Shown: one piece after another, positions 1-64,000 of the stretch
Layout of the letters: the number at the start of each line of letters is the position of its first letter
Numbering within the stretch: position 1 is the first letter of the stretch
Source of the DNA: Dasypus novemcinctus
Taxonomy: Eukaryota > Chordata > Mammalia > Cingulata > Dasypodidae
DNA length: 64,000 bases
Reading direction: 5' to 3'
Assembly: GCF_030445035.2 (NCBI RefSeq)
Contig: NC_080699.1
Span: 558,001 to 622,000, forward strand
Translations under genes and position numbers: made by a program
Notes under the pieces: model-generated
Databases searched by the model: none
What the model was told of the DNA's origin: nothing
Seen by the model: the letters and a program-made list of their open reading frames with translations, nothing else

Positions 1-361
1 TTCTCTCCGGGCTCAGCTGCTCTGCTCTCTCCACAGGCAGCTGTGAACTGCCGGGAGAACGGCTTATCTCCTCCCAGGGCCTCTGCCATGACTAAGGGCG
101 CCTTCTCTGTTTACTTCTCAGGCTTCAGCATCAAAACTTTGTCTACTCTCCCTTGTGGTTTCCTCTGTGATTCCCCACACACCAAGGGAGTGGGGACTCA
201 ATGTCCTGCTGACGTGGCCCAATCAAAGCCCTCATCATAACTTAAGAAAAAGTGAAACCTCTGAGTCCAATCCAATATAACATGCCCAGAGGAACAGACC
301 ACTTCACACACATAATCCTATATCTATTTTTGCAATTCATAAACAATATCAAACTGCTACA
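1..361 (-). repeat. LTR-like interspersed repeat, copy 1 (cut by window edge)
   Basis: This stretch aligns by eye with 18722-19267. Both copies share the block around the 'accaaggg' element, the 'cccagaggaacagacca' block and a terminal '...gctaca' on the + strand, so the element would begin TGTAGC on the - strand. In the second copy an AATAAA lies on the - strand, as expected in an LTR. No protein domain is visible. I cannot name the family, and the ORFs here are incidental. Confidence 0.5.
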
Positions 362-1348
362 GCAATGTTTCAAGTTATCTGTGTGTAAGTCCTTTGCACC
401 CTTGGTTGGATTTATTTGTAGTTATTTCATTCTTTAACTTGCTATTGCAAATGGAATTTTTTTCCTGATTTTTTCTTCAGATAGTTCATTATTAGTTTAG
501 AAACACTACTGATATTTGGGTATTGATCCTGTACCCACCACTTTGCTGAATTCACTTACTAGCTACAGGAATTTTGCTGTGGATTTTTTCAGATTTTCTG
601 ATTATAGGATTTGCAGATTTGTCATCTGCAAATAGGGAATGTTTCATGGCTTCCTTTCCAATTTGCTTTTTTTTCTTTTTATTGTCTAAATTTCTCTGGC
701 TAGAACAGTACAGTGTTGAATCACAGTGGTGTCAGTGGGTATCCTAGCCTTGTTCCTAATCACAGAGTCTTTCCATTTTAAGTACGGAATTAGTTGTCCC
801 TTTTTCATGTATTCCCTTTATCATGTTGAGGAAGTTTTTCTATTCCTAATGTTCACCCTTTATTAAGAAGGAATGTTGGATTTTGTCAAATGCCTTTTCT
901 GCATCAACTAAGATGACCATGTGGATTTATCCTTCATTCTCTTAATGTGGTGTATCACATCAGTTGATTTTCTTACGGGGAACCACCCTTACATACCTGG
1001 GATAAATCCCATTAGATCATAATTCTTTTTTTTTCCTTAGGAGATAGTGGGGATTGAACCTGGGACCTTATACATGAGAAGCAGGCACTCAACCCCTGAG
1101 CTACACCTGTTCTCCTTTTAACATGTTGTTGAATTCAGTTTGCTGGTATTTTATTGATGATTTTTGTATATATTCATAAAGGACATTGGTTTGTAATATT
1201 ATTTTCTTGTGGTATTTTTATCTGGCTTTGGCATGAGAATGATTTTGGCTTCATAGAATGAGTTAGGAAGAGTTCCCCCCCTTCATATATTTCCCATGGT
1301 AATGGGGTTTAAATTTAACATTATAAATATATAACAATCATATTTTTA
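362..1348 (-). mobile_element. L1 ORF2 fragment (reverse transcriptase region), antisense
   Basis: Read on the - strand, the sequence resembles the reverse-transcriptase part of mammalian L1 ORF2, with a degenerate 'NYRPIS'-like segment near 1170-1200, but it is full of stops. A short DAS-type SINE lies inside it (about 1034-1116). It is probably the 3' continuation of the L1 whose 5' part is at 1758-3600, separated by the long SINE at 1349-1757. It is a non-functional fossil. Confidence 0.7.
1034..1116 (-). mobile_element. DAS-type SINE monomer
   Basis: The reverse complement gives a tRNA-like head: an A-box-like 'tgtagctcagggg' and a B-box-like 'ggttcaatccc' followed by a short A-rich end. 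The same head recurs at 17041, 39989 and 52817. It sits inside an L1 ORF2 fossil. Confidence 0.75.
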
Positions 1349-1757
1349 AAGATTTATTTATTTCTCTCCTCTTCCCCCGCCCCCACCCTGGTTGTCTGTT
1401 TTCTGTGTCTATTTGCTGCATCTTGTTTTTTTGTCCACTTCTGTTGTTGTCAGTGGCACGGGAATCTGTGTTTCTTTTTGTTGCGTCATTTTGTTGTGTC
1501 AGTTCTCCGTGTGTGCAGCACCACTCCTGGGCAGGCTGCACTTTCTTTCACGCTGGGCAGCTCCCCCTACCGGGCGCACTCCTTGTGCGTGGGGCTCCCC
1601 TACGCGGGGGACACCCCCGTGTGGCATGGCACTCCTTGCGCACATCAGCACTGCACATGGGCCAGCTCCACACGGGTCAAGGAGGCCTGGGGTTTGAACC
1701 ATGGACCTCCCATGTGGTAGACAGACGCCCTAACCAGTGGGCCAAGTCCGCAGCCAT
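1349..1757 (-). mobile_element. Long DAS-type SINE
   Basis: On the - strand the element starts with a tRNA-like head ('cccactggttaggg', 'ggttcaaacccc'), continues through a GC-rich body with the 'cacgcgtagggg' block, and ends in an A-rich tail ('aaataaatctttaaaa'). It is highly similar to the copies at 27488, 28123, 28581 and 38623. I did not find a clear target-site duplication. Confidence 0.85.
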
Positions 1758-3600
1758 ACCATCTTAACTTCAACAGTACTGTTCCTATATCCCTCCATTC
1801 CCACTTTTAAAATATTTGTTGCAAATTATCTTTTGTACATTGTATGTCCAAATCCATAGATTTATCATTACCTTTTATGAATTTGCATTTTAGCACCTGT
1901 AAGAGGTAATAAGTGGATTTACAAACCAAAAAATACAATAGCACAGGCATTTATATTTAACCAAAGGGTTACCTTTACCAGGAGTTTTTCTTTCTTTATG
2001 CTGCTTTGAACCACTGTCAAGGTCCTTTCCTGTCAGTATGAAGAACTCCCTTTAGCACTGCTTGTAGCACATCTAAACCCACCACCATTTTTCCTCCACA
2101 GTTGCTGATGAGAAATCGTCACGTAATTGAACTGGGACTCCCTTCTACATAACATATTGCTTTTCTTGTGAAGCTTTATGAATACTTTCCTTGTTCTTTG
2201 CATTCCACCGTTTGATCAGTCTGGGATGGGGTATATTTTTCTTCTAGTTTATACTGTGCGGTGCTCTCTGGACTTCTTGGACGTGTATATTCATGTCTCT
2301 GCTGAGTTTGGGAAGTTTCCTGTCATTGTTTCTTTGCATATTCTTTCTGCTGCCTCCTCTCTTTCTTCTTCTGGGACTCCCACGATGCATATGTTGGTAC
2401 ACTCAGGGGTGTCCCAGGTTCTCTTAGGCTTCTTTTGTTTCTTATCATTCTTTTCCTTTCTGTTCCTCAGCCTGAGTCCTTCCAATTGACTTGTCTTTGT
2501 GTTCAGTAATTCTTTCTTCTGCCAGTTTCAATCTGCTTTTGAAACCCCCCTGGGAATTTTTCATTCAGTTATTTTAGTCTTCAACTCCAGTAGTTCTGTT
2601 TGGTTCCTTTATAAAATTTGTCTGTTTTGAGATACTTTATCCACTCATTGTATTCCTGATATTATTTTCCTTCATCTCCTTGAGTGTACTGAAGATAATT
2701 TTTTAAGTCTTTTTTTCCCAGTACATCTACAATCTGGCCTTTTTTTTTTTTTGAGGAACTGGGGTCCAGGGATTGAACCGGGGACCTTTCTGCATGTGGG
2801 AAGCTGGCACTCAGCCACTGAGTCACATCGGCTTCCGTGAGTTGATTTTTCCATTTGTTTTGCATGTTGTTTTTTTGGGTTTTTTTTCAGGAGGCACCAG
2901 GAACCAAACCCAGGACCTCCCAGGTGGAAGGCAGGTGCTCAATCTTTTCCCACAGTCTGGTCTTATTCATTGATATTTTCTGGATTTTTTATCTTCTTTC
3001 TTTGGCTGATCATCATTTTCTGTTTGTCTTGTAATCTTTTGTTGCACATTGTAAATGTTAATATTTTAAAATATTAACTCTGGGATTTCCTGAAATATCT
3101 GTTTCTTGAGATGGTGATATGACAGATTTTCTTTGAGAAAAACAAACAAACCTAAGTAAAAATCCGTCTTTCACTGCCTCTGCAAATTGGCTTTGCACTG
3201 GCTTGTCCTCTCTGTTAGAGTTCACCCCCCTATCAGGAAGGTCAGCCCAAGGCAAACCTAAGGTCCCGAGCCTCCCTTTCTTTTCCTGAGCTTGCCTTGC
3301 GAGTGGCCTTTGGAGATCCCCTGCTACGGAGCTGGAATTCCCCTGGTGCTTCCCAGGAGACAGACCTGGCTCTCCCGGGAGTGCGGCTGCTGGGCTAAAG
3401 CAGCAAGCCTTTGCCCGGGCCAGCTTCAGCTGTTTCCTACTCGGCCTTCCTCTCAAGCTGCTTTTGCCTGGACGGCAAATTCTGGGAGGTGGGTCTTTCC
3501 CAGCTGGGACTAGGTCAGAGACCCTCACTGTCCTGGGGCGAGAGAGAGGGCCCCCGAAGGGCCAGAAGATTCTTCCATGACTCCTCCCCGCCCACACCGT
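1758..3600 (-). mobile_element. L1M/HAL1-like element: 5'UTR and ORF1, antisense
   Basis: On the - strand this runs from a GC-rich 5'UTR (about 3600-3060), through a decayed ORF1 with the L1 ORF1p-like 'VGVPEEEREEAAE' segment (within 2291-2485), to an ORF1-ORF2 spacer (2200-1758). The 5'UTR and ORF1 align with 12725-13840 on the + strand. A dimeric SINE interrupts it at 2738-2955. The layout fits an ancient L1M. A half-L1 (HAL1) is the alternative, because ORF2 is only found beyond the next SINE. Confidence 0.65.
2738..2955 (-). mobile_element. DAS-type SINE dimer
   Basis: Two tRNA-like units lie in tandem on the - strand, each with a 'gggaggtcc...ggttc' B-box-like block, separated by an A-rich linker (a T-rich run near 2865-2890 on the + strand). 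The same dimer layout recurs at 5982, 32100 and 54838. The element sits inside an L1 fossil. Confidence 0.75.
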
Positions 3601-3660
3601 GCTTTCTTTACTCAGCCCCTGCCCAGCTAATGCAGCACTTCAGCTGTCGAGGAAGCTTAC

Positions 3661-3925
3661 TGTCTTTATTTATTTATTTTAAATTTAATTTTTAAAAAAT
3701 TATCTTGTTTTAAAATTAATAGATAATACAAAATGTTATACTTTAAAAAACATGAGGTTCCCATATACCTCACTTCCCACCCCCACCCTATCACTTTTTT
3801 AATTGTATTTTTTTGAAGATACATAGATCACAAAAAATGTTACATTAAAAAATATGAGGTTCCCATATACCCCACACCCCCTGACACCCCACTCCTCCCA
3901 CACCAACCTCTTTCATCATCCTCTG
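3661..3925 (-). repeat. Two tandem L1-type 3' ends
   Basis: Two successive units share 'atgaggttcccatatacc' (near 3752 and 3855), each preceded by a T/A-rich run. Read on the - strand each ends in 'tatatgggaacctcat' plus an A-rich tail. Single related copies are at 4290-4515 (-), 12380-12545 (+) and the start of 55340-56770 (-). Confidence 0.55.
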
Positions 3926-3974
3926 CTGCCTTTATTTTTCTCTGCTGCCTCTTCTGGGGTGAGTGGGAACAGTG

Positions 3975-4260
3975 GCGGCACTCATTCAAGGCCAAAGCGA
4001 TCCAAGGCAGCTAATTGGAGCAGTGATTAGTGATCGATACTCACCATTTGGAAATGGATGGTGTCAATGACAGCATAACATTATAAAAGTAATTAATGCC
4101 ATTGAATTGTATTTACAGATTGTTAAAATGGCAAATTGTACGTGGCATATATATACACATACATATATATATATAACCACAATAAAAAACTGATGGGAAA
4201 GATTCTATGTTTATCTATATGATAATGTGCACAATAAAAACAAGACAAAACAAAAACCAG
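3975..4260 (+). repeat. L1 3'UTR-like remnant
   Basis: The stretch has the phrases seen in other L1 3' ends of this window ('gaaatggatggtgtcaatgac', 'attgaattgtat'), then a (TA)n-rich run near 4145-4178 and an AATAAA near 4180. It is a non-coding remnant. Confidence 0.45.
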
Positions 4261-4289
4261 TATAGTAGGATCCTGGCTACAAATGGTTA

Positions 4290-4515
4290 AAAGTGCTTTT
4301 TTTTTGTCTTTATTTTTTTAATATTACATTCAAAAAATATAAGGTCCCCATATACCCCCCACCTCCTTTGCCCCACCCCTGGCCCCATAACAATAATCTC
4401 CTCCATCATCATGAGACATTCACTGCATTTGGTGAATACATCTCAGAGCCCCGCGGCACCTCATGGCCAATGGTCCACACCATAGCTCACACCACCACAC
4501 TCTACCAAAAGTGCT
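4290..4515 (-). repeat. L1-type 3' end fragment
   Basis: It shares the 'ataaggtccccatataccc' block with the units at 3661-3925, then a different interior ('catcatgagacattcactgc') that also occurs inverted at 12395-12430. Read on the - strand it terminates in an A-rich run. Confidence 0.5.
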
Positions 4516-4869
4516 TTAACTAGGTAAGATTTAGAGGTAGTTTTTGCTTTCTTCTTCCTGCTACTTGTATTGACTTTATATTTTATTTATTTTACAAAAT
4601 ATACATATGATTAAAGATATTTACCTAGTACAGTAAGAGCGTAAGACATAGTGTCCCTCCCTGAAGCCATTTTAGAGGCTCTGAATGGAAATTATCGTTT
4701 AATTTTAATTGCAGGCTGCTTCACAGTGCCCCTCCCCATCTGTCCCTCCCACACACATCCACTCAAATCCCAACTCTGACTTATTAGCTGTTTGCTTTTG
4801 AGCAATGTATTTAACCATAATAAACCTTTTCCTTCATTTGTAAAATAATGTTTTAGAAAGCTTGCTTTG
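4516..4869. other. Intergenic, nothing recognised
   Basis: AT-rich single-copy-looking DNA. I see no open frame with domain content, no splice-site pattern and no clear repeat. Confidence 0.5.
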
Positions 4870-5345
4870 GTTGAGTCAGAAGCTAGAATTCAGGTAGCAG
4901 GGGCTGGAGGCAGGGGTAGGGACTGGGGAGTTAATGCTTAATTGGTACAGAATTTCTGCTTGGGATGGAAAGGTTTTGGTAATGGACAATGGTGATGGCG
5001 GCACAACACTGTGGAAGTAATTAACAGCACTGAATTATGTATTTGGCTTTTTAAAATTCTAATTATATGTTTTTTTAAATTATATTCTAATGTGGTTAAA
5101 AGGGAAAATTTTAGGTTGTATATATGTTAGTAAAATAAAAATAAAAAACCATAAGCCTGAACAACACAGGGAACTCTAATGTAAACTATGGGCTTTAGTT
5201 AGTACAATTACAATGTTCCTTCATTGCCTGTAACAGGTGCCGTGCTGGTGCAGGGTGGGAATGAGGGTGGGGGGTGGGGATCGTTATTTTCGTCACGATT
5301 TCCCGTGAACGTCCAACTCTTCTAATTAAAGTGTGTATAGAGCTC
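4870..5345 (+). mobile_element. L1 3'UTR remnant
   Basis: It aligns by eye with 17131-18180 (outside the nested SINE): 'ggatggaaaggttttgg', 'actgaatta', 'ttttaggttg', 'gggaactctaatgtaaactatgg'. It carries a GT-rich stretch near 5260-5285. No ORF is preserved. Confidence 0.6.
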
Positions 5346-5930
5346 CACCACCTTAGAAGTCACGTGGGGGCCTGAGTGCGAGGCCCGCGCTTGGAGGACA
5401 CAGTGGACCTGCCGTCGTGCACAGCAGGGAGCTTCCTTCGCTTCCCACGATTTCTCGATTTCTCTTCTTTTGTCCAACGCAGGGAGATTTGTGAGAGTAA
5501 GAAGAAACCCCCACCCTTCTCAGTTGCCAGCAAATATTTCAAAATTTGGCTAGTTTGCCCTCTGGTGACAGATAATGATTCCCACGCTTTTCCTCAACTG
5601 GAGCTGGACCAGAAGAGGCCCATCGAGGGCACTGCCTGGGGCGGGCCGCCCGTGAAGGCAGGAAGAGGGCCTGCCCCCAGGCCCCAGGCCCTTCCTAAGT
5701 GCACACCTGTACCTCAAGTGACTGACCGGGACGCCGTCAGCTTGGACTAAGCCATTCGGCGGGGGGCGCGTGGAGTAGATGAGTTCTACAGCGGGCCAGG
5801 AAACGAGTCCAGGCCCCGTGTCTCACTGGGGACCCCTGGCTATCCCAAGGCTGAAGAGCAGAGAGCACCAGTCCCCAAAGTGCCTCCTCTGCTTCCTAAA
5901 AAGCCACAGTAGTCTCCAGAGCAGGGCTTC
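5346..5930. other. GC-rich intergenic DNA, no gene recognised
   Basis: A 124-codon open frame exists on the + strand (5376-5750), but it has no recognisable domain or splice structure and is compositionally biased. I do not call it a gene. Confidence 0.4.
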
Positions 5931-6370
5931 TTAACAAGGGATGTGTGCGCTTGATTTGAAATGCAAAAAACATTATTCTTGGGAACGGATATGGCTCTAG
6001 CAGTTGAGCGCCTGCTTCCCACATGGGAGGTCCCAGTTCAGTCCCCTGTGCCTCCTAAAAACAAAACGAAAAACACAAACAAGCAAATAAATGAAAAAAT
6101 CAACTCAGGGGAGCTGATGTGGCTCAGTGGTTGAGCAGGGATTTCCCACATCCGAGGTCCAGGGTTCATTCCCCAGCCCCAGTACCCAAACAAATAAACA
6201 AACACACACACACACACACACATTATTCTTGTGGGGATGTGTTGGTGCAGGCGGGATATATTTATTAAATGATACACAGTATAGTGTGGGCCTGGTAAGG
6301 GTCCATGGTTTTCACCTGACTGGCAAACTGGTCCTGGAAAAGAAAGGTTACGAACCCCTGCTCTAGAGCA
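5931..6370 (+). repeat. Medium-reiterated repeat split by a SINE
   Basis: The segments 5931-5981 and 6221-6370 join to match 16445-16580 ('ttcttaacaagg', 'attattcttgtgg', 'gttggtgcag', 'atatattta', 'agtgtgg'). The element looks like a non-autonomous DNA transposon remnant, but I cannot name the family. A SINE splits it, with an exact duplication of 'cattattcttg'. Confidence 0.6.
5982..6220 (+). mobile_element. DAS-type SINE dimer with target-site duplication
   Basis: Two tRNA-like monomers (about 5982-6060 and 6112-6180) are separated by an A-rich linker and end in (CA)n. The 11-bp direct repeat 'cattattcttg' lies at 5971-5981 and 6221-6231, which proves insertion into the older repeat. Confidence 0.88.
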
Positions 6371-6449
6371 ACACCTCAAAACAGAAGAGGAAGTAAAGAA
6401 ACTGAAACAGGTGTTAAAGGAAGAGAATGTTAGTATGCCTCTGTGCCGG

Positions 6450-6610
6450 CAGGAAGGGCCTTGGATTTGGGTTCAGAAGGCCAGGGAGTGAGCCAGCTGT
6501 GGTCACTGCTAACGCCGGGCAAGCTGTGGAGCCATCCTGAGGACGCACGTTCTCGCCTGGAGAGTGGATGGTGACGCTGCTGCTCTCAGCGGAGAGCCTG
6601 GTAGCCACAG
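6450..6610 (+). repeat. MIR-like SINE remnant
   Basis: The order of phrases follows the MIR consensus as I know it ('ggatttgggttcagaaggcc', 'gggcaagctgtggagcc'), with heavy divergence. Confidence 0.4.
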
Positions 6611-7195
6611 ACCATTTAAGGGTTTGCTTGCTTAGGTCTCTTAGAAGGGCGTATTGTGACTAGCGTTGAAGGGGTAAGAGAAGCAAGTGCTGAAAAGGGA
6701 ATCCCTCCTCCATCTGGGCCCGGGGGCTTGACGAGGTGGAGATGACCCTGGGGCTTCCTAGTGGGAGCTGAGACAGCAGGACAGCAGCTCCCCGCCGGAG
6801 GCTCCAGGGCGGAGTCAATAGTGACATTTCGGAGCCAGGGTGGGGAGAGAGAATGGGAACAGGGAAGGCAGGCCACAGGGCGTCAGGGACTCAGCTCACG
6901 GAACGCAGACGGGGGTGCGCTCGCAGGCGGCGCCCCTGGAGGAAAGGTCTAGAGGGGCCTGGGAGGGACGCGGCCCGCTGGCCGGTGCTCTGGAGCTCCG
7001 GAAAAGGCGGCTCTGCGGTGGGGTGCTGGGTGGCACCTGGCAGACACGGTAGGACCAGGTTAGTGCTACTTGGGAACAAGTCAAGGAGAAGTGGCACACA
7101 GGGAGAACCTGGCAGGCAACATCTGATGACAGCAGGCACAGTAACAGTCCCCCACTAGACAAGGGCAAAGCCCTTTGAAGCTAGACCAAATTATT
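6611..7195. other. GC-rich intergenic DNA
   Basis: Several overlapping open frames occur on both strands, as expected from high GC content. None has a recognisable motif, start context or splice structure. Confidence 0.4.
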
Positions 7196-7640
7196 ATAAT
7201 AAAGCAGAGACCTGCAAATGGTCTAATTCCCAATATTCATGAGTGCGTAATTCTTTCATTGGCTCGTCAGATATTTACTGAGGGCTACCCATGTGTAAAA
7301 CACCATGCTCTACCTAGCATCTAAGAAAAATCACCTTCAAGGTGTTTGCAGCCTACCAGAGGATGTAGCACAGCTATGAATATAAAGCAAGGTAGAAGGT
7401 GCCCTTAACGTTGAAAGAGGAAGTTCAGGATATGGACTAGAGGAGAAACACAGAAAGCACAGAATATTGCTCACATAAATACTCAGTAAATGTTTGATTG
7501 GGTGGTATGGAATACAGCGGAATGAACAGAGGAATGGAAAGAGTGTGGCCTCGAAAGTCAAATGTCTGGGTAAAAAACCTGGCTATGTCACTTGAGCCAT
7601 GGAATCCTGGGCAATTTAGGGGCTCAATGAAGTGGTAGAC
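7196..7640 (+). repeat. L2/MIR-like remnants
   Basis: 'tttactgagggctacccatgtg' followed by 'caccatgctctac' follows the 3' end of LINE-2. Further right, 'ctggctatgtcacttgagcc...ctgggcaatttaggggctc' follows MIR. Both are strongly diverged. Confidence 0.45.
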
Positions 7641-8289
7641 ATTAGAATTTTTAAGACTTCATTAGCCTTGAAAGACGGATAGGCTTTGGATGTGTGGGAA
7701 CGCAGGAAGGCGTTCTTATCTCAGTACTCACTAAGCACGTGGCTGGAGAGTCCAGTCAGCTTGACCCATCTGTCAGGAAGCTCACGGCGCAGGCGAGCAG
7801 CAGCGCAGGGGGCGTGCCAGAGCAGGAAAGCAACCCTTGGGGCCGCCCAGCATCAGTTCACGTTAAACAAGGAGCAAGATTTTATTCTGTGAAGTACTGA
7901 GTTGGGAGCATGTGAAAAAATGGAGCTGTCTCACATCCTTCACAATCCTTGCATAGGCATCGAGAGAAAGGAATGCTTGGGACAGAACTGAAGGTCAAAT
8001 ACCGTGGTCAGGGGAGGGAGGCAAAGGGTCCTCGCAAACCCGCAGGGAGGCGCAGACAGCCCCAGGCAGGGAGTCTGTGCAGGGCAGTGCGTGGAGGCAC
8101 AGCTCAGAGGGAGGAAGCTAAGGACGACACATCCTGCAGGATGGCTGTGCACCGCGGCAGGTGGACAGGCCCTGGGAACTGTAGTCGAGAAATAGGAGAC
8201 TGGCACCGAGGCTGCCCATCAGAAGACTGCAGTTAGGAGACACCACTCGGTCCCTGAGCCCAGACCGGGCGACGTGGAGAAGCACTGTC
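7641..8289. other. Intergenic, nothing recognised
   Basis: Moderately GC-rich. Short open frames lack domain content, and I cannot assign a repeat. Confidence 0.4.
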
Positions 8290-8475
8290 CTGCGCATCGA
8301 CATTGGATTAAGAAGTCCTGAGTTTGAAGTACAGGCCCTGACTCCCCGCTGTTGCCCTCCAGCCTCCACCTTCTCTGTAAAGAGGTGGCTAGTTGCACCT
8401 TCTGCACAGGGTCGTTGTCAGTTGAGATGAAATATAAAGCGCCCAGCTCAGGGCATGGGACATGAAGGGCTTGAT
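8290..8475 (+). repeat. MIR SINE
   Basis: It ends with the MIR-type 3' half: 'gagatgaaatataaagcgcccagctcagggcatgg' is a diverged version of the consensus, followed by 'cttgataaatattaactgttgttatt'. Confidence 0.7.
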
Positions 8476-9184
8476 AAATATTAACTGTTGTTATTTTTCA
8501 GGAATGTTGATGATTCAAAGATGATTCAGTGGTGCCCGCACTCTGAAACCTTCGTCAGCCTGCCTTTTGCTCCTCTCCTCTTCCTTCCATGGGACCCCAT
8601 GCGTACTCTCAGCTCCCATCATCACCGCCCATTTGCTCACCCACCCTTCCCACTAGCCATGAGCACCTGAGAAAAGATTTTGTGCCTTGTATCTCTTCAT
8701 CCTGTCTAGAAGAGAGCTTGGAAATAGCAGATGCTCATTATATGCTGAATTACTTCATTTAAGCAGAGAGAAAAATAATCCCATTAAATAATCAATAAAA
8801 GTAGTTAACCTGCGTGAGACTGGCTCAAAGGGCAGCATTCCACAGGCAGGAGGAAACTATGGGAGACTTCACGGAGGAGCTGGACCGAAGTAGACCCCAA
8901 AGACTCACACAGGTGAGCCGCAGCAGCCACGCGAGGGTGGACACTTAGCAGCCTTGCCGTGTGCCAGGCCTGGACCTCAGGCTGTCCACAGTCACTCTCA
9001 TCTTCCCGGCAGCCCGTGAGCATCCTGCAGACTCCACGCAGAAGCCGCAGCACCTGCGACCAATGCCATGCGCAACCACCCGGGGCAGGAGCGTAGCATG
9101 CTGGGGCCGAGGCCCTGCAAGGGCAGCTAGATGGGCTCTTGAATTAAGGCTGGATGGCCAAGAGCACCACAATAAGAACGCTGG
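8476..9184. other. Intergenic, nothing recognised
   Basis: No supported exon or repeat. Short ORFs on both strands have no recognisable content. Confidence 0.4.
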
Positions 9185-9330
9185 TATAATAACTGGTTTA
9201 CAAAGTGCTGTGACTCACTCATTGTCCTGTGAGATAGGTATGATGGGTATTATTTTTCCTATTTTACAAATAAACAGGCTAAAAGTTATTGTGGCAGATT
9301 TGAACCCTGAGCTCTGCCCTTTTTAGTGCC
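9185..9330 (+). repeat. MIR-like remnant
   Basis: The segment 'gataggtatgatgggtatta...cctattttacaaataaacaggctaaaa' followed by 'tttgaaccctgagctctg' follows the central and 3' part of MIR. Confidence 0.6.
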
Positions 9331-9888
9331 ATATTATAGTGGATCTGGGAAGCTATTAGAAGACACTTGGAGTCGATGTGTTACGTAAAAGAGGACCATC
9401 CTTGCTCTTGGGCATGGCAGACGCTTAGAGAAGGCGCGTGTGCCTGAAAGCCTGCCCCGTACCAACACCGTCTGGAACACTGAGGAAGACAAAAAAATTC
9501 AAGGGTGTAGAGATTGGAGCAAGCACAGGTTTTTTCCATCTGCTGTGCTTGACAGTGTTCTAGAAGCGCAGGATTCTCCTCAATCTGCCTGGCTCACCAA
9601 ACTGAAATCATTCAAATCAATATTTATGTCAAGACACTGTTCCCTTCGAAACCGGAATGTGGTACATCTCCACCTGGCTTCTTCCAAGTGTGAAGGTTTG
9701 TAGCTGGAGTGCCCGTTTCTGGGAAATCAAAGAGTGTTTACCTGTGCGTTCGATCAAGGCACAGTGGGATGCAACCACTGCCTGCCCCATGGCCATTTCC
9801 ACCTTCTTGCGGCTAACGGAAACCCAGTTTTGTTCACAGTGGCAATCAGCCAAATCCTAGGGACTGAAACATAATTGCTCTAAACTGT
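9331..9888. other. Intergenic, nothing recognised
   Basis: Two opposing ORFs of 67-87 codons overlap here, without domain content. I see no named repeat. Confidence 0.4.
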
Positions 9889-10014
9889 CGGTTCTCAGTC
9901 CTGGCTGTACATAGAACACTGGGTTTTTACACCCACCTCTCTTGGCCCCCTGTGACACGCGATGGCCCTGGGCTTGGCCACAGGCATCACTAGTTTTTCA
10001 AAGCTCGCGGGTGA
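9889..10014 (+). repeat. MER5-like DNA transposon remnant
   Basis: 'cggttctcagtcctggctgtacatagaa' resembles the start of MER5-type (hAT-Charlie) elements. The rest is degraded. Confidence 0.45.
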
Positions 10015-10372
10015 GGTAGACTGAACTACACCCCGATTTAGACATGTTCTCAGTCCTCACCCACACTCCTGTGGGTGTGAACTCCGTGCAAACGGGACCC
10101 CTTGAAGGTGTGATTTAGTGACGAGGGTGGGCCTTCACGCAGACTGCTGGAGGCTGAGAAGGGAGGACGACGCTACATGGGAGGGGAATGCCCAGGAACC
10201 CCAGGCGGGACAACGGCCTGCAGACAGCGTGGTCTCTGGGGAGAAAGACTTGCTGGTATCTTGATTTTGGACTTCTTTTAGCCTCAGAACAGTGAGCTAA
10301 CCGATACCTGGTGTTTAAGCCAAAACCAGTTTATGGTATTGGTGATAGCAGCTCAGGCAAACTAAGATACCA
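10015..10372 (+). repeat. LTR-like ancient repeat
   Basis: The start ('gaactacaccccgatttagacatg'), the middle ('cctgtgggtgtgaactccgtgcaaa') and the end ('tgtttaagccaaaaccag...gcaaactaagata') have the order of a widespread eutherian LTR-like repeat. Family not assigned. Confidence 0.4.
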
Positions 10373-10439
10373 GTTATTCTAAAGTGCAGCTATGGATGAC
10401 AAGCACTAGTCTAAACCAGTTATGATAATCCTATTCCTT

Positions 10440-10866
10440 TTTGCCACAAACCTGATTAACAGCATCTCTTTCAGCTAGGGGTGTCTGAGTGGCCCAGTTC
10501 AGGGCAATGAGACTTATGGAAAAGTCTGTGGAGTACATCTGCAAAACGTTCTGGTTTCCTGCTAAAAGGGACAAGCAAGATCAGTGCTGTTTTTTTCTTC
10601 TTCTTCATCACTGTACATGGCTGAGATGGCTGGAGCTACAGTGGCCTTCTTGAAACCACGAAGCGACAAGCATGAGGGCTGTAAGTCCACATTCTATGTA
10701 TGTGGGCATGGAAGAAAATCTGGATCTTTGATGACACTGTTGAGCCAGCAAATTCAATCTCCAGGCTTCTTGTTTAGTGAGAAAATAAACCTCTATTTTA
10801 TTGTTTCGGTTAGAGCTTTTATTCTTGTAGCCAAAGGCATTTCCACCAATACAATGGCAAGCTAGC
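10440..10866 (+). repeat. LTR-like ancient repeat with poly(A) signal
   Basis: It ends 'gagaaaataaacctctattttattg' (AATAAA near 10784), then 'gtagccaaaggcatttccacc', a terminal pattern typical of old eutherian LTR-like repeats. The opposing ORFs inside it (10584-10865 + and 10608-10868 -) are not genes. Confidence 0.4.
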
Positions 10867-11775
10867 ACCTCCAGCCCTCCCGTCCCTGGGCTCTATTTTA
10901 TTCCTCCATGATTTCAGACGTACAGAGAAGCTGCTGTAGCTGAAATGAGAAAAACTCTTTCATTATGGGTGGACGGGTAATTTACCTTGGACTTGGTTAT
11001 GCCTGACGCTATCCCCAGAGGTCAACGTGGGGCCTGATCAAACTACAGAATGTGCACAAACCCACAGTGCGCAGGAAAATTAAGTTGGCTGCATGTTCCG
11101 CATCAGGAAGAAGGCAAGAGGCTGGTGCAATACACCTAGATGCAGGGCGTCTGTCGAAGCGCTCCCTTTCTGGTGCATGTTTTCCAGTCTGATAAAAAAA
11201 CCATCATCTTTTTCCTAGGTTCGAGTTCTATCAGCAGGTAAACTAGCTGATATTAGTGTGTGAATGACCCAAGAGCCTCTATGTAAATCCCAAATGCCCT
11301 ATATGCCCAACTTATTCGTGTACATGGAATCATGCTAACATAACAACCCACATTTCACTAGTTTTTTGCTTCATTTGGTCTCTTGCAAAGCACCCCTTCC
11401 AATATTTCTGGGTACTTTCAAAAATATTCCCAGGTCCATGATCTCGTCCGCTATCCCAGGCAACTCTGCCAACAACTGATTGCAATCGCAAGGAACCAAG
11501 TCTGCCTGTGGGAAGGAGAAGGTGAATACAGCTGTCCTCTCAATGATACACTCGAGTGCTGCTCTGTGCCAACGTTCCAATGGCTCTTTCAGTTGTTATA
11601 TCTAATGTTCTCTCTCTATGGAACTCAGTCCCAGGTCCATGGTGCAGAAGGAGACTGGGAATCCAGGGAGAGCCTCCAACATATGCACAATCACTTTTCC
11701 CTCCTTACTACTAAAGTTGGGTCAATCCTGTTAGGCGTGACTCTTACCCTTAAATGAGTCCTTTTCATGACAGGT
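10867..11775. other. Intergenic, nothing recognised
   Basis: A 124-codon + strand frame (11383-11757) is the longest, but it has no motif I recognise and no paired splice sites. It may be part of an old repeat. Confidence 0.35.
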
Positions 11776-11850
11776 GTCTTTCCTTTCATTCAATACCTAG
11801 ATGCCAGGCACTGTACTAGATAGTCAGAAACAGTATTGTAAACAAGAACA
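11776..11850 (+). repeat. L2-like fragment
   Basis: 'cattcaatacctagatgccaggcactgtactagat' resembles the LINE-2 3' end. Confidence 0.5.
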
Positions 11851-11867
11851 AGATAGAAGTGCAGGCT

Positions 11868-12545
11868 TCCAGTTGACCGAGATGGCAGCGTGAGATGCTC
11901 CAGGGTGCCATTTACCCACAGAATCACTGAACAACTAGCAAAAACTGGCAGCCATCTTCCTCAAAACTCTAGAAAATAGTTTAAGGGTTTGGACGAGGGC
12001 CAAATCAAGACACTGCAGCATTAAAACGGTAGAAGGAGCTCATGGGCCCTTGCTGGCCTTCTCCAATTCCCCTAGCCTGCACTCCCAAGGTGGGCCCCCA
12101 TTCCTGTTCCTAAGGGAGTAGAGTAACCCCTAAGTGCATACTGGGGTGCCCGTGTGGCAGTGCCAATCATTCTGGTGGCACTGTTAAAGAATGCACCAGG
12201 AAACTTGTCTCAGCCTTGCCCTACAAGATGAAGCAGCTTGCAGACAGTTAAAGCAGTTCAAGAAACAAGTCAAAGTGGCCTGGAGCAAATGAATACTTCC
12301 TTTAAGCTATCCAAGAGAGCACCCAGGAGCAGGGAATCTATTTCTTAGGGAACAGAAAGAGCATTGGTGCAGCAGTGCTCAAAAAATGTATTCACCAAAC
12401 GCAATGAATGTCCCATGATGATGAAAGAGGTTGCTGATATGGGAGAAGTGGGGTGATGGGGGTGCAGGTATATGGGGACCTCATATTTTTCTAATGTAAC
12501 ATTAAAAAATAAAGACAAAAAATATAAACAATTTTAAAAAAATAA
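11868..12545 (+). mobile_element. Short L1-like composite (5'UTR-like start, L1-type 3' tail)
   Basis: It begins 'ttccagttgaccgagatggc', like L1 5'UTR starts (compare 46111), and ends with the 'tatggggacctcatatttttc' tail family plus an A-rich run (12465-12545). There is no ORF. An internally deleted L1 or a non-autonomous derivative would explain it. Confidence 0.45.
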
Positions 12546-12559
12546 ATATACACAGAGGC

Positions 12560-15234
12560 ACACACACAAACAGCATTCCGATCTCTGTAAACACGCGAAT
12601 TCATAAGGCCATGAGAAGCACAAGCCCAGGACAATGGACAGACCCACGGGAGGCAGTGAGGACCTGCAAGTCACATTCGCCTCCGTCTGATCTTCAGAGA
12701 AGACTAAACTTTGAAGGAGGGCACCAGCCAATGCAGAGCCAATTTGCAAAGAATGTGAAAGATGTTTATGCATTGGTTTATTTTTGTCAGTTCTTGGCAC
12801 TCAAAGAAATCTGTCATGTCACTATCTGGATACAAACTTAAGGAACAGAGAGCTCAGAGTCTAAATCCCAGCATTAATACTTTTAAAATATTAAAATGTA
12901 CAGAGTACAACTAAAATTACAAGACAAACAGAAAATGATGGCCATCCAAATGGCAAGATAAAAATGCTGAAACCATCAACTAAGAAGGAACCAGACTTTG
13001 GACACACTAGACAAAGTCTTTTAAAAAATAATCCTTAATATGCTCAAAGAAGATAAAGGGAAACACGGAGAAAGAACTAAAGGATATCAGAAAAACAATG
13101 AATGAATACTATGAGAATCTCAAGAAAGAGACAAATTAAAAAAAAAAAAACAATCCTAAGAGAAATACTGAACTGAAAGGGAAAATTCCCTAGAGGGTTT
13201 CAACAACAGACTGGAGCTGGCAGAAGAAAGAATCAGTGAACTCAGATAAAATACATGAAATGATTCAGGTTAAGGAGCAGAAAGAAAAAAGAAAGGAAAG
13301 CAAAAGAGAGCCTTAAGACACTTGTGAGACCCCATCAGGCATACCAATGTATGCTTATGGGAGTTCCAGAAGAAGAAAAGAGAAATGGGAAGAAGGAATA
13401 TTCTAAGATATAATGGCAGAAAACTTCCCAAATTTACCAAAATATATTAAAATAGACATTCAAGAAACCAAACAAAACCCAAAGAGGATAAAACCACACC
13501 CAGACATATAGTAGTGAAAATGCTGAATGCCCAGGACAGGAGAGAATTCTGAAAGCTGTAAGAGAAAAGCAACGTGTTATGTACAAGGGAGCCCCAATAA
13601 GATTAAATGCTGATTTCCCATCAGAAACCATGGAGACAAGAAGATGATATATATAAATGCTGAAAGAAAACACTTGCTATCTAAGACTTTTGCAACCAGT
13701 GAGACTTTCAGAAATTAGGGGCAAATGAAGAATTCCCAGATAAATACAAGCTGAAGGAGTTCATCAGCACTCAATCTACATTACAAGCAATGTGAAATGG
13801 AGTTCTTCAGACTGAAAGGAAAGGATATGAGAGTGAAATAGAATAAAGAAAAACTGACCTTTGGTAAAGGTAATGATAGGGGTAATTATAAATACCTGTA
13901 CTAATGTATTATATTTTTTGGTAAGTAACCCTACTTTTTACTTCTTACAGGATCTAAAATGCAAATGCATAAAAACGAATGATAAATCTATGGTTTTGGA
14001 TATACAATGTATAAAGATACAATTTGTAAAAAGTACAGCAAAAAGGTAGGGAGATGGAGGGTATAGGAACAGTGTGAGTTCCATTGAAATTAAGTTGGTA
14101 TCAAATCAAACATGATTGTTATAGATGAGAATGTTACATTTAAGCCCCAAGGTAACCACAAAAATATATGAAAAATATATCTAGATTGAAATGAGAAGCA
14201 ATATAAATTTGCACGATACAAAATCAAATAAATAGGAAAGTAGGAATTAATTGAAAAATTGAGGGACAAAAAAGTTATAAGACTTCTAATGATCAAGTAG
14301 CAAAATGGCAGAAGAAAGTCCTGCATTATTAGTAGTGACTTGAAATGTAAATGGATTAAGCCCCACAGACAAAAGGGGAGACACACGGAATGGATAAAAA
14401 AGCACGATTCAACTGTATGTTGTTTCCAAGAGACTCACCTTAGACTGAAAGACTTAAGTAGTTTAAACAGAAAGGATGGAAAATATATACTATGTAATTA
14501 ATAACCAAAAAGGAGCTGAGGTAGCTATACTAATATCAGATAAAATAAACTTTAAGTCAAAAACCATTATGAGGGACAAAGAAGGTCACCATATACTGAA
14601 AAGGGTCAACAAGAAATACTAACACTTACAAATAAATATGCACCTAATATCAGAGCCCCAAAATATATGAAGCAAATACTGACAGATCTGAAGAAATAGG
14701 TGGTTCTACATTAATAGTAGAAGCCTTCAATGTGCCACTTTGAATAACAGATGGAACATCTAGACAGAAGATCAAAAAAGAAATAGAAGACTCAAACCAT
14801 ACTTTGAACCAACTAGACCTAACGTATGTAGAACACTTCACCCAAGAGAAACAGAACACACATTCTTCCTAGTGTACATGGACCATTCTGCAGTACTAAC
14901 CATTTGCTAGGTCACAAAACAAGTCTCAACAAGCTAAAAAATATTGAAATCATACAATAAATCTTCTCTGACCACAATGGAATGAAGCTAGAAATCAATA
15001 ACAGATGAGAAATGGAAAATACTCAAATATGTGTAAATTAGATAATGAACCATTAAGCAACCTGTGGGTCAAAGAAGAAATCACAAGGGAAATTAGGAAC
15101 TATCATGAGACAAATGAAAATGAAAACACAACATATCAAAACATGGGATGTAGCAAAGTCAGTACTGAAAGGGAATTTTACAGCTTTAAATGCTTACATT
15201 AAAAAAGATCTCAGATCAGAAAGCCATGCTCAAA
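12560..15234 (+). mobile_element. L1M element, 5' part: 5'UTR, ORF1, spacer, ORF2 endonuclease region
   Basis: The 5'UTR (12560-13010) and ORF1 (13010-13850, with a decayed 'VPEEEKRNG' segment near 13357) align with the antisense copy at 1758-3600. The L1M ORF1-ORF2 spacer follows (13860-14330), then ORF2 sequence reaching the end of the endonuclease domain (14330-15234, with 'FxETNENxxTTYQN'-like content near 15100-15140). All frames are broken. The element resumes at 16342 after an insertion. Confidence 0.7.
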
Positions 15235-15705
15235 GGTTCACTATCAAAAGGTTGCTTTTTATAGAGAAAGAAGCTCTGAACTCCAGAATGTGGTGATAGC
15301 AGCCTCATTAAGATTGGATACTTGTTTTCTGAGTCCAATTTGAGTTCTGCTTTGTATACCTACCGCTCATCTGTTTTGAGTGAAAATCCAGAAGACAGTT
15401 GCCAGCTGAGTTATTAACAATGCAACCAGGGAGATAGTGACCTATAAAAATGTGGCTGTAGATTTCACACAGAAAGAGTGGGCTCTGCTAGACACATCCC
15501 AGGGAAAGCTATTCAGTGCTGTGATGCTGGAGAATACCAATCTTCTGATGCAAAGATGTAATTTCCTAGTTCCAACAAGAAGTGTGGAGAGAAGGAATAG
15601 GAGCTCCCCCAAACCAGAGCCAGGCAGGAAAACTGGCTTTAAAAGGAAGAAATGATATTCATCCAACTTATCTGCAGGAAAGACGCTTCTAACGGCATGT
15701 CATTG
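15235..15705 (+). pseudogene. KRAB zinc-finger retropseudogene fragment (5'UTR plus KRAB A box)
   Basis: The frame from 15437 reads a clear KRAB A box, with [18 protein letters not shown] and then [18 protein letters not shown] boxes recruit TRIM28 in KRAB zinc-finger repressors. An ATG at 15420 with 'caaccaggg' follows the usual start of such genes, but one base is missing before the KRAB frame. After the A box comes a linker with PEPGRKT and a decayed segment. No zinc fingers follow. Exon-type boundaries are joined without introns, so the copy came from spliced RNA. It is fused on the right to an L1 3' end, and the whole unit is flanked by a 17-bp duplication. The parent gene is not identified. 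Confidence 0.75.
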
Positions 15706-16341
15706 GAAAAGTGCTGGGGATGATGCTGAGAAACTGTTGCAGGTGGAAATGTGAAAGGACGTAGCCACTGTGGTAAACAGTTCAATAACTCCTCAAAAGT
15801 TAAATTTAGAATTACCATGTGACCGAGAAATCCCACGCCTAGGTAAAGACCTCAGTTATTTATATAAATACATATACATGAATGTTCATGTCAGCAGTAT
15901 TCACAGCAGCCCAAAGGGATGGGCAGAGGATAAACCAAAGGTGGCACATTCATAACAGTGGGATGTTATAAAGCCATCAAAAGCCATGAAGTACAGACTC
16001 ATGACACAGTTGGAATGTACTTGAAAAGGCTACTAAGTGAAAGAAGCCTACCACAAAACATATTGTATGTTTCCATTTATAGTAAATGGACCAGAGTTAA
16101 TTCCACAGATAAAATGAAGCTTAATGGTGATTGTCGGGGTCTGGAGCAAGGGATTGGTACAGAAACCTTAATGGTACAGTGTTATCTTTTGGGATAATGT
16201 AACTATTTCGGAATTAGACAGAAATGATGGTTGTACAACATTGTGAAAGTACTAAATGCCACTGAATTCTATACTGTAAAATGGATAATTACCAGTTTTG
16301 TGAATTTCACTTCAATAAAAAATTAAAAAACAAACAACAAA
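15706..16341 (+). mobile_element. L1 3' end fused to the KRAB retrocopy
   Basis: From about 15706 the sequence follows the ORF2 C-terminus and 3'UTR of an old L1 ('gtagccactgtggtaaacag', 'aattaccatgtgacc', 'agtgaaagaagcctaccacaaaac'). It ends with 'cttcaataaaaaattaaaaaac' and an A-rich tail. The right flank 'agaaacccatgctcaaa' (16342-16358) repeats the left flank 'agaaagccatgctcaaa' (15218-15234) with one mismatch. Confidence 0.75.
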
Positions 16342-16440
16342 AGAAACCCATGCTCAAATCTAGAAGAACTAGAAAAAGCAGAACAAACTAAAGCTAAATT
16401 GAGAAGAAAGAAAATAAAGATCAGAGCAGGAGTAAATGAA
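16342..16440 (+). mobile_element. L1M ORF2 continuation after insertion
   Basis: 'gaagaactagaaaaagcagaacaaac' continues the ORF2 sequence that stopped at 15234, so the host L1M is one element split by the chimeric insertion. Confidence 0.65.
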
Positions 16441-16444
16441 ATAG

Positions 16445-16580
16445 AGCAGGGGTTCTTAACAAGGGGTCTCTGAACTTGAACTGAAAATCAAAACAACATT
16501 ACTCTTGTGGTGAAGTGTTGGTGCAAGTGTAATATATTTACTAAAGAATACACAACATAGTGTGGACTTAGTAAGGTGTA
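16445..16580 (+). repeat. Medium-reiterated repeat, second copy
   Basis: It matches the rejoined repeat at 5931-6370 ('gggttcttaacaagggg', 'attactcttgtgg', 'gttggtgcaagtg', 'agtgtgga'). No SINE interrupts this copy. Confidence 0.6.
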
Positions 16581-16584
16581 TTTC

Positions 16585-17040
16585 TGTTTATAGTAATCTT
16601 ATAAACAGAAAATCCTTAAAAGTCCACAGCAAAGATACTGGAACTAATAAATACATTCAGCAAAGTAGCAGGTACAAGAGCAACACACAAAAATTACTAG
16701 CATTTCTATACACAAGCAATGAATACTTGAACATTGTTGCACACAGATGTTCATAGCAACATTAGTCACGGTTCCCAAAAGACGGAAGCAACCCAATTGT
16801 CCATCAACCAATGAGGGGATAAATAAAACATGGTATGTACATACAATGGACTATTATTCAGCTGTAAAAATGAAGTTCTGATACATTTAACAACATGGCT
16901 GAACCCTGAAGACATCATGTTGAGAGTAATCAGCCAGACACAAAAGGACAAATATTACATGATCTCACTGATACGAAATAATTAGAATAAGCCAATTCAT
17001 AGTCAGAAGCTAGAATAAAAGAAAATAAACACCTCCTCTC
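16585..17040 (+). mobile_element. L1 3' end (ORF2 C-terminus)
   Basis: 'gttcatagcaacattagtcacgg', 'caacccaattgtccatcaacc', 'ggactattattcagc' and 'cagacacaaaaggacaaatatt' are in the usual order of the L1 3' end. The frames are broken. Confidence 0.7.
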
Positions 17041-17130
17041 TAGGAGCAAATGTAGCTCAGGGTTGAGCTTGCTTTGCCATGTAAGAAGTCCTGAGTTCAA
17101 TCCCCAGTAACTCCTAAAAAAAAAAAAAAG
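17041..17130 (+). mobile_element. DAS-type SINE monomer
   Basis: The tRNA-like head ('gcaaatgtagctcagggttgagc', 'gagttcaatcccc') is followed by 'ctcct' and an A13 run. It is inserted in L1 3' sequence. Confidence 0.78.
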
Positions 17131-18185
17131 GCCCGAATCTAGGTTACCTGACACCAGGGTAGGGGCAGGGAATGGTGAATTAAAGTTTATTAAAGCAAAA
17201 CTTTTGTGTGGAGTGATGGAAAGGTTTTGGAAATGGAAAGTCGTGAATAGTTGCACATGGTGAATGTGACTGAGCACTGAATTACATATTTGACTGCGGT
17301 TAGAAGGGGAAACTGGGAAGCGGATATGGCTCAAGTGATTAGGCCTCTGCCTACCATATAGGAGGACCCGGGTTGGATCCCTGGGGCCTCCTGGTGAAAA
17401 AGAAGAGGCGAAAGCATGCCTGGGGCAGTGAGCCAGCTCCCACGTGGTGAGCTGAGTGCCAATGTGGTGAGCTGAGGGCCCATGTGGGTGCCCATGCCAT
17501 GAGCCGAGTGCCCGCATGAATGCCCACTGTCCAGCTAAGGGCCCACGTGAGTGCCTGTGTGGTGAGCCAGTGCCCACACGACGAGCCCAGTTCCCATGTG
17601 AGTGCCCGTGTGGTGAGCTAATGCCCGTGTGGGAAGCCAGTATCCGCGTGGTGAGCCAAGTGCCCGCACAAGTGTGAGTCATGCAGCAAGATGACGCAAC
17701 AAAAGAAAGACGAAGGGGAGAGTCAAAGTGAAGTGCAGCAGAGACCAGGAACTGAGGTGATGCAACTGGCAGGGAACCTCTCTCCACATCAGAGGTCCCT
17801 AGGATCGAATCCAGGTGAATCCTAGAGGAACAATGAGGAAACAAAAAGAGAAATAGATACAGAAGATCACACAGCGAATGGACAGACAGCAAAAACAGCA
17901 GGGCGGTGAAGGGAAGAAAAAATAAAGTGCAAAAACCCCACAGAACACCAAAAACAAACAAAAAAGGGGAAACTTTAGGTTGCACATACTAGAAAATATT
18001 TTAAACCACAGCCTTGTTCAACACAGTGACCCTAATATTAACTATGGACTACAGTTAATAATACACTTATAATATTCTTCTATCAATTGTAGCAAAGTTA
18101 CCACACACTAATGCAAGGTGTTAATAATGGGGGAGTCTATATGGAAACACTGTATTTTCTGCATGATTTTTTCATTAAACCTACA
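17131..18185 (+). mobile_element. L1 3'UTR interrupted by a long SINE
   Basis: The flanks 17131-17317 and 17971-18185 join to a 3'UTR that matches 4870-5345 ('atggaaaggttttgg', 'ttaactatggactacagtt', 'ccacacactaatgcaaggtgttaataatggggg'). The SINE at 17318-17970 interrupts it. Confidence 0.65.
17318..17970 (+). mobile_element. Long dimeric DAS-type SINE with expanded internal repeats
   Basis: A tRNA-like head ('gaagcggatatggctcaagtg') and a second tRNA-like unit (about 17750-17830, 'ggtccctaggatcgaatcc') flank a region of short GC-rich repeats (17425-17680) built around 'gtggtgagc'. The same subfamily at 47612-47965 has almost none of these repeats. A 351-codon antisense frame across it is incidental. 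Confidence 0.75.
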
Positions 18186-18594
18186 ACTTCATATATATAT
18201 GATAGAATTGCATATGATACAGATGTAATCCCCCCCCAGCACTCAAATTAACTGATGAATGAATGAAGGCAGACGTAATCCCACCCCCAGGACACCCAGA
18301 CTTCGGTGGCCTCCTCACCGCACCAGTTCACCTGTCATGATGCACCCACTTTAGGCTTGAGCAGGGACAGTGCTCATACCCCAACATGATCCCAGAGAAG
18401 ACCTGCTCCTCCCTGCTGGCTCCAGTGTGGATAATTCCTGTGAAAAGTGAGACTCTGACTGGCCCGGTGTTGAGTCTGGCCACACACCTGCCCAGTGGCC
18501 TTGGAGGTGCTGGGTCTGCACAGAAGAGGAAAGGAAGGTATTGAACAGGGGAAAAAAAGGAAAAGAAAAAGCTGTTAGGATACCTAACTTTAGA
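18186..18594. other. Intergenic, nothing recognised
   Basis: Includes a C-rich run near 18230 and a duplicated 'cagangtaatcccnccccc' phrase (18220 and 18272). No gene evidence. Confidence 0.4.
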
Positions 18595-18700
18595 GTTTAC
18601 AGAGTGCTTTCATAGGATTCATGCCTTTTGAATCTCACAACCAGGCTCTGGAGATGGCAGGACAAGTATTACTAAGGAAACTGGGTAGATGGGTCAGCCA
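18595..18700 (+). repeat. MIR-like remnant
   Basis: 'tttacagagtgctttcatagg...aatctcacaaccaggctctgg...actaaggaaactgggtag' follows the MIR-type central region. Confidence 0.5.
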
Positions 18701-18721
18701 ACGGGGCGCTGATGCAAAGTA

Positions 18722-19267
18722 CCAGAGATCTGTTGGCTCTTAGTCTTTATTTGGGGTAGAGCTTACAGTCACAAGGCCAGAAAGTGTGTTACTTCCCTCA
18801 CCAAAGTCTGCTGCCATGTGTTGGGGCAAGGTGGCTGCGGTCTCTGCGAGGGCCTAGGCTTCCTCTTCCTCCTAAGGTGCCATGGTCCCAGCTTCTTCTG
18901 TTCTCAGCTGTGTGTCAGCATAAGGCTTGTCTCTCTCCCTGAGGCTCATTTCCTTACAGGCTTTCTCAGCTGTTCAGGGCTCTGGTCTCTAGCTACAAAC
19001 TATCAGTTCAATGGCTTGGGCTCTAGCATCAAAAACTCAAAACTCTTTTCTGCCATGTCATTTTCTCTGTGAGTACCCACCCACCAAGGGGGCGGGAACT
19101 CAACGTCCTACTAAGGTGGTCAATTCAAAGCCCTCTTCGTAATTTAATCAAGTAAAAGTGAAGCCTCTGAATTTAATACAATCTAATACACCCAGAGGAA
19201 CAGACCAGTTTATAAGCACAATCCAGTATCTATTTTTGGGATTCATAAACAATCCCAAGCTGCTACA
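18722..19267 (-). repeat. LTR-like interspersed repeat, copy 2
   Basis: It is the same family as 1-361. On the - strand it starts TGTAGCAGCTTGGG (ending at 19267 on +) and near its other end has 'ccccaaataaag', an AATAAA signal (TTTATT near 18745 on +). No internal retroviral genes are adjacent, so it may be a solo LTR. Confidence 0.5.
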
Positions 19268-19740
19268 CTGGTGGATTAAAGATGGTTGCAAAGGCTCTGT
19301 CCTCTCTGTTGGGAGATGAAATTTATTTCCCCTTCACTTGAATCTGGGCTGGCCCTATAATACTTAAATAAAATGTGGCAGAACTTACTCGAACCACTTC
19401 TCTGCCTTGCCTTTGAAAGGACTTACAGCTTCCCCTTTCTTGTTCTGGGAATGCTCACTGTTAGGCCCCTCTCAGAATCCAGCTGCCCTGCAGTGGAAAG
19501 TCCACGCACTGCAGGTGCCCTGGTCGACGTCCCAGCTGAACTGCTAGCTGTCTGAGGTGGAAGAGCTGGACATTCCAGCACAATCAAGCCCCCAGATGGC
19601 TGCAAGTCCCAGCCAACATCACATGGGAAAAAAACACCCATCAGAGATCTCTCAGCTGTAGTGGTTGCTATTTTAAGCCTTTACATTTTGGGGTGGTTTG
19701 GTTCACCGTAATACACAACAAACACAGAAACTTAAGGTTT
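19268..19740 (+). repeat. LTR-like ancient repeat
   Basis: It ends 'gttgctattttaagcctttacattttggggtggtttggttcaccgtaatacacaac', a terminal pattern of an old eutherian LTR-like repeat. The rest is diverged. Confidence 0.4.
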
Positions 19741-20240
19741 AAGATCTGGCTTAAGGTACCACAGCTAGGAAGTGTCAGAGCTGGGATGCTAAACCAGATG
19801 TTCCAACTCTAAGCCCATGGTGCTTTCTTTGATTCCTCATTCCCTTTTTGGAAACAGAAATAATCTTAAGTCAAAATGCCCAATTGAAAAATTCTAGCCC
19901 CAGGACACAGGTTGGGAAAGTGGAGCATATAATTTATTCCTACAGCGATTCATTCATTCAACAAATATTTGAGAAGCCCTACGTGCCAGGTAACTGAACA
20001 AAATGTGTTTCCTGTTCTCTCAAGAAACTCAAAACCTAACACGATCGATAGCTCTGTAAACAGCTCATTTTAGTATGGACAGGTATGTATGAATGAAATG
20101 AATGTTCATAACATAAATACGACAGGAAATTGGGGGTGGGGGAACAGGGAGGAGGAACCCTAATATTCGGGATGGAGACATGAATTCCAGTGCTGGTTCT
20201 ACCCTTCACTCACACACGCCCTTAGCCAGGTCTCAGAACC
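19741..20240 (+). repeat. MIR and L2 remnants
   Basis: 'taccacagctaggaagtgtcagagctgggatgctaaacc' matches MIR. 'cattcattcaacaaatatttgagaagccctacgtgccagg' matches the LINE-2 3' end. 'ccagtgctggttctaccctt...' near 20190 is a further MIR head. Confidence 0.6.
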
Positions 20241-21080
20241 TCTCTATAACCCAACTTCCTGGACTGTAGGCCCAAGTGTGGGTCACACCGTTTCTTCTTC
20301 AATACTTGACAGTCCCTTCCTCCAACTCCTTCCCTTCAAGTTGGTCCCTAGCTCAGTGCCCTTGCCGTGGCGCAGATTCTCCCTAAGAGATCTCACCCAC
20401 TCCTCGAGCTCTGGTTATATGGCAATGAAACCCAAATTTGTCCCAGTTCTTTCTGTGGACTGTCTACCGTGTATCATCGGCTTGCTGGGCATTGCTGGCT
20501 TATCAGGTTCACCATGTCCAGGGTGAACTCATCACCTTGCCCACTCAAGTGACTCCCAATTCTGACTTTCCCCTTGGCACAGACATCATCATAGTTACTT
20601 AAGCTAATGGCCTGTGAGGTTAACTTCACTCTTCCTTTTCCCTTAAGTTCACAGACAATTGTTAATTTTGCCTCCTACATACTTCTGGACTACACCCTTT
20701 GTCTAGATAGCCCATAAAGAGCTCAAATTCAAAACATTCAAAGCTTAAGTCATTACTTCTCCTCCCAAACTCTCCTCTTCCTGTGTGTTCTAGGAAGGTA
20801 TCATTTCCATCCACTCTTCCACAGTCTGGAACTTGGGCAGTACCCTTCGTTTCTCCCTCTCCTTTGCCTACCATAACCAAGTAACCATCAGTTCTGATGT
20901 TTGGCTATTTGCCTCTGATATCCACCCACTTCTATTTTACCCACTTTTTCCATTCTCACTGGCTCACCTTTTATTTCCTGTAATAAATAATATCCTCACT
21001 GGCTTCCCTGCCCTCAGCCTTTAGTCTTCAATCCCTGGCCTCTTCTGGCAGTGCAGCCACCATCTCATCTAATCACCCCC
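20241..21080 (+). mobile_element. LINE-2 ORF2 C-terminal fragment
   Basis: The sense strand has LINE-2-like phrases: 'tgaactcatcaccttgccc' (20523), 'ctcctacatacttctggactacacc' (20671), 'atatcctcactggcttccctgcc' and 'ctaatcacccc'. These are the C-terminal ORF of an old L2 with stops. Confidence 0.6.
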
Positions 21081-21600
21081 TGTTCCCAGACGGCTCTGGG
21101 TTCTGGGCTTCTGCGTTCTTGGCTGTGTAGCACAAAATAATTCAAGGACACGCCATAGGGTAGCTAAGGGAGTGAAGACTTTATTAAGCAAGCAAGCGAG
21201 GAAAGCACACGAGTCGAGGCAAGGTCCTCCCGCGTGCAGCAAAGGCGAGAGGCCGGCCTCTCCCCTTCCCCTTCACAGGCGGGGGCAGCGCCCCAGCTCT
21301 TGGCTGTTTCGACGGCTGCCCCACCTGACAGTTCTCGGGGGCCAAGGTGAGGGTTTTTGACAGTAACGGGGCTGTACCTTGACCCGAAAGGCTCTTGGGG
21401 TCAAACGGGGCCTCCAGCCGGGCGTCCGCAGGGTCTTTCCGGCTCCCTCTCAGGAGGTTTGGGGCGGGGTCTAAAGGCCACGAGGTCTGCCGGGCCAGCC
21501 GCCTCCCCCTTAGACGACACTACCCCGCTTCCCCGCCCACCCACCTCCCACCTCATTTTCTAACCCTGATTTCGGGTGTGTTTAACCCCTAGACTGCAAA
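21081..21600 (-). repeat. Candidate LTR next to the CEP295 CpG island
   Basis: On the - strand 'cttgcttgcttaataaagtcttc' (AATAAA at 21185-21180) is followed by 'cttgaattattttgtg', like an R-U5 region. The upstream U3 would be the GC-rich stretch up to about 21600. No coding retroviral remnant is adjacent. The boundaries are guesses. Confidence 0.35.
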
Positions 21601-21679
21601 ACCTGGGGCAGGGGTCACGACTCACCTTTCCCCTGTCTACCCTCCACCTGGCACAGCCTGCCGGGCACAAAATAGGTGC

Positions 21680-22430
21680 TCAATAAACACGAACCTCTGC
21701 TCGCCTCTGGGTCTGGGTCGTCGGCAGCACACGCCGCCTCGGCCCTCCGGGCGTCCGGAGCCTCTGGGGGCACGGGGGGCACGTGCTGCCATGGAGGGCT
21801 GTCGGGAACCCGCTGCAGCGTGATGGCACCGACCAGCTGGGCGGTGAGGGCTAAAGGGGACGCACACTCAAGGCCTCTTCACGAGGCGTCTCGCTCGGCC
21901 GCGGGCGGGCACACGCCCTCACCGACCCGCAGCTCTGCGCGCCCGGAAACAGGGCTCTGCGAGGCCCGCGCATGCGCGGAGGGCTTCCCGCGCTCCGTCC
22001 GCCCCGACGCGGGCGGCGGAAGTGACGTCGACGCCGCTATGGCCGCCCTGCGGGCGCACCAACGGCCGCGCTGAGGTAAGCGGCACAGGCTGCGGGCCGG
22101 GCTGCCGACCCGGCTCCTGACCACGAGGTGAGTGACGCGCCGGCTGCCCGCGGCCCGGAGGAACGGGTCCGCGAGGTCCGCGGCGCGAGCGCGGCACTGC
22201 CGGCCTCGGCCCAGGCCCGGTTCCGCCCGCGGTCGGACTGGTGGCGGGGGTCTCGACCCGCACGCCTGCTGCTGCGCGGGGCCGGGGCCCGGGCGCGGGG
22301 TTCTGCGCGCGCCCGCCTCGGACCGCCGCCCGCAGCCTCGGGCTCCCTTTCCTGCCGAAGAGGGAGCGCTTGGCTCGGAGCGCTCTTAGCGTCGGGAGCT
22401 GCAAGCAACGGGCAATCTCTTTTAAAAGTG
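21680..22430 (+). promoter_or_regulatory. CEP295: CpG-island promoter of CEP295
   Basis: A very CpG-rich block surrounds the non-coding first exon. It holds a palindromic GCGCATGCGC (21968-21977), the consensus site of NRF1, and CGGAAGTGACGTC (22017-22029), an ETS site overlapping a CRE/ATF site. No TATA box is seen at a suitable distance. This fits a housekeeping-type, dispersed-start promoter. The exact transcription start is unknown. Overlapping long ORFs on both strands are composition effects. Confidence 0.75.
22000..22075 (+). other. CEP295: CEP295 exon 1, non-coding (5' border approximate)
   Basis: The exon ends at 22075 with the strong donor GTAAGC. It contains a complete 11-codon upstream ORF (22039-22074), whose stop codon finishes one base before the splice donor. 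The placement rests on the CpG island, the donor and the lack of a coding start before 26042. Further 5'UTR exons between here and 26016 cannot be excluded. Confidence 0.55.
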
Positions 22431-25400
22431 CAGTTTAGGAGGAAACACCCCGGTTTTGGATGGACATGATCTGAGTTCTCGGCTGACAATGCCTACTGTA
22501 ACCTGGGACAACTTGTTAACTGCTATAGTCTGTTACTGTTTTTTTTTTTAATATGTAAAAAAATAGTACCTGCTAAATAATATGTTGCCTATAATAATAT
22601 CTCTTTGTAAAAACAGGTCTTCACAAGGATTGTTGCTATGGTTAAGGTCGGCATAGATTTTATGAAGGGTTGCTTTCAATATTAAGATAACAGCAATTGG
22701 GTAGTAATTATATGTAGAACTAGAATTTTAGGAATTAGTGCATCCATATTGATATGAGTAAATAATTAGATAAATAAATGGGGAAGCAAGGGAATCTCTT
22801 CCTTATAGTAGAATTTCAGTTGGTGAGTGTAGAAGGAATAATAAAATTAGAAATTCACTATTTGATACACCACGTTGATTTTATCAGACACTACCTTGTG
22901 GACAGAAGTATAATGAAAAACAACATTTGCATAGCCTCAAGGTATCTCTCCACCAGATACTTAAAATTTACAAGGGAAAAGAAGAACCTAGAAGAGTCCA
23001 CCTTAGCCAAGATCAAAATTAAAGTCAGTAGTAAGGCATACCAACGTTATTTACCTCCTAGATGCTGAAGAGGGCAGGCACATCATCACTTTTGTGCTAA
23101 TCTTGCCAGAAATGGACAGCCTCAACCTAATTACAAGAAAACATCAGACAAAACAAAATTGAGGGAAATTCAACGAAATAACTGGCCAGGATTTTTTTTT
23201 TTAGTGTGAAGGTCTTGAAAAGAGATTAGAGCACACGTTGCAGTCTGAGGAAGCAACTACAGACCTTCACCTGTAGGCATGCAATTGACCGAGGGCCTCA
23301 GCTGCTGCACGTGGAATCTCTGCATGGAGGCCACTCTTCCGTCGGGCTGCCAGCAGCCAGTGACTAGGAATTTTAGGAATACTGCGCAACTCGAGGGCTC
23401 CCCAGAAGTCTTAGACTGCAGCAGTTTAAGGGGCGTCTACCCAATCTTCCCTCCTTCATGCATTGTCAGACTTGCACTGAAGTCTAAGCCTCCAGCCTTA
23501 ATCAGCTCCCTCCCCATTTCCCTTAACACGGGACATTTTCCCTAATAAATTTTAATCACCTAATCACCTGGGGGGGGATAGTTAGTTAATCCTGTTTTGG
23601 AATTTGCATCCTGGAGTACCCTGGCTAACAACAACCAAATGCACAGTATGTATCCTTGGATTAGATCTTGTTTTAAGCCTGAAATTATTTTCAAATGACT
23701 GGTTAAGAAACCAAGAATATATATACAAAGAAGAACAGTTACTCTATTACACTTAGCTCAAAACAATAAATGTATGTATAATGTTTACCTATAATTCCCT
23801 AGCAGGTGAAAATGATGGATATTCAAAACAATCTGAAAAATTAAGGGTTTTTTTCTTTTTTATTGAGGTATAACAATAAAATACACAAGTCTAAGGGTTG
23901 ATGAGATTTTTACATATATGTCCACGTGTGTTAATCATCGCACAGATAAAAGTACAGAACATTTCTAAAGGTAACCCTTTTTAACCTCTGCTTGTTTTTG
24001 AACTTCATATAAATGGAATTTTATGGTATGATCTCTTTTGTGTCTGGTTTCTTTCACTCAATGATTTGTCTATGAGATTCATCAGGAATTAGTTCTAATG
24101 ATTTGACTATGAATGAATTTTTAAAGACTTTCAGACGAATGAAGGCACATAGTGAGGACTGAATTCAGTCTTGCTCATTTTGTTTTTGTTCTATCTCTAC
24201 ACAAAAAATACCAACTGAAACAAAGTATTTTTTTCTCACTTCACAGGTTTTAGCATCTCAGAAAGTTAGGAGCCATTTGAAATAAGGAAATTAGATTCTT
24301 TCCTTGGCTCCGAAACTAGATATTTTCTCTTCAGACAAGTCTTTTAACCTAAGAGGTGTGTGTAATGTAATTGCTTTCCTCTTGTAGAATGAGGAAAGTT
24401 ATAGGCTTGTGAGTATCAAATGAGTGGATGCATTGGAAAAAATTTTTAGATGCATACTCTTAGTCCTTTTTTGACATCAATCACCAGAGTCCTAATATTA
24501 AGAAGATAATAATAATAACTCTCTTTACTATAATAATACAGTGCATACTATGGACCAGCAGTATACGTGAATTAACTTGCTGAATGAGTTATTCATTCAG
24601 TCAACACATTTACTTCCTACTTATGTGCAAGGCACTATTTTTCGTCAGTGGTACAGCCAATGGTACAGTTCCTACCCCCATTGATCTTAGATGCTGATGG
24701 AGAATTCATTGGAAAAGTATTAGTTCCTGATAAAGACCCCATACTTCCCTAGCTCCTGTTCTTTGTACCTATCCATAGTATGTGAAATAATAGTACCTGG
24801 TAGTTGTTACTCATAAAATATATTTAAATTGCTTTCAATATTAAATTTTAAATGTAGCCCTGTCTTTAAGTTGTTGGTAATCTAGCTAGAAAGGGCAGGC
24901 AGTAATTAATGAAAAACTAGAGGTGGGTAATGCTGTGATAATATCAGATTAAGTCCCCGTGTGAATAATGAGGCACTGTTATAGACGGGTAAGCCAGGAG
25001 TGGGTGGTTTTGGTGAGCAGAAATTACTAGAGAACATCTTTGTAGAAGTGGAATTTAAGCTAACTTCAAGAAGATAGAGATATCCAATAATCTAGTTTGC
25101 CTGGTCATCGTAAAGAGAACTGAGAAATGCTAAGACTTGTCTTAGATAAAATCATGGTCACATATTGATGTTAATACCTAATTTTGGAGACCTAAATGAG
25201 AACATGGAGATTAATTATCAGACGAACTTGAGGAACGTTTTCACATGACTGAAACTATAGATCTTATATTCTTTCTATTTCTACCCACCCTAATTCCCTG
25301 AATAGGGACAAGTTATAATTTAGGAAAGAAAGTCAGAATATGTGAGTGTAAACAGTAAAATAGAAGACTTGATGGGGCATCGAAACATTCAACATATCTA

Positions 25401-26015
25401 AATGACAGAATGGTTCTAAAAGGAATTTTTAAAATGCTCATTCATTTAAACATTACACCATCCTAATTATTGAAAAATTGTTCACTGCAGAATATATAGC
25501 ACATGGGATTGATGTGATTCCATAAGATATAATTACCCTTAGTGGATGAGTTATATATAAGACACCATGGGAATTGAATCCAGGGACCAGGGCCTTTGAA
25601 ATTACAGCACTTGCTGATTATAAACAAGTTATCAGAATTCTAAAGTATTAAATGGTAATTGTGAAAACATTTATTCTTTGATAATGTCATGCTCTTTTTT
25701 TGCTCTTAAGCTAGGTAAACTCTGGAAATGCCAATAAAAAAAGAAATCTGGTCCCAGGTACTCTATGTAAAGAATAATTTGCTGTAGATGGAGAAAAACT
25801 TTACTGAGTAATCTGATCTACTCTCCATTCCCTTCTCCCTGTTACCTGATAACCTATTTGTAAATAAGTTGGTCTTTGACTATCCAAATTATTTTATTGG
25901 CGTATCGACAGTCCTTTACATGTCAAAAGTATTAATTTGAATTTTTAAAAGTAATCTTTGCAGTCTTATTTTAGTGGTATATCTTTATAGACATTTTTCT
26001 TCTTTAAAAATTCAG
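22076..26015 (+). other. CEP295: CEP295 intron 1
   Basis: No exon is recognised. It holds antisense L1-like sequence at about 23840-24130 ('tttattgaggtataac', 'ttcactcaatgatttgtctatgagattcatc'), a MIR-like remnant (24290-24420) and an L2-like one (24590-24700). An unassigned repeat-like block lies at 23190-23640. The remainder is AT-rich DNA in which I see nothing. Confidence 0.5.
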
Positions 26016-26149
26016 AACCTTTGTATTTAAAGTACACAGAAATGAAAAGAAAGGTAGTGAATGCTGGCAAGCTGAGGTTGAGTCCAAATGAGGAAGCCTT
26101 TATCTTGAAGGAAGATTATGAAAGAAGACGAAAACTAAGATTACTACAG
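26016..26149 (+). CDS. CEP295: CEP295 exon with start codon (coding exon 1)
   Basis: The acceptor is 'aaaaattcag' ending at 26015 and the donor GTATGA begins at 26150. The 26 bases before ATG (26042) are 5'UTR. Residues 1-36 hold the conserved [11 protein letters not shown] block and the start of the basic [10 protein letters not shown] helix. It ends in phase 0. An alternative acceptor at 26039 ('gtacacag') would leave only two 5'UTR bases and has a poorer pyrimidine tract. Confidence 0.92.
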
Positions 26150-29100
26150 GTATGATTTATTTGGAATAAAGTTTCAAATTATTTGTTTTACCAAATTTTT
26201 TTTTTTTTTTTTTTTTTTTTACATTAGGGTATTTTAAATAAAATCTTGTATTTAAAACCCTTTTCTGGATGTACAGGAACCCTGGTTCTTTTATTAACTA
26301 GTTTTGGAACATTGAAGAATGGGCTGAGATAGTAAATAAATTGAAGAAGAGTTTGGGAATAGGTCTTATTTGACTCATTAATTATTGGAAAATAGTTAAA
26401 TATCACTTTTTAAATTACGTGTAACCAACGAAGATTAGAGCAGGAAGATTAGAATGACTTTGAAGTAGACTTATTGGAAGGATTTTTAGCTGCTGAATCA
26501 AATTTATTAGGGAAATGGTAGATTGTCCGTTTTTAGAGGTCTTTTTTCTAATAAAACAGTTAATTGCAAGGCAGGTTTTAGGTGCTATTCTGTCTAAAAT
26601 TGAAGTGATGTACTACAAATCTGGAGTTTTCATCTGGATTTGCCTCCCTTCATCTGGGCTATACTTCTTTTGAGTAATACTTACCAGTTTAGCCTTGTAT
26701 AGACTACTTGAGAACAGCTGTCCTGTTAGGGCTTTGGGGAACTATAAATAAAATAGCTAATCGGAGGGCTATAGAAGTACTTTTGGGATTTTTTTTTTCT
26801 GGGTTAATTGGATTTTCTGCTTTATACAGGCCTTATCTGATATGATAACAATATTCAGGAGAACTAATAAGCCTAAAGAGAATTCATTTGAGATCCAAGT
26901 AGCTTTTCAAAAAAAGCTCAAGTAAGCCTCCATTCATAAAACCTATTAAATACTCATTCTTTAGGTTCGAGAACAAGAAAGGGATATTGCATTACAGATA
27001 AGAGAAGATATAAAACAGAGGAGATATCAGCAATTCACGCGTTTGGCAGAGGAGCTAAGGGCAGAATGGGAAGAATCACAAACTCAGAAAGTTAAAAGCT
27101 TGGAAAAATTGTATTTGGCAAGTTTAAGAAATGTGGGAGAGGGACATCGACAAGCCAAAGAAAATGTGAGTGCTTTACTGGTTAAAACTTTAGTTATTGA
27201 ATGCTTATATGATAAAAATGTTTTTGTAATATAGAATTTGTTTGAGGCAGCCTGAATGTTTTAAAGTAAGTTTAATACAATTTGAGAAGAATGCTTCTAG
27301 GTACATTTCCTAGTAATTGTCAGCTAAAATATGTTTTTCTATCATGTTTAAATATTTTCTTTCATTCCTTATCTATATATATAAACTTAATAATAACCTG
27401 GAACAGAAATTGTCATTCGTTTCAATTTTGGACAGATTCAGTAGAATGAATTTATATTGCCCATTTAGTGTCATTCTTCATACTTCTTTTTTTTTTTTTT
27501 TAAAGATTTATTTTTATTTATTTAATTCCCCTCCCCTCCTCCGGTTGTCTGTTTTCTGTGTCTTTTTGCTGCGTCTTGTTTCTTTGTCCACCTTTGTTGT
27601 CATCAGCGGCACGGGAAGAGTGGGTGGCACCATTCCTCGGCAGGCTGCCCTCTCCTTCGCGCTGGGTGGCTCTCCCTATGGGTGCACTCCCTGCGCGTGG
27701 GGCTCCCCCACGCGGGGGACACCCCTGTGTGGCAAGGCACTCCCTGCGCGCATCAGCACTGTGCATGGGCCAGCTCCACACGGGTCAAGGAGGCCCGGGG
27801 CTTGAACCGCGGACCTCCCATGTGGTAGACCGACGCCCTAACCACTGGGCCAAAGTCGGTTTCCCTCTTCATACTTCTACACAAGCATGGTTGCATATAC
27901 ATGCACTTGGATTTCATTCATAAATAGTAAACTTCAGTGATTTTCAAAAAGGCAAAGTAGAATTTATTCCATATTTAAGACTGTTACCTGAACTTATTTT
28001 GATTTGTTTATTGTGATCTATGATTGGAAAATACTAGATTGCTGATTCTGAAGAAGGCAAATTCTTGGATAGCTACTAATTGTTTAATGAAGAAAAATAT
28101 TTTTAAAGAATATGGCAATCAGGGAAGTGGACGTGGCTCAATCAACAGAGCGTCCACCTACCATATGGAAGGTCCAGTGTTCGATACCCAGGACCTCCTG
28201 ACCTGTGTGGTAAGCTGGCTCACACGCAGTGCTGCCATACGCAAGGAGTGCCATGCCATGCAGGGGTGCCCCTGCGTAGGGGTCCCCCACACCCTGCAAG
28301 GAGAGCTGCCCCGTGTGAAAAAAGCACAGCCTGCCCAGGAGTGGTGCCGCACACACGGGGAGCTGATGCAGCAAGATGATGCAACAAAAAGAGATGCAGT
28401 TTCCCGGTGCTGCCTGATAATGCAAGCGGACACAGAGAGCACACAACCGGGGGGTGGGAGGGGAAGAGAAATAAATCTTTAAAAAAAAAAAAAAAGAATA
28501 TGGCAATCAGATATGGTCCTTGGGTCTTTTGTTTTAGTCTGTATTTTAGTAACAGCCCTAACTTCTGACATCTGATTTTTTTTTAAAGATTTATTTTTAT
28601 TTATTTAATTCCCCTCCCCTCCCCTCCCCCAGTTGTCTGCCTTCTGTGTCTTTTTGCTGCGTCTTGTTTCTTTGTCCGCTTCTGTTGTTGTCAGCAGCAT
28701 GGGAAGTGTGGGTGGCACCATTCCTTGGCAGGCTGCACTTTTTTTCGCCCTGGGTGGCTCTCCTTACGGGTGCACTCCTTGCGCGTGGGGCTCCCCTACG
28801 CGGGGGACACCCCTGTGTGGCACGGCACTCCTTGCGCGCATCAGCACTGCGCATGGGCCAGCTCCACATGGGTCAAGGAGGCCCGGGGTTTGAACCGCGG
28901 ACCTCCCATGTGGTAGACGGACGCCCTAACCACTGGGCCAAAGTCCGTTTCCCTGACATCTGATTTTTATAGCTGTTTATGTTCTACCATTAGCTTTATG
29001 CAAGTTCAGATGTTCGTATTTGTCCTGTATACACTCATATGAAGTGTCATTGGTGATAGCATTACCACACTTTGGAAAACACTGCTGTAGTGTATGAGAA

Positions 29101-32100
29101 GAGGATAACAAAATTGAAAAGTCACTCTGTTTTGATATAAAATAAGATGCATATCACTAATCTTGTATGACATGACATTATAAGTAATATGCTTTTTAGG
29201 AACCTGATTTGGAGGCTCTGGCATGGCAGGCAACAGAAAGGAAAAGAAGAGCAGAAGTGAGGCATAAAGAGGCCCTAAAAGAACAGAAAAATAAAAAAGA
29301 AATATTAATGAAACAAAAAACCCGGTAAAGTAGTAATAATTTTTACCATATTATTAGTTGAAACTGATATGGCTGAAAGTAGAGGATACATTGGCTACTG
29401 TGTAAGCAGATACTAAATAAAAGCCAGTAGTATACTCATTGCATTTAAGGTTGGCCTAAAATAATGCAGTGGAAGAGTGGTTTGCTTAAGTGAACATAAT
29501 AATAAATGAACTTCTAGTTATAGTTTGAACATTCTAGGTTATCAGGAATTAGTATATTTCTGGAGAAGTGTATGGCTAGTTGAGAATTCTGTGGTCCAGT
29601 AACATTCATGTCAGCCAAAGTCCATCTGGTTCTGATGTAAAAAAAGAAAAATATCATCAATATTCTCTTTAGCTGTAAGGCGAAAACAACATTAAGAGAT
29701 TGTGGACTCTTTGGAAGTTATTAGTATTTTTGCATGTTGTAAAATTTGGAGCTTGTCACTAGTCAAAAGTGACATATTTTATACAGTGGCTCATCTTTAT
29801 GAACGTTTCTAGTTGTTTTAAACTGTTCTATAGTAAAGAACTATAAATGTTGGATCAGGCCTTGCTGTAGAGCTTTGTGTCTTTCGATTGGTAAGCATTT
29901 TCCTGCATGTCTACTGTGTCTAGGCTCTTTATTAAATAGCATATTCAACCTGTGGGATCAAAATAAGGATTTTTTAAGGTTTATTGGTGTTTTTACCCAC
30001 AAGGGTTATACCTTAGAGATCAATTTATGACATCTCTTTGTTTTTTCTTAAGGCATATAAAAGCTCGAAAGAAAGCACTGCTTGTGGAAAAAGAGAGATC
30101 TTCCAAAATTACAAGTCTGCCACCTCCTCCCCCATCTCTTTTTGAGGTGAATTACTTTGGTATCAAGAAAAACTAAGTTATGATGATTTTTCTTTACTCT
30201 TAGGATTCAGTTGAGATCAAAATAACCATCATTTTTTAAACTTAAATTTTAATTGCACACCTAACACATGAATTGGATGACTATCAAAAGTTGCATAGTC
30301 ATTCTTATCTGAAAAGTTAAGGCAAAGTAAAAAAAAAAATCTTAAACATCTAGGGATGCCTAGTTTAGTTGTATTTCCTTTTTATATACATATGATCAGC
30401 ATAAATACTGGATATTTTCCTCTTAGGCTTTTTATTTTGTTAGCATTAACTCTTTTTCTGTTGAACCATCTGCCATGCAACATTTGATACAAGATTCAGA
30501 TGTAAGAGTCATTTTTCAGTCATTCCTTCAATACCATGTGAGATGATTAAAGGTAGGTAGTACTTTATCGATGATGCCTATTGATTACCTTTGACATAAA
30601 TCCTAAGATTTCTAACAAGCCAGGGTCAAATCTTTACAAAAAAACAAATAAAATACTGCCTGTGTTTTGAGCTTTGGCAAGTATGAATTGTTTATAAGTA
30701 TATGATTATCTTTTTTTCCCAACTTTTTTATTATGCATATTTTTAAAATACATAAGAGTGCAGTGAATACATTCCCACCACTTAGAGTTAACAAACAAAA
30801 TTGTGGATAGATGTGTATATATGTATACAATTGACTGTAAATTATAGATGAAATTTCACCCCTGAATACTACTTACAAGAATAAGGACATTCTCTATGCA
30901 ATTATAATAACCTCCATACTAAGAAAATTAATATTAATTCCTTAATACCATTTTATATTCTCTCCATAATCCAAATTCTCTGATTGGTTCTAAAAATGTT
31001 TTATAGCTTTTTAAAAAATTAAGCAGGATCCAGTCAAATGTCACACATTGCTGCTGCTTGTTTTGTCGCTTTGGTCTCTCTTAATCTAGAATGTTATCTC
31101 CCCAGCTGTAGTCTATTTTTGGTCAACTATTTTATTCCAGACTTTTTAAAGAGTCTAGACTTATTTCTAGTAGCGTCTCATCTTCTGCATTTGTCTCATT
31201 TTTTTTTCACATGGGCTCAAACATTGTATTTCCATTAAACTGGAAGTTGGGTTTTAAAGTCGTGATTACATTTAGGCAAGAATACTAAATAGGCGTTGCC
31301 ATATAATTTATTGTACCACATCTGCTAGCTAGTTATTCCCCTGATGACTCCAAGTTTGATCATTTGATTGGTTAAGTTGGTAACTGCAAGTCATTTCCAT
31401 CATAAAGATATATTTTTCCCTTACCAAATGATCTGTGAGGAGATACTTGGTCACTCTGTAGGTGCCTATCATCTTTCTACATTTTCACTGGCCTGCATCT
31501 TTTTAAAAAGAAAAGAAAAGTGAGCTTTCTGTTATCAGTGGACAAGAAGTACAGTTCATTGTTTTAAATGATGGGGTAAGATTTTTCTGTTAACCTATAA
31601 CTGCTCTTAAAAAAAAAAAAAAGACAGCATAGTCTTAGTTTTTCAAACCAAGTACTGATTTTCAGAGTAAAGAGTTGGTATAATAATCAACCCCAGTGGT
31701 TGCAAATGAGTATTTTTTTTCTTTCTTTTCTGTGTCATTGTGGACTCATGGGTGTTTATTTACTCACTATTGCGTAGTCAGTTATAGTTATTCTTTCTGA
31801 TGTTCGTAATGTCCCAAATTTAATTAGCGGGAGCCTCGTCATGCTGACGCTATATCCCCATTATTCTTCAAGTACTTCCTTGCTTTTTGGCCCAGCAAAT
31901 GATCCAGACTCACACTGTACTTTTCCTGCCCCAGATCTGGACTCTCCAAGGAGCTCTGGTTATTTTTAGTGGAAATGGCATTTAGAAACCACCATCTGGG
32001 TGATAGTATTCTATTCTTATTTGACTAAAAACAATGCTTTTGAGTAGGTCCATTATCCATTTCTATAAAGGTTATTGGGTAAAGGGCAGTATATCTGAAT

Positions 32101-35100
32101 TTTTTTTTGAGTGGGGTGCAGTGGGTACTGGGGCCTAGAGATTGAACCCAATGTGGGAAGCCAGTGCTCAAACACTCAGCCACATTGGCTTCCCTGAGGA
32201 GGTTTTTCCATTTGTTTTGCTTGTTTGTTTTTTTGTTTTTTTGGGAGGCACCGAGAACCAAACCCGGGACCTCCCATATGGGAGGTGGGCACTCAACCTC
32301 TTGAAGCCACATCTGGTTCTGCTCTGAATGTTTTGAGCTGGTTGTGGATATGTGGGGTGGAAGGGAGCAAAAGGGTTCTGCTTAGGGCAAGGTAAGTATC
32401 TTGGGACTGTATCGTATATGGTCCTTGTGTCAAGTACACAGCATGTAGGTGCATTTGTGTCACTGTTTCTTGAAGCAGATAAAAATATGAATGCAGGAAA
32501 ACCTGGGGAAATAAAGAACATTTAGTCTCAAACAGAAGGTATTTCCTTACGTAATCCAAGAAAATAACATTGCTTCTTATGAACTAAAATCTTTTCATGA
32601 GAGAATTGTTTACATGGTGAAAAATGGGTGTTTATTGAGGGATTATAAGATAACTAGTTGTACTGGATTCTTCATTCACATCTCATTTAATCATAATAGT
32701 CCTGCATGCAACATGGATGGATCTTACAGATGTAACAATCAGTGAAAGAAGCCAGAGTATTTACTACATGACCACATTTTTAAGAAATTCAAAAATGGGA
32801 AAATGAATCTTTGAAAACATGTCAGGATGATGGTTACATCTGGAGGAGGGGTATTAACTGGAAATAATCTGTATCTAAATCTGGGTGGTTGTTGCCTGGG
32901 TACCTATGTACATAAAAATTCATCAAGCTGTGCGTTCAGGTTTTGTGCAAGTTACTCATACTTTAATAAGTGAAATTCCAATGAAAAAGGTTTTCACAAG
33001 TGAGGGTAACTGAAGGTCAAAGGTTAAGTAACTTGATCCAAATAATATACTAGATAGTGAGAGGACCAGAATTCATTATTAAAATCTGATTTTATAAAGC
33101 TCTTTTTCATGACTATACTTCAGAGTTTACTCTCTAACTGTTCAGACAATAATCTATAAGTGTAAACAAACGTCTTTTCATTGGACTGTTGAAAGATTTA
33201 TATTGAAAATTCTGAGACATTATGAAGACTTGATATACTGTCCATGTTTCTAACATGTTATATTTATATAGTACCTATTACATTTTTAAAAGATATTACT
33301 TTATCTTTTCAGCACACCTTCTCAAAAGTAGTTGCCAACAAGTGTCTTCTGACTGGTCTAGATAGTTCTCAACTTTGGTTGTACATTTGTCACTAGGGAG
33401 CTTTTAATAATTTTTTATCCCCAAAGAGTGTGATATTTATTGGTTTGGTGTGGGAACAAGATATGAGCAGTTTTTAAAACTACTCAGATAATTCAGGGGG
33501 AGTCAGACTGGTTTTTTCTCTTGGCTTTCTCCTTCATCCCTTCTTGCCTTACTTTCATATTGTTTCCTCTTTTCTTTTTTACTTGAGTCCTCATTTTTCC
33601 ACATGTATAGGCCAAGACTGATGAATCCTCTATTCTTATTCAAACTATTCTTATTTGAACTTTTCTCCTTTTGAAGCTTGTGTTGAGTTTATATTAAAGT
33701 TACCATTTTACAATATTCCAAGTGCTTTCTTATGCATTATTTTATTTGATTCCTTCAATAATCATTGCAGTGATCGTGTGATGTAGGTATTCAGTTATAG
33801 TTCTACTTTTCTTGAGAAGTTAGGAGACTTTGCTAAGGTTTCACAGCTAATAGTGCAGCAGAAACTCAACAAAAGTGTTGTACTTTCTTTTTGAATATTT
33901 TCTTGTTATATATAAAATGCACAGATTATATAATTTGTTTCTAATTAGAACTTCTAATTTTTAGAACTGTTATCTTGAGCTCCCTGGCAGCAGGGATCAT
34001 GATTTAATTTTTAAATTTATTTTATTTTACATTATCCTTCACAATGCCTAATACAGTTTAGCACATTGTGACCTGTAGTAGGTACTTACGAAATTCCTTG
34101 TTAGTTTAATTGGTTTAATTACATATCAGTGTGTAGTAAATTGTGGTAGGCTAATCTGCTTTTATCACAATATAGGAAAGGGAAAAAAGTGTTGAAGTCA
34201 GTCTCCTTAGTTGATTGTAGAACTAATCAGCCCTAGATGAAATCAACTTATTGATGATTTAAATCCAGGAAATATTCTCACAGTAATAATCAGGCCGGTG
34301 CTTGCTTGACCGAACAGCTGACACCATAACCCGGCCAAGTTGACACATGATCTTAATCATTACAAAAAGATTGTTTATATTTATTCTGAAATAAAGCTAA
34401 TTTAAATATGGGCCAGTGTTTTCAAGTCCAACGCTCAAAATATATCATTAGATGTTGAAAAGTCAGCCTAGTACTACAGAAGAATTTTTATAATTAGATA
34501 TGGAATGGAACATTATAGTGCATGTATTCTTCATGTAAATACAATGAAATACTTGTAATTTGACTTGACACACCCCGTAAGATAAATTTGTTTATATTTG
34601 GGAGTTTTAAAATGAAATAGCTCTTTTAACTAAATAATAAGTTACCTTAGAAATTGAGGTGAGTGAAAAGACATTATATTAGAGACACCTAGAAAATGTT
34701 TTATATTAGTAAATTATGAGAAATATTCCTGGTTCTTGTATTAAAACTTAAAATACTTAAACTTTAAAAAGAAGATTTATTGTGAGCAAATTTTCAGCTT
34801 ATCTGGGATCAGGGTGACTGATTCAAGTACAAAATTCCTTTTTTTGCATTGGATCAAGCTTTAAATGAAAATTAATGCTTTTAACCTGACAGTTTATTTC
34901 TGTGTTCCATTTTTCAGAACATTGAAGTAAAGAGGATTTCTTCAGTGAAGACCAGTAGTTCTACCTACCATCATCTTTATACTCTGGTGAATAGAGAGGT
35001 GGACACAGAGCAGGTGATTGTTTGTGGCCCTCATCTGATTATTTCTGTGGTTCCTGACTTGTTTTATCTTGGTTCTGCACATGGTGTCCCAGGTTTCCAT

Positions 35101-38100
35101 CTCTGCTGACCACCTCAGTGTAGTCATCAGAACCTTTATCCTGTGAATTCTCATGTTGGGTGTATGATGGCTAATGTGAATGAAAGTAAGTAGCTTAAGT
35201 GGTTGTAGTTTTAAATAAAGAATTTAAAACTATTTTATTGTAAGAATAACATGCGAGAAATCTTGCAAGGCTGGGATGCTCATGGAGTGTTGGCTGAGGC
35301 GGTTCCTGGTGAGAGATGTGGCTGAGAGAAGTGACCTGGGTGAGGAGAGATCCCTGAGGGGAAAGACATGGCTGAGGCGTTGATTCCTGAGGGGAGACCC
35401 AGCTGAGGGGAGTGACCCCTGATGGGAGACCCCTGCTGAGAAGAGACCTGGCCAAGAAGGGTGACCCTGCTGAGGCCCCTGGCCAAGGGGAGAGACTTGA
35501 CCTTGTCCAAGGGGAGTCTTGGCTGGTTCTCGCCCTGGTGGTACAGCACTTGGCAACTGGTTGCCAAGATGAGTGGGTGTGGAGTCTCCTTGCCTGGTGC
35601 CTTCGGTCCCCATTGCACAGCTGCCGGCTGTGAGGGAGTGAGACCCAGGTAAGTGAAGTGAATTCAGGTATGGAGTGAGTTAGGTGAGTCGGGAGCATCC
35701 ATTCCTTGGCTGCTTGGCTACTTTGTGCCTCTTGGTCTTTGGGCCTCCATGGCCCTAGCTTCTCATTCCTCATTCCTTCCCTGTCTTCAGCTCTGAGTTC
35801 CTCTTGTATGTACAGGTCCTAGGACCATATAGAGATTCCTGTTACTTACGTTGTCGTGTTAGACCAGGTGTCCCTTTAGAAGTGAGCTGCACCGTTGAGA
35901 AGGCACTTGACATTGCTAAAGCTCTTGTTGGAAAATTGGGTAGCAGCTTCTTACTGAGCAAATCACAGCTCTCAACTAGCAAGCAGAAACCACGAAGCAG
36001 TATCAGGAAGAAAGGTAGAACTTAATGAAGATGCAAGATGTCGGCCATGGTCCACATTAGTTATAGGAACCCAGGAAGATAAACAGACAAATCTGAAAAG
36101 GGCAGCCAGAGAACCAAAAATTGTATACAGTCCCGGAAGAACATCAGTATGCCTTGGAACGTATAACGAGCAAGAATCAAAACAAATGTTTCTATTAGTG
36201 GCTAGCAAAAAAGATGATCCAGGTGTAATAATGAAGTTAAAAGAGCAGCATTCCAGGATTGACATGATACATTGTAACAACTCTGAAAGATTCTTGATGC
36301 ATCTGGACACGTTCTTGAAGCACCTCAACATGGATTGGAGAGGAGACACTTGGAAGCAAATCAGAATGAATTACAAGCACATATTGACCAAATAACTGAA
36401 ATGGCAACAGTAATGAGGAAAGCCATTGAAATTGATGAGCAGCAAGGTTACAAGGAATACAGATAGTTCAAGTAGAACAAGAAAACAAAGGCTTGAGACT
36501 TTTGCACACCAGTGTTCCTAGTAGTGTTATTCACACACACACAGTTGTCAAAAGATGGAAACAACCCAAATATCCATCAATCAATGAATGGGTAAACAAA
36601 ATATGGTATATGCGCCTGATGGAATACTGTGCTGCTGTGAGAAGTGAAAGTGGGATCCATGATAACGTGGATGAATCCTGAAGACATATGCTGTGTGAAA
36701 TAAGCCAGATACAAAAGGACAAATACTGTATTATTTCAATGAATATGAACTAAATATGAAGGATGAATGCATGGAGTTAAAAACCTGAGTAGGGAGCTGA
36801 GGTGGCTCAAGAGATTAAGCACCTCTTGCCCACATGGGAGTTCCCAGGTTTGGTTCCTGGTGTCTCCTAAAGAGAAGACAAACAGACACCACATAGCAAA
36901 TGGACACAGAGAAGCAGACAGCGCAAACAACGAAGTGGGAGAAATAAATAAATCTTTTAAAACAACAACAACAAAACCCTAAGAGTATAGGTTACAAGGA
37001 GACAGGATAAGGGCTGAGAAAGGGGTATTGATGCTTATTGTATGGAAGTTTTAATTAGCTTGACTGTGAAAGTGTGAAAATGGATTGAGTTGATGGTAAC
37101 ACATTATACTGAATGTAACTTTTCAGATGAAAGGGGGAAAAAATCTGTGGATTTAGAAATACTTGTTTTCTTTTGTTTTTTAAACAAATATCCAGTATAT
37201 AAATTTTTTAAAGGCTACCAAATACAGAAATCCATTTTAAGACCAAATGAAAACTGTTTCTTATTTTGTGATGTTTATAGAATAAAAGGATAAAAGATGA
37301 ATGTCAAACTTTAATATACTCATTTATGTTAAGTACATAGTAAAATTAGCACAAAAAAAATTCTACCTTTGAATGTGTAATTTATTAAAGAAATGTGACT
37401 TTGCATGGTAACATTTATGTGTAATTTCATCTATTACTAAAAGCCAACTCAGATTTTTACCTCATAATTTTTTCTATCTTAAATTTTTAGAAAAGGGAAT
37501 AGCCAGTGCTGATTGAATAAAAAAGGCTCATGGCTGTTGTGGTTTTGGTAAACTATTCCTTAATTCAATGGCATATTCAATTAAATACCACTTACTCCAA
37601 ATAAGAATTAAAGAAAATAAGCTATACAGTTGGGATTAAGTTTGAGGCAAATCATTGAGGCAGCTTTATTAGAAAACATTACTTGATAATTATTTTTATA
37701 AAATAATTTGAGTTTAATTTATTCTTGGTCTTTCTCGGATATAATTTTAAGGTCTCAATGCTTAAAGACATTTACTTTGTTACATAATGACAGTTTTAAA
37801 TTCCATACTTTTTTTTTTTTTTAATGTAGAAGCTTAAATTTAAGTTTGGGAGTAGGTACTGCATAGGAACCTATATCAGTAAAAATGAGTGATTAAAAAA
37901 TGCTTTTTATGAAACTTTTAAAGCTGTATACATAAGCATAACTATAAAAAAACAATCCTATACCAAAATATAATAATGATTAATATTTTCATGAATTTAT
38001 TGTAGTATATTTATATGTGAACATATATGCATTTTTAAAACAAACCAGGATTGTACTATTTGACAAATTACTTTTTTCATGTCATATAATTTTCAGATTA

Positions 38101-41100
38101 TTTTCTTAGATTCTTAAGTATTCTTTAAAAATACGATTTTAACAACCACTTACTATTTCATCATTGAATTTGTTTCATCTTTCTCCTATTCCATTTTTTG
38201 CTTTTGTAAATAATGCTAACATAATCTTGTACATTTTTGGCCACATCCTTCTTACATGTTTAAAATAAATTCCTGGGAGAGAAATTATTGGCTCTTGGTC
38301 TAAATTATATAAACATTTTAAGACTGTTGGTACAGATCAGTAAAACATCGATACCTTTTGCTAAGGGCTATCTTATATCCTGTTTGCTTGGTATATTATG
38401 GTTTAAAAAATTACTGTCAGTCTTAATGACAAATGGTATCTCCTTGTTATTACAACCTCGACCTCTTCATAATAGTGGTATTTCTCTTTCTTTCCTTTTT
38501 TTCCCCATGTTTATGGACATATTTGGCTACTAGGAAAATAAACTTTCTCAATATAGCATTCATACAGATCTTTGAAAGGACCAGAAACACATTTTGTTGA
38601 CTGCTTAATTTTAAGCAGGTATAAGGGAAGTGGACTTGGCCCAGTGGTTAGGTTGTCCGTCTACCACATGGGAGGTCCGCGGTTCAAACCCCGGGCCTCC
38701 TTGACCCATGTGGAGCTGGCCCATGCGCAGTGCTGATGCGCGCAAGGAGTGCCCTGCCATGCAGGGGTGTCCCACGCATAGGGGAGCCCCACTTGCAAGG
38801 AGTGCGCCCCATAAGGAGAGCCGCCCAGCGTGAAAGAAAGTGCAGCCTGCCCAGGAATGGCGCTGCACACACGGAGAGCTGACACAAGATGATGCAACAG
38901 AAAGAAACACAGATTCTCGTGCCTCTGACAACAGAAGTGGACAAAAACAAGATGCAGCAAATAGACACAGAGAACAGACAACCGGGGTGGGGAGGGAAGG
39001 GAGAGAAATAAATAAATCTTTTAAAAATTTTTTTAAGCAGGTATTAAAATCAATATTCAGTCAAGACCTAAATTGAATATCACCATCATAGAATAAACTT
39101 CTAGGATAACAGAATAAATCTGAGATTTTATTTAAAATCTTAAATTGTTGGTAGAATTTCAATTTTAGTCTAGGAATAATAACTTGAGTCTATTGCTAAA
39201 TTGTGTAGTTGCCACACTCCATTTTTGCAATATTGGTAATCCCTTTCAACTGAGATTAATAAAGAAAGGTTTGTTTGGCTGGCTCCATCAGTTTGAGGTC
39301 CTGTTGATTGTGTTAAGTCATTAAGCTTTATTTTTTGATAGTAGCTAAAAGACCTACGTTCTCTTTGACTTTTGAACTTGAAGATTGCATCAGTAGTTAT
39401 AATGCAATTTTATAAAAGTCCCACAAACTAAATCTTTGTGTACTGATTGAAGAAGATGCTTTCTAAAAATTTCATATCCTTGAAACTCCTAAATTATTCA
39501 TGGCCTTTAACTTGTTCCTTTGTCAATGGTGGTTGCTTAGCACTTTTAAAAAGGGTTTTTTTTAATTTTAGAAATATTTCTCTAATCAGATCCACTACAT
39601 TGTTTGCTATGAAACCCGGAAATGTCTGTAAATAAGTAAAACTGAACAGTTAAACTAAGTTATCATCAATTCATCACTCTGTCAAACTTAAAAAAGACTT
39701 CTATCCAAATGTCTGATGTGCAAGACATGGAAGTAGTTATTTTAATAATATCATTTATTATAAAGTTATCAAAAAGTTTTTGAGAAAATGTTTTCTAAAA
39801 ATTTTTTGCTTGGGATTCATAGTTTATGTAAATTCTTTTTTTCCTTCAACTGAAAATTGAATCTGCAATTATTTTGATGAGATTTTTGTTTAAATTTTTA
39901 ATTTCATTGACAGAAATCTATAAAAGATTGTCTTCCTAATGCATTCTTATAAAATATTGGTTTGAAATTTAGTAAGAACAGAATTTTGGGGAGCGATGTA
40001 GCTTGGTGGTTGAGCACCTGCTTTGCATTTTGAGGGTACTGGGTTCAACTCCCAGTACCTCCTAAAAAAAAAAGAAGAAAATTTGTTTTGGGTATCTAAT
40101 TTTTCTCTAGCCCTTTTTTTCCTTCATATTCTTCATATGCTTTATTATGTCTGGATTGAAAATGTTTATCATACATGTTGTGTGTTATTTTGAAGTTTTT
40201 CCTTCTCTTAAAATTTTGACCAAAATTGACATTCTGCTTTTAATTTACCCTCGAAATATGTGAAGCATTCTTAATAACTCTTACTGGAAAACATCCTGGC
40301 CTAAATGGAATAAAATACTGTCTTCAAAGATTATTTTGTTTAATGTTATACAAGTTATACTAAATAGGCTAAATAAGTCTGCAAAGATTACAATTGTTAT
40401 TTAACTTAACCTTTGTTATTGTGCCTGGTATTATTTGGATTTGCTAAAATTTATTGCTTTGAAAGGGACATAATATTTTTCATAATCTGTTTGGCCAGTG
40501 TACTCTTCTTTTTACTTGAGCAGCTATACCTAAGAAATAGTATTGAGGTACTTCACTTGCACCTGATTTATATGATGAGATCCTTCTTTCTTAATGTATT
40601 AGCTGTTAGTCTCTTTACTTATCTGTCTCACTACTTGAGAGTCTTTAATAATTTTGAATAAAAAGTTAATAGCTTTTACAGTTGTGATTAATTATTGTTT
40701 CGTCTGACATAGAATTTTAGTAAAAGTGCATAGGATTTTCACTCCAAGATACATTTAGGGTATCTACCTGTATTTGAAAGTGAATGTTCACATAATAATA
40801 AACCCTGTTCTGTACATTTTTTGTATTACTGCTATGCTAATGAGGTGATGGCTGGCTGTACAGTCACATAATGATTGATTATGCATGAGCTCTAGGAAGC
40901 CAGAAGTGATACCGAAGCAGGGGTTCTGTACTTCATGATCCAAGCTGCAGGTTTTTGCTGAAAACTAAAGCCAGACTTGGTGATTCCCTAAATTGTTACT
41001 TGATTTTTGTGTTTTCTTAATTACTAGATTTGTAGATGTTTACCTTCCAATATTTGGTTTTAATGGAATTTCTTTACTTTAAAAAAAAAAAAAGGAGGAA

Positions 41101-44100
41101 TGTGCTTAGATGAGTATGGCCTAACCTGGCTTGAAATTACCTTGACTTCATGGTAGTATGACACTATGCTTGAATTTTGTGATTCAGTCATGAAGTAAAT
41201 CATTTTGGCATCGTAAGGCAGAAGAATTCTTACTGGTTTTTTTTGTTTTTGTTTTGTTTTTTCATTTTATTTGTAAAACTTTAGCAATTTGATTTTTTTT
41301 ATAGCTCCGTGCTGTTGATATGTCTGGTGGTTTAAAATGTCGCTCTTTTTACCATTTGATTTTATTCAAGTAGAAAAACAGGATTTAAAAGTTAATTTTT
41401 AAAGAAATGTTTTTGGTTCACTTTTTTTTTAATTGTCTAAAATGTTGTTGATTTAATGCTAGCCAGATGCTCATTTGGCTGCTGAAGAAGAAGCTAAACG
41501 ATTGGAAGAATTACAAAAACAAGTAGCACAAGAAAGAATGGAACAGTTTGAAAAGGCACACGTACGGGGTTTCCAAGCAATGAAAAAGATCCATTTTGCT
41601 CAAGTAAGAACTATATTCTACCTTGTGATCACTTACTGTTAGTACTGCAGAACAGATTAGTAAATGGGCTTAAGGTTAGGAGGTGTGGAAAGTCTTCTGA
41701 TTAATAATGATTTCAGCTATCCCAATATTCTTTGCCCTTGTGTTGCAAGTTCAAGTTGGGTAAAGCTATCCATCCTTTCTAGTATTTCACTGTGCTCTAA
41801 AAATTTAATGGTGAATATATTGAAAATTTAATACTTTAATCCAAAATAAACCTGAGAAGCAATTAATATTTCTTAATTTAAGTATTTGGATTGCATTTGT
41901 GCTCCTTAAATTTGAGGATTCAATTCAATATTTACTGAGCAAAGCACTTGTTGGCTTTACAAAGTATTGATCCAAAGGGAAGATCATGATCTGTGCTATC
42001 AAGAGACTTTGGAAAAATGAGTGTCACAGACCTGCAGAATATACCTGGTGAAGCTGACTTTATAGCTGTACCTACAGCTTCTCTTAGTCATGTATATTCA
42101 ATGAGTACATATTCTTGAAACATAAGCATAAAAATGATTCCTCTTATTAGAAGTCTGATTTTATTTTCTCAGTTTGGTTAACTGAATTTGAATGTTTTAA
42201 GCACTGATCTTAGGAATGAATTTTTAAGTAGTTTGGTAGTAAATTAATGTCTGTCTTTTGAAAGTTTATTTGTATACTTTGAACCAAATTATGACCTCTT
42301 TTAAACTATTTTTTTTAATTTAGAAAATTTTTTTAAACAATTTTTTAAAATTGCAGCTTTTTGTGTGCTGTCTGTTCTCTGTGTCCATTCACTGTACATT
42401 CTTCTGTGTATGTATTTATTTATTTTACTTCCCCTACTCCCTTGTGGCTTGCTTGACATTTGCTCTCTGTGTCATTTGCTGCGGGCTTTTCTGTGTTGTC
42501 ACTTGTCTCCCTTCTTTCTGTTTCGTTGCCTTGCTGAGTCATCTCTCCGCAGCACCTGTGGGTGAGCCTGCCTTCACAAGGAGGCCCCGGGATGCAAATC
42601 CAGGTAGATGGGAGCCCAACTGATTGAGCCACAGCCTCTTCCCTCTCTTAAACTTTTAACATGATAAACTTGCAGTGAATCATGACTGAAATAACAATGT
42701 CCAAATTATTGTCAGTAATTCTCCTTATTTAAAGCTTAAATCTATAGGAAAAAAAAAAACAGGAAAAACAATCATTTTTACCACTAAACATATTTGAAAA
42801 GCAATCTTAAATACACTTCTATAAAAGCAGTAACATTTAGAGGTTTAGAAAGTAGTGCCATGTTCAGTCTGCCTGAATTTGCCTCTCTTCCTTAACACCA
42901 GCTGTTTGATCTCAGGCATGTTTCCTAACTTCTCTGAGTTCTGTTTCGTTATCTCTTTTGTGAAAATTAAATAAGTTTAATAAAATACTTAGAATTGTGT
43001 TTGGAGTTTTATAAGCTCACAGTAAGTGGTGATGGTAGTGGTGGTCATTGTTATTAAAAACAAACCAAGTAGAATAATATGCCAGGCTGTCTGCCAGTGA
43101 GCCAGAAATTGTATATTTATTTTAAAAAAACTTTGAAGTTAGTGAGATGGTTTGAAACTTAATACAAGTGAAATGAACTTGTTCATAATTTGATTCTTCT
43201 TCAGGGCATAGCAAAAAAAAAATCATCCCTCAGTGACAAAATACTTAAAACTTTACAAAAGAATAAGTAATATGAATATGTTATTACTTGACAAACACTT
43301 CATTATATAGGCTCTCTCCATCTTATTGTAGACTTTGTCTTTTCTTAAGAATTGTCAAAACCATGCAATCTCACTGCTAGTAGAGGACTTCCTTTCCTAA
43401 CTAAGCTTTTTGCTGCAGACCACATGCAGCCTGGGACCTAACTTTCTACTAGTGTCTGTTGTAAATAGTATTAGGCCTCTACCTACTCTCTTTACCTCTT
43501 TGCCTTGGCTACAATGAACGATGTACTATTCTCTATATATCCTGTGCCTTCCTTTCCATACATTAAGTTTACTCCTTTTTCGTCATCCTCTCTGCCTAAA
43601 TCCTCATCCCATGGGATCAGAGGTCCTCCCTTACCCCCCTCCCTACCCTCCACCACCAAAATTGGATTAGAGAGCCTCACAAATACACTGTGTTTAAACC
43701 TTCATGTTAACCAGGCTCTTTATGCTTAAGGTCATACGTACAAATCGCCTTTAATAGTGGGGATTCATAAAGTGTGAGGTAACAAGAATTATTCCCTCTT
43801 CAGCCAAAGTCACTCTTGTGTTTTGGTGCTTGCCCAAGACTGGCACATGCGGTGATGTGCCACCTAGTCACCAGCGTGACCCAGGGCAGCTTAGAGAAAG
43901 TGGCACCATAGTTCTCATCAGAAAGGAAGAGTGTGACTGGCTAACACACTTTTGAAGCTTTATGGCCTAACCAGCACCATACTAACATAACACTAATTAC
44001 CTGTTGTTGGTCTAGGCTAGGATCAGAGATTGTGTCCCTAGCACTTAGCATCCTATCTGTCATTCAGTATTTATTGAATGAATAAGTTAATTCTTTTTGT

Positions 44101-47100
44101 GGCAGAACAAATGGTAGAGGAGGGGTGGGACTCCCTGGCCCAGTATCTTACCATGTCCCCACCTTCCCCTCATTATTAATGTTAGTATTCAAAGATTGTG
44201 ACTTAGCTGTCATTAATTTTTTTATTCTTGAAGAATCAAGAGAAGTTAATGAAAGAACTCAAGCAGCTGCAACAAGAGGACTTGGCACGTAGAAGACAGA
44301 CCGTAGCACGAATGCCACAACAATTAGTTGAGCTTCCTTATAAACGCAATGAAATGAAAGAAGACTGGCAGAGAGAGCTGGAATTTGCTTTTGAAGATAT
44401 GTACAATGCAGACAGGAGTAAGATATTTTCAGTAGACTTTCAACGGTGCTTTTATATGTTTTGGTGGGAAAATATATTTGTAATAATGAAGCAGCTTTTA
44501 TTTTGCAATGAGTTCTTAGTTTGAAAGAGGCTCTCATTTTAGACTTGAAAATCTATGATGGCCTTTAAAACCTTATGATCATACTCTTTCTAGTCGTTTT
44601 ACAATGGAAACATGTCTCTCTTTCTTTATTGAGAGGTGAAAGGAAACCTGATTTTACATCTTGAACCAGAACCTTTGCCCACTGTGATTGATCAGACCCA
44701 GGATGATGAGCTGGACCTTTCAATGGAACAAGAAAATCTGAGTGAAACTGAGAGCCTGCAAGTAACAGAAACTGAAGAACTATGTTCTAGTGAAACCAAT
44801 GGTAAAAATCTCTCTGAGCTGATTCTTACAGTATTTCATAGAAAAAAAGTGCTAGCCATTAGGCAATAGTTAGGAAGATCTCGTTTAAGTACAGACAATG
44901 ACTAAGACTAATGGGAATGGTGGCAGGAGGACACAGCATCAGAGTTGCTTATCTATGTAGGAGGAAGTTATTTGTGTGTGCATGCATTCTGAAAATTGTA
45001 AGGCTAAGTGTGCTCATCAAACTTCATTTAAAAGGTCAGCATTTTTTTTCCTTAGACTTTTATCCTATCACCAAAGAGATCCTATTGTGTTTGAGTATTG
45101 CTAAGCACATCATATGTAATGATGAATAGCACAAGCTTAGATCTTGCTTCTAAACTTCATTTGCAGCTCTGACATTCTGGTATTTTTCATTTGTTGTCCT
45201 ATACCTACTTAAAACTTAGAATGTCCAACAATAAATATATCACCTTCTCTTTCCTGCTGAAACCTCCTCTTCCTCTCGTCCTTATCTTGGTGGCTGGTAT
45301 CTGAATGTGCAGTTACCCAAATGAGACTGAATGGGAGTTACCCTTAATACCTCCCTTGTTTTTACCTTTACCTCTCAAAATGAGTAATGAAGGTCACAGT
45401 AAAGACCTACTACTATTGCCTTCCTTCAGAACCTCATCATTTCTTCCCTGGATTGCTTCAACAACCTAATTTGTCTCTCTATCATCTAGTCTACAGTACA
45501 ACTAAAGTGATCTATCAAATGTACCTCAAATTGTGTCCCTCTCTCTCTTTGAGTGATTTTAGAATAATGTCTACACTTGTCTAAATTGACTTCACTGACA
45601 TATACAACTTACTTAAAGTAAACTTTACCCTAATCAAGATTTAGAACATTTCCATCACTGTAAGAAGTTCCCACAAGCACCTTTGCAGTCAGTCTCCTCT
45701 AAACCTTGGCCCTTAACCACTAACCTGCTTTCTGACACATAGTTTTGTCTTTTCTAAAATCTCACATAAATGGAAATCATAAAATATGTAGTTTTTTACA
45801 TAGTATAGTGCATTTGATTTCATGAATATTGACACATGTATCAGTACTTTCATTACTTTTTACTGCTAAATAGTATTCCATTGTATAGATGCACATTTTA
45901 TTTATCCATTGACCTGTTGATGGACATTTGGATTGTTTCTACTTTTTGACTGTTGTGGATAATGCTGCTATGAATATTTACATGCATGCCTGTGTGAATA
46001 TATGTTTTTGTTTTGCATGACTTGATAAATAGTGAAATTGCTAGGTTGAAACATAAATTCACATTTAAATTTTTAAGAAATTGACACATTTTTCAAAAGG
46101 CTATATAAACACTTCCAGGAATATGGTGGACTAGAAAGACACGGGACTCCCTTCTCTCTGAAAAAAGTAGCTAGAGGACAGGCAGAAATGGCCTGGAAAA
46201 AAAATCTTCTGGAGTTTAGGATACCAGGGAAATGCTGGATACGTCCCAGAAGAGAGAAGGCAAAGGAAAAGAATCGTGATGGCAAAACTGTGAGTTAAAA
46301 ACTGTAGCTGGGAAGCAGATGGGGCTCAAGCAGTTGGGTGACTGCCTACCACATGGGAGGTCCTGGGTTTGGTTCCTGGTACTTTCTAAAGAAGAAGAGC
46401 AAGACAGTGTGCTGACATGATGGGCTGCCATGGCAAGCTGACGCAAGATGGCACAATGAAGAAACCCAATGAGTAAGCACAATGAGAGACACAACAAGCG
46501 GGGATTGGAGGTGGCTCAGGCAGTTGGGCGTCCCCCTCCCATATGGGAGGTCCCAGGTTCAGTTCCTGGTGCCTCCTAAAAAGAAGAGCACAAAACAGAC
46601 ACAGCAAACATTGAGTGCAAACAACAGAGATGGGGGGTCGGTGGGGCACGAGGGTAGAAATAAAACATAAATCTTTGGAGAGTAAAACAAAAACAACCCC
46701 ACAGCTGCTGGCACCAATGCTGTAGACACTATTGAATTCTCAGGTATTGGGACTGGCTACAGACGGGGTGCCAGGAAAGGAAAAGAGAGATGGAGAGAGT
46801 AAGACTGACTCTTCTTTTTACCCACAAATCTGGCCTGCCGTGTCCTGTGGGAGCTCTAGGCCACGTGGCGCCAGACCATTGTTTGCCTGGGGGGGCTGGC
46901 ACGGAACTAAAGAGATGTGACCCTCTCAGTCTCCCTCTCTGCTGACTGGGACTGGTTGTTGAGGTGGCAGAGGAGAGTGAAATTATTTTCTACCTGGGAA
47001 AAGGGAGGGGATACCAAAAAAGTTGGAGAACTGCCCCTGAGAAGTTTGAATCACAAGGCTCTTAGCCTCCAGGCAGGAACTCTGTCACTGATCCATGTTC

Positions 47101-50100
47101 CAGCAAACACCCTCCAACCAGGCATTGACTAAGAGGGCTGCCAAAGAGCACCATCTGCTGGCCGGCTAAGGAAGTGCAACTGAGGAAATTAAAAGTGAAA
47201 AATAAGGGGTTTTCCCAGCCTTTAAGCCTCTCCCCACGGCCCTAGGAAGGGGGTCTGCAACTCATCCTGGGTCCAGGGCCCAGAGCTGAGCCCCTAGCAG
47301 GAACAATCCTAAAGACCCAGAACAGGTTGAACCAAGAACCAAAGAATAGCAGTAACAGTCTCCTGCTACTAAATGCCTGCTAAAAAGAGAAACTGAGCAT
47401 CCGCGTAAACACAACATCATAATCAAAATGCCTTGACATCAGCAGAAAATTACAAGCCATTCTAAGAAAATGGAAGAAATGGCCAAAAAAGGAATATATC
47501 AAAGCTTCAAAATAGATACTTGTTTTGAGACAACTATTCAACTATTTGCACACAAATTTAGAAATCAAATTAATGACTTGAAAGACAATATAGTTAAAGA
47601 TATAAAGGATAGGGAGGCGGATGTGGCTCAAGTGATTGGGCTTCTGTCTAGATCCCTGGGGCTTCCTGGTAAAGGCGTGCCCATGCAGTGATCCAGTGCT
47701 GTGCAGGGAGCCATAGAACAATATGATGATGCAACAAAAGAGAGACGAAGGGCAGAGCCAAGGCGAGACACAACAGAAACCAGGAATTGAGGTGGTGCAA
47801 TTGACAGGGAACCTCTCTCTACATTAGAGGTCCCCAAGATTGACTCCTAGTGAATCCTAGAGGAGAAAACGAGAAGAGAAGACTAAAAGAGAAATAGAAG
47901 ATCACACTGTGAATGGACACAGCAAAAACAGCAGAGTGGGGTAGGGAGGGGGAGGAAAAAAAAAGAGATAAAGGACATCAAAAAAGACATCGAGCACTAA
48001 GAAGAATTTGAAAACCTGAATGGAAAAGTAACAGAACTCATGGGAATGAAAGACATCATAAGTGAGATCAAAGATACATGAGAGGCATACAACAGCAGAC
48101 TCAAAATGATAGAAGAAAGAATAAGCGATAAGACAACAACTGAAATTGAAGAGAGAAGAGAATGGAAAATATAGAGCAGGGGCTCAGAGAGTTGAATAAT
48201 AAAGCACAACAACATATGTGTCATGGAAGTTTCAGAAGGAGAAGTGAAGGGAAAAGGGGCAGAAAGAGTATCTGAGGAAATAATAGCTGAAAATTTTTGA
48301 AGTCACACAAAAGAAATGAACTTATATGTTTAGGAGGCTAAGCATAACCAAATCAGAGTAAACGTTGAATAGACTTAAGACACATACTGCTCAGAATGTC
48401 AAACGTCAAAGATAAAGAGAAGATTCTGAGAACAGCAAGGGAGAAGCAAGCCATCACATACAAGGGTCTCCTAGTAAGACTTTCTGCAGATTTCTCATCA
48501 GAAACCATGGAGGAGAGAAGATAGTGGTATAATACAATTAGGATATGGAAAGCAAAAAAATGCCAGCCTAGAATTCTTTATTGAATAAAATTGTCCTTCA
48601 GATACGAAGGGAAGTTTAAAATATTCACAAATAGAAATGAACAGTTCAACACAAGAAAATCAACATAATATACCACGTTAACAAATTGAAGGGAAAAAAA
48701 GCATGTGATTATCTCAATCTACAGAGAAAAGGCATTCAACAAAATCCATTATCCTTTCTTGATAAAAACACTTCAAAAAATAGAAATAGAAAGGAAATTC
48801 CTCAATATGATAAAAGACATATATGAAAAACCCACAGCCAACATTGCACTCAATGGGGAAAGGTTGAAAACTTTCCCTCTAAGATCGGGAACAAGACAGG
48901 GATGCCTGCCGTCACCATTATTCAGTATTGTGCTGGAAGTTCTAGGCAGGGCAATTAGACAAGGAAAAAAAGGTGTCCAAGTAGAAAAAGAGGAGGTAAA
49001 ACTATCACTGTTTGTGGATGACATGATCCTGTACTTAGAAAATTCTGACATATTCACAACAAAGCTGCTTGAGCTAATGAGTTCAGCAAAGTGGCAGGAT
49101 ACAAGATTATGCAAAAATCAGTAATGTTTTTGTAATCTAGTACTGAACAATCTGAGGAGGAAATGGGGGAACATTACATTTTCAATTGCAACAAAAAGAC
49201 TCAAATACCTAGGAATTAACCAAATAAGTACAGGATCTGTATGCAGAAAACTACAAAAACACTGCTAAAAGAAATTTTAAAAGACCTAAAAAATGGAAAG
49301 ACATTCTGTGTTCGTGGATTGGAAGAATAAATATCGTGGAGATGTCAGTCTTACCCAAACTGATTTATAGGTTCAATGTAATACCAATCAAAATCTCAAC
49401 AGCTTACTATACAGAATTAGAAAAGGCAATTACCAAGTTCATTTGGAAGAGAAAGTGCCCCGAATATCCAAAAACATTCTAAAAAAGTAGAATGATGTGG
49501 GAAGAATTTCACTGCCTGACCTTGAAACATTACGAAGCTACAGTGGTCAAAGCAGCATGGTACTGGTATAAAGATAGACACATCGACCAGTGGAATAGAA
49601 TTGAGAATCCAGAAATAAACCATCTGTACAGTCAGCTGATTTTTTACAAACCTACCAAGTTAATGGGACAAAACAGTCTTCAACAAATGGTGCTGGAAAA
49701 ACTGGATATCTATAATCAAAAGAATGAAGGAGGACCCCTTTCTAACTCCTTATAGAAGAATCAACTCAAAATGGATCAAAGACCTAAATATGAAAGCCAG
49801 GACCATAAAAGTACTAGAAGAAAATGTAAAGAAATAACTTCAAGAACTTGTAGTAGGTGGTGGTTTCTCGGACCTTAAACCCAAAGCACATGCAACAAAA
49901 GAAAAAAATAGATAAGTGGGGTTTTGTCAAAAGGGTGAAAAGGCAGCCAACTCAATGGGAGAAAATATTTACACATCATGTATCTGATAAAGGTTTACTA
50001 TCTAGGATATATAAAGAGCTGTTACAACTAAAAAAGACAAACAACCCAATTGAAAAATGGGCAAAAGACTTGAATAGATATTTGTCCAAAGAAAAATATA

Positions 50101-53100
50101 AATGGCAAAAAAACCACATGAAGAAATATTCAACATCACTATTCACTAGGGAAATGCAAATCAAAACTACAGTGAGATATTTCCCACCTATCAGAATGGC
50201 CACTATTAAAAAGAACTACAAGTGATGGAGAGGATGTAGAGAGAGAGGAACACTTATTCACTGTTGGTGGGAATGCAGAATGGTATAGCCACTGTGGAGG
50301 ACTGTTTGGCAGTCTCTAAAGAAGTTGAATATAGACTTGCCACGTAACCCTGCAATACCACTACTGGGTGTATATCCAGAGGAACTGAGAGCAGTGACAC
50401 GAACAGACATCTGCACACCAGTGTTCATGGCGGCATTATTCATGATAGCCAAAAGTTGGAAACAACCCATGTGTCCCATCAACCGATGAATGGATAAACA
50501 AACTGTGATGTATTCGCACACTGGAATATTATGCAGTTATAAGAAGCAATGAAGTCGTAAAGCATATGACAGCATGGATGAACCTGGAGGATATTATGTT
50601 GAGCAAAGCAAGCCAGACACAAAAGGACAAATACTGTATGATTATATGTCTATGAACCAAATATATTGTGTAACATATTGTATGATTTTAAAAAAAATTT
50701 ATATGTATCCAGTGCATTTGAGAAATGGATGTTTTTGTTCAATTGTGGGGTTTTTTTTAGTTTTTGTTTATATTTTCAATTACTAAATATACTAAATAAA
50801 GTTAAAATAATGCATTATAAATTTTTTATGTAAAGATGTGTAACTGATGAAAAAAAAAGAGTGCAACAAATTGACCTGGGAGCAATAATGTGACAGAAAT
50901 TGATAATTGAGCTCAGTGTTAAGGATGAATAAGAATTGAGCCATAAGAGATAGCATAAACTAGCAAGCATACAGCATGCTTAATAGCTATTACTATATGA
51001 TCACAGTGCCCTTTCCAGTTAGAGCAGCAAAGAAATCTGTGTTACACTAGATGATTTGGAAAGTATAATAGCTGTATCATCAGGTCATGGGTATTTTCTG
51101 TTTGATTTATCCTTGATAAAACTTTGAAATATATCATTGAGCCAAACCACCTGAATATGAGTGTCTTATGATTTCTGAAATATCCCTTTCTTCCATCATC
51201 TTATCTTTTAGCTTCCTACCTTAGACAATTTGGCAAGATAAAAAAATGAAGTGAAATATTGAGAAGAACCAAGATAAGGCCATAACCATTGCTCACTGTC
51301 TTTCCCTCCAATATAACACAGTAGCAGGAGATTCCATAAAACCAGTTCATGTTGGTCTCGTGTGTTAGAGGCACTGTTGTTCGGGATTTTTATTATGTGC
51401 CTCGTTTTGACATCATAGATGTGGGGAAAGGAAAAGCTATACTTTTTACTGCGTGCTCACTATGGATTTGAAATGGACAGTGAAGTGGTCAAGCAGTCAG
51501 CAGTGGGATTCACCCAGCCGAGCAGCAAGAGTGCGGCCTTGAGTTTAGCCAGACTTTGTGTCCACCCCCTGATCTACTGTGGGATGCTTGAACTTCAGTT
51601 AGTTTACTTGTAAAATACGGATTCTGGTTCTCATCACCTACCATCTCTGGAAGATATTATAGAATACATGGCACATCATAGGCGCTTAATAATGTTTCTT
51701 TAATGAAGAAAAAAAGTTGAGTTACAAGGTAGGAAAGGGAGGTTGAAATCAGTTTATATGTCCTTAAAGCCATACAAGGGAGTTTGGCTCAAACTGTGAA
51801 TTGACACGAACTGATCTGTTTTTAGAGAACCCCTAGCAATTTGGGGGTTAGATTAGCTGCGAGGGCTGTGTCAGGCACTTTCCCAGGAATCAGTGAGAGC
51901 CCCAGACCCACTCCTAGTGGTTTGTAGACCCAACTATTAGATCTGCCTTGGCATTTTCTCCCCTCAGCATGTGTACATGTGGAAGAAGGGGACCCCTTTC
52001 ACTGTGAGGAGGCTCCTCCACACGGTCAGCTGGGTGAGCATCGCTTTGAAAGGCTCACCCTCAAGCACGGCAAGGAGCCTCCAAGTCCCAGCGGTCTTTG
52101 GGGCCCCCTCTGCATTTTCCATCCAGGAGGCTTTTTTATTTTTTATTTTTATTTCTCCCCACCCTCTTGTTTGCACTTGCTGTATCTGTTCATCTTTGTT
52201 TCTTTAGGACAGAAGGCATCTTTTTAACCTACTACTTTGCAGCCTCTAACATGCCAGGAACCAAGTGTAAATAATAAAGCTTTCTGCAGAATTAAAAAAA
52301 AAGTATGTCCTACCTCCATCTTAGATGATGGTTAAAACATGTATATTTGTTCTTAATCAGCATATACAGAACATTTGCATTCCCCATATTTGTTAAAATA
52401 GCTAACCTCAAACTCTCTTCGGTCCAAATTACCCAAAAGTAATGTGTATGTAGGATCAACTTTTATTTTTCTCAAGAAGAGCTGGCCAGGTAGGAACTGT
52501 ATTGAACTGAAGAACCTGTGTTGTAGCTACAGGGTATCTTTTAACAATCCTGGAAAATATGTCATCTAATATGGCCACTTCTGATTCTTGTTGTTATATC
52601 CTTCTCTAACTTTATTTAAATGAATTTTAGACCTTACTTGAATCCTTTTAATGTCTTAATTTATCTTTAATGTTTGTTACTAATATCTCTATCTCTAAGC
52701 TACATTCTGGATAATAAGTTATCTTCCAGATTTACTAATTTTCCCTTCAGTTGAGTCTTATCTCCTTAACCTATCCATTGGGTTTTAATTTTTTAAAATA
52801 TATTTTTCAATTCTAGAAGCTAGAGTAGATGTAGCTCAAGTAGTTGCCTACTTCCCATATACGAGGTCCTGGGTTCAGTTGCTGGTATCTCCTAAAAATA
52901 ACAGACGAAAAAAACCTACTTGGTTGTGTGTGTGTGTGTGTATAACATATATCTTGTTACGTGCTTTTTAAGTCTGCCATGTTTTAAAACATTAAACATT
53001 CATTTTATATTGTCTATTCTAATATCGAAGTTCTTGCATATGTGATTGTGCTGTGAGTTCTTCTGGCACTTGCACATGGTATCTGATTTTGTTGTATAAT

Positions 53101-56100
53101 TTGTGATTTTAACTGAGCTTGTTTCTTGGAATTCCATTTGTGGGAATTCTGTGAGGCCTAAGTCAAGTCAAGTTCCACTAGAGAGGATTTGTATTTCCTT
53201 CTGCCAGTCAGTGCTATCAATTTCAATATAAGACCACTTTCTAAAAGTAAATTCTCTACTTGAGATATTTTTTGGACATACAAGTAGAATGAATTTGGTT
53301 TACAAACTTCATGAGCTTACTCTGTGGTTAGGTGTTCCTAAGAGCTTTTTAAAAATTTCCCTTTCTGCCTAGCTCCCTGGTCAAAATAAGAAAGCTGACT
53401 TTTTCTTATCTTCTGCACAAATGGATTGATTTCACCCTACACTGAGGGTATAGCCCTTTGGGGTTCCAGCTTTACAGATCTCCTGTTAGACTTGTTGGCT
53501 GGAGACCCCAGCCTGTCTCCTTTGCCCACCCTGCTGTCCAGACGCACATGGAAGGTCACTGTGGTGCTCAGCGTTTTGGGCATTGTCCTATCACCCATTT
53601 GAGGAATGTGCTAAAAAACAACTACAGCGTTTTTGTAATTGACGGAGTCTCTTTATGAAGATAGGGGAAATTTTTTTCCTCTGTACCAAGACCAATTTAG
53701 GAGTAATTGAATTGCTCTTAAGGTTTTATCTAGTAATGCTTTCTTCTGTAGGCTGTTAACAAGTACAGAGCCATCATGTTGGGACCCTTCTCTAGAATAG
53801 AGTATGGAACCTTACAGCACATATTTCAAATACTTATCGACAAATTAATTAGGAAGTATGCACTTTGCCATCATTTAGCAAACAAAATTAACCTCAGGGT
53901 TTTTTTAAAGGCTTGAAAGTTGTGCTGCTTGCATATTGTTGGGAAATAGTTGAGTTTTGTATCTTTACTATTTAAATTTAAGTTGAAAAAAGCTATTCCT
54001 GGTTATAAAATTGTTACTATAGTCAAATAGCATTGTTGTGTATACTGCACAATTATAAATATTCAGGGAAATAAAGTTGTGTTTTGTTTTAAATAGTGGT
54101 TTTAGTGATAACTAAATAAAAATATAGAACAATTTGCCTAGTATATGGTAAGTGGTGAATAAGGTTTTTTTTTCCTTTTCTTTTAGTTCCCTTGACAATG
54201 AAGACCCAACAGGTTCCTTCAAAAATTCTTTTTAAAAAATTGTTAAATAAGATCCGAAGCCAAATATCTCTCCGGGCAATTAAATCCATGTCTGCAGATG
54301 AAAGTGAAGTGATCACAGCTGTTGATGAAATGGAGCGTAAAACACCAATTCAATCAGAAACAATTGCCAGTGAAGAGAGAACATTATTACCTGGAAAGGA
54401 ACAAGGTATTCTCTCCAGTAGTCTCATTTTATAGAACATAAACCCCTTAAAATTGTTCAGAAATATGTTTATTCCTGGAAAACAAAAAGAATGCTAGTCA
54501 AAAGGAAGGAAAAAGTGTAAGGCCCATAATCCTAATACTTAAAGGCAACAAATGTTCAAAACCTCTGTGAATCTCTTTCCAGACCACTTTCAATGTATTA
54601 TTATTATTATATATATAAAATTCTAGGGTAATCAGTGAACCAAAATTAATGAGTTCCCTGTTGTTGACTGTTCCCATTTTTTTCTTCCTACTTCTTGTGC
54701 TACAATGAGAATCCTTTTAGCAAAGTCTTTTTTTGCCCACTACTCTATTAAGATGCACTTTTTTTGTTTTTAAGATGCTTTCTTGAAAGAATTCCTGAAT
54801 CCAAGGATATGAAGTTACTAAGAGTTTTTTGGTTTGTTTTGTTTTTTTTCAGTATACCAGGGCCGGGGATCAAACCCATAACCTCGTGTGTGGGAAGCTG
54901 GCACTCAACCACTGAGCCACGTTGGCTTCCCTGATTTGGCTTTTTCATTTGTTTGCTTTTTCTTTTGTTCTTGTTGTTGTTATTGTTTTTAAGGAGGCCC
55001 TGGGAATGGAGCCTGGGACCTCCCATGTGGGAGGCAGGTATTCAACTGCTTGAGTCACATCCACTCCCCACTGATCGCTTTCGATTATTTTTTATTTTGT
55101 GTTTTTATTTTATTTTGATTGTTTTTTATTTTATTTCCCATTCCCACTAGAGATTTGGTTTCTTTATTAGTTTTAAAAACTTAAAAAAATAGACTATTAA
55201 ATATTACATTTCCAGAAGTTATATACTGTGTATTTAGTGCAATTTCTGATAACATAATTTTGGGAAGAATAATTACATGAGTTTCCTTCCCCCACTCAAA
55301 CTATAAAACCTCCTTGAGGTCTTTTTTTTTTTCTTTAACTTAACTTTTTTAAAATTTATTTTTATTTTTAAAGAAGCTTTAGATTACATAAATGATACAT
55401 CAAAAATATAGGGAATTCCCATATACCCCACCCTCTATGCCTCCTACACTTTCCCACATTAACAACATCTTTCAGTAGTGTGGTACATTTGTTACCATTG
55501 GTGAACACATTGAAGCTTTACTACTAATCATGGTCTATACATTACGTTTTACACTTTGCCCCACACAATTTTACAAGTTTTGACAAAATGTGTAACTGCT
55601 GGAATCCATCATTGCAGTGTTCCACAGGACAATTCCAATGTGCCAAAAATTCCCCCATGTTATACCTGTTCTTCTCTCTTTCTCCCCTCAGAACCTCTGG
55701 TAGCCACTGCCTTTATATCAATGTTATAAGCTCTTCCGTTGCTAGAATAAGTCAACTTTATTCCATACTTCCATTCCCCTGTTATGTTTGTTCTTGAGGA
55801 TTTTGGGATGGTGATGCCCATTGTTTCTGATTGAGAGGGAGCTTAGATCCCATGGGGTGCGATGGATGGAACTGTCTTGCTTGCCATTGTAGATACTCTT
55901 TGTTTTTTGGAATGGGCGTTGTCCATAAGTCATCCTTTTGTTTGTTGTCCTAGGCAAGTCCGATGAACCGGAGAGTATGTGTACAACCCTGTTGAGATTA
56001 AAGGCTCAACCAACATGAACAGCCCAAAGTTTAAGTCTCTGGGACACATATTTAACATACAGTGCTAATTTTAGGTTCAAATAAAAGGGGCAGAAGAGCC

Positions 56101-59100
56101 ATGTGTAGGGTAATTGTAAATGAGTCTAACACTGTTACATTGGGGAGCATATATTTCAAAGTGAGGCCCATTGACAGGGTGCCAAATTGCTGAGATTGTC
56201 TGCCCTGCCTATATGTCTAGATTTCTCTAAAGCCCTCAGGAGCCCCAATGTTTGAGGCATTGCTTCCTGTGGCCATCAGTGAGGTCCTGCAGAGATGCGA
56301 ATAAGGGTAACCTCTGGCATGACCTCCCAACTCACTTTGAAATCTCTTAGCCATAAAAATTCATTTGTATTTAATATTTCCCCCTTTTGGTCAAGGTCTT
56401 TTTCTAGATGCGTTGCTAGTTGGTACTTGGTAATAGTCCCTCATTGCCAGGGAGGCTTATCCCTGAGAATCATGCCCCATGCTGGGGGGAAGGTAGTATA
56501 TTTATATGCTGAGTTTGGCTTAGAGAGAGGCCACGTGAGCAACAAGGGGGCTTTCAGGAGGTAACTCTTAGGCAATATATAATACTAGGCTAAGTTTCAA
56601 TTTCATAAGCAAAGGTTCCTAAGTACAACCATCAGTATCAAGGGCTGGTGTTAATGGTCTGTCCTTCCCTAGGCACTGCCCATGTACTCAAGAGATTCTT
56701 GCAGTTCTGTTAGAGAGTTCCCCAGGATGGGAATACAACATTCTTTCTGTTATTGTTTGAGGTCTATTCTTGTTCACCTCTGCATTTTCAGCTTTTAGCT
56801 CATAATTAGCACTTAAATGGATAAGTGAGTGAGGGAATAAATGTTTAATGTGGAATTTCTGGCAATCCTGATTTTATCAGAGTAAGTTGCTTTAAGATGC
56901 TTTAACTTCCTTCTCTGCTCAGGTTTCAAAAATAATAAAATCCCTAGTATCTAAATATGTCAAAGATATGTTGACATTTCTTTAGCTTGTCTTTTTCAGC
57001 TTCTGTACCTTGTTTGTTCTGTATTTTATGCTTTTACATCATGTTTGTGATCCTGTCAGCATACTATCAATTTTTCTTTGCTTCCTTTTTGTTCACACTT
57101 TTATCTTCCATCTGTGTTCTTGTATTGGGCTTGGATCTAATAGATGATAATCTGATCATCAGGAAAGTGACTGGGTCTTGACTGAGACATTCAGGTGGAC
57201 CACAATTATTAATCTGAAAGCACATTTTGGTTTTGTTGTTTTGTCTTACTAACTATGTTCATAATAACAATGGTATCTATTTTACAGTTACTGAAAGTGA
57301 TATACTAACCATTGAGTCTGGACCACTTACCAGTGAAGATAAACCACTTTCATGCAGTATAGACTCTGGAAAGGAACAAGGTATTGCTTTTTAATCACAT
57401 GCACAAACTTGCTTAACTCTTCACATCTTTTTCCTAATAAAATTATATGTATATGAATGAAAGGGCATTATAGTAGTGTCAAAATTCTAAATTGTTGAAA
57501 CTAATTTTTGTTTTGGGGATTCTCTTAGAAATAAATGAGACTCAGCCAACCTCAGTTGTTGCTCAGAGTTTAGTTCTTCTACTTCATCCTCAAGAGGAAA
57601 CAACCAAAATTAGAATATCAGCAAGGCAGAAACAGGTAATTATGAAATTTTATTTTTTTTTTTAAAGGTTTCTTTCTTCAGGTAGGTACTCTTAATTTTG
57701 TTTGGCCAGTGAAATTTGCCTTAATATCCAGATACTTTTGAGATGAAAGCTCATTACTTACTTCTTGGGTAATTGGTTCTTTTGGTAATGAAAGATAGTT
57801 CTGTTTATTGTAATACATGTCAACTTTTCTTTTGTATGAATTTGTTGTTGAATGATCAGTAGTATTTTTATTACATAGATAATGGAAATAGAAGAGCAGA
57901 AGCAAAAGCAGTTAGAATTACTTGAACAAATTGAACAACAAAAGTTAAGATTAGAAACTGACTGCTTCAGGGCTCATCTGGAAGAAGAAAAAAGAAAAAA
58001 CACTCAACAGCCTCAGGTAGGATGCAAGAAATCTCATCCCTACAAAGTTCATTGGCAGGGGCCGGGGGAAAGAGAAAAATTGAGCAATCTAGCATTTAGA
58101 AAAGTTAGCCTTTCTAAATCTTAATTGGTCATTTTTTCCTTTTAATATACATGTATAAAAATAAGTTTGCATCAACCTAATGGCTTTCATCTTTCAGTTT
58201 CTACAGGATTCCAGTAGATATGATTATGATTTGTATGTAATATATATGTTGAACTTTTGGACTTGGCACTAAAGGAGAACAGTGATTTACTCCATTTCTT
58301 TATAATGGGAAGTGTCAGTCTTGTCTTCAAACATAAAGCTACATGAAGTTTAAAATTTTAGAACTTCAGTGTTTGTATGATATACTTTAGTACTTGTTTC
58401 TGAATTTGCCTTTTAATTAGTAGCTTTGTCTTTTATCAGGTTGGCATTGTTTCAGCATCATGTGCCATAATTTCTGATGAAGAAAGTCATAGGCAGATGA
58501 TTCGTAACTATCAACATCAGCTTTTAGAGCAAAACAGGTATTACCTAGGGTACAATTTATATTTGATTGTGTGTAGCCACATCTTCAGGGTTTTATTATC
58601 TGGGGTATTTGAGGATCTTACTGGGATTCCCTTCAGACCATGGCATATAAATTTCTCAAAGGATGGTGGGTGAGAATTGTTCCTTTTCCACCACGATAAT
58701 GACCAACTGTAGTTTGCTTTTTGTTAAATTTAATGTATAGACACTTGAAGATGTGGGGGATTTTGTTTTTTTCATATATGACAAGTAATTTTTGTTTGTT
58801 TGTTTTGGTAGGTTACACAGACAATCTGTTGAAACTGCCAGGAAACAATTACATGAATATCAGTCTATGCTAAAAGAAAGGTACCCATCCATGTTAGCTA
58901 CATCATTGACATCTCATTCTGTTTTATCAGTACCACCGCAGAAATCTGAGAGACCCAATGTTACATCAGAGCATTGGAATCACAGTGAGAGACCCAAGTT
59001 GCATCCCAACAAATATCAACCCATACAGATCTCCAAATTAGAACAGGATCATTTTCAGGTACCAAAACAGAATCTCTTTCCACAAAGACAAATGGAAACA

Positions 59101-62100
59101 ACAGAAGTAATAAGCACTTCAGATGTTTTAGCTAAGCAGTCTTTAGAATTACAAGGGCATCTAAGGCTATTCTCACAGACTGAAACACAACAGAGAGACT
59201 ATAAATTGGTCCCTGAAGATTCTTATAGACTTTCAAGGGCTTTGTCACATGACAGGCTACTAAGATTTGAAGATGCTAAAAAAATACCTCAAACACCTAG
59301 GGTAACAGCTTTTCAAACTATAGACTCCCAACGGATGTTCTTAGAAAACGGGGAAAGTATGTCTTCTAAGCTGACTGAACCCTTGTCATTTCTACCCCTG
59401 GCAGCTGAGCATTCTTTTAGTTCTCTGCCTGCTAAAACTGAGTCTGGAGGAACCCAGGAACCCTTTTCAGCCAGGAAAAAAAGTCCAATTTCCTTTTGCC
59501 ATTCTGGGGTCAGCCAAATGCACGGTAGGTCTTTTCCATCCTCACAGCAAGTTGGGGCTGAGCAAAGTAATTTAAAGACTCTCCAAGAAGAGTTGGACCT
59601 ACAAAGGGAAGTTCTTCAGACCAGACAGGAAGCTCAGGAACAGTTGCTTATGTGCAAACAGAAAGAATTGGAAGAGCAAATTGGGCTCTCTTTATTCCTT
59701 CCTTTGGTAGCTTCACTGCCTTCTGCTGAAGCTGAACTGGGGAGAATCCATGAGTCTTCTCCAACCAAGGAGGAAACTGCTGTTTCCTCAGGCCATCTTA
59801 TGGTCCCACAATTTCAGAATAGGCTTTTGAGTGTTTCACAGCCTATCTTAGCACAAGAAGATAATGTTAAATTTCCCCAAGAACAGTTGAATATTCAGAG
59901 GGACAGCCTTCACTCTAGGCAGGGAGCCCAGGAAGTATTCGTTGTACCAGAACAGAAAGAATTGGATAGAAGAGTATCTTCTTTGCAAGCTGAACCCTCT
60001 TCTGTCCCTTCTCAAGTAGCTCAGGATACTTCATCACCTTCTGCTGAAATTAAATCTGGAAAAGTCCAGGAACATTGTTCACCTAAGAGTGAGGAAGGGA
60101 TCCTCTCAAGTCAATCTGAGATCCCCAAGTCCCAGGATAGGTCTTTGAGTTTCCAACAGCAGTTTTTACCTCTGCATGAGAGTTTACATTTACTTCAGGA
60201 ACCGCTGATTGCACTGCAGGATACTCTTCAGGCTAGGCATGAAGCCCAGGTAGAATTACTTTTATATGGACAAAAGGATTTGGGGGACAATAAGTCTGAG
60301 CAGATGGGTTCTTCATCCTCAGCAGTGGCCGCTCAATGTTCTGTTGCTCCGCAAACGTCTATTAAAGCTGAGCCTAGAAGGATTCAGAAACTTTATTTGT
60401 CTGATAAGGAGGATACAGTTCCCTCAAGTCATTTGGTAATCCCGACATTTCAGAATAAGTCTCTTGGTTTTCCACATCATAGCTTACCACAGCAAGAAAA
60501 CCTGACAGTGCTCCAGGAACAGTCACACATACAGAAGGTAATGTTTGGTGCCAAACAGGAAACTCAAGAATTTGTAGACAAACAATGTGAATTGGAAAAA
60601 ATAATTTCTTCTGAACAGACTGGCCCCTCTTCCTCCCTTTCCCAGGGAGCTAAATCTGAAGCATTACAGGAATTGATGTCAATCAAGAGTGAAAATACAG
60701 TTCCCTTAAGCCATTCTAAGAACTCAAGATTTCAAGAGAGCCTTTTAAGATTTTCTGAACATACACTACCTCTACAGGGCCGTTTGGATAGACGCCAAGA
60801 AAGATTAGACACAGAGAAAAAGGTTCTTCATTTTAGCCAGAAACCCCAAGAAAATTTATCTTCTGAACGAACTGCCTCCTCTTCATTTATACCCCGGTTA
60901 GAACAGCTTTCTTTTACTTCATTACCTTCTGCTGGTACAATCCAGGAACCTTTTTCAATAGAGAGTGATAGTAAAATACCTTCAAGCTATTTTCAGATTC
61001 CACAATTGCAGGATAGGCTTTTGAGAATATCACAGTGTATCTGTCCTCAACAAGATAATTTGAAGGCCCTTCAGGAACACTTAGCTATGCAGAGGGAAGC
61101 CATCATTCAGTCTAGACGAGAAGCACAGGAAGAATTACTTTTACATAAACAGAGGGAATGGAAGGAGAGAATATCTCCTGAGCATGTTGGCACCTCTTCC
61201 TTCTTACCCTTAGTAGCACAACATTCGTTTGCCTCGCTACCTCTTACTGAATCTGAAAGAATTGAAGAACCTTTTACAACTAAGAATGATAATAGAGTCT
61301 CCTCACATTATTCTGAAATACCAAGATTGCCTGATAGACTTTGGGGATTATCACAATCTGTTTTACCTCAACAAGATAATTCAATTACATTTCAGGAACA
61401 CTTGCATGCACGGACAAATGCCCTTGGTTCTAGCGAAAAAACTGAAAAAGAATTGGTTTTGCCAAGACAATGTGAATTTGAGGAAAAGATATCATCTGAT
61501 CAGTTTATCCAGCCTCACTGTCGTGACTTAAAGGCACTTCAGGAGCAGTTAGATATACAAAGGAAAGCCATTCGATCTAGTCAGGAAGTCCAAGAAGAAT
61601 TGATTTTGCAAAGATTATGTAAGTTGGAAAAAAGGGTATCACCTGAGAAAATTAGCTCTTCCTTCTTACTCCGGATACCATTGCCTATTGCTAATTCTGA
61701 AAGAACTCAAGAACCTTTCTCAACCAAGAGTAAGGGTATTCCTTCAAGTCATCCTGAGATGCCAGGGTCACAGGGTGGTCTTTTGAGGTTATCACAGCCC
61801 ATTCTTGCTCAGCAAGATAGTTTGACAGCACTTAAAGAACAATCGGACTTCCAAAGGGAAGTGGTAAGTTCTAATGAGAAAGCCCAGGAAGAAATGCTTT
61901 TAAACAAACCAAGTAAATTAAACAAAAGTGACTCTTCCAAAGATGCTGATCCCTCTTTGTTTCTACACAAGGAAACAGAGCATTTTTTTTTTCCATTCCC
62001 TTTTGCTGAAGCTAAATCTGAAAGTATATGTGAATTATATTCATCTGAGAATGAGCATATACCTCCCTTCATTGATTCTACCTCACGTGTTCAAGATAGA

Positions 62101-63598
62101 TTTTTTAGTTTCTCACAGCCTATCTTAGCTCAGCAAGATAACTTTGGATTTCAGAAGCAGTTGGATCTACAAAGAAAAGTTCTGCATTATGGCCAAAGAG
62201 CCCAAAAAGAATTGCTAGTACAGAGACAAACATCTTTGCAGCAACAAATACAGAAACATCAAGAGACTTTGAAGGCTTTCTTTAAAGATAATCAGGTATG
62301 TTTTAAATTTGAAAATCTAAGAACTAGACAATGGAGGGGAGATAACCTGACTCACATGAGCTAAATATTAGATTTAATGCTAAGTCTAGGTCAGATTTTA
62401 AATTATTGAGGATAATTGAATTAACCTTAACTGCTTTAGTTTTCTTCTATAAACAATGTGGAAATTAAAACATAGAAATTTATTTACTCACATGATTTTT
62501 GAGGTTGAGGTTTTTGAAGCACAATTAAATAACCTACTAATTTCAGCCAGTAGTTTGTTACAACCACATTCAAACACCATTAAAGACTGTCATTTGAAAT
62601 TTTGTTATAAGGGGTTTTGAGTTTACCATAAGATTAAAGTTGCAAAATAACTAGTTAGTAGAACTAACTTATGCAGTACCAGGGCTTGTTGACATTTGTG
62701 TATGAATTAAAATAATTACCATCTTTCTCTTGAGTGACAATATTATCTGAGGCTTGTGGTAAAACCAGCATGTTCTTAGGCTGGTGGAGAGCTGGAGCTG
62801 CTGGTTGTAATTGAGGTGCCAAGAGAAACCTAGCACATACTCAAGATAATCATCATTTCCATTAAGAGTGTATTTTCCTTTGATATTTAGAAGAAGCTTG
62901 AGTTGGGTCTTCTGGAGATTGGCTGGATGGAAGGAAAAGTAATGGCAAAGAAAAGCAGAGGCAGATACTCAAGTATAATCTCTTATTGAAAGGTCTGGGG
63001 CTGGGAATGCTTATATTTTTCATTGTAAATATTCCCTTCCAGTACTGGAAGCATATCTCAGATAAAGTTGCAGTAGTATAATTGATGAGCTCTTTGTATC
63101 TCCCTTAGGAAGGAAGTGTCATCCCCCACTCTTACCTGCCTGCTTTTTCAGACATGTAAGCCCAAAGTGGAAAATGACATAAGAACCCAGAAGATGGAGC
63201 AGCTCAGAGAGTGGTTTCCTCATCTCGAAGACCCAGCACAAGATGCCCAGGAAGGCATTAGGCATGCAGATGGGAGCAGCTCTGATGATAATCAGCTGCT
63301 TTCAGGAGATGCAGCCACACAGAGTGGTAGGACCACTTGTTGTATTTTATTGTAATTATTCTTCTGAGTTTCATTGCTTTCACTCCCTTCAGCTTGGTGG
63401 CTGAAGGAAACTTTGTAGTATGTTAATATGTTTAACCTTGCCTAACGTTGTCCCTTGACTTGATAGGTGAGCATCTGGGTAGGAGATCCTCCAAGCCACC
63501 TCTAGCAAAGGTTAAATGTGGATTAGACTTGAACCAGCACGAACTTAGTGCTATTCAAGAAGTAGAATCACCAGGAAGTGGGAAAACTTCTATACCAG
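26042..63598 (+). CDS. CEP295: CEP295, centrosomal protein 295 (5' two thirds; 16 coding exons, 3' end outside window)
   Basis: CEP295 (KIAA1731, orthologue of Drosophila Ana1) is a centriole wall protein needed for centriole-to-centrosome conversion and recruitment of pericentriolar material. Spliced exons: 26042-26149, 26965-27165, 29200-29324, 30053-30146, 34918-35013, 41463-41603, 44234-44417, 44634-44801, 54187-54405, 57288-57380, 57529-57635, 57879-58016, 58440-58537, 58812-62295, 63152-63326, 63467-63598. All borders are GT/AG and phases match, giving 5563 nt without a stop. I recognise the family from the N-terminus ([27 protein letters not shown]), the charged coiled-coil segments and the large repeat-bearing exon. 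The human protein is about 2600 residues, so roughly 750 C-terminal residues, including the ALMS motif, lie beyond the window. The start has G at -3 and no in-frame ATG upstream in its exon. Confidence 0.95.
26196..26220 (+). repeat. Poly(T) run, 25 bases
   Basis: Uninterrupted T25 only 46 bases after the donor of the first coding exon. It could be the tail of a lost antisense retroposon. Length is probably polymorphic. Confidence 0.9.
26965..27165 (+). CDS. CEP295: CEP295 coding exon 2
   Basis: Residues 37-103. 201 bp in phase 0-0, acceptor 'attctttag', donor GTGAGT. It continues the charged N-terminal helix ([19 protein letters not shown]) and ends at [10 protein letters not shown]. It is strongly conserved with the human protein as I know it. 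Confidence 0.95.
27488..27865 (-). mobile_element. Long DAS-type SINE in CEP295 intron
   Basis: Full-length element with the tRNA-like head at its right end ('ttgaaccgcggacctcccatg' on +) and a T-rich run at the left. The 13-bp duplication 'tcttcatacttct' lies at 27475-27487 and 27866-27878. It is close in sequence to the copy at 28581. Confidence 0.93.
28123..28492 (+). mobile_element. Long DAS-type SINE, opposite orientation
   Basis: The head ('gaagtggacgtggctcaatc', 'ggtccagtgttcgatacc') and the A-rich tail are intact. The 18-bp duplication 'aaagaatatggcaatcag' lies at 28105-28122 and 28493-28510. It is more diverged than its two neighbours. Confidence 0.93.
28581..28952 (-). mobile_element. 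Long DAS-type SINE in CEP295 intron
   Basis: Full-length antisense copy. The 16-bp duplication 'ctgacatctgattttt' lies at 28565-28580 and 28953-28968. Very similar to 27488-27865, only about 0.7 kb away. Confidence 0.93.
29200..29324 (+). CDS. CEP295: CEP295 coding exon 3
   Basis: Residues 104-145 (last codon shared). Acceptor 'atgctttttag', donor GTAAAG, phase 0 to 2. Lys/Glu-rich helix with [17 protein letters not shown] and [13 protein letters not shown]. Confidence 0.94.
30053..30146 (+). CDS. CEP295: CEP295 coding exon 4
   Basis: Residues 145-176. Acceptor 'ttttttcttaag', donor GTGAAT, phase 2 to 0. Basic [16 protein letters not shown] followed by the proline run [11 protein letters not shown], a likely break in the helix. 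Confidence 0.94.
30690..32020. mobile_element. Ancient L1M-type sequence in CEP295 intron
   Basis: Phrases such as 'ctccataatccaaattctctgattgg', 'cattgctgctgcttgttttg', 'tgtgaggagatacttgg', 'gcgggagcctcgtcatgctg' and 'cctgccccagatctgg' recur in old mammalian L1 3' regions. No frame survives. Orientation is not decided. Confidence 0.5.
32100..32325 (-). mobile_element. DAS-type SINE dimer
   Basis: Two antisense tRNA-like units ('gattgaacccaatgtgggaagccagtg' and 'accaaacccgggacctcccatatgg') are separated by a T-rich linker. Same layout as 2738, 54838 and, in sense, 5982. Confidence 0.8.
32690..32995 (+). mobile_element. L1 3' end remnant
   Basis: 'caacatggatggatcttacag', 'cagtgaaagaagccagagtat', 'attcatcaagctgtgcg' and 'ctttaataagtgaaattcc' are in the order of an old L1 3' end. 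Confidence 0.55.
32996..34917 (+). other. CEP295: CEP295 intron sequence, little recognised
   Basis: AT-rich intron DNA. A MIR/L2-like patch is likely at 33710-33860 ('ttgattccttcaataatc', 'gctaaggtttcacagctaatag'). No exon or RNA gene is recognised. Confidence 0.4.
34918..35013 (+). CDS. CEP295: CEP295 coding exon 5
   Basis: Residues 177-208. Acceptor 'ttccatttttcag', donor GTGATT, 96 bp in phase 0-0. Contains [21 protein letters not shown] serine/threonine-rich stretch between helical segments. Confidence 0.94.
35205..35650. repeat. Degenerate GC-rich tandem repeat block
   Basis: Imperfect repeats of roughly 28-35 bp built around 'ctgaggggagtgacccctg' and 'gctgaggggagacc' fill about 35290-35520. 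The - strand carries a 192-codon open frame (35195-35773) with repeated 'SPQGS'-like words that simply mirror the DNA repeats. An 'aataaaatag' on the - strand at its left edge suggests an LTR or other transposon end. Family unknown. Confidence 0.5.
35815..36498 (+). pseudogene. FGFR1OP2: FGFR1OP2 processed retrocopy, 3'-truncated
   Basis: Intronless sequence colinear with the start and middle of FGFR1OP2, a coiled-coil protein linked to cytoskeleton and STRIPAK complexes. Matching blocks: SCTVEKAL at 35885, KQYQEE near 35998, the [16 protein letters not shown] block near 36204, [26 protein letters not shown] near 36370-36448, and EQENKG ending near 36495. The initiator codon is GTG (35882). 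At least two frameshifts, a deletion after residue 20 and an internal stop destroy the frame. The match stops inside the coding region, where L1 3' sequence begins. It lies in sense within a CEP295 intron and is not expected to be functional. Confidence 0.85.
36499..37135 (+). mobile_element. L1 3' end joined to the FGFR1OP2 retrocopy
   Basis: It starts abruptly at 'cttttgcacaccagtgttcc', matching the L1 at 50408 ('tctgcacaccagtgttc'), and continues through 'ggaaacaacccaaatatccatc', 'ccagatacaaaaggacaaatac' and a 3'UTR. A SINE interrupts it at 36791-36970. Same strand as the retrocopy, no gap between them. Confidence 0.7.
36791..36970 (+). mobile_element. DAS-type SINE
   Basis: Head 'gggagctgaggtggctcaagag', B-box-like 'ccaggtttggttcctgg', body 'gacacagagaagcagacagcgcaa' and tail 'aaataaataaatctttt' with (AAC)n. 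Inserted in L1 3' sequence. Confidence 0.82.
37136..38609 (+). other. CEP295: CEP295 intron sequence with L1-like antisense part
   Basis: Mostly AT-rich. At about 38040-38300 phrases such as 'tttgtaaataatgctaacataatc' and 'aaataaattcctgggagagaaattattggc' resemble an antisense old L1 3' end. No exon is recognised. Confidence 0.4.
38623..39031 (+). mobile_element. Long DAS-type SINE with target-site duplication
   Basis: Best full-length sense copy: head 'gaagtggacttggcccagtggttagg', B box 'cggttcaaacccc', GC-rich body, tail 'aaataaataaatctttt'. The 13-bp duplication 'tttaagcaggtat' lies at 38610-38622 and 39032-39044. Confidence 0.95.
39045..39988 (+). other. CEP295: CEP295 intron sequence, nothing recognised
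   Basis: AT-rich, no splice-flanked open frame, no clear repeat. Confidence 0.4.
39989..40075 (+). mobile_element. DAS-type SINE monomer
   Basis: 'gagcgatgtagcttggtggttgagc' and 'gggttcaactcccagtacctcct' followed by an A-run. Same monomer type as 17041 and 52817. Confidence 0.78.
40076..41462 (+). other. CEP295: CEP295 intron sequence, nothing recognised
   Basis: AT-rich. No exon, RNA gene or named repeat is supported. A moderately complex stretch at 40780-41030 might repay a conservation check. Confidence 0.35.
41463..41603 (+). CDS. CEP295: CEP295 coding exon 6
   Basis: Residues 209-255. Acceptor 'ttaatgctag', donor GTAAGA, 141 bp in phase 0-0. Predicted coiled coil: [20 protein letters not shown], then [15 protein letters not shown]. 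Confidence 0.95.
42340..42645 (-). mobile_element. DAS-type SINE, diverged variant
   Basis: On the - strand the head is 'ggctcaatcagttgggctcccatctacc' with 'gatttgcatcccggggcctcc', then a body with 'cagcaaatgacacagagagc' and an A/T-rich end. Similar layout to the long SINEs but with a different body. Confidence 0.65.
42860..43055 (+). repeat. MIR SINE
   Basis: 'agtctgcctgaatttgcctctc', 'ctgtttgatctcaggcatgtttcctaactt', 'gtgaaaattaaataagtttaataaaatacttag' and 'cagtaagtggtgatgg' follow the full MIR consensus order. Confidence 0.72.
43056..44233 (+). other. CEP295: CEP295 intron sequence
   Basis: No exon recognised. A short L2-like end is seen at about 44040-44090 ('tagcacttagcatcctatctgtc', 'tatttattgaatgaataag'). 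The ORF at 43505-43729 has no support. Confidence 0.4.
44234..44417 (+). CDS. CEP295: CEP295 coding exon 7
   Basis: Residues 256-317 (last codon shared). Acceptor 'tattcttgaag', donor GTAAGA after AGG A. Gln/Leu-rich helix [20 protein letters not shown], then the conserved [20 protein letters not shown]. Phase 0 to 1. Confidence 0.95.
44634..44801 (+). CDS. CEP295: CEP295 coding exon 8
   Basis: Residues 317-373. Acceptor 'ttctttattgag', donor GTAAAA, phase 1 to 1. Acidic segment with [15 protein letters not shown] and [15 protein letters not shown]. Confidence 0.94.
45235..45590 (+). repeat. LINE-2 fragment
   Basis: 'ttcagaacctcatcatttcttccctggattgc', 'gtgatctatcaaatg' and 'gagtgattttagaataatgtctac' follow the LINE-2 ORF 3' region. 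Degenerate. Confidence 0.5.
45591..46110 (-). mobile_element. L1 3' end, antisense
   Basis: On the + strand 'agatttagaacatttccatcac', 'aaatagtattccattgtatag', 'tttatccattgacctgttgatggac' and 'ttgtggataatgctgctatgaat' are the familiar antisense of an old L1 3' end. Confidence 0.75.
46310..46498 (+). mobile_element. DAS-type SINE in L1 5'UTR
   Basis: Head 'gggaagcagatggggctcaagc', B-box-like 'tcctgggtttggttcctgg', body 'catgatgggctgccatggc', end 'caatgagagacacaacaag'. Confidence 0.8.
46499..46685 (+). mobile_element. DAS-type SINE adjoining the previous one
   Basis: Head 'gggattggaggtggctcagg', B-box-like 'cccaggttcagttcctgg', body 'gacacagcaaacattgag', tail 'aaataaaacataaatctttgg'. It directly follows the preceding SINE, probably inserted in its tail. 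Confidence 0.8.
47612..47965 (+). mobile_element. Dimeric DAS-type SINE, short-body version
   Basis: Same subfamily as 17318-17970: 'gaggcggatgtggctcaagtg', then 'gatgatgcaacaaaagagagacgaaggg', a second tRNA-like unit with 'gaggtccccaagattgac', and 'cacagcaaaaacagcagagtgg'. It lacks the expanded repeat block. Confidence 0.8.
50821..52816 (+). other. CEP295: CEP295 intron sequence
   Basis: No exon recognised. A MIR-like end is visible at about 51590-51700 ('acttgtaaaatacggattc', 'tggcacatcataggcgcttaataatg'). The overlapping ORFs at 51964-52227 on both strands have no domain content. Confidence 0.45.
52817..52915 (+). mobile_element. DAS-type SINE monomer
   Basis: 'agatgtagctcaagtagttgcc', 'gaggtcctgggttcagttgc' and 'tctcctaaaaataac'. 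A (TG)n microsatellite follows at 52923-52941. Confidence 0.75.
52942..54186 (+). other. CEP295: CEP295 intron sequence, nothing recognised
   Basis: AT-rich with one GC-richer patch (53440-53600) holding an unsupported 66-codon frame. No repeat assigned. Confidence 0.4.
54187..54405 (+). CDS. CEP295: CEP295 coding exon 9
   Basis: Residues 373-446. Acceptor 'ccttttcttttag', donor GTATTC, phase 1 to 1. Starts with [20 protein letters not shown], ends in [12 protein letters not shown]. Its 3' half resembles the next exon. Confidence 0.93.
54838..55075 (-). mobile_element. DAS-type SINE dimer
   Basis: Antisense units 'gatcaaacccataacctcgtg...gggaagctggcactcaaccac' and 'tggagcctgggacctcccatg' with a T-rich linker. 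Same dimer as 2738 and 32100. Confidence 0.82.
55340..56770 (-). repeat. Unclassified 1.4-kb interspersed repeat with L1-type 3' terminus
   Basis: Read on the - strand the end at 55400-55340 is 'ggtatatgggaattccctat' plus an A-rich tail, and the 3' part ('acaaatgtaccacactactg') resembles L1 3'UTR ends. The remaining kilobase is non-coding and resembles nothing I can name. Related tails are at 3661, 4290 and 12380. Confidence 0.5.
57288..57380 (+). CDS. CEP295: CEP295 coding exon 10
   Basis: Residues 446-477. Acceptor 'tattttacag', donor GTATTG, 93 bp in phase 1-1. [19 protein letters not shown], ends SIDSGKEQ. Confidence 0.92.
57529..57635 (+). CDS. CEP295: CEP295 coding exon 11
   Basis: Residues 477-512. 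Acceptor 'ggattctcttag', donor GTAATT, phase 1 to 0. [20 protein letters not shown] then [14 protein letters not shown]. Confidence 0.93.
57879..58016 (+). CDS. CEP295: CEP295 coding exon 12
   Basis: Residues 513-558. Acceptor 'attacatag', donor GTAGGA, phase 0-0. Near-perfect heptad pattern ([20 protein letters not shown]), a strong coiled coil. Confidence 0.95.
58440..58537 (+). CDS. CEP295: CEP295 coding exon 13
   Basis: Residues 559-591. Acceptor 'gtcttttatcag', donor GTATTA, phase 0 to 2. Contains [20 protein letters not shown] and QHQLLEQN. Confidence 0.94.
58812..62295 (+). CDS. CEP295: CEP295 large coding exon (coding exon 14) with internal repeats
   Basis: Residues 591-1752, 3484 bp. 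Acceptor 'tgttttggtag', donor GTATGT, phase 2 to 0, no stop. It opens with [20 protein letters not shown]. From residue about 810 it is built from ten degenerate repeats. Each has a Ser/Pro-rich part (like SFxSLPSAExxxxQEPFS), a 'FSQPILPQQDNL'-like segment and a coiled-coil core ([23 protein letters not shown]). Cores start at 59581, 59875, 60193, 60511, 60793, 61069, 61390, 61537, 61831 and 62149. The reading frame is fully open, so the exon is under coding constraint. Confidence 0.96.
62296..63151 (+). other. CEP295: CEP295 intron
   Basis: No exon or repeat recognised. The open frame of the large exon runs 69 bp into it before a stop (62362), so retention would truncate the protein. Confidence 0.6.
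63152..63326 (+). CDS. CEP295: CEP295 coding exon 15
   Basis: Residues 1753-1811. Acceptor 'tgctttttcag', donor GTAGGA, phase 0 to 1. [20 protein letters not shown], then acidic [14 protein letters not shown]. Confidence 0.93.
63467..63598 (+). CDS. CEP295: CEP295 coding exon 16 (last in window)
   Basis: Residues 1811-1855. Acceptor 'gacttgatag', donor GTAAGT, phase 1 to 1. Contains [20 protein letters not shown]. The next exon is not visible before 64000. Confidence 0.9.
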
Positions 63599-64000
63599 GT
63601 AAGTAGATGGTTTGATAAAATTTGATTTTTTATGGTTTGCCGGTTTTCTACATTTTTTCAAGATGTGAAATTTTTTTGTTAAAGAAACTTTAGCTGTGAC
63701 TATCCATGAAAGGAATTATTTATGTAAACAGTATTTAAAATTTGGACTTAAAGAAATGAAGCATATGGCGTAACCATTTTATCTTGTATATGGTAAAACA
63801 GTAGGCTGTAGTCAAAATTTTTCAGTATCCTATATTCTGACACCCTTACTTCCCTCTGCTTCCTTTTTCCTTCCTGCCTAATAAACGTGTTTCTTTAGCA
63901 TGTAACTTAGTTTTTTCTTCTTTCCCTTACAGCTTTCATTCTTCACTTATCTTGAGCTCTCTTTTCTGATTTGGAAGATTTCAGAATAATCTCTTTAATC

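Follow-up and report, generated by a model that had tools for sequence, protein, structure and literature searches.

The window that we analyzed, a 64,000-nucleotide stretch of DNA from the armadillo Dasypus novemcinctus, holds a 1107-bp insert (positions 15235 to 16341) that splits the ORF2 of an older L1 element. This insert is bipartite, with the apparent 5′ part of a KRAB transcript joined directly to the 3′ end of an L1, and both parts lie on the same strand. It is a new example of the already known mRNA/L1 chimera kind. That a single L1-mediated insertion carried both parts is well supported, and the KRAB mRNA and the L1 RNA of that insertion were probably joined in trans, either through a template switch or through RNA ligation.

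A preliminary description of this DNA had L1 ORF2 sequence stopping at 15234 and resuming at 16342, and both flanks bear this out. The translation of the left flank (14292 to 15236) matched residues 23 to 313 of human L1 ORF2p at positions 14370 to 15221 (E = 1.7e-30). We assign the interval from 14304, a putative start, to 15234 on the plus strand to the endonuclease part of the host L1 ORF2. The translation of the right flank (16342 to 16455) matched residues 319 to 351 of the same human ORF2p chain at 16354 to 16446, with a weak E value of 0.21 owing to the shortness of the match, and the host ORF2 right of the insertion is placed at 16359 to 16446, also on the plus strand. The flanks were then spliced in silico, minus the insert and one copy of the 17-mer described below, which gave a single frame that is open across the junction. 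This reading aligned with ORF2p residues 309 to 351 without a gap at the junction, at the weak E values of 0.04 to 0.2 for five L1 reverse transcriptase sequences. The protein search with the joined flanks returned 17 sequences, of which four are named LINE-1 ORF2 protein and one, over the same stretch, RNA-directed DNA polymerase; the remaining twelve matches all fell on a single receptor kinase, with E values of 2.8 or higher. Just upstream of the junction, the joined-flank frame has a stop, and the ORF2 similarity of the host L1 is found there in another frame. Thus, the host L1 is itself decayed. Given this decay, the codon count across the joined flanks would be consistent with an insertion.

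The host L1 also looks rearranged further downstream. The segment from 16447 to 16595 had no match to the window L1 at 48000 to 51000, and the pieces at 16596 to 16723 and 16738 to 16963 matched 49026 to 49147 and 50412 to 50642, respectively. When 16737 to 17000 was searched against the PDB, ORF2p residues 1235 to 1275 were found at E = 0.38, ranked below a chance match to PRDM9. On the other side, an L1 fragment at 13171 to 13796 matches 48060 to 48681, presumably ORF2. Because it lies upstream of the putative ORF2 start at 14304, it may be a second L1 fragment located ahead of the host L1. Elsewhere in the window, a 1190-aa open frame at 58792 to 62364 matched no Pfam family and resembles the large exon of CEP295. 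ARAGORN reported a tRNA-Gly gene (anticodon acc) at 38629 to 38702 on the plus strand, which is possibly a tRNA-derived repeat.

The insert is bounded by the 17-bp sequences AGAAAGCCATGCTCAAA (15218 to 15234) and AGAAACCCATGCTCAAA (16342 to 16358), the left and right copies of a target-site duplication. The two copies are identical at 16 of 17 positions, so that the single differing base that had been described is correct. When about 2 million pairs of 17-mers were drawn at random from the whole window, identity never exceeded 14 bases. Among about 2 million pairs from the A-rich surroundings (13000 to 17900), two pairs shared 15 bases and none shared 16. The 17-mer was matched at 14 bases or better only at its two flank sites. 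The nick site on the bottom strand, TTCT/GA, has four of the six bases of the L1 endonuclease consensus TTTT/AA (also given in PMC13174262), a score equaled by about 10% of local positions. This likeness would lend weak support to L1-mediated insertion. If a genomic fragment containing KRAB and L1 sequence had instead reached the L1 by segmental duplication, the 17-bp duplication and the A-rich tail at one end would need explaining, as would the missing intron between the A box and the linker, insofar as the approximate alignment presented below holds. No point in favor of such a duplication was found, and we give it next to no credence.

The 3′ part of the insert (15709 to 16319, plus strand) consists of the last part of an L1 ORF2 and the L1 3′UTR and is 5′ truncated. 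Positions 15709 to 16081 aligned to the L1 copy at 50220 to 50652 of the window with a score of 121, compared to a maximum of 40.5 among 300 composition shuffles. Positions 16116 to 16316 aligned to an L1 3′UTR at 4879 to 5091 with a score of 96, compared to a maximum of 46 among 300 shuffles. An AATAAA at 16314 to 16319 and an impure A-rich tail at 16320 to 16341 on the plus strand were read directly. The L1 3′ end with its AATAAA and A-rich tail had been recognized correctly. A PDB search with the L1 reading of the insert returned two unrelated chains (E = 0.48 and 0.71) and no ORF2p, and for this reason the L1 end is demonstrated here through DNA alignment with the window copies. A zinc-finger-like reading near 15755 to 15800 was rejected, as this stretch is L1 sequence according to the alignment with 50220 to 50652.

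The 5′ part of the insert contains a KRAB A box in an open frame at 15437 to 15547 on the plus strand (Pfam PF01352, E = 3.8e-15, profile positions 2 to 38 of 42). Three KRAB sequences in the PDB matched this box: ZNF568 (E = 5.5e-7), a RIKEN cDNA (E = 2.9e-6), and ZNF93 (E = 4.9e-5). This part had been described as a KRAB 5′UTR and A box reaching to about 15705. The A box holds, whereas the 5′UTR label was not backed by any match. The bases in question, the first 196 of the insert (15235 to 15430, plus strand), begin with GG after the duplication and are termed the presumed 5′UTR and start of the KRAB transcript by position alone. We found no homologue of them and no good match within the window, the single weak window match being that of 15316 to 15395 to 26786 to 26862 (68% over 82 columns, E = 0.012).

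The host part seems to extend beyond the A box, to about 15708. As the alignment partner after the A box, we used an approximate N-terminal sequence of a ZNF705-type protein, composed once the translation of the insert had already been seen, so that the alignment serves as a lead and not as a test. This approximate sequence aligned to the A box at 15431 to 15550 (E = 7e-13) and, at a modest E value of 7.4e-4, to a linker preceding the fingers at 15604 to 15708. A query of B box plus linker gave E = 4.1e-4 against the approximate protein sequence, while the best of 100 shuffles gave 0.001. A KRAB-B-like match to the same protein at 15576 to 15665 (E = 0.31, or 0.19 with a shorter query) fell within the background of that search, which includes a match at E = 0.051 in the L1 part. 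This possible KRAB-B stretch lies on the plus strand in another frame and, by eye, may begin at 15552, with a stop inside. The linker on the plus strand, a candidate start of the zinc-finger exon, contains one stop, overlaps the B-like match in a different frame, and ends at the join with the L1; it too is to be read as a lead.

The A box and the linker-like stretch, the latter of which was matched to the approximate protein sequence only, are collinear within 278 bases. If this alignment is right, there would be no intron between them and the host part would be spliced. By the presumed exon boundary, the join would be about 85 bases inside the zinc-finger exon. Compared to the approximate ZNF705-type sequence, about 8 to 10 codons around the KRAB A/B exon junction (15551 to 15575) are missing and the frame shifts; either these codons were deleted or the parent used an alternative splice site. 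In the protein database, none of 42 word-sharing candidates matched the KRAB part at E = 0.001, and a further query gave no candidate. Because these searches yielded no significant KRAB relative, no parent gene is named. A literature search with KRAB-B peptide strings found nothing, and nowhere else in the window did the KRAB part have a good match. The KRAB copy looks like a decayed pseudogene, and we claim no function for it.

Two separate alignments meet at the inner join, the host-side match having its last base at 15708 and the L1-side match its first at 15709. Ungapped identity to the window L1 was 18 of 23 bases right after the start at 15709 versus 8 of 40 right before it. The stretch before the join was compared with upstream L1 sequence in four ways, and every score remained under the shuffle maximum. 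There was no run of five or more A or T bases within 200 bases of the join, and the join region shared no 9-mer, with up to one mismatch, with either end of the insert. The duplication encloses the whole composite, and neither a tail nor a duplication was found at the inner boundary. A lone KRAB retrocopy would be expected to leave both. Since there was no sign of either, and no further L1 homology before the join, our data agree with the earlier proposal that one event inserted both the KRAB and L1 parts. Two insertions or a later rearrangement, in which the L1 end arrived first and a KRAB retrocopy landed beside it and lost its own tail, could in principle occur in a repeat-dense place, and the host L1 itself looks rearranged. 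The duplication around the whole and an inner join with no tail or duplication make this scenario very improbable.

We propose that target-primed reverse transcription would have placed the 1107-bp hybrid in the older L1. An L1 RNA would have been reverse transcribed from its A-rich tail for about 610 bases into the L1. Copying would then have passed to the 5′ portion of a spliced mRNA from a KRAB zinc-finger gene, entering it about 85 bases inside the zinc-finger exon and heading to its 5′ end. The KRAB part would thereby have passed through RNA. The two RNAs were probably joined in trans in either of two ways, a template switch by the L1 reverse transcriptase or a prior ligation of two RNA fragments, and these yield an identical product. 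A point against a trans join is that template switching into the interior of an mRNA would require either an internal landing site or prior breakage of that mRNA.

The bases at the join bear on whether splicing could have connected the two parts. We examined the L1 side in the window copy at 50220 to 50652, the only copy found to reach the join (E = 1e-3). Just before the join, this copy reads AC and not AG. Its closest AG is 6 bases further upstream, and an acceptor there would bring in sequence unlike that of the insert. With an identity to the insert of only about 58%, the copy may differ from the source L1. In the splicing scenario, cis- or trans-splicing would have connected a KRAB pre-mRNA to an L1 acceptor, followed by retroposition of the product; this origin has been proposed for human mRNA/L1 chimeras. 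The sense orientation and the apparent inclusion of the 5′ part of the transcript do fit that human class. However, besides the missing AG, the host part seems to end within an exon (going by the approximate protein sequence), and the L1 part is heavily 5′ truncated. We therefore consider splicing improbable. Since that window copy has no AG at the join and the host match continues in the presumed zinc-finger exon, splicing becomes the less likely route, and an apparent join inside an exon, with no L1 splice acceptor, seems to favor template switching or RNA ligation.

The absent AG and the apparent in-exon join speak against an L1 last exon added by splicing, but they are compatible with an L1 that had been inserted into the exon. 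A KRAB gene or pseudogene could have received a 5′-truncated sense L1 in its zinc-finger exon, and a spliced transcript of this fused parent, ending at the L1 poly(A) signal, could have been retroposed whole. This would give the same structure, i.e., a KRAB 5′ part, an in-exon join, the L1 AATAAA, and a tail. KRAB genes sit in repeat-rich clusters, and an endonuclease-like site with four of six bases is found 20 nucleotides upstream of the join, although four of six is common. A fused parent requires an earlier exonic insertion as well as later transcription and retroposition, and the window search, in which the KRAB part had no second good match, also counts against it. We regard this origin as unlikely, albeit with a real share of the probability, and retain a trans join as our preferred reading. 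A more specific version of the trans join is offered tentatively and with some doubt. In an ancestor of this mammal, the L1 reverse transcriptase may have left its own RNA and continued inside a spliced KRAB mRNA, whose zinc-finger protein possibly repressed that very L1 family. The chimera would then have arisen via template switching and not splicing, a route that is disfavored for those human mRNA/L1 chimeras with splice junctions.

Taken together, the insert preserves, with clear boundaries, an old case of RNA recombination associated with L1 insertion, in which the partner was a protein-coding mRNA and the join is seemingly in an exon. Such cases bear on the question of whether mRNA/L1 chimeras arise by splicing alone or also by template switching or ligation. 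Such inserts also show the scattering of pieces of regulatory genes, in this case a KRAB box.

A limited literature search with few terms found no report of a KRAB/L1 chimera. The armadillo insert has the makeup of an L1-mediated chimeric retrogene, as its target-site duplication surrounds the composite, its 3′ side is a LINE 3′ end with an A-rich, if impure, tail, and the 5′ part of the KRAB transcript is joined directly to it with neither a tail nor a duplication between the parts. Like a processed pseudogene, it has an apparently intronless host part, a tail, and a target-site duplication. Unlike a processed pseudogene, it lacks the 3′ end, fingers, and poly(A) of the host gene and has an L1 end instead. 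Chimeric retrogenes of the U6/L1 kind were reportedly studied by Buzdin in 2003 and Moldovan in 2019. As described in PMC4476161 and PMC2104539, these retrogenes share with our insert a bipartite structure, a 5′-truncated L1 at the 3′ side, a target-site duplication, and sense orientation. They differ in their host part, which is a small RNA and not a KRAB zinc-finger mRNA. Chimeras of this kind have been attributed to template switching or RNA ligation (PMC4476161, PMC13174262). PMC4476161 also describes 3′-truncated, internally joined partners for U5 and U3 and template switching from birds to mammals. In PMC2104539, fungal chimeras are both bipartite and tripartite, and tripartite ones are reported for mouse and human. 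The xenarthran genomes analyzed in PMC13251070 hold the highest retrocopy numbers reported among mammals, and the word chimera was not found in the passages of that source that we examined.

The closest class by host part comes from Law and Burns (2026, PMC13174262), who describe more than 700 L1 chimeras; in hg38, 17 involve mRNAs or lncRNAs. Among these 17 cases, 15 are in the sense orientation, 6 end exactly at splice donors, and 4 are undeterminable; no ZNF name occurs in the main text. The mRNA/lncRNA chimeras are described there as having predominantly near full-length L1, and for one of them template switching is not favored given its splice junction. As in these mRNA/LINE-1 chimeras, the armadillo insert combines the 5′ part of a sense host mRNA with the 5′ end of an L1 sequence, one target-site duplication around both, and an L1 tail. 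In contrast to them, its L1 part is only about 0.6 kb and its join is seemingly inside an exon. Thus, by its L1 part the armadillo insert is similar to U6/L1 chimeras, and by its host part it is similar to the mRNA class.
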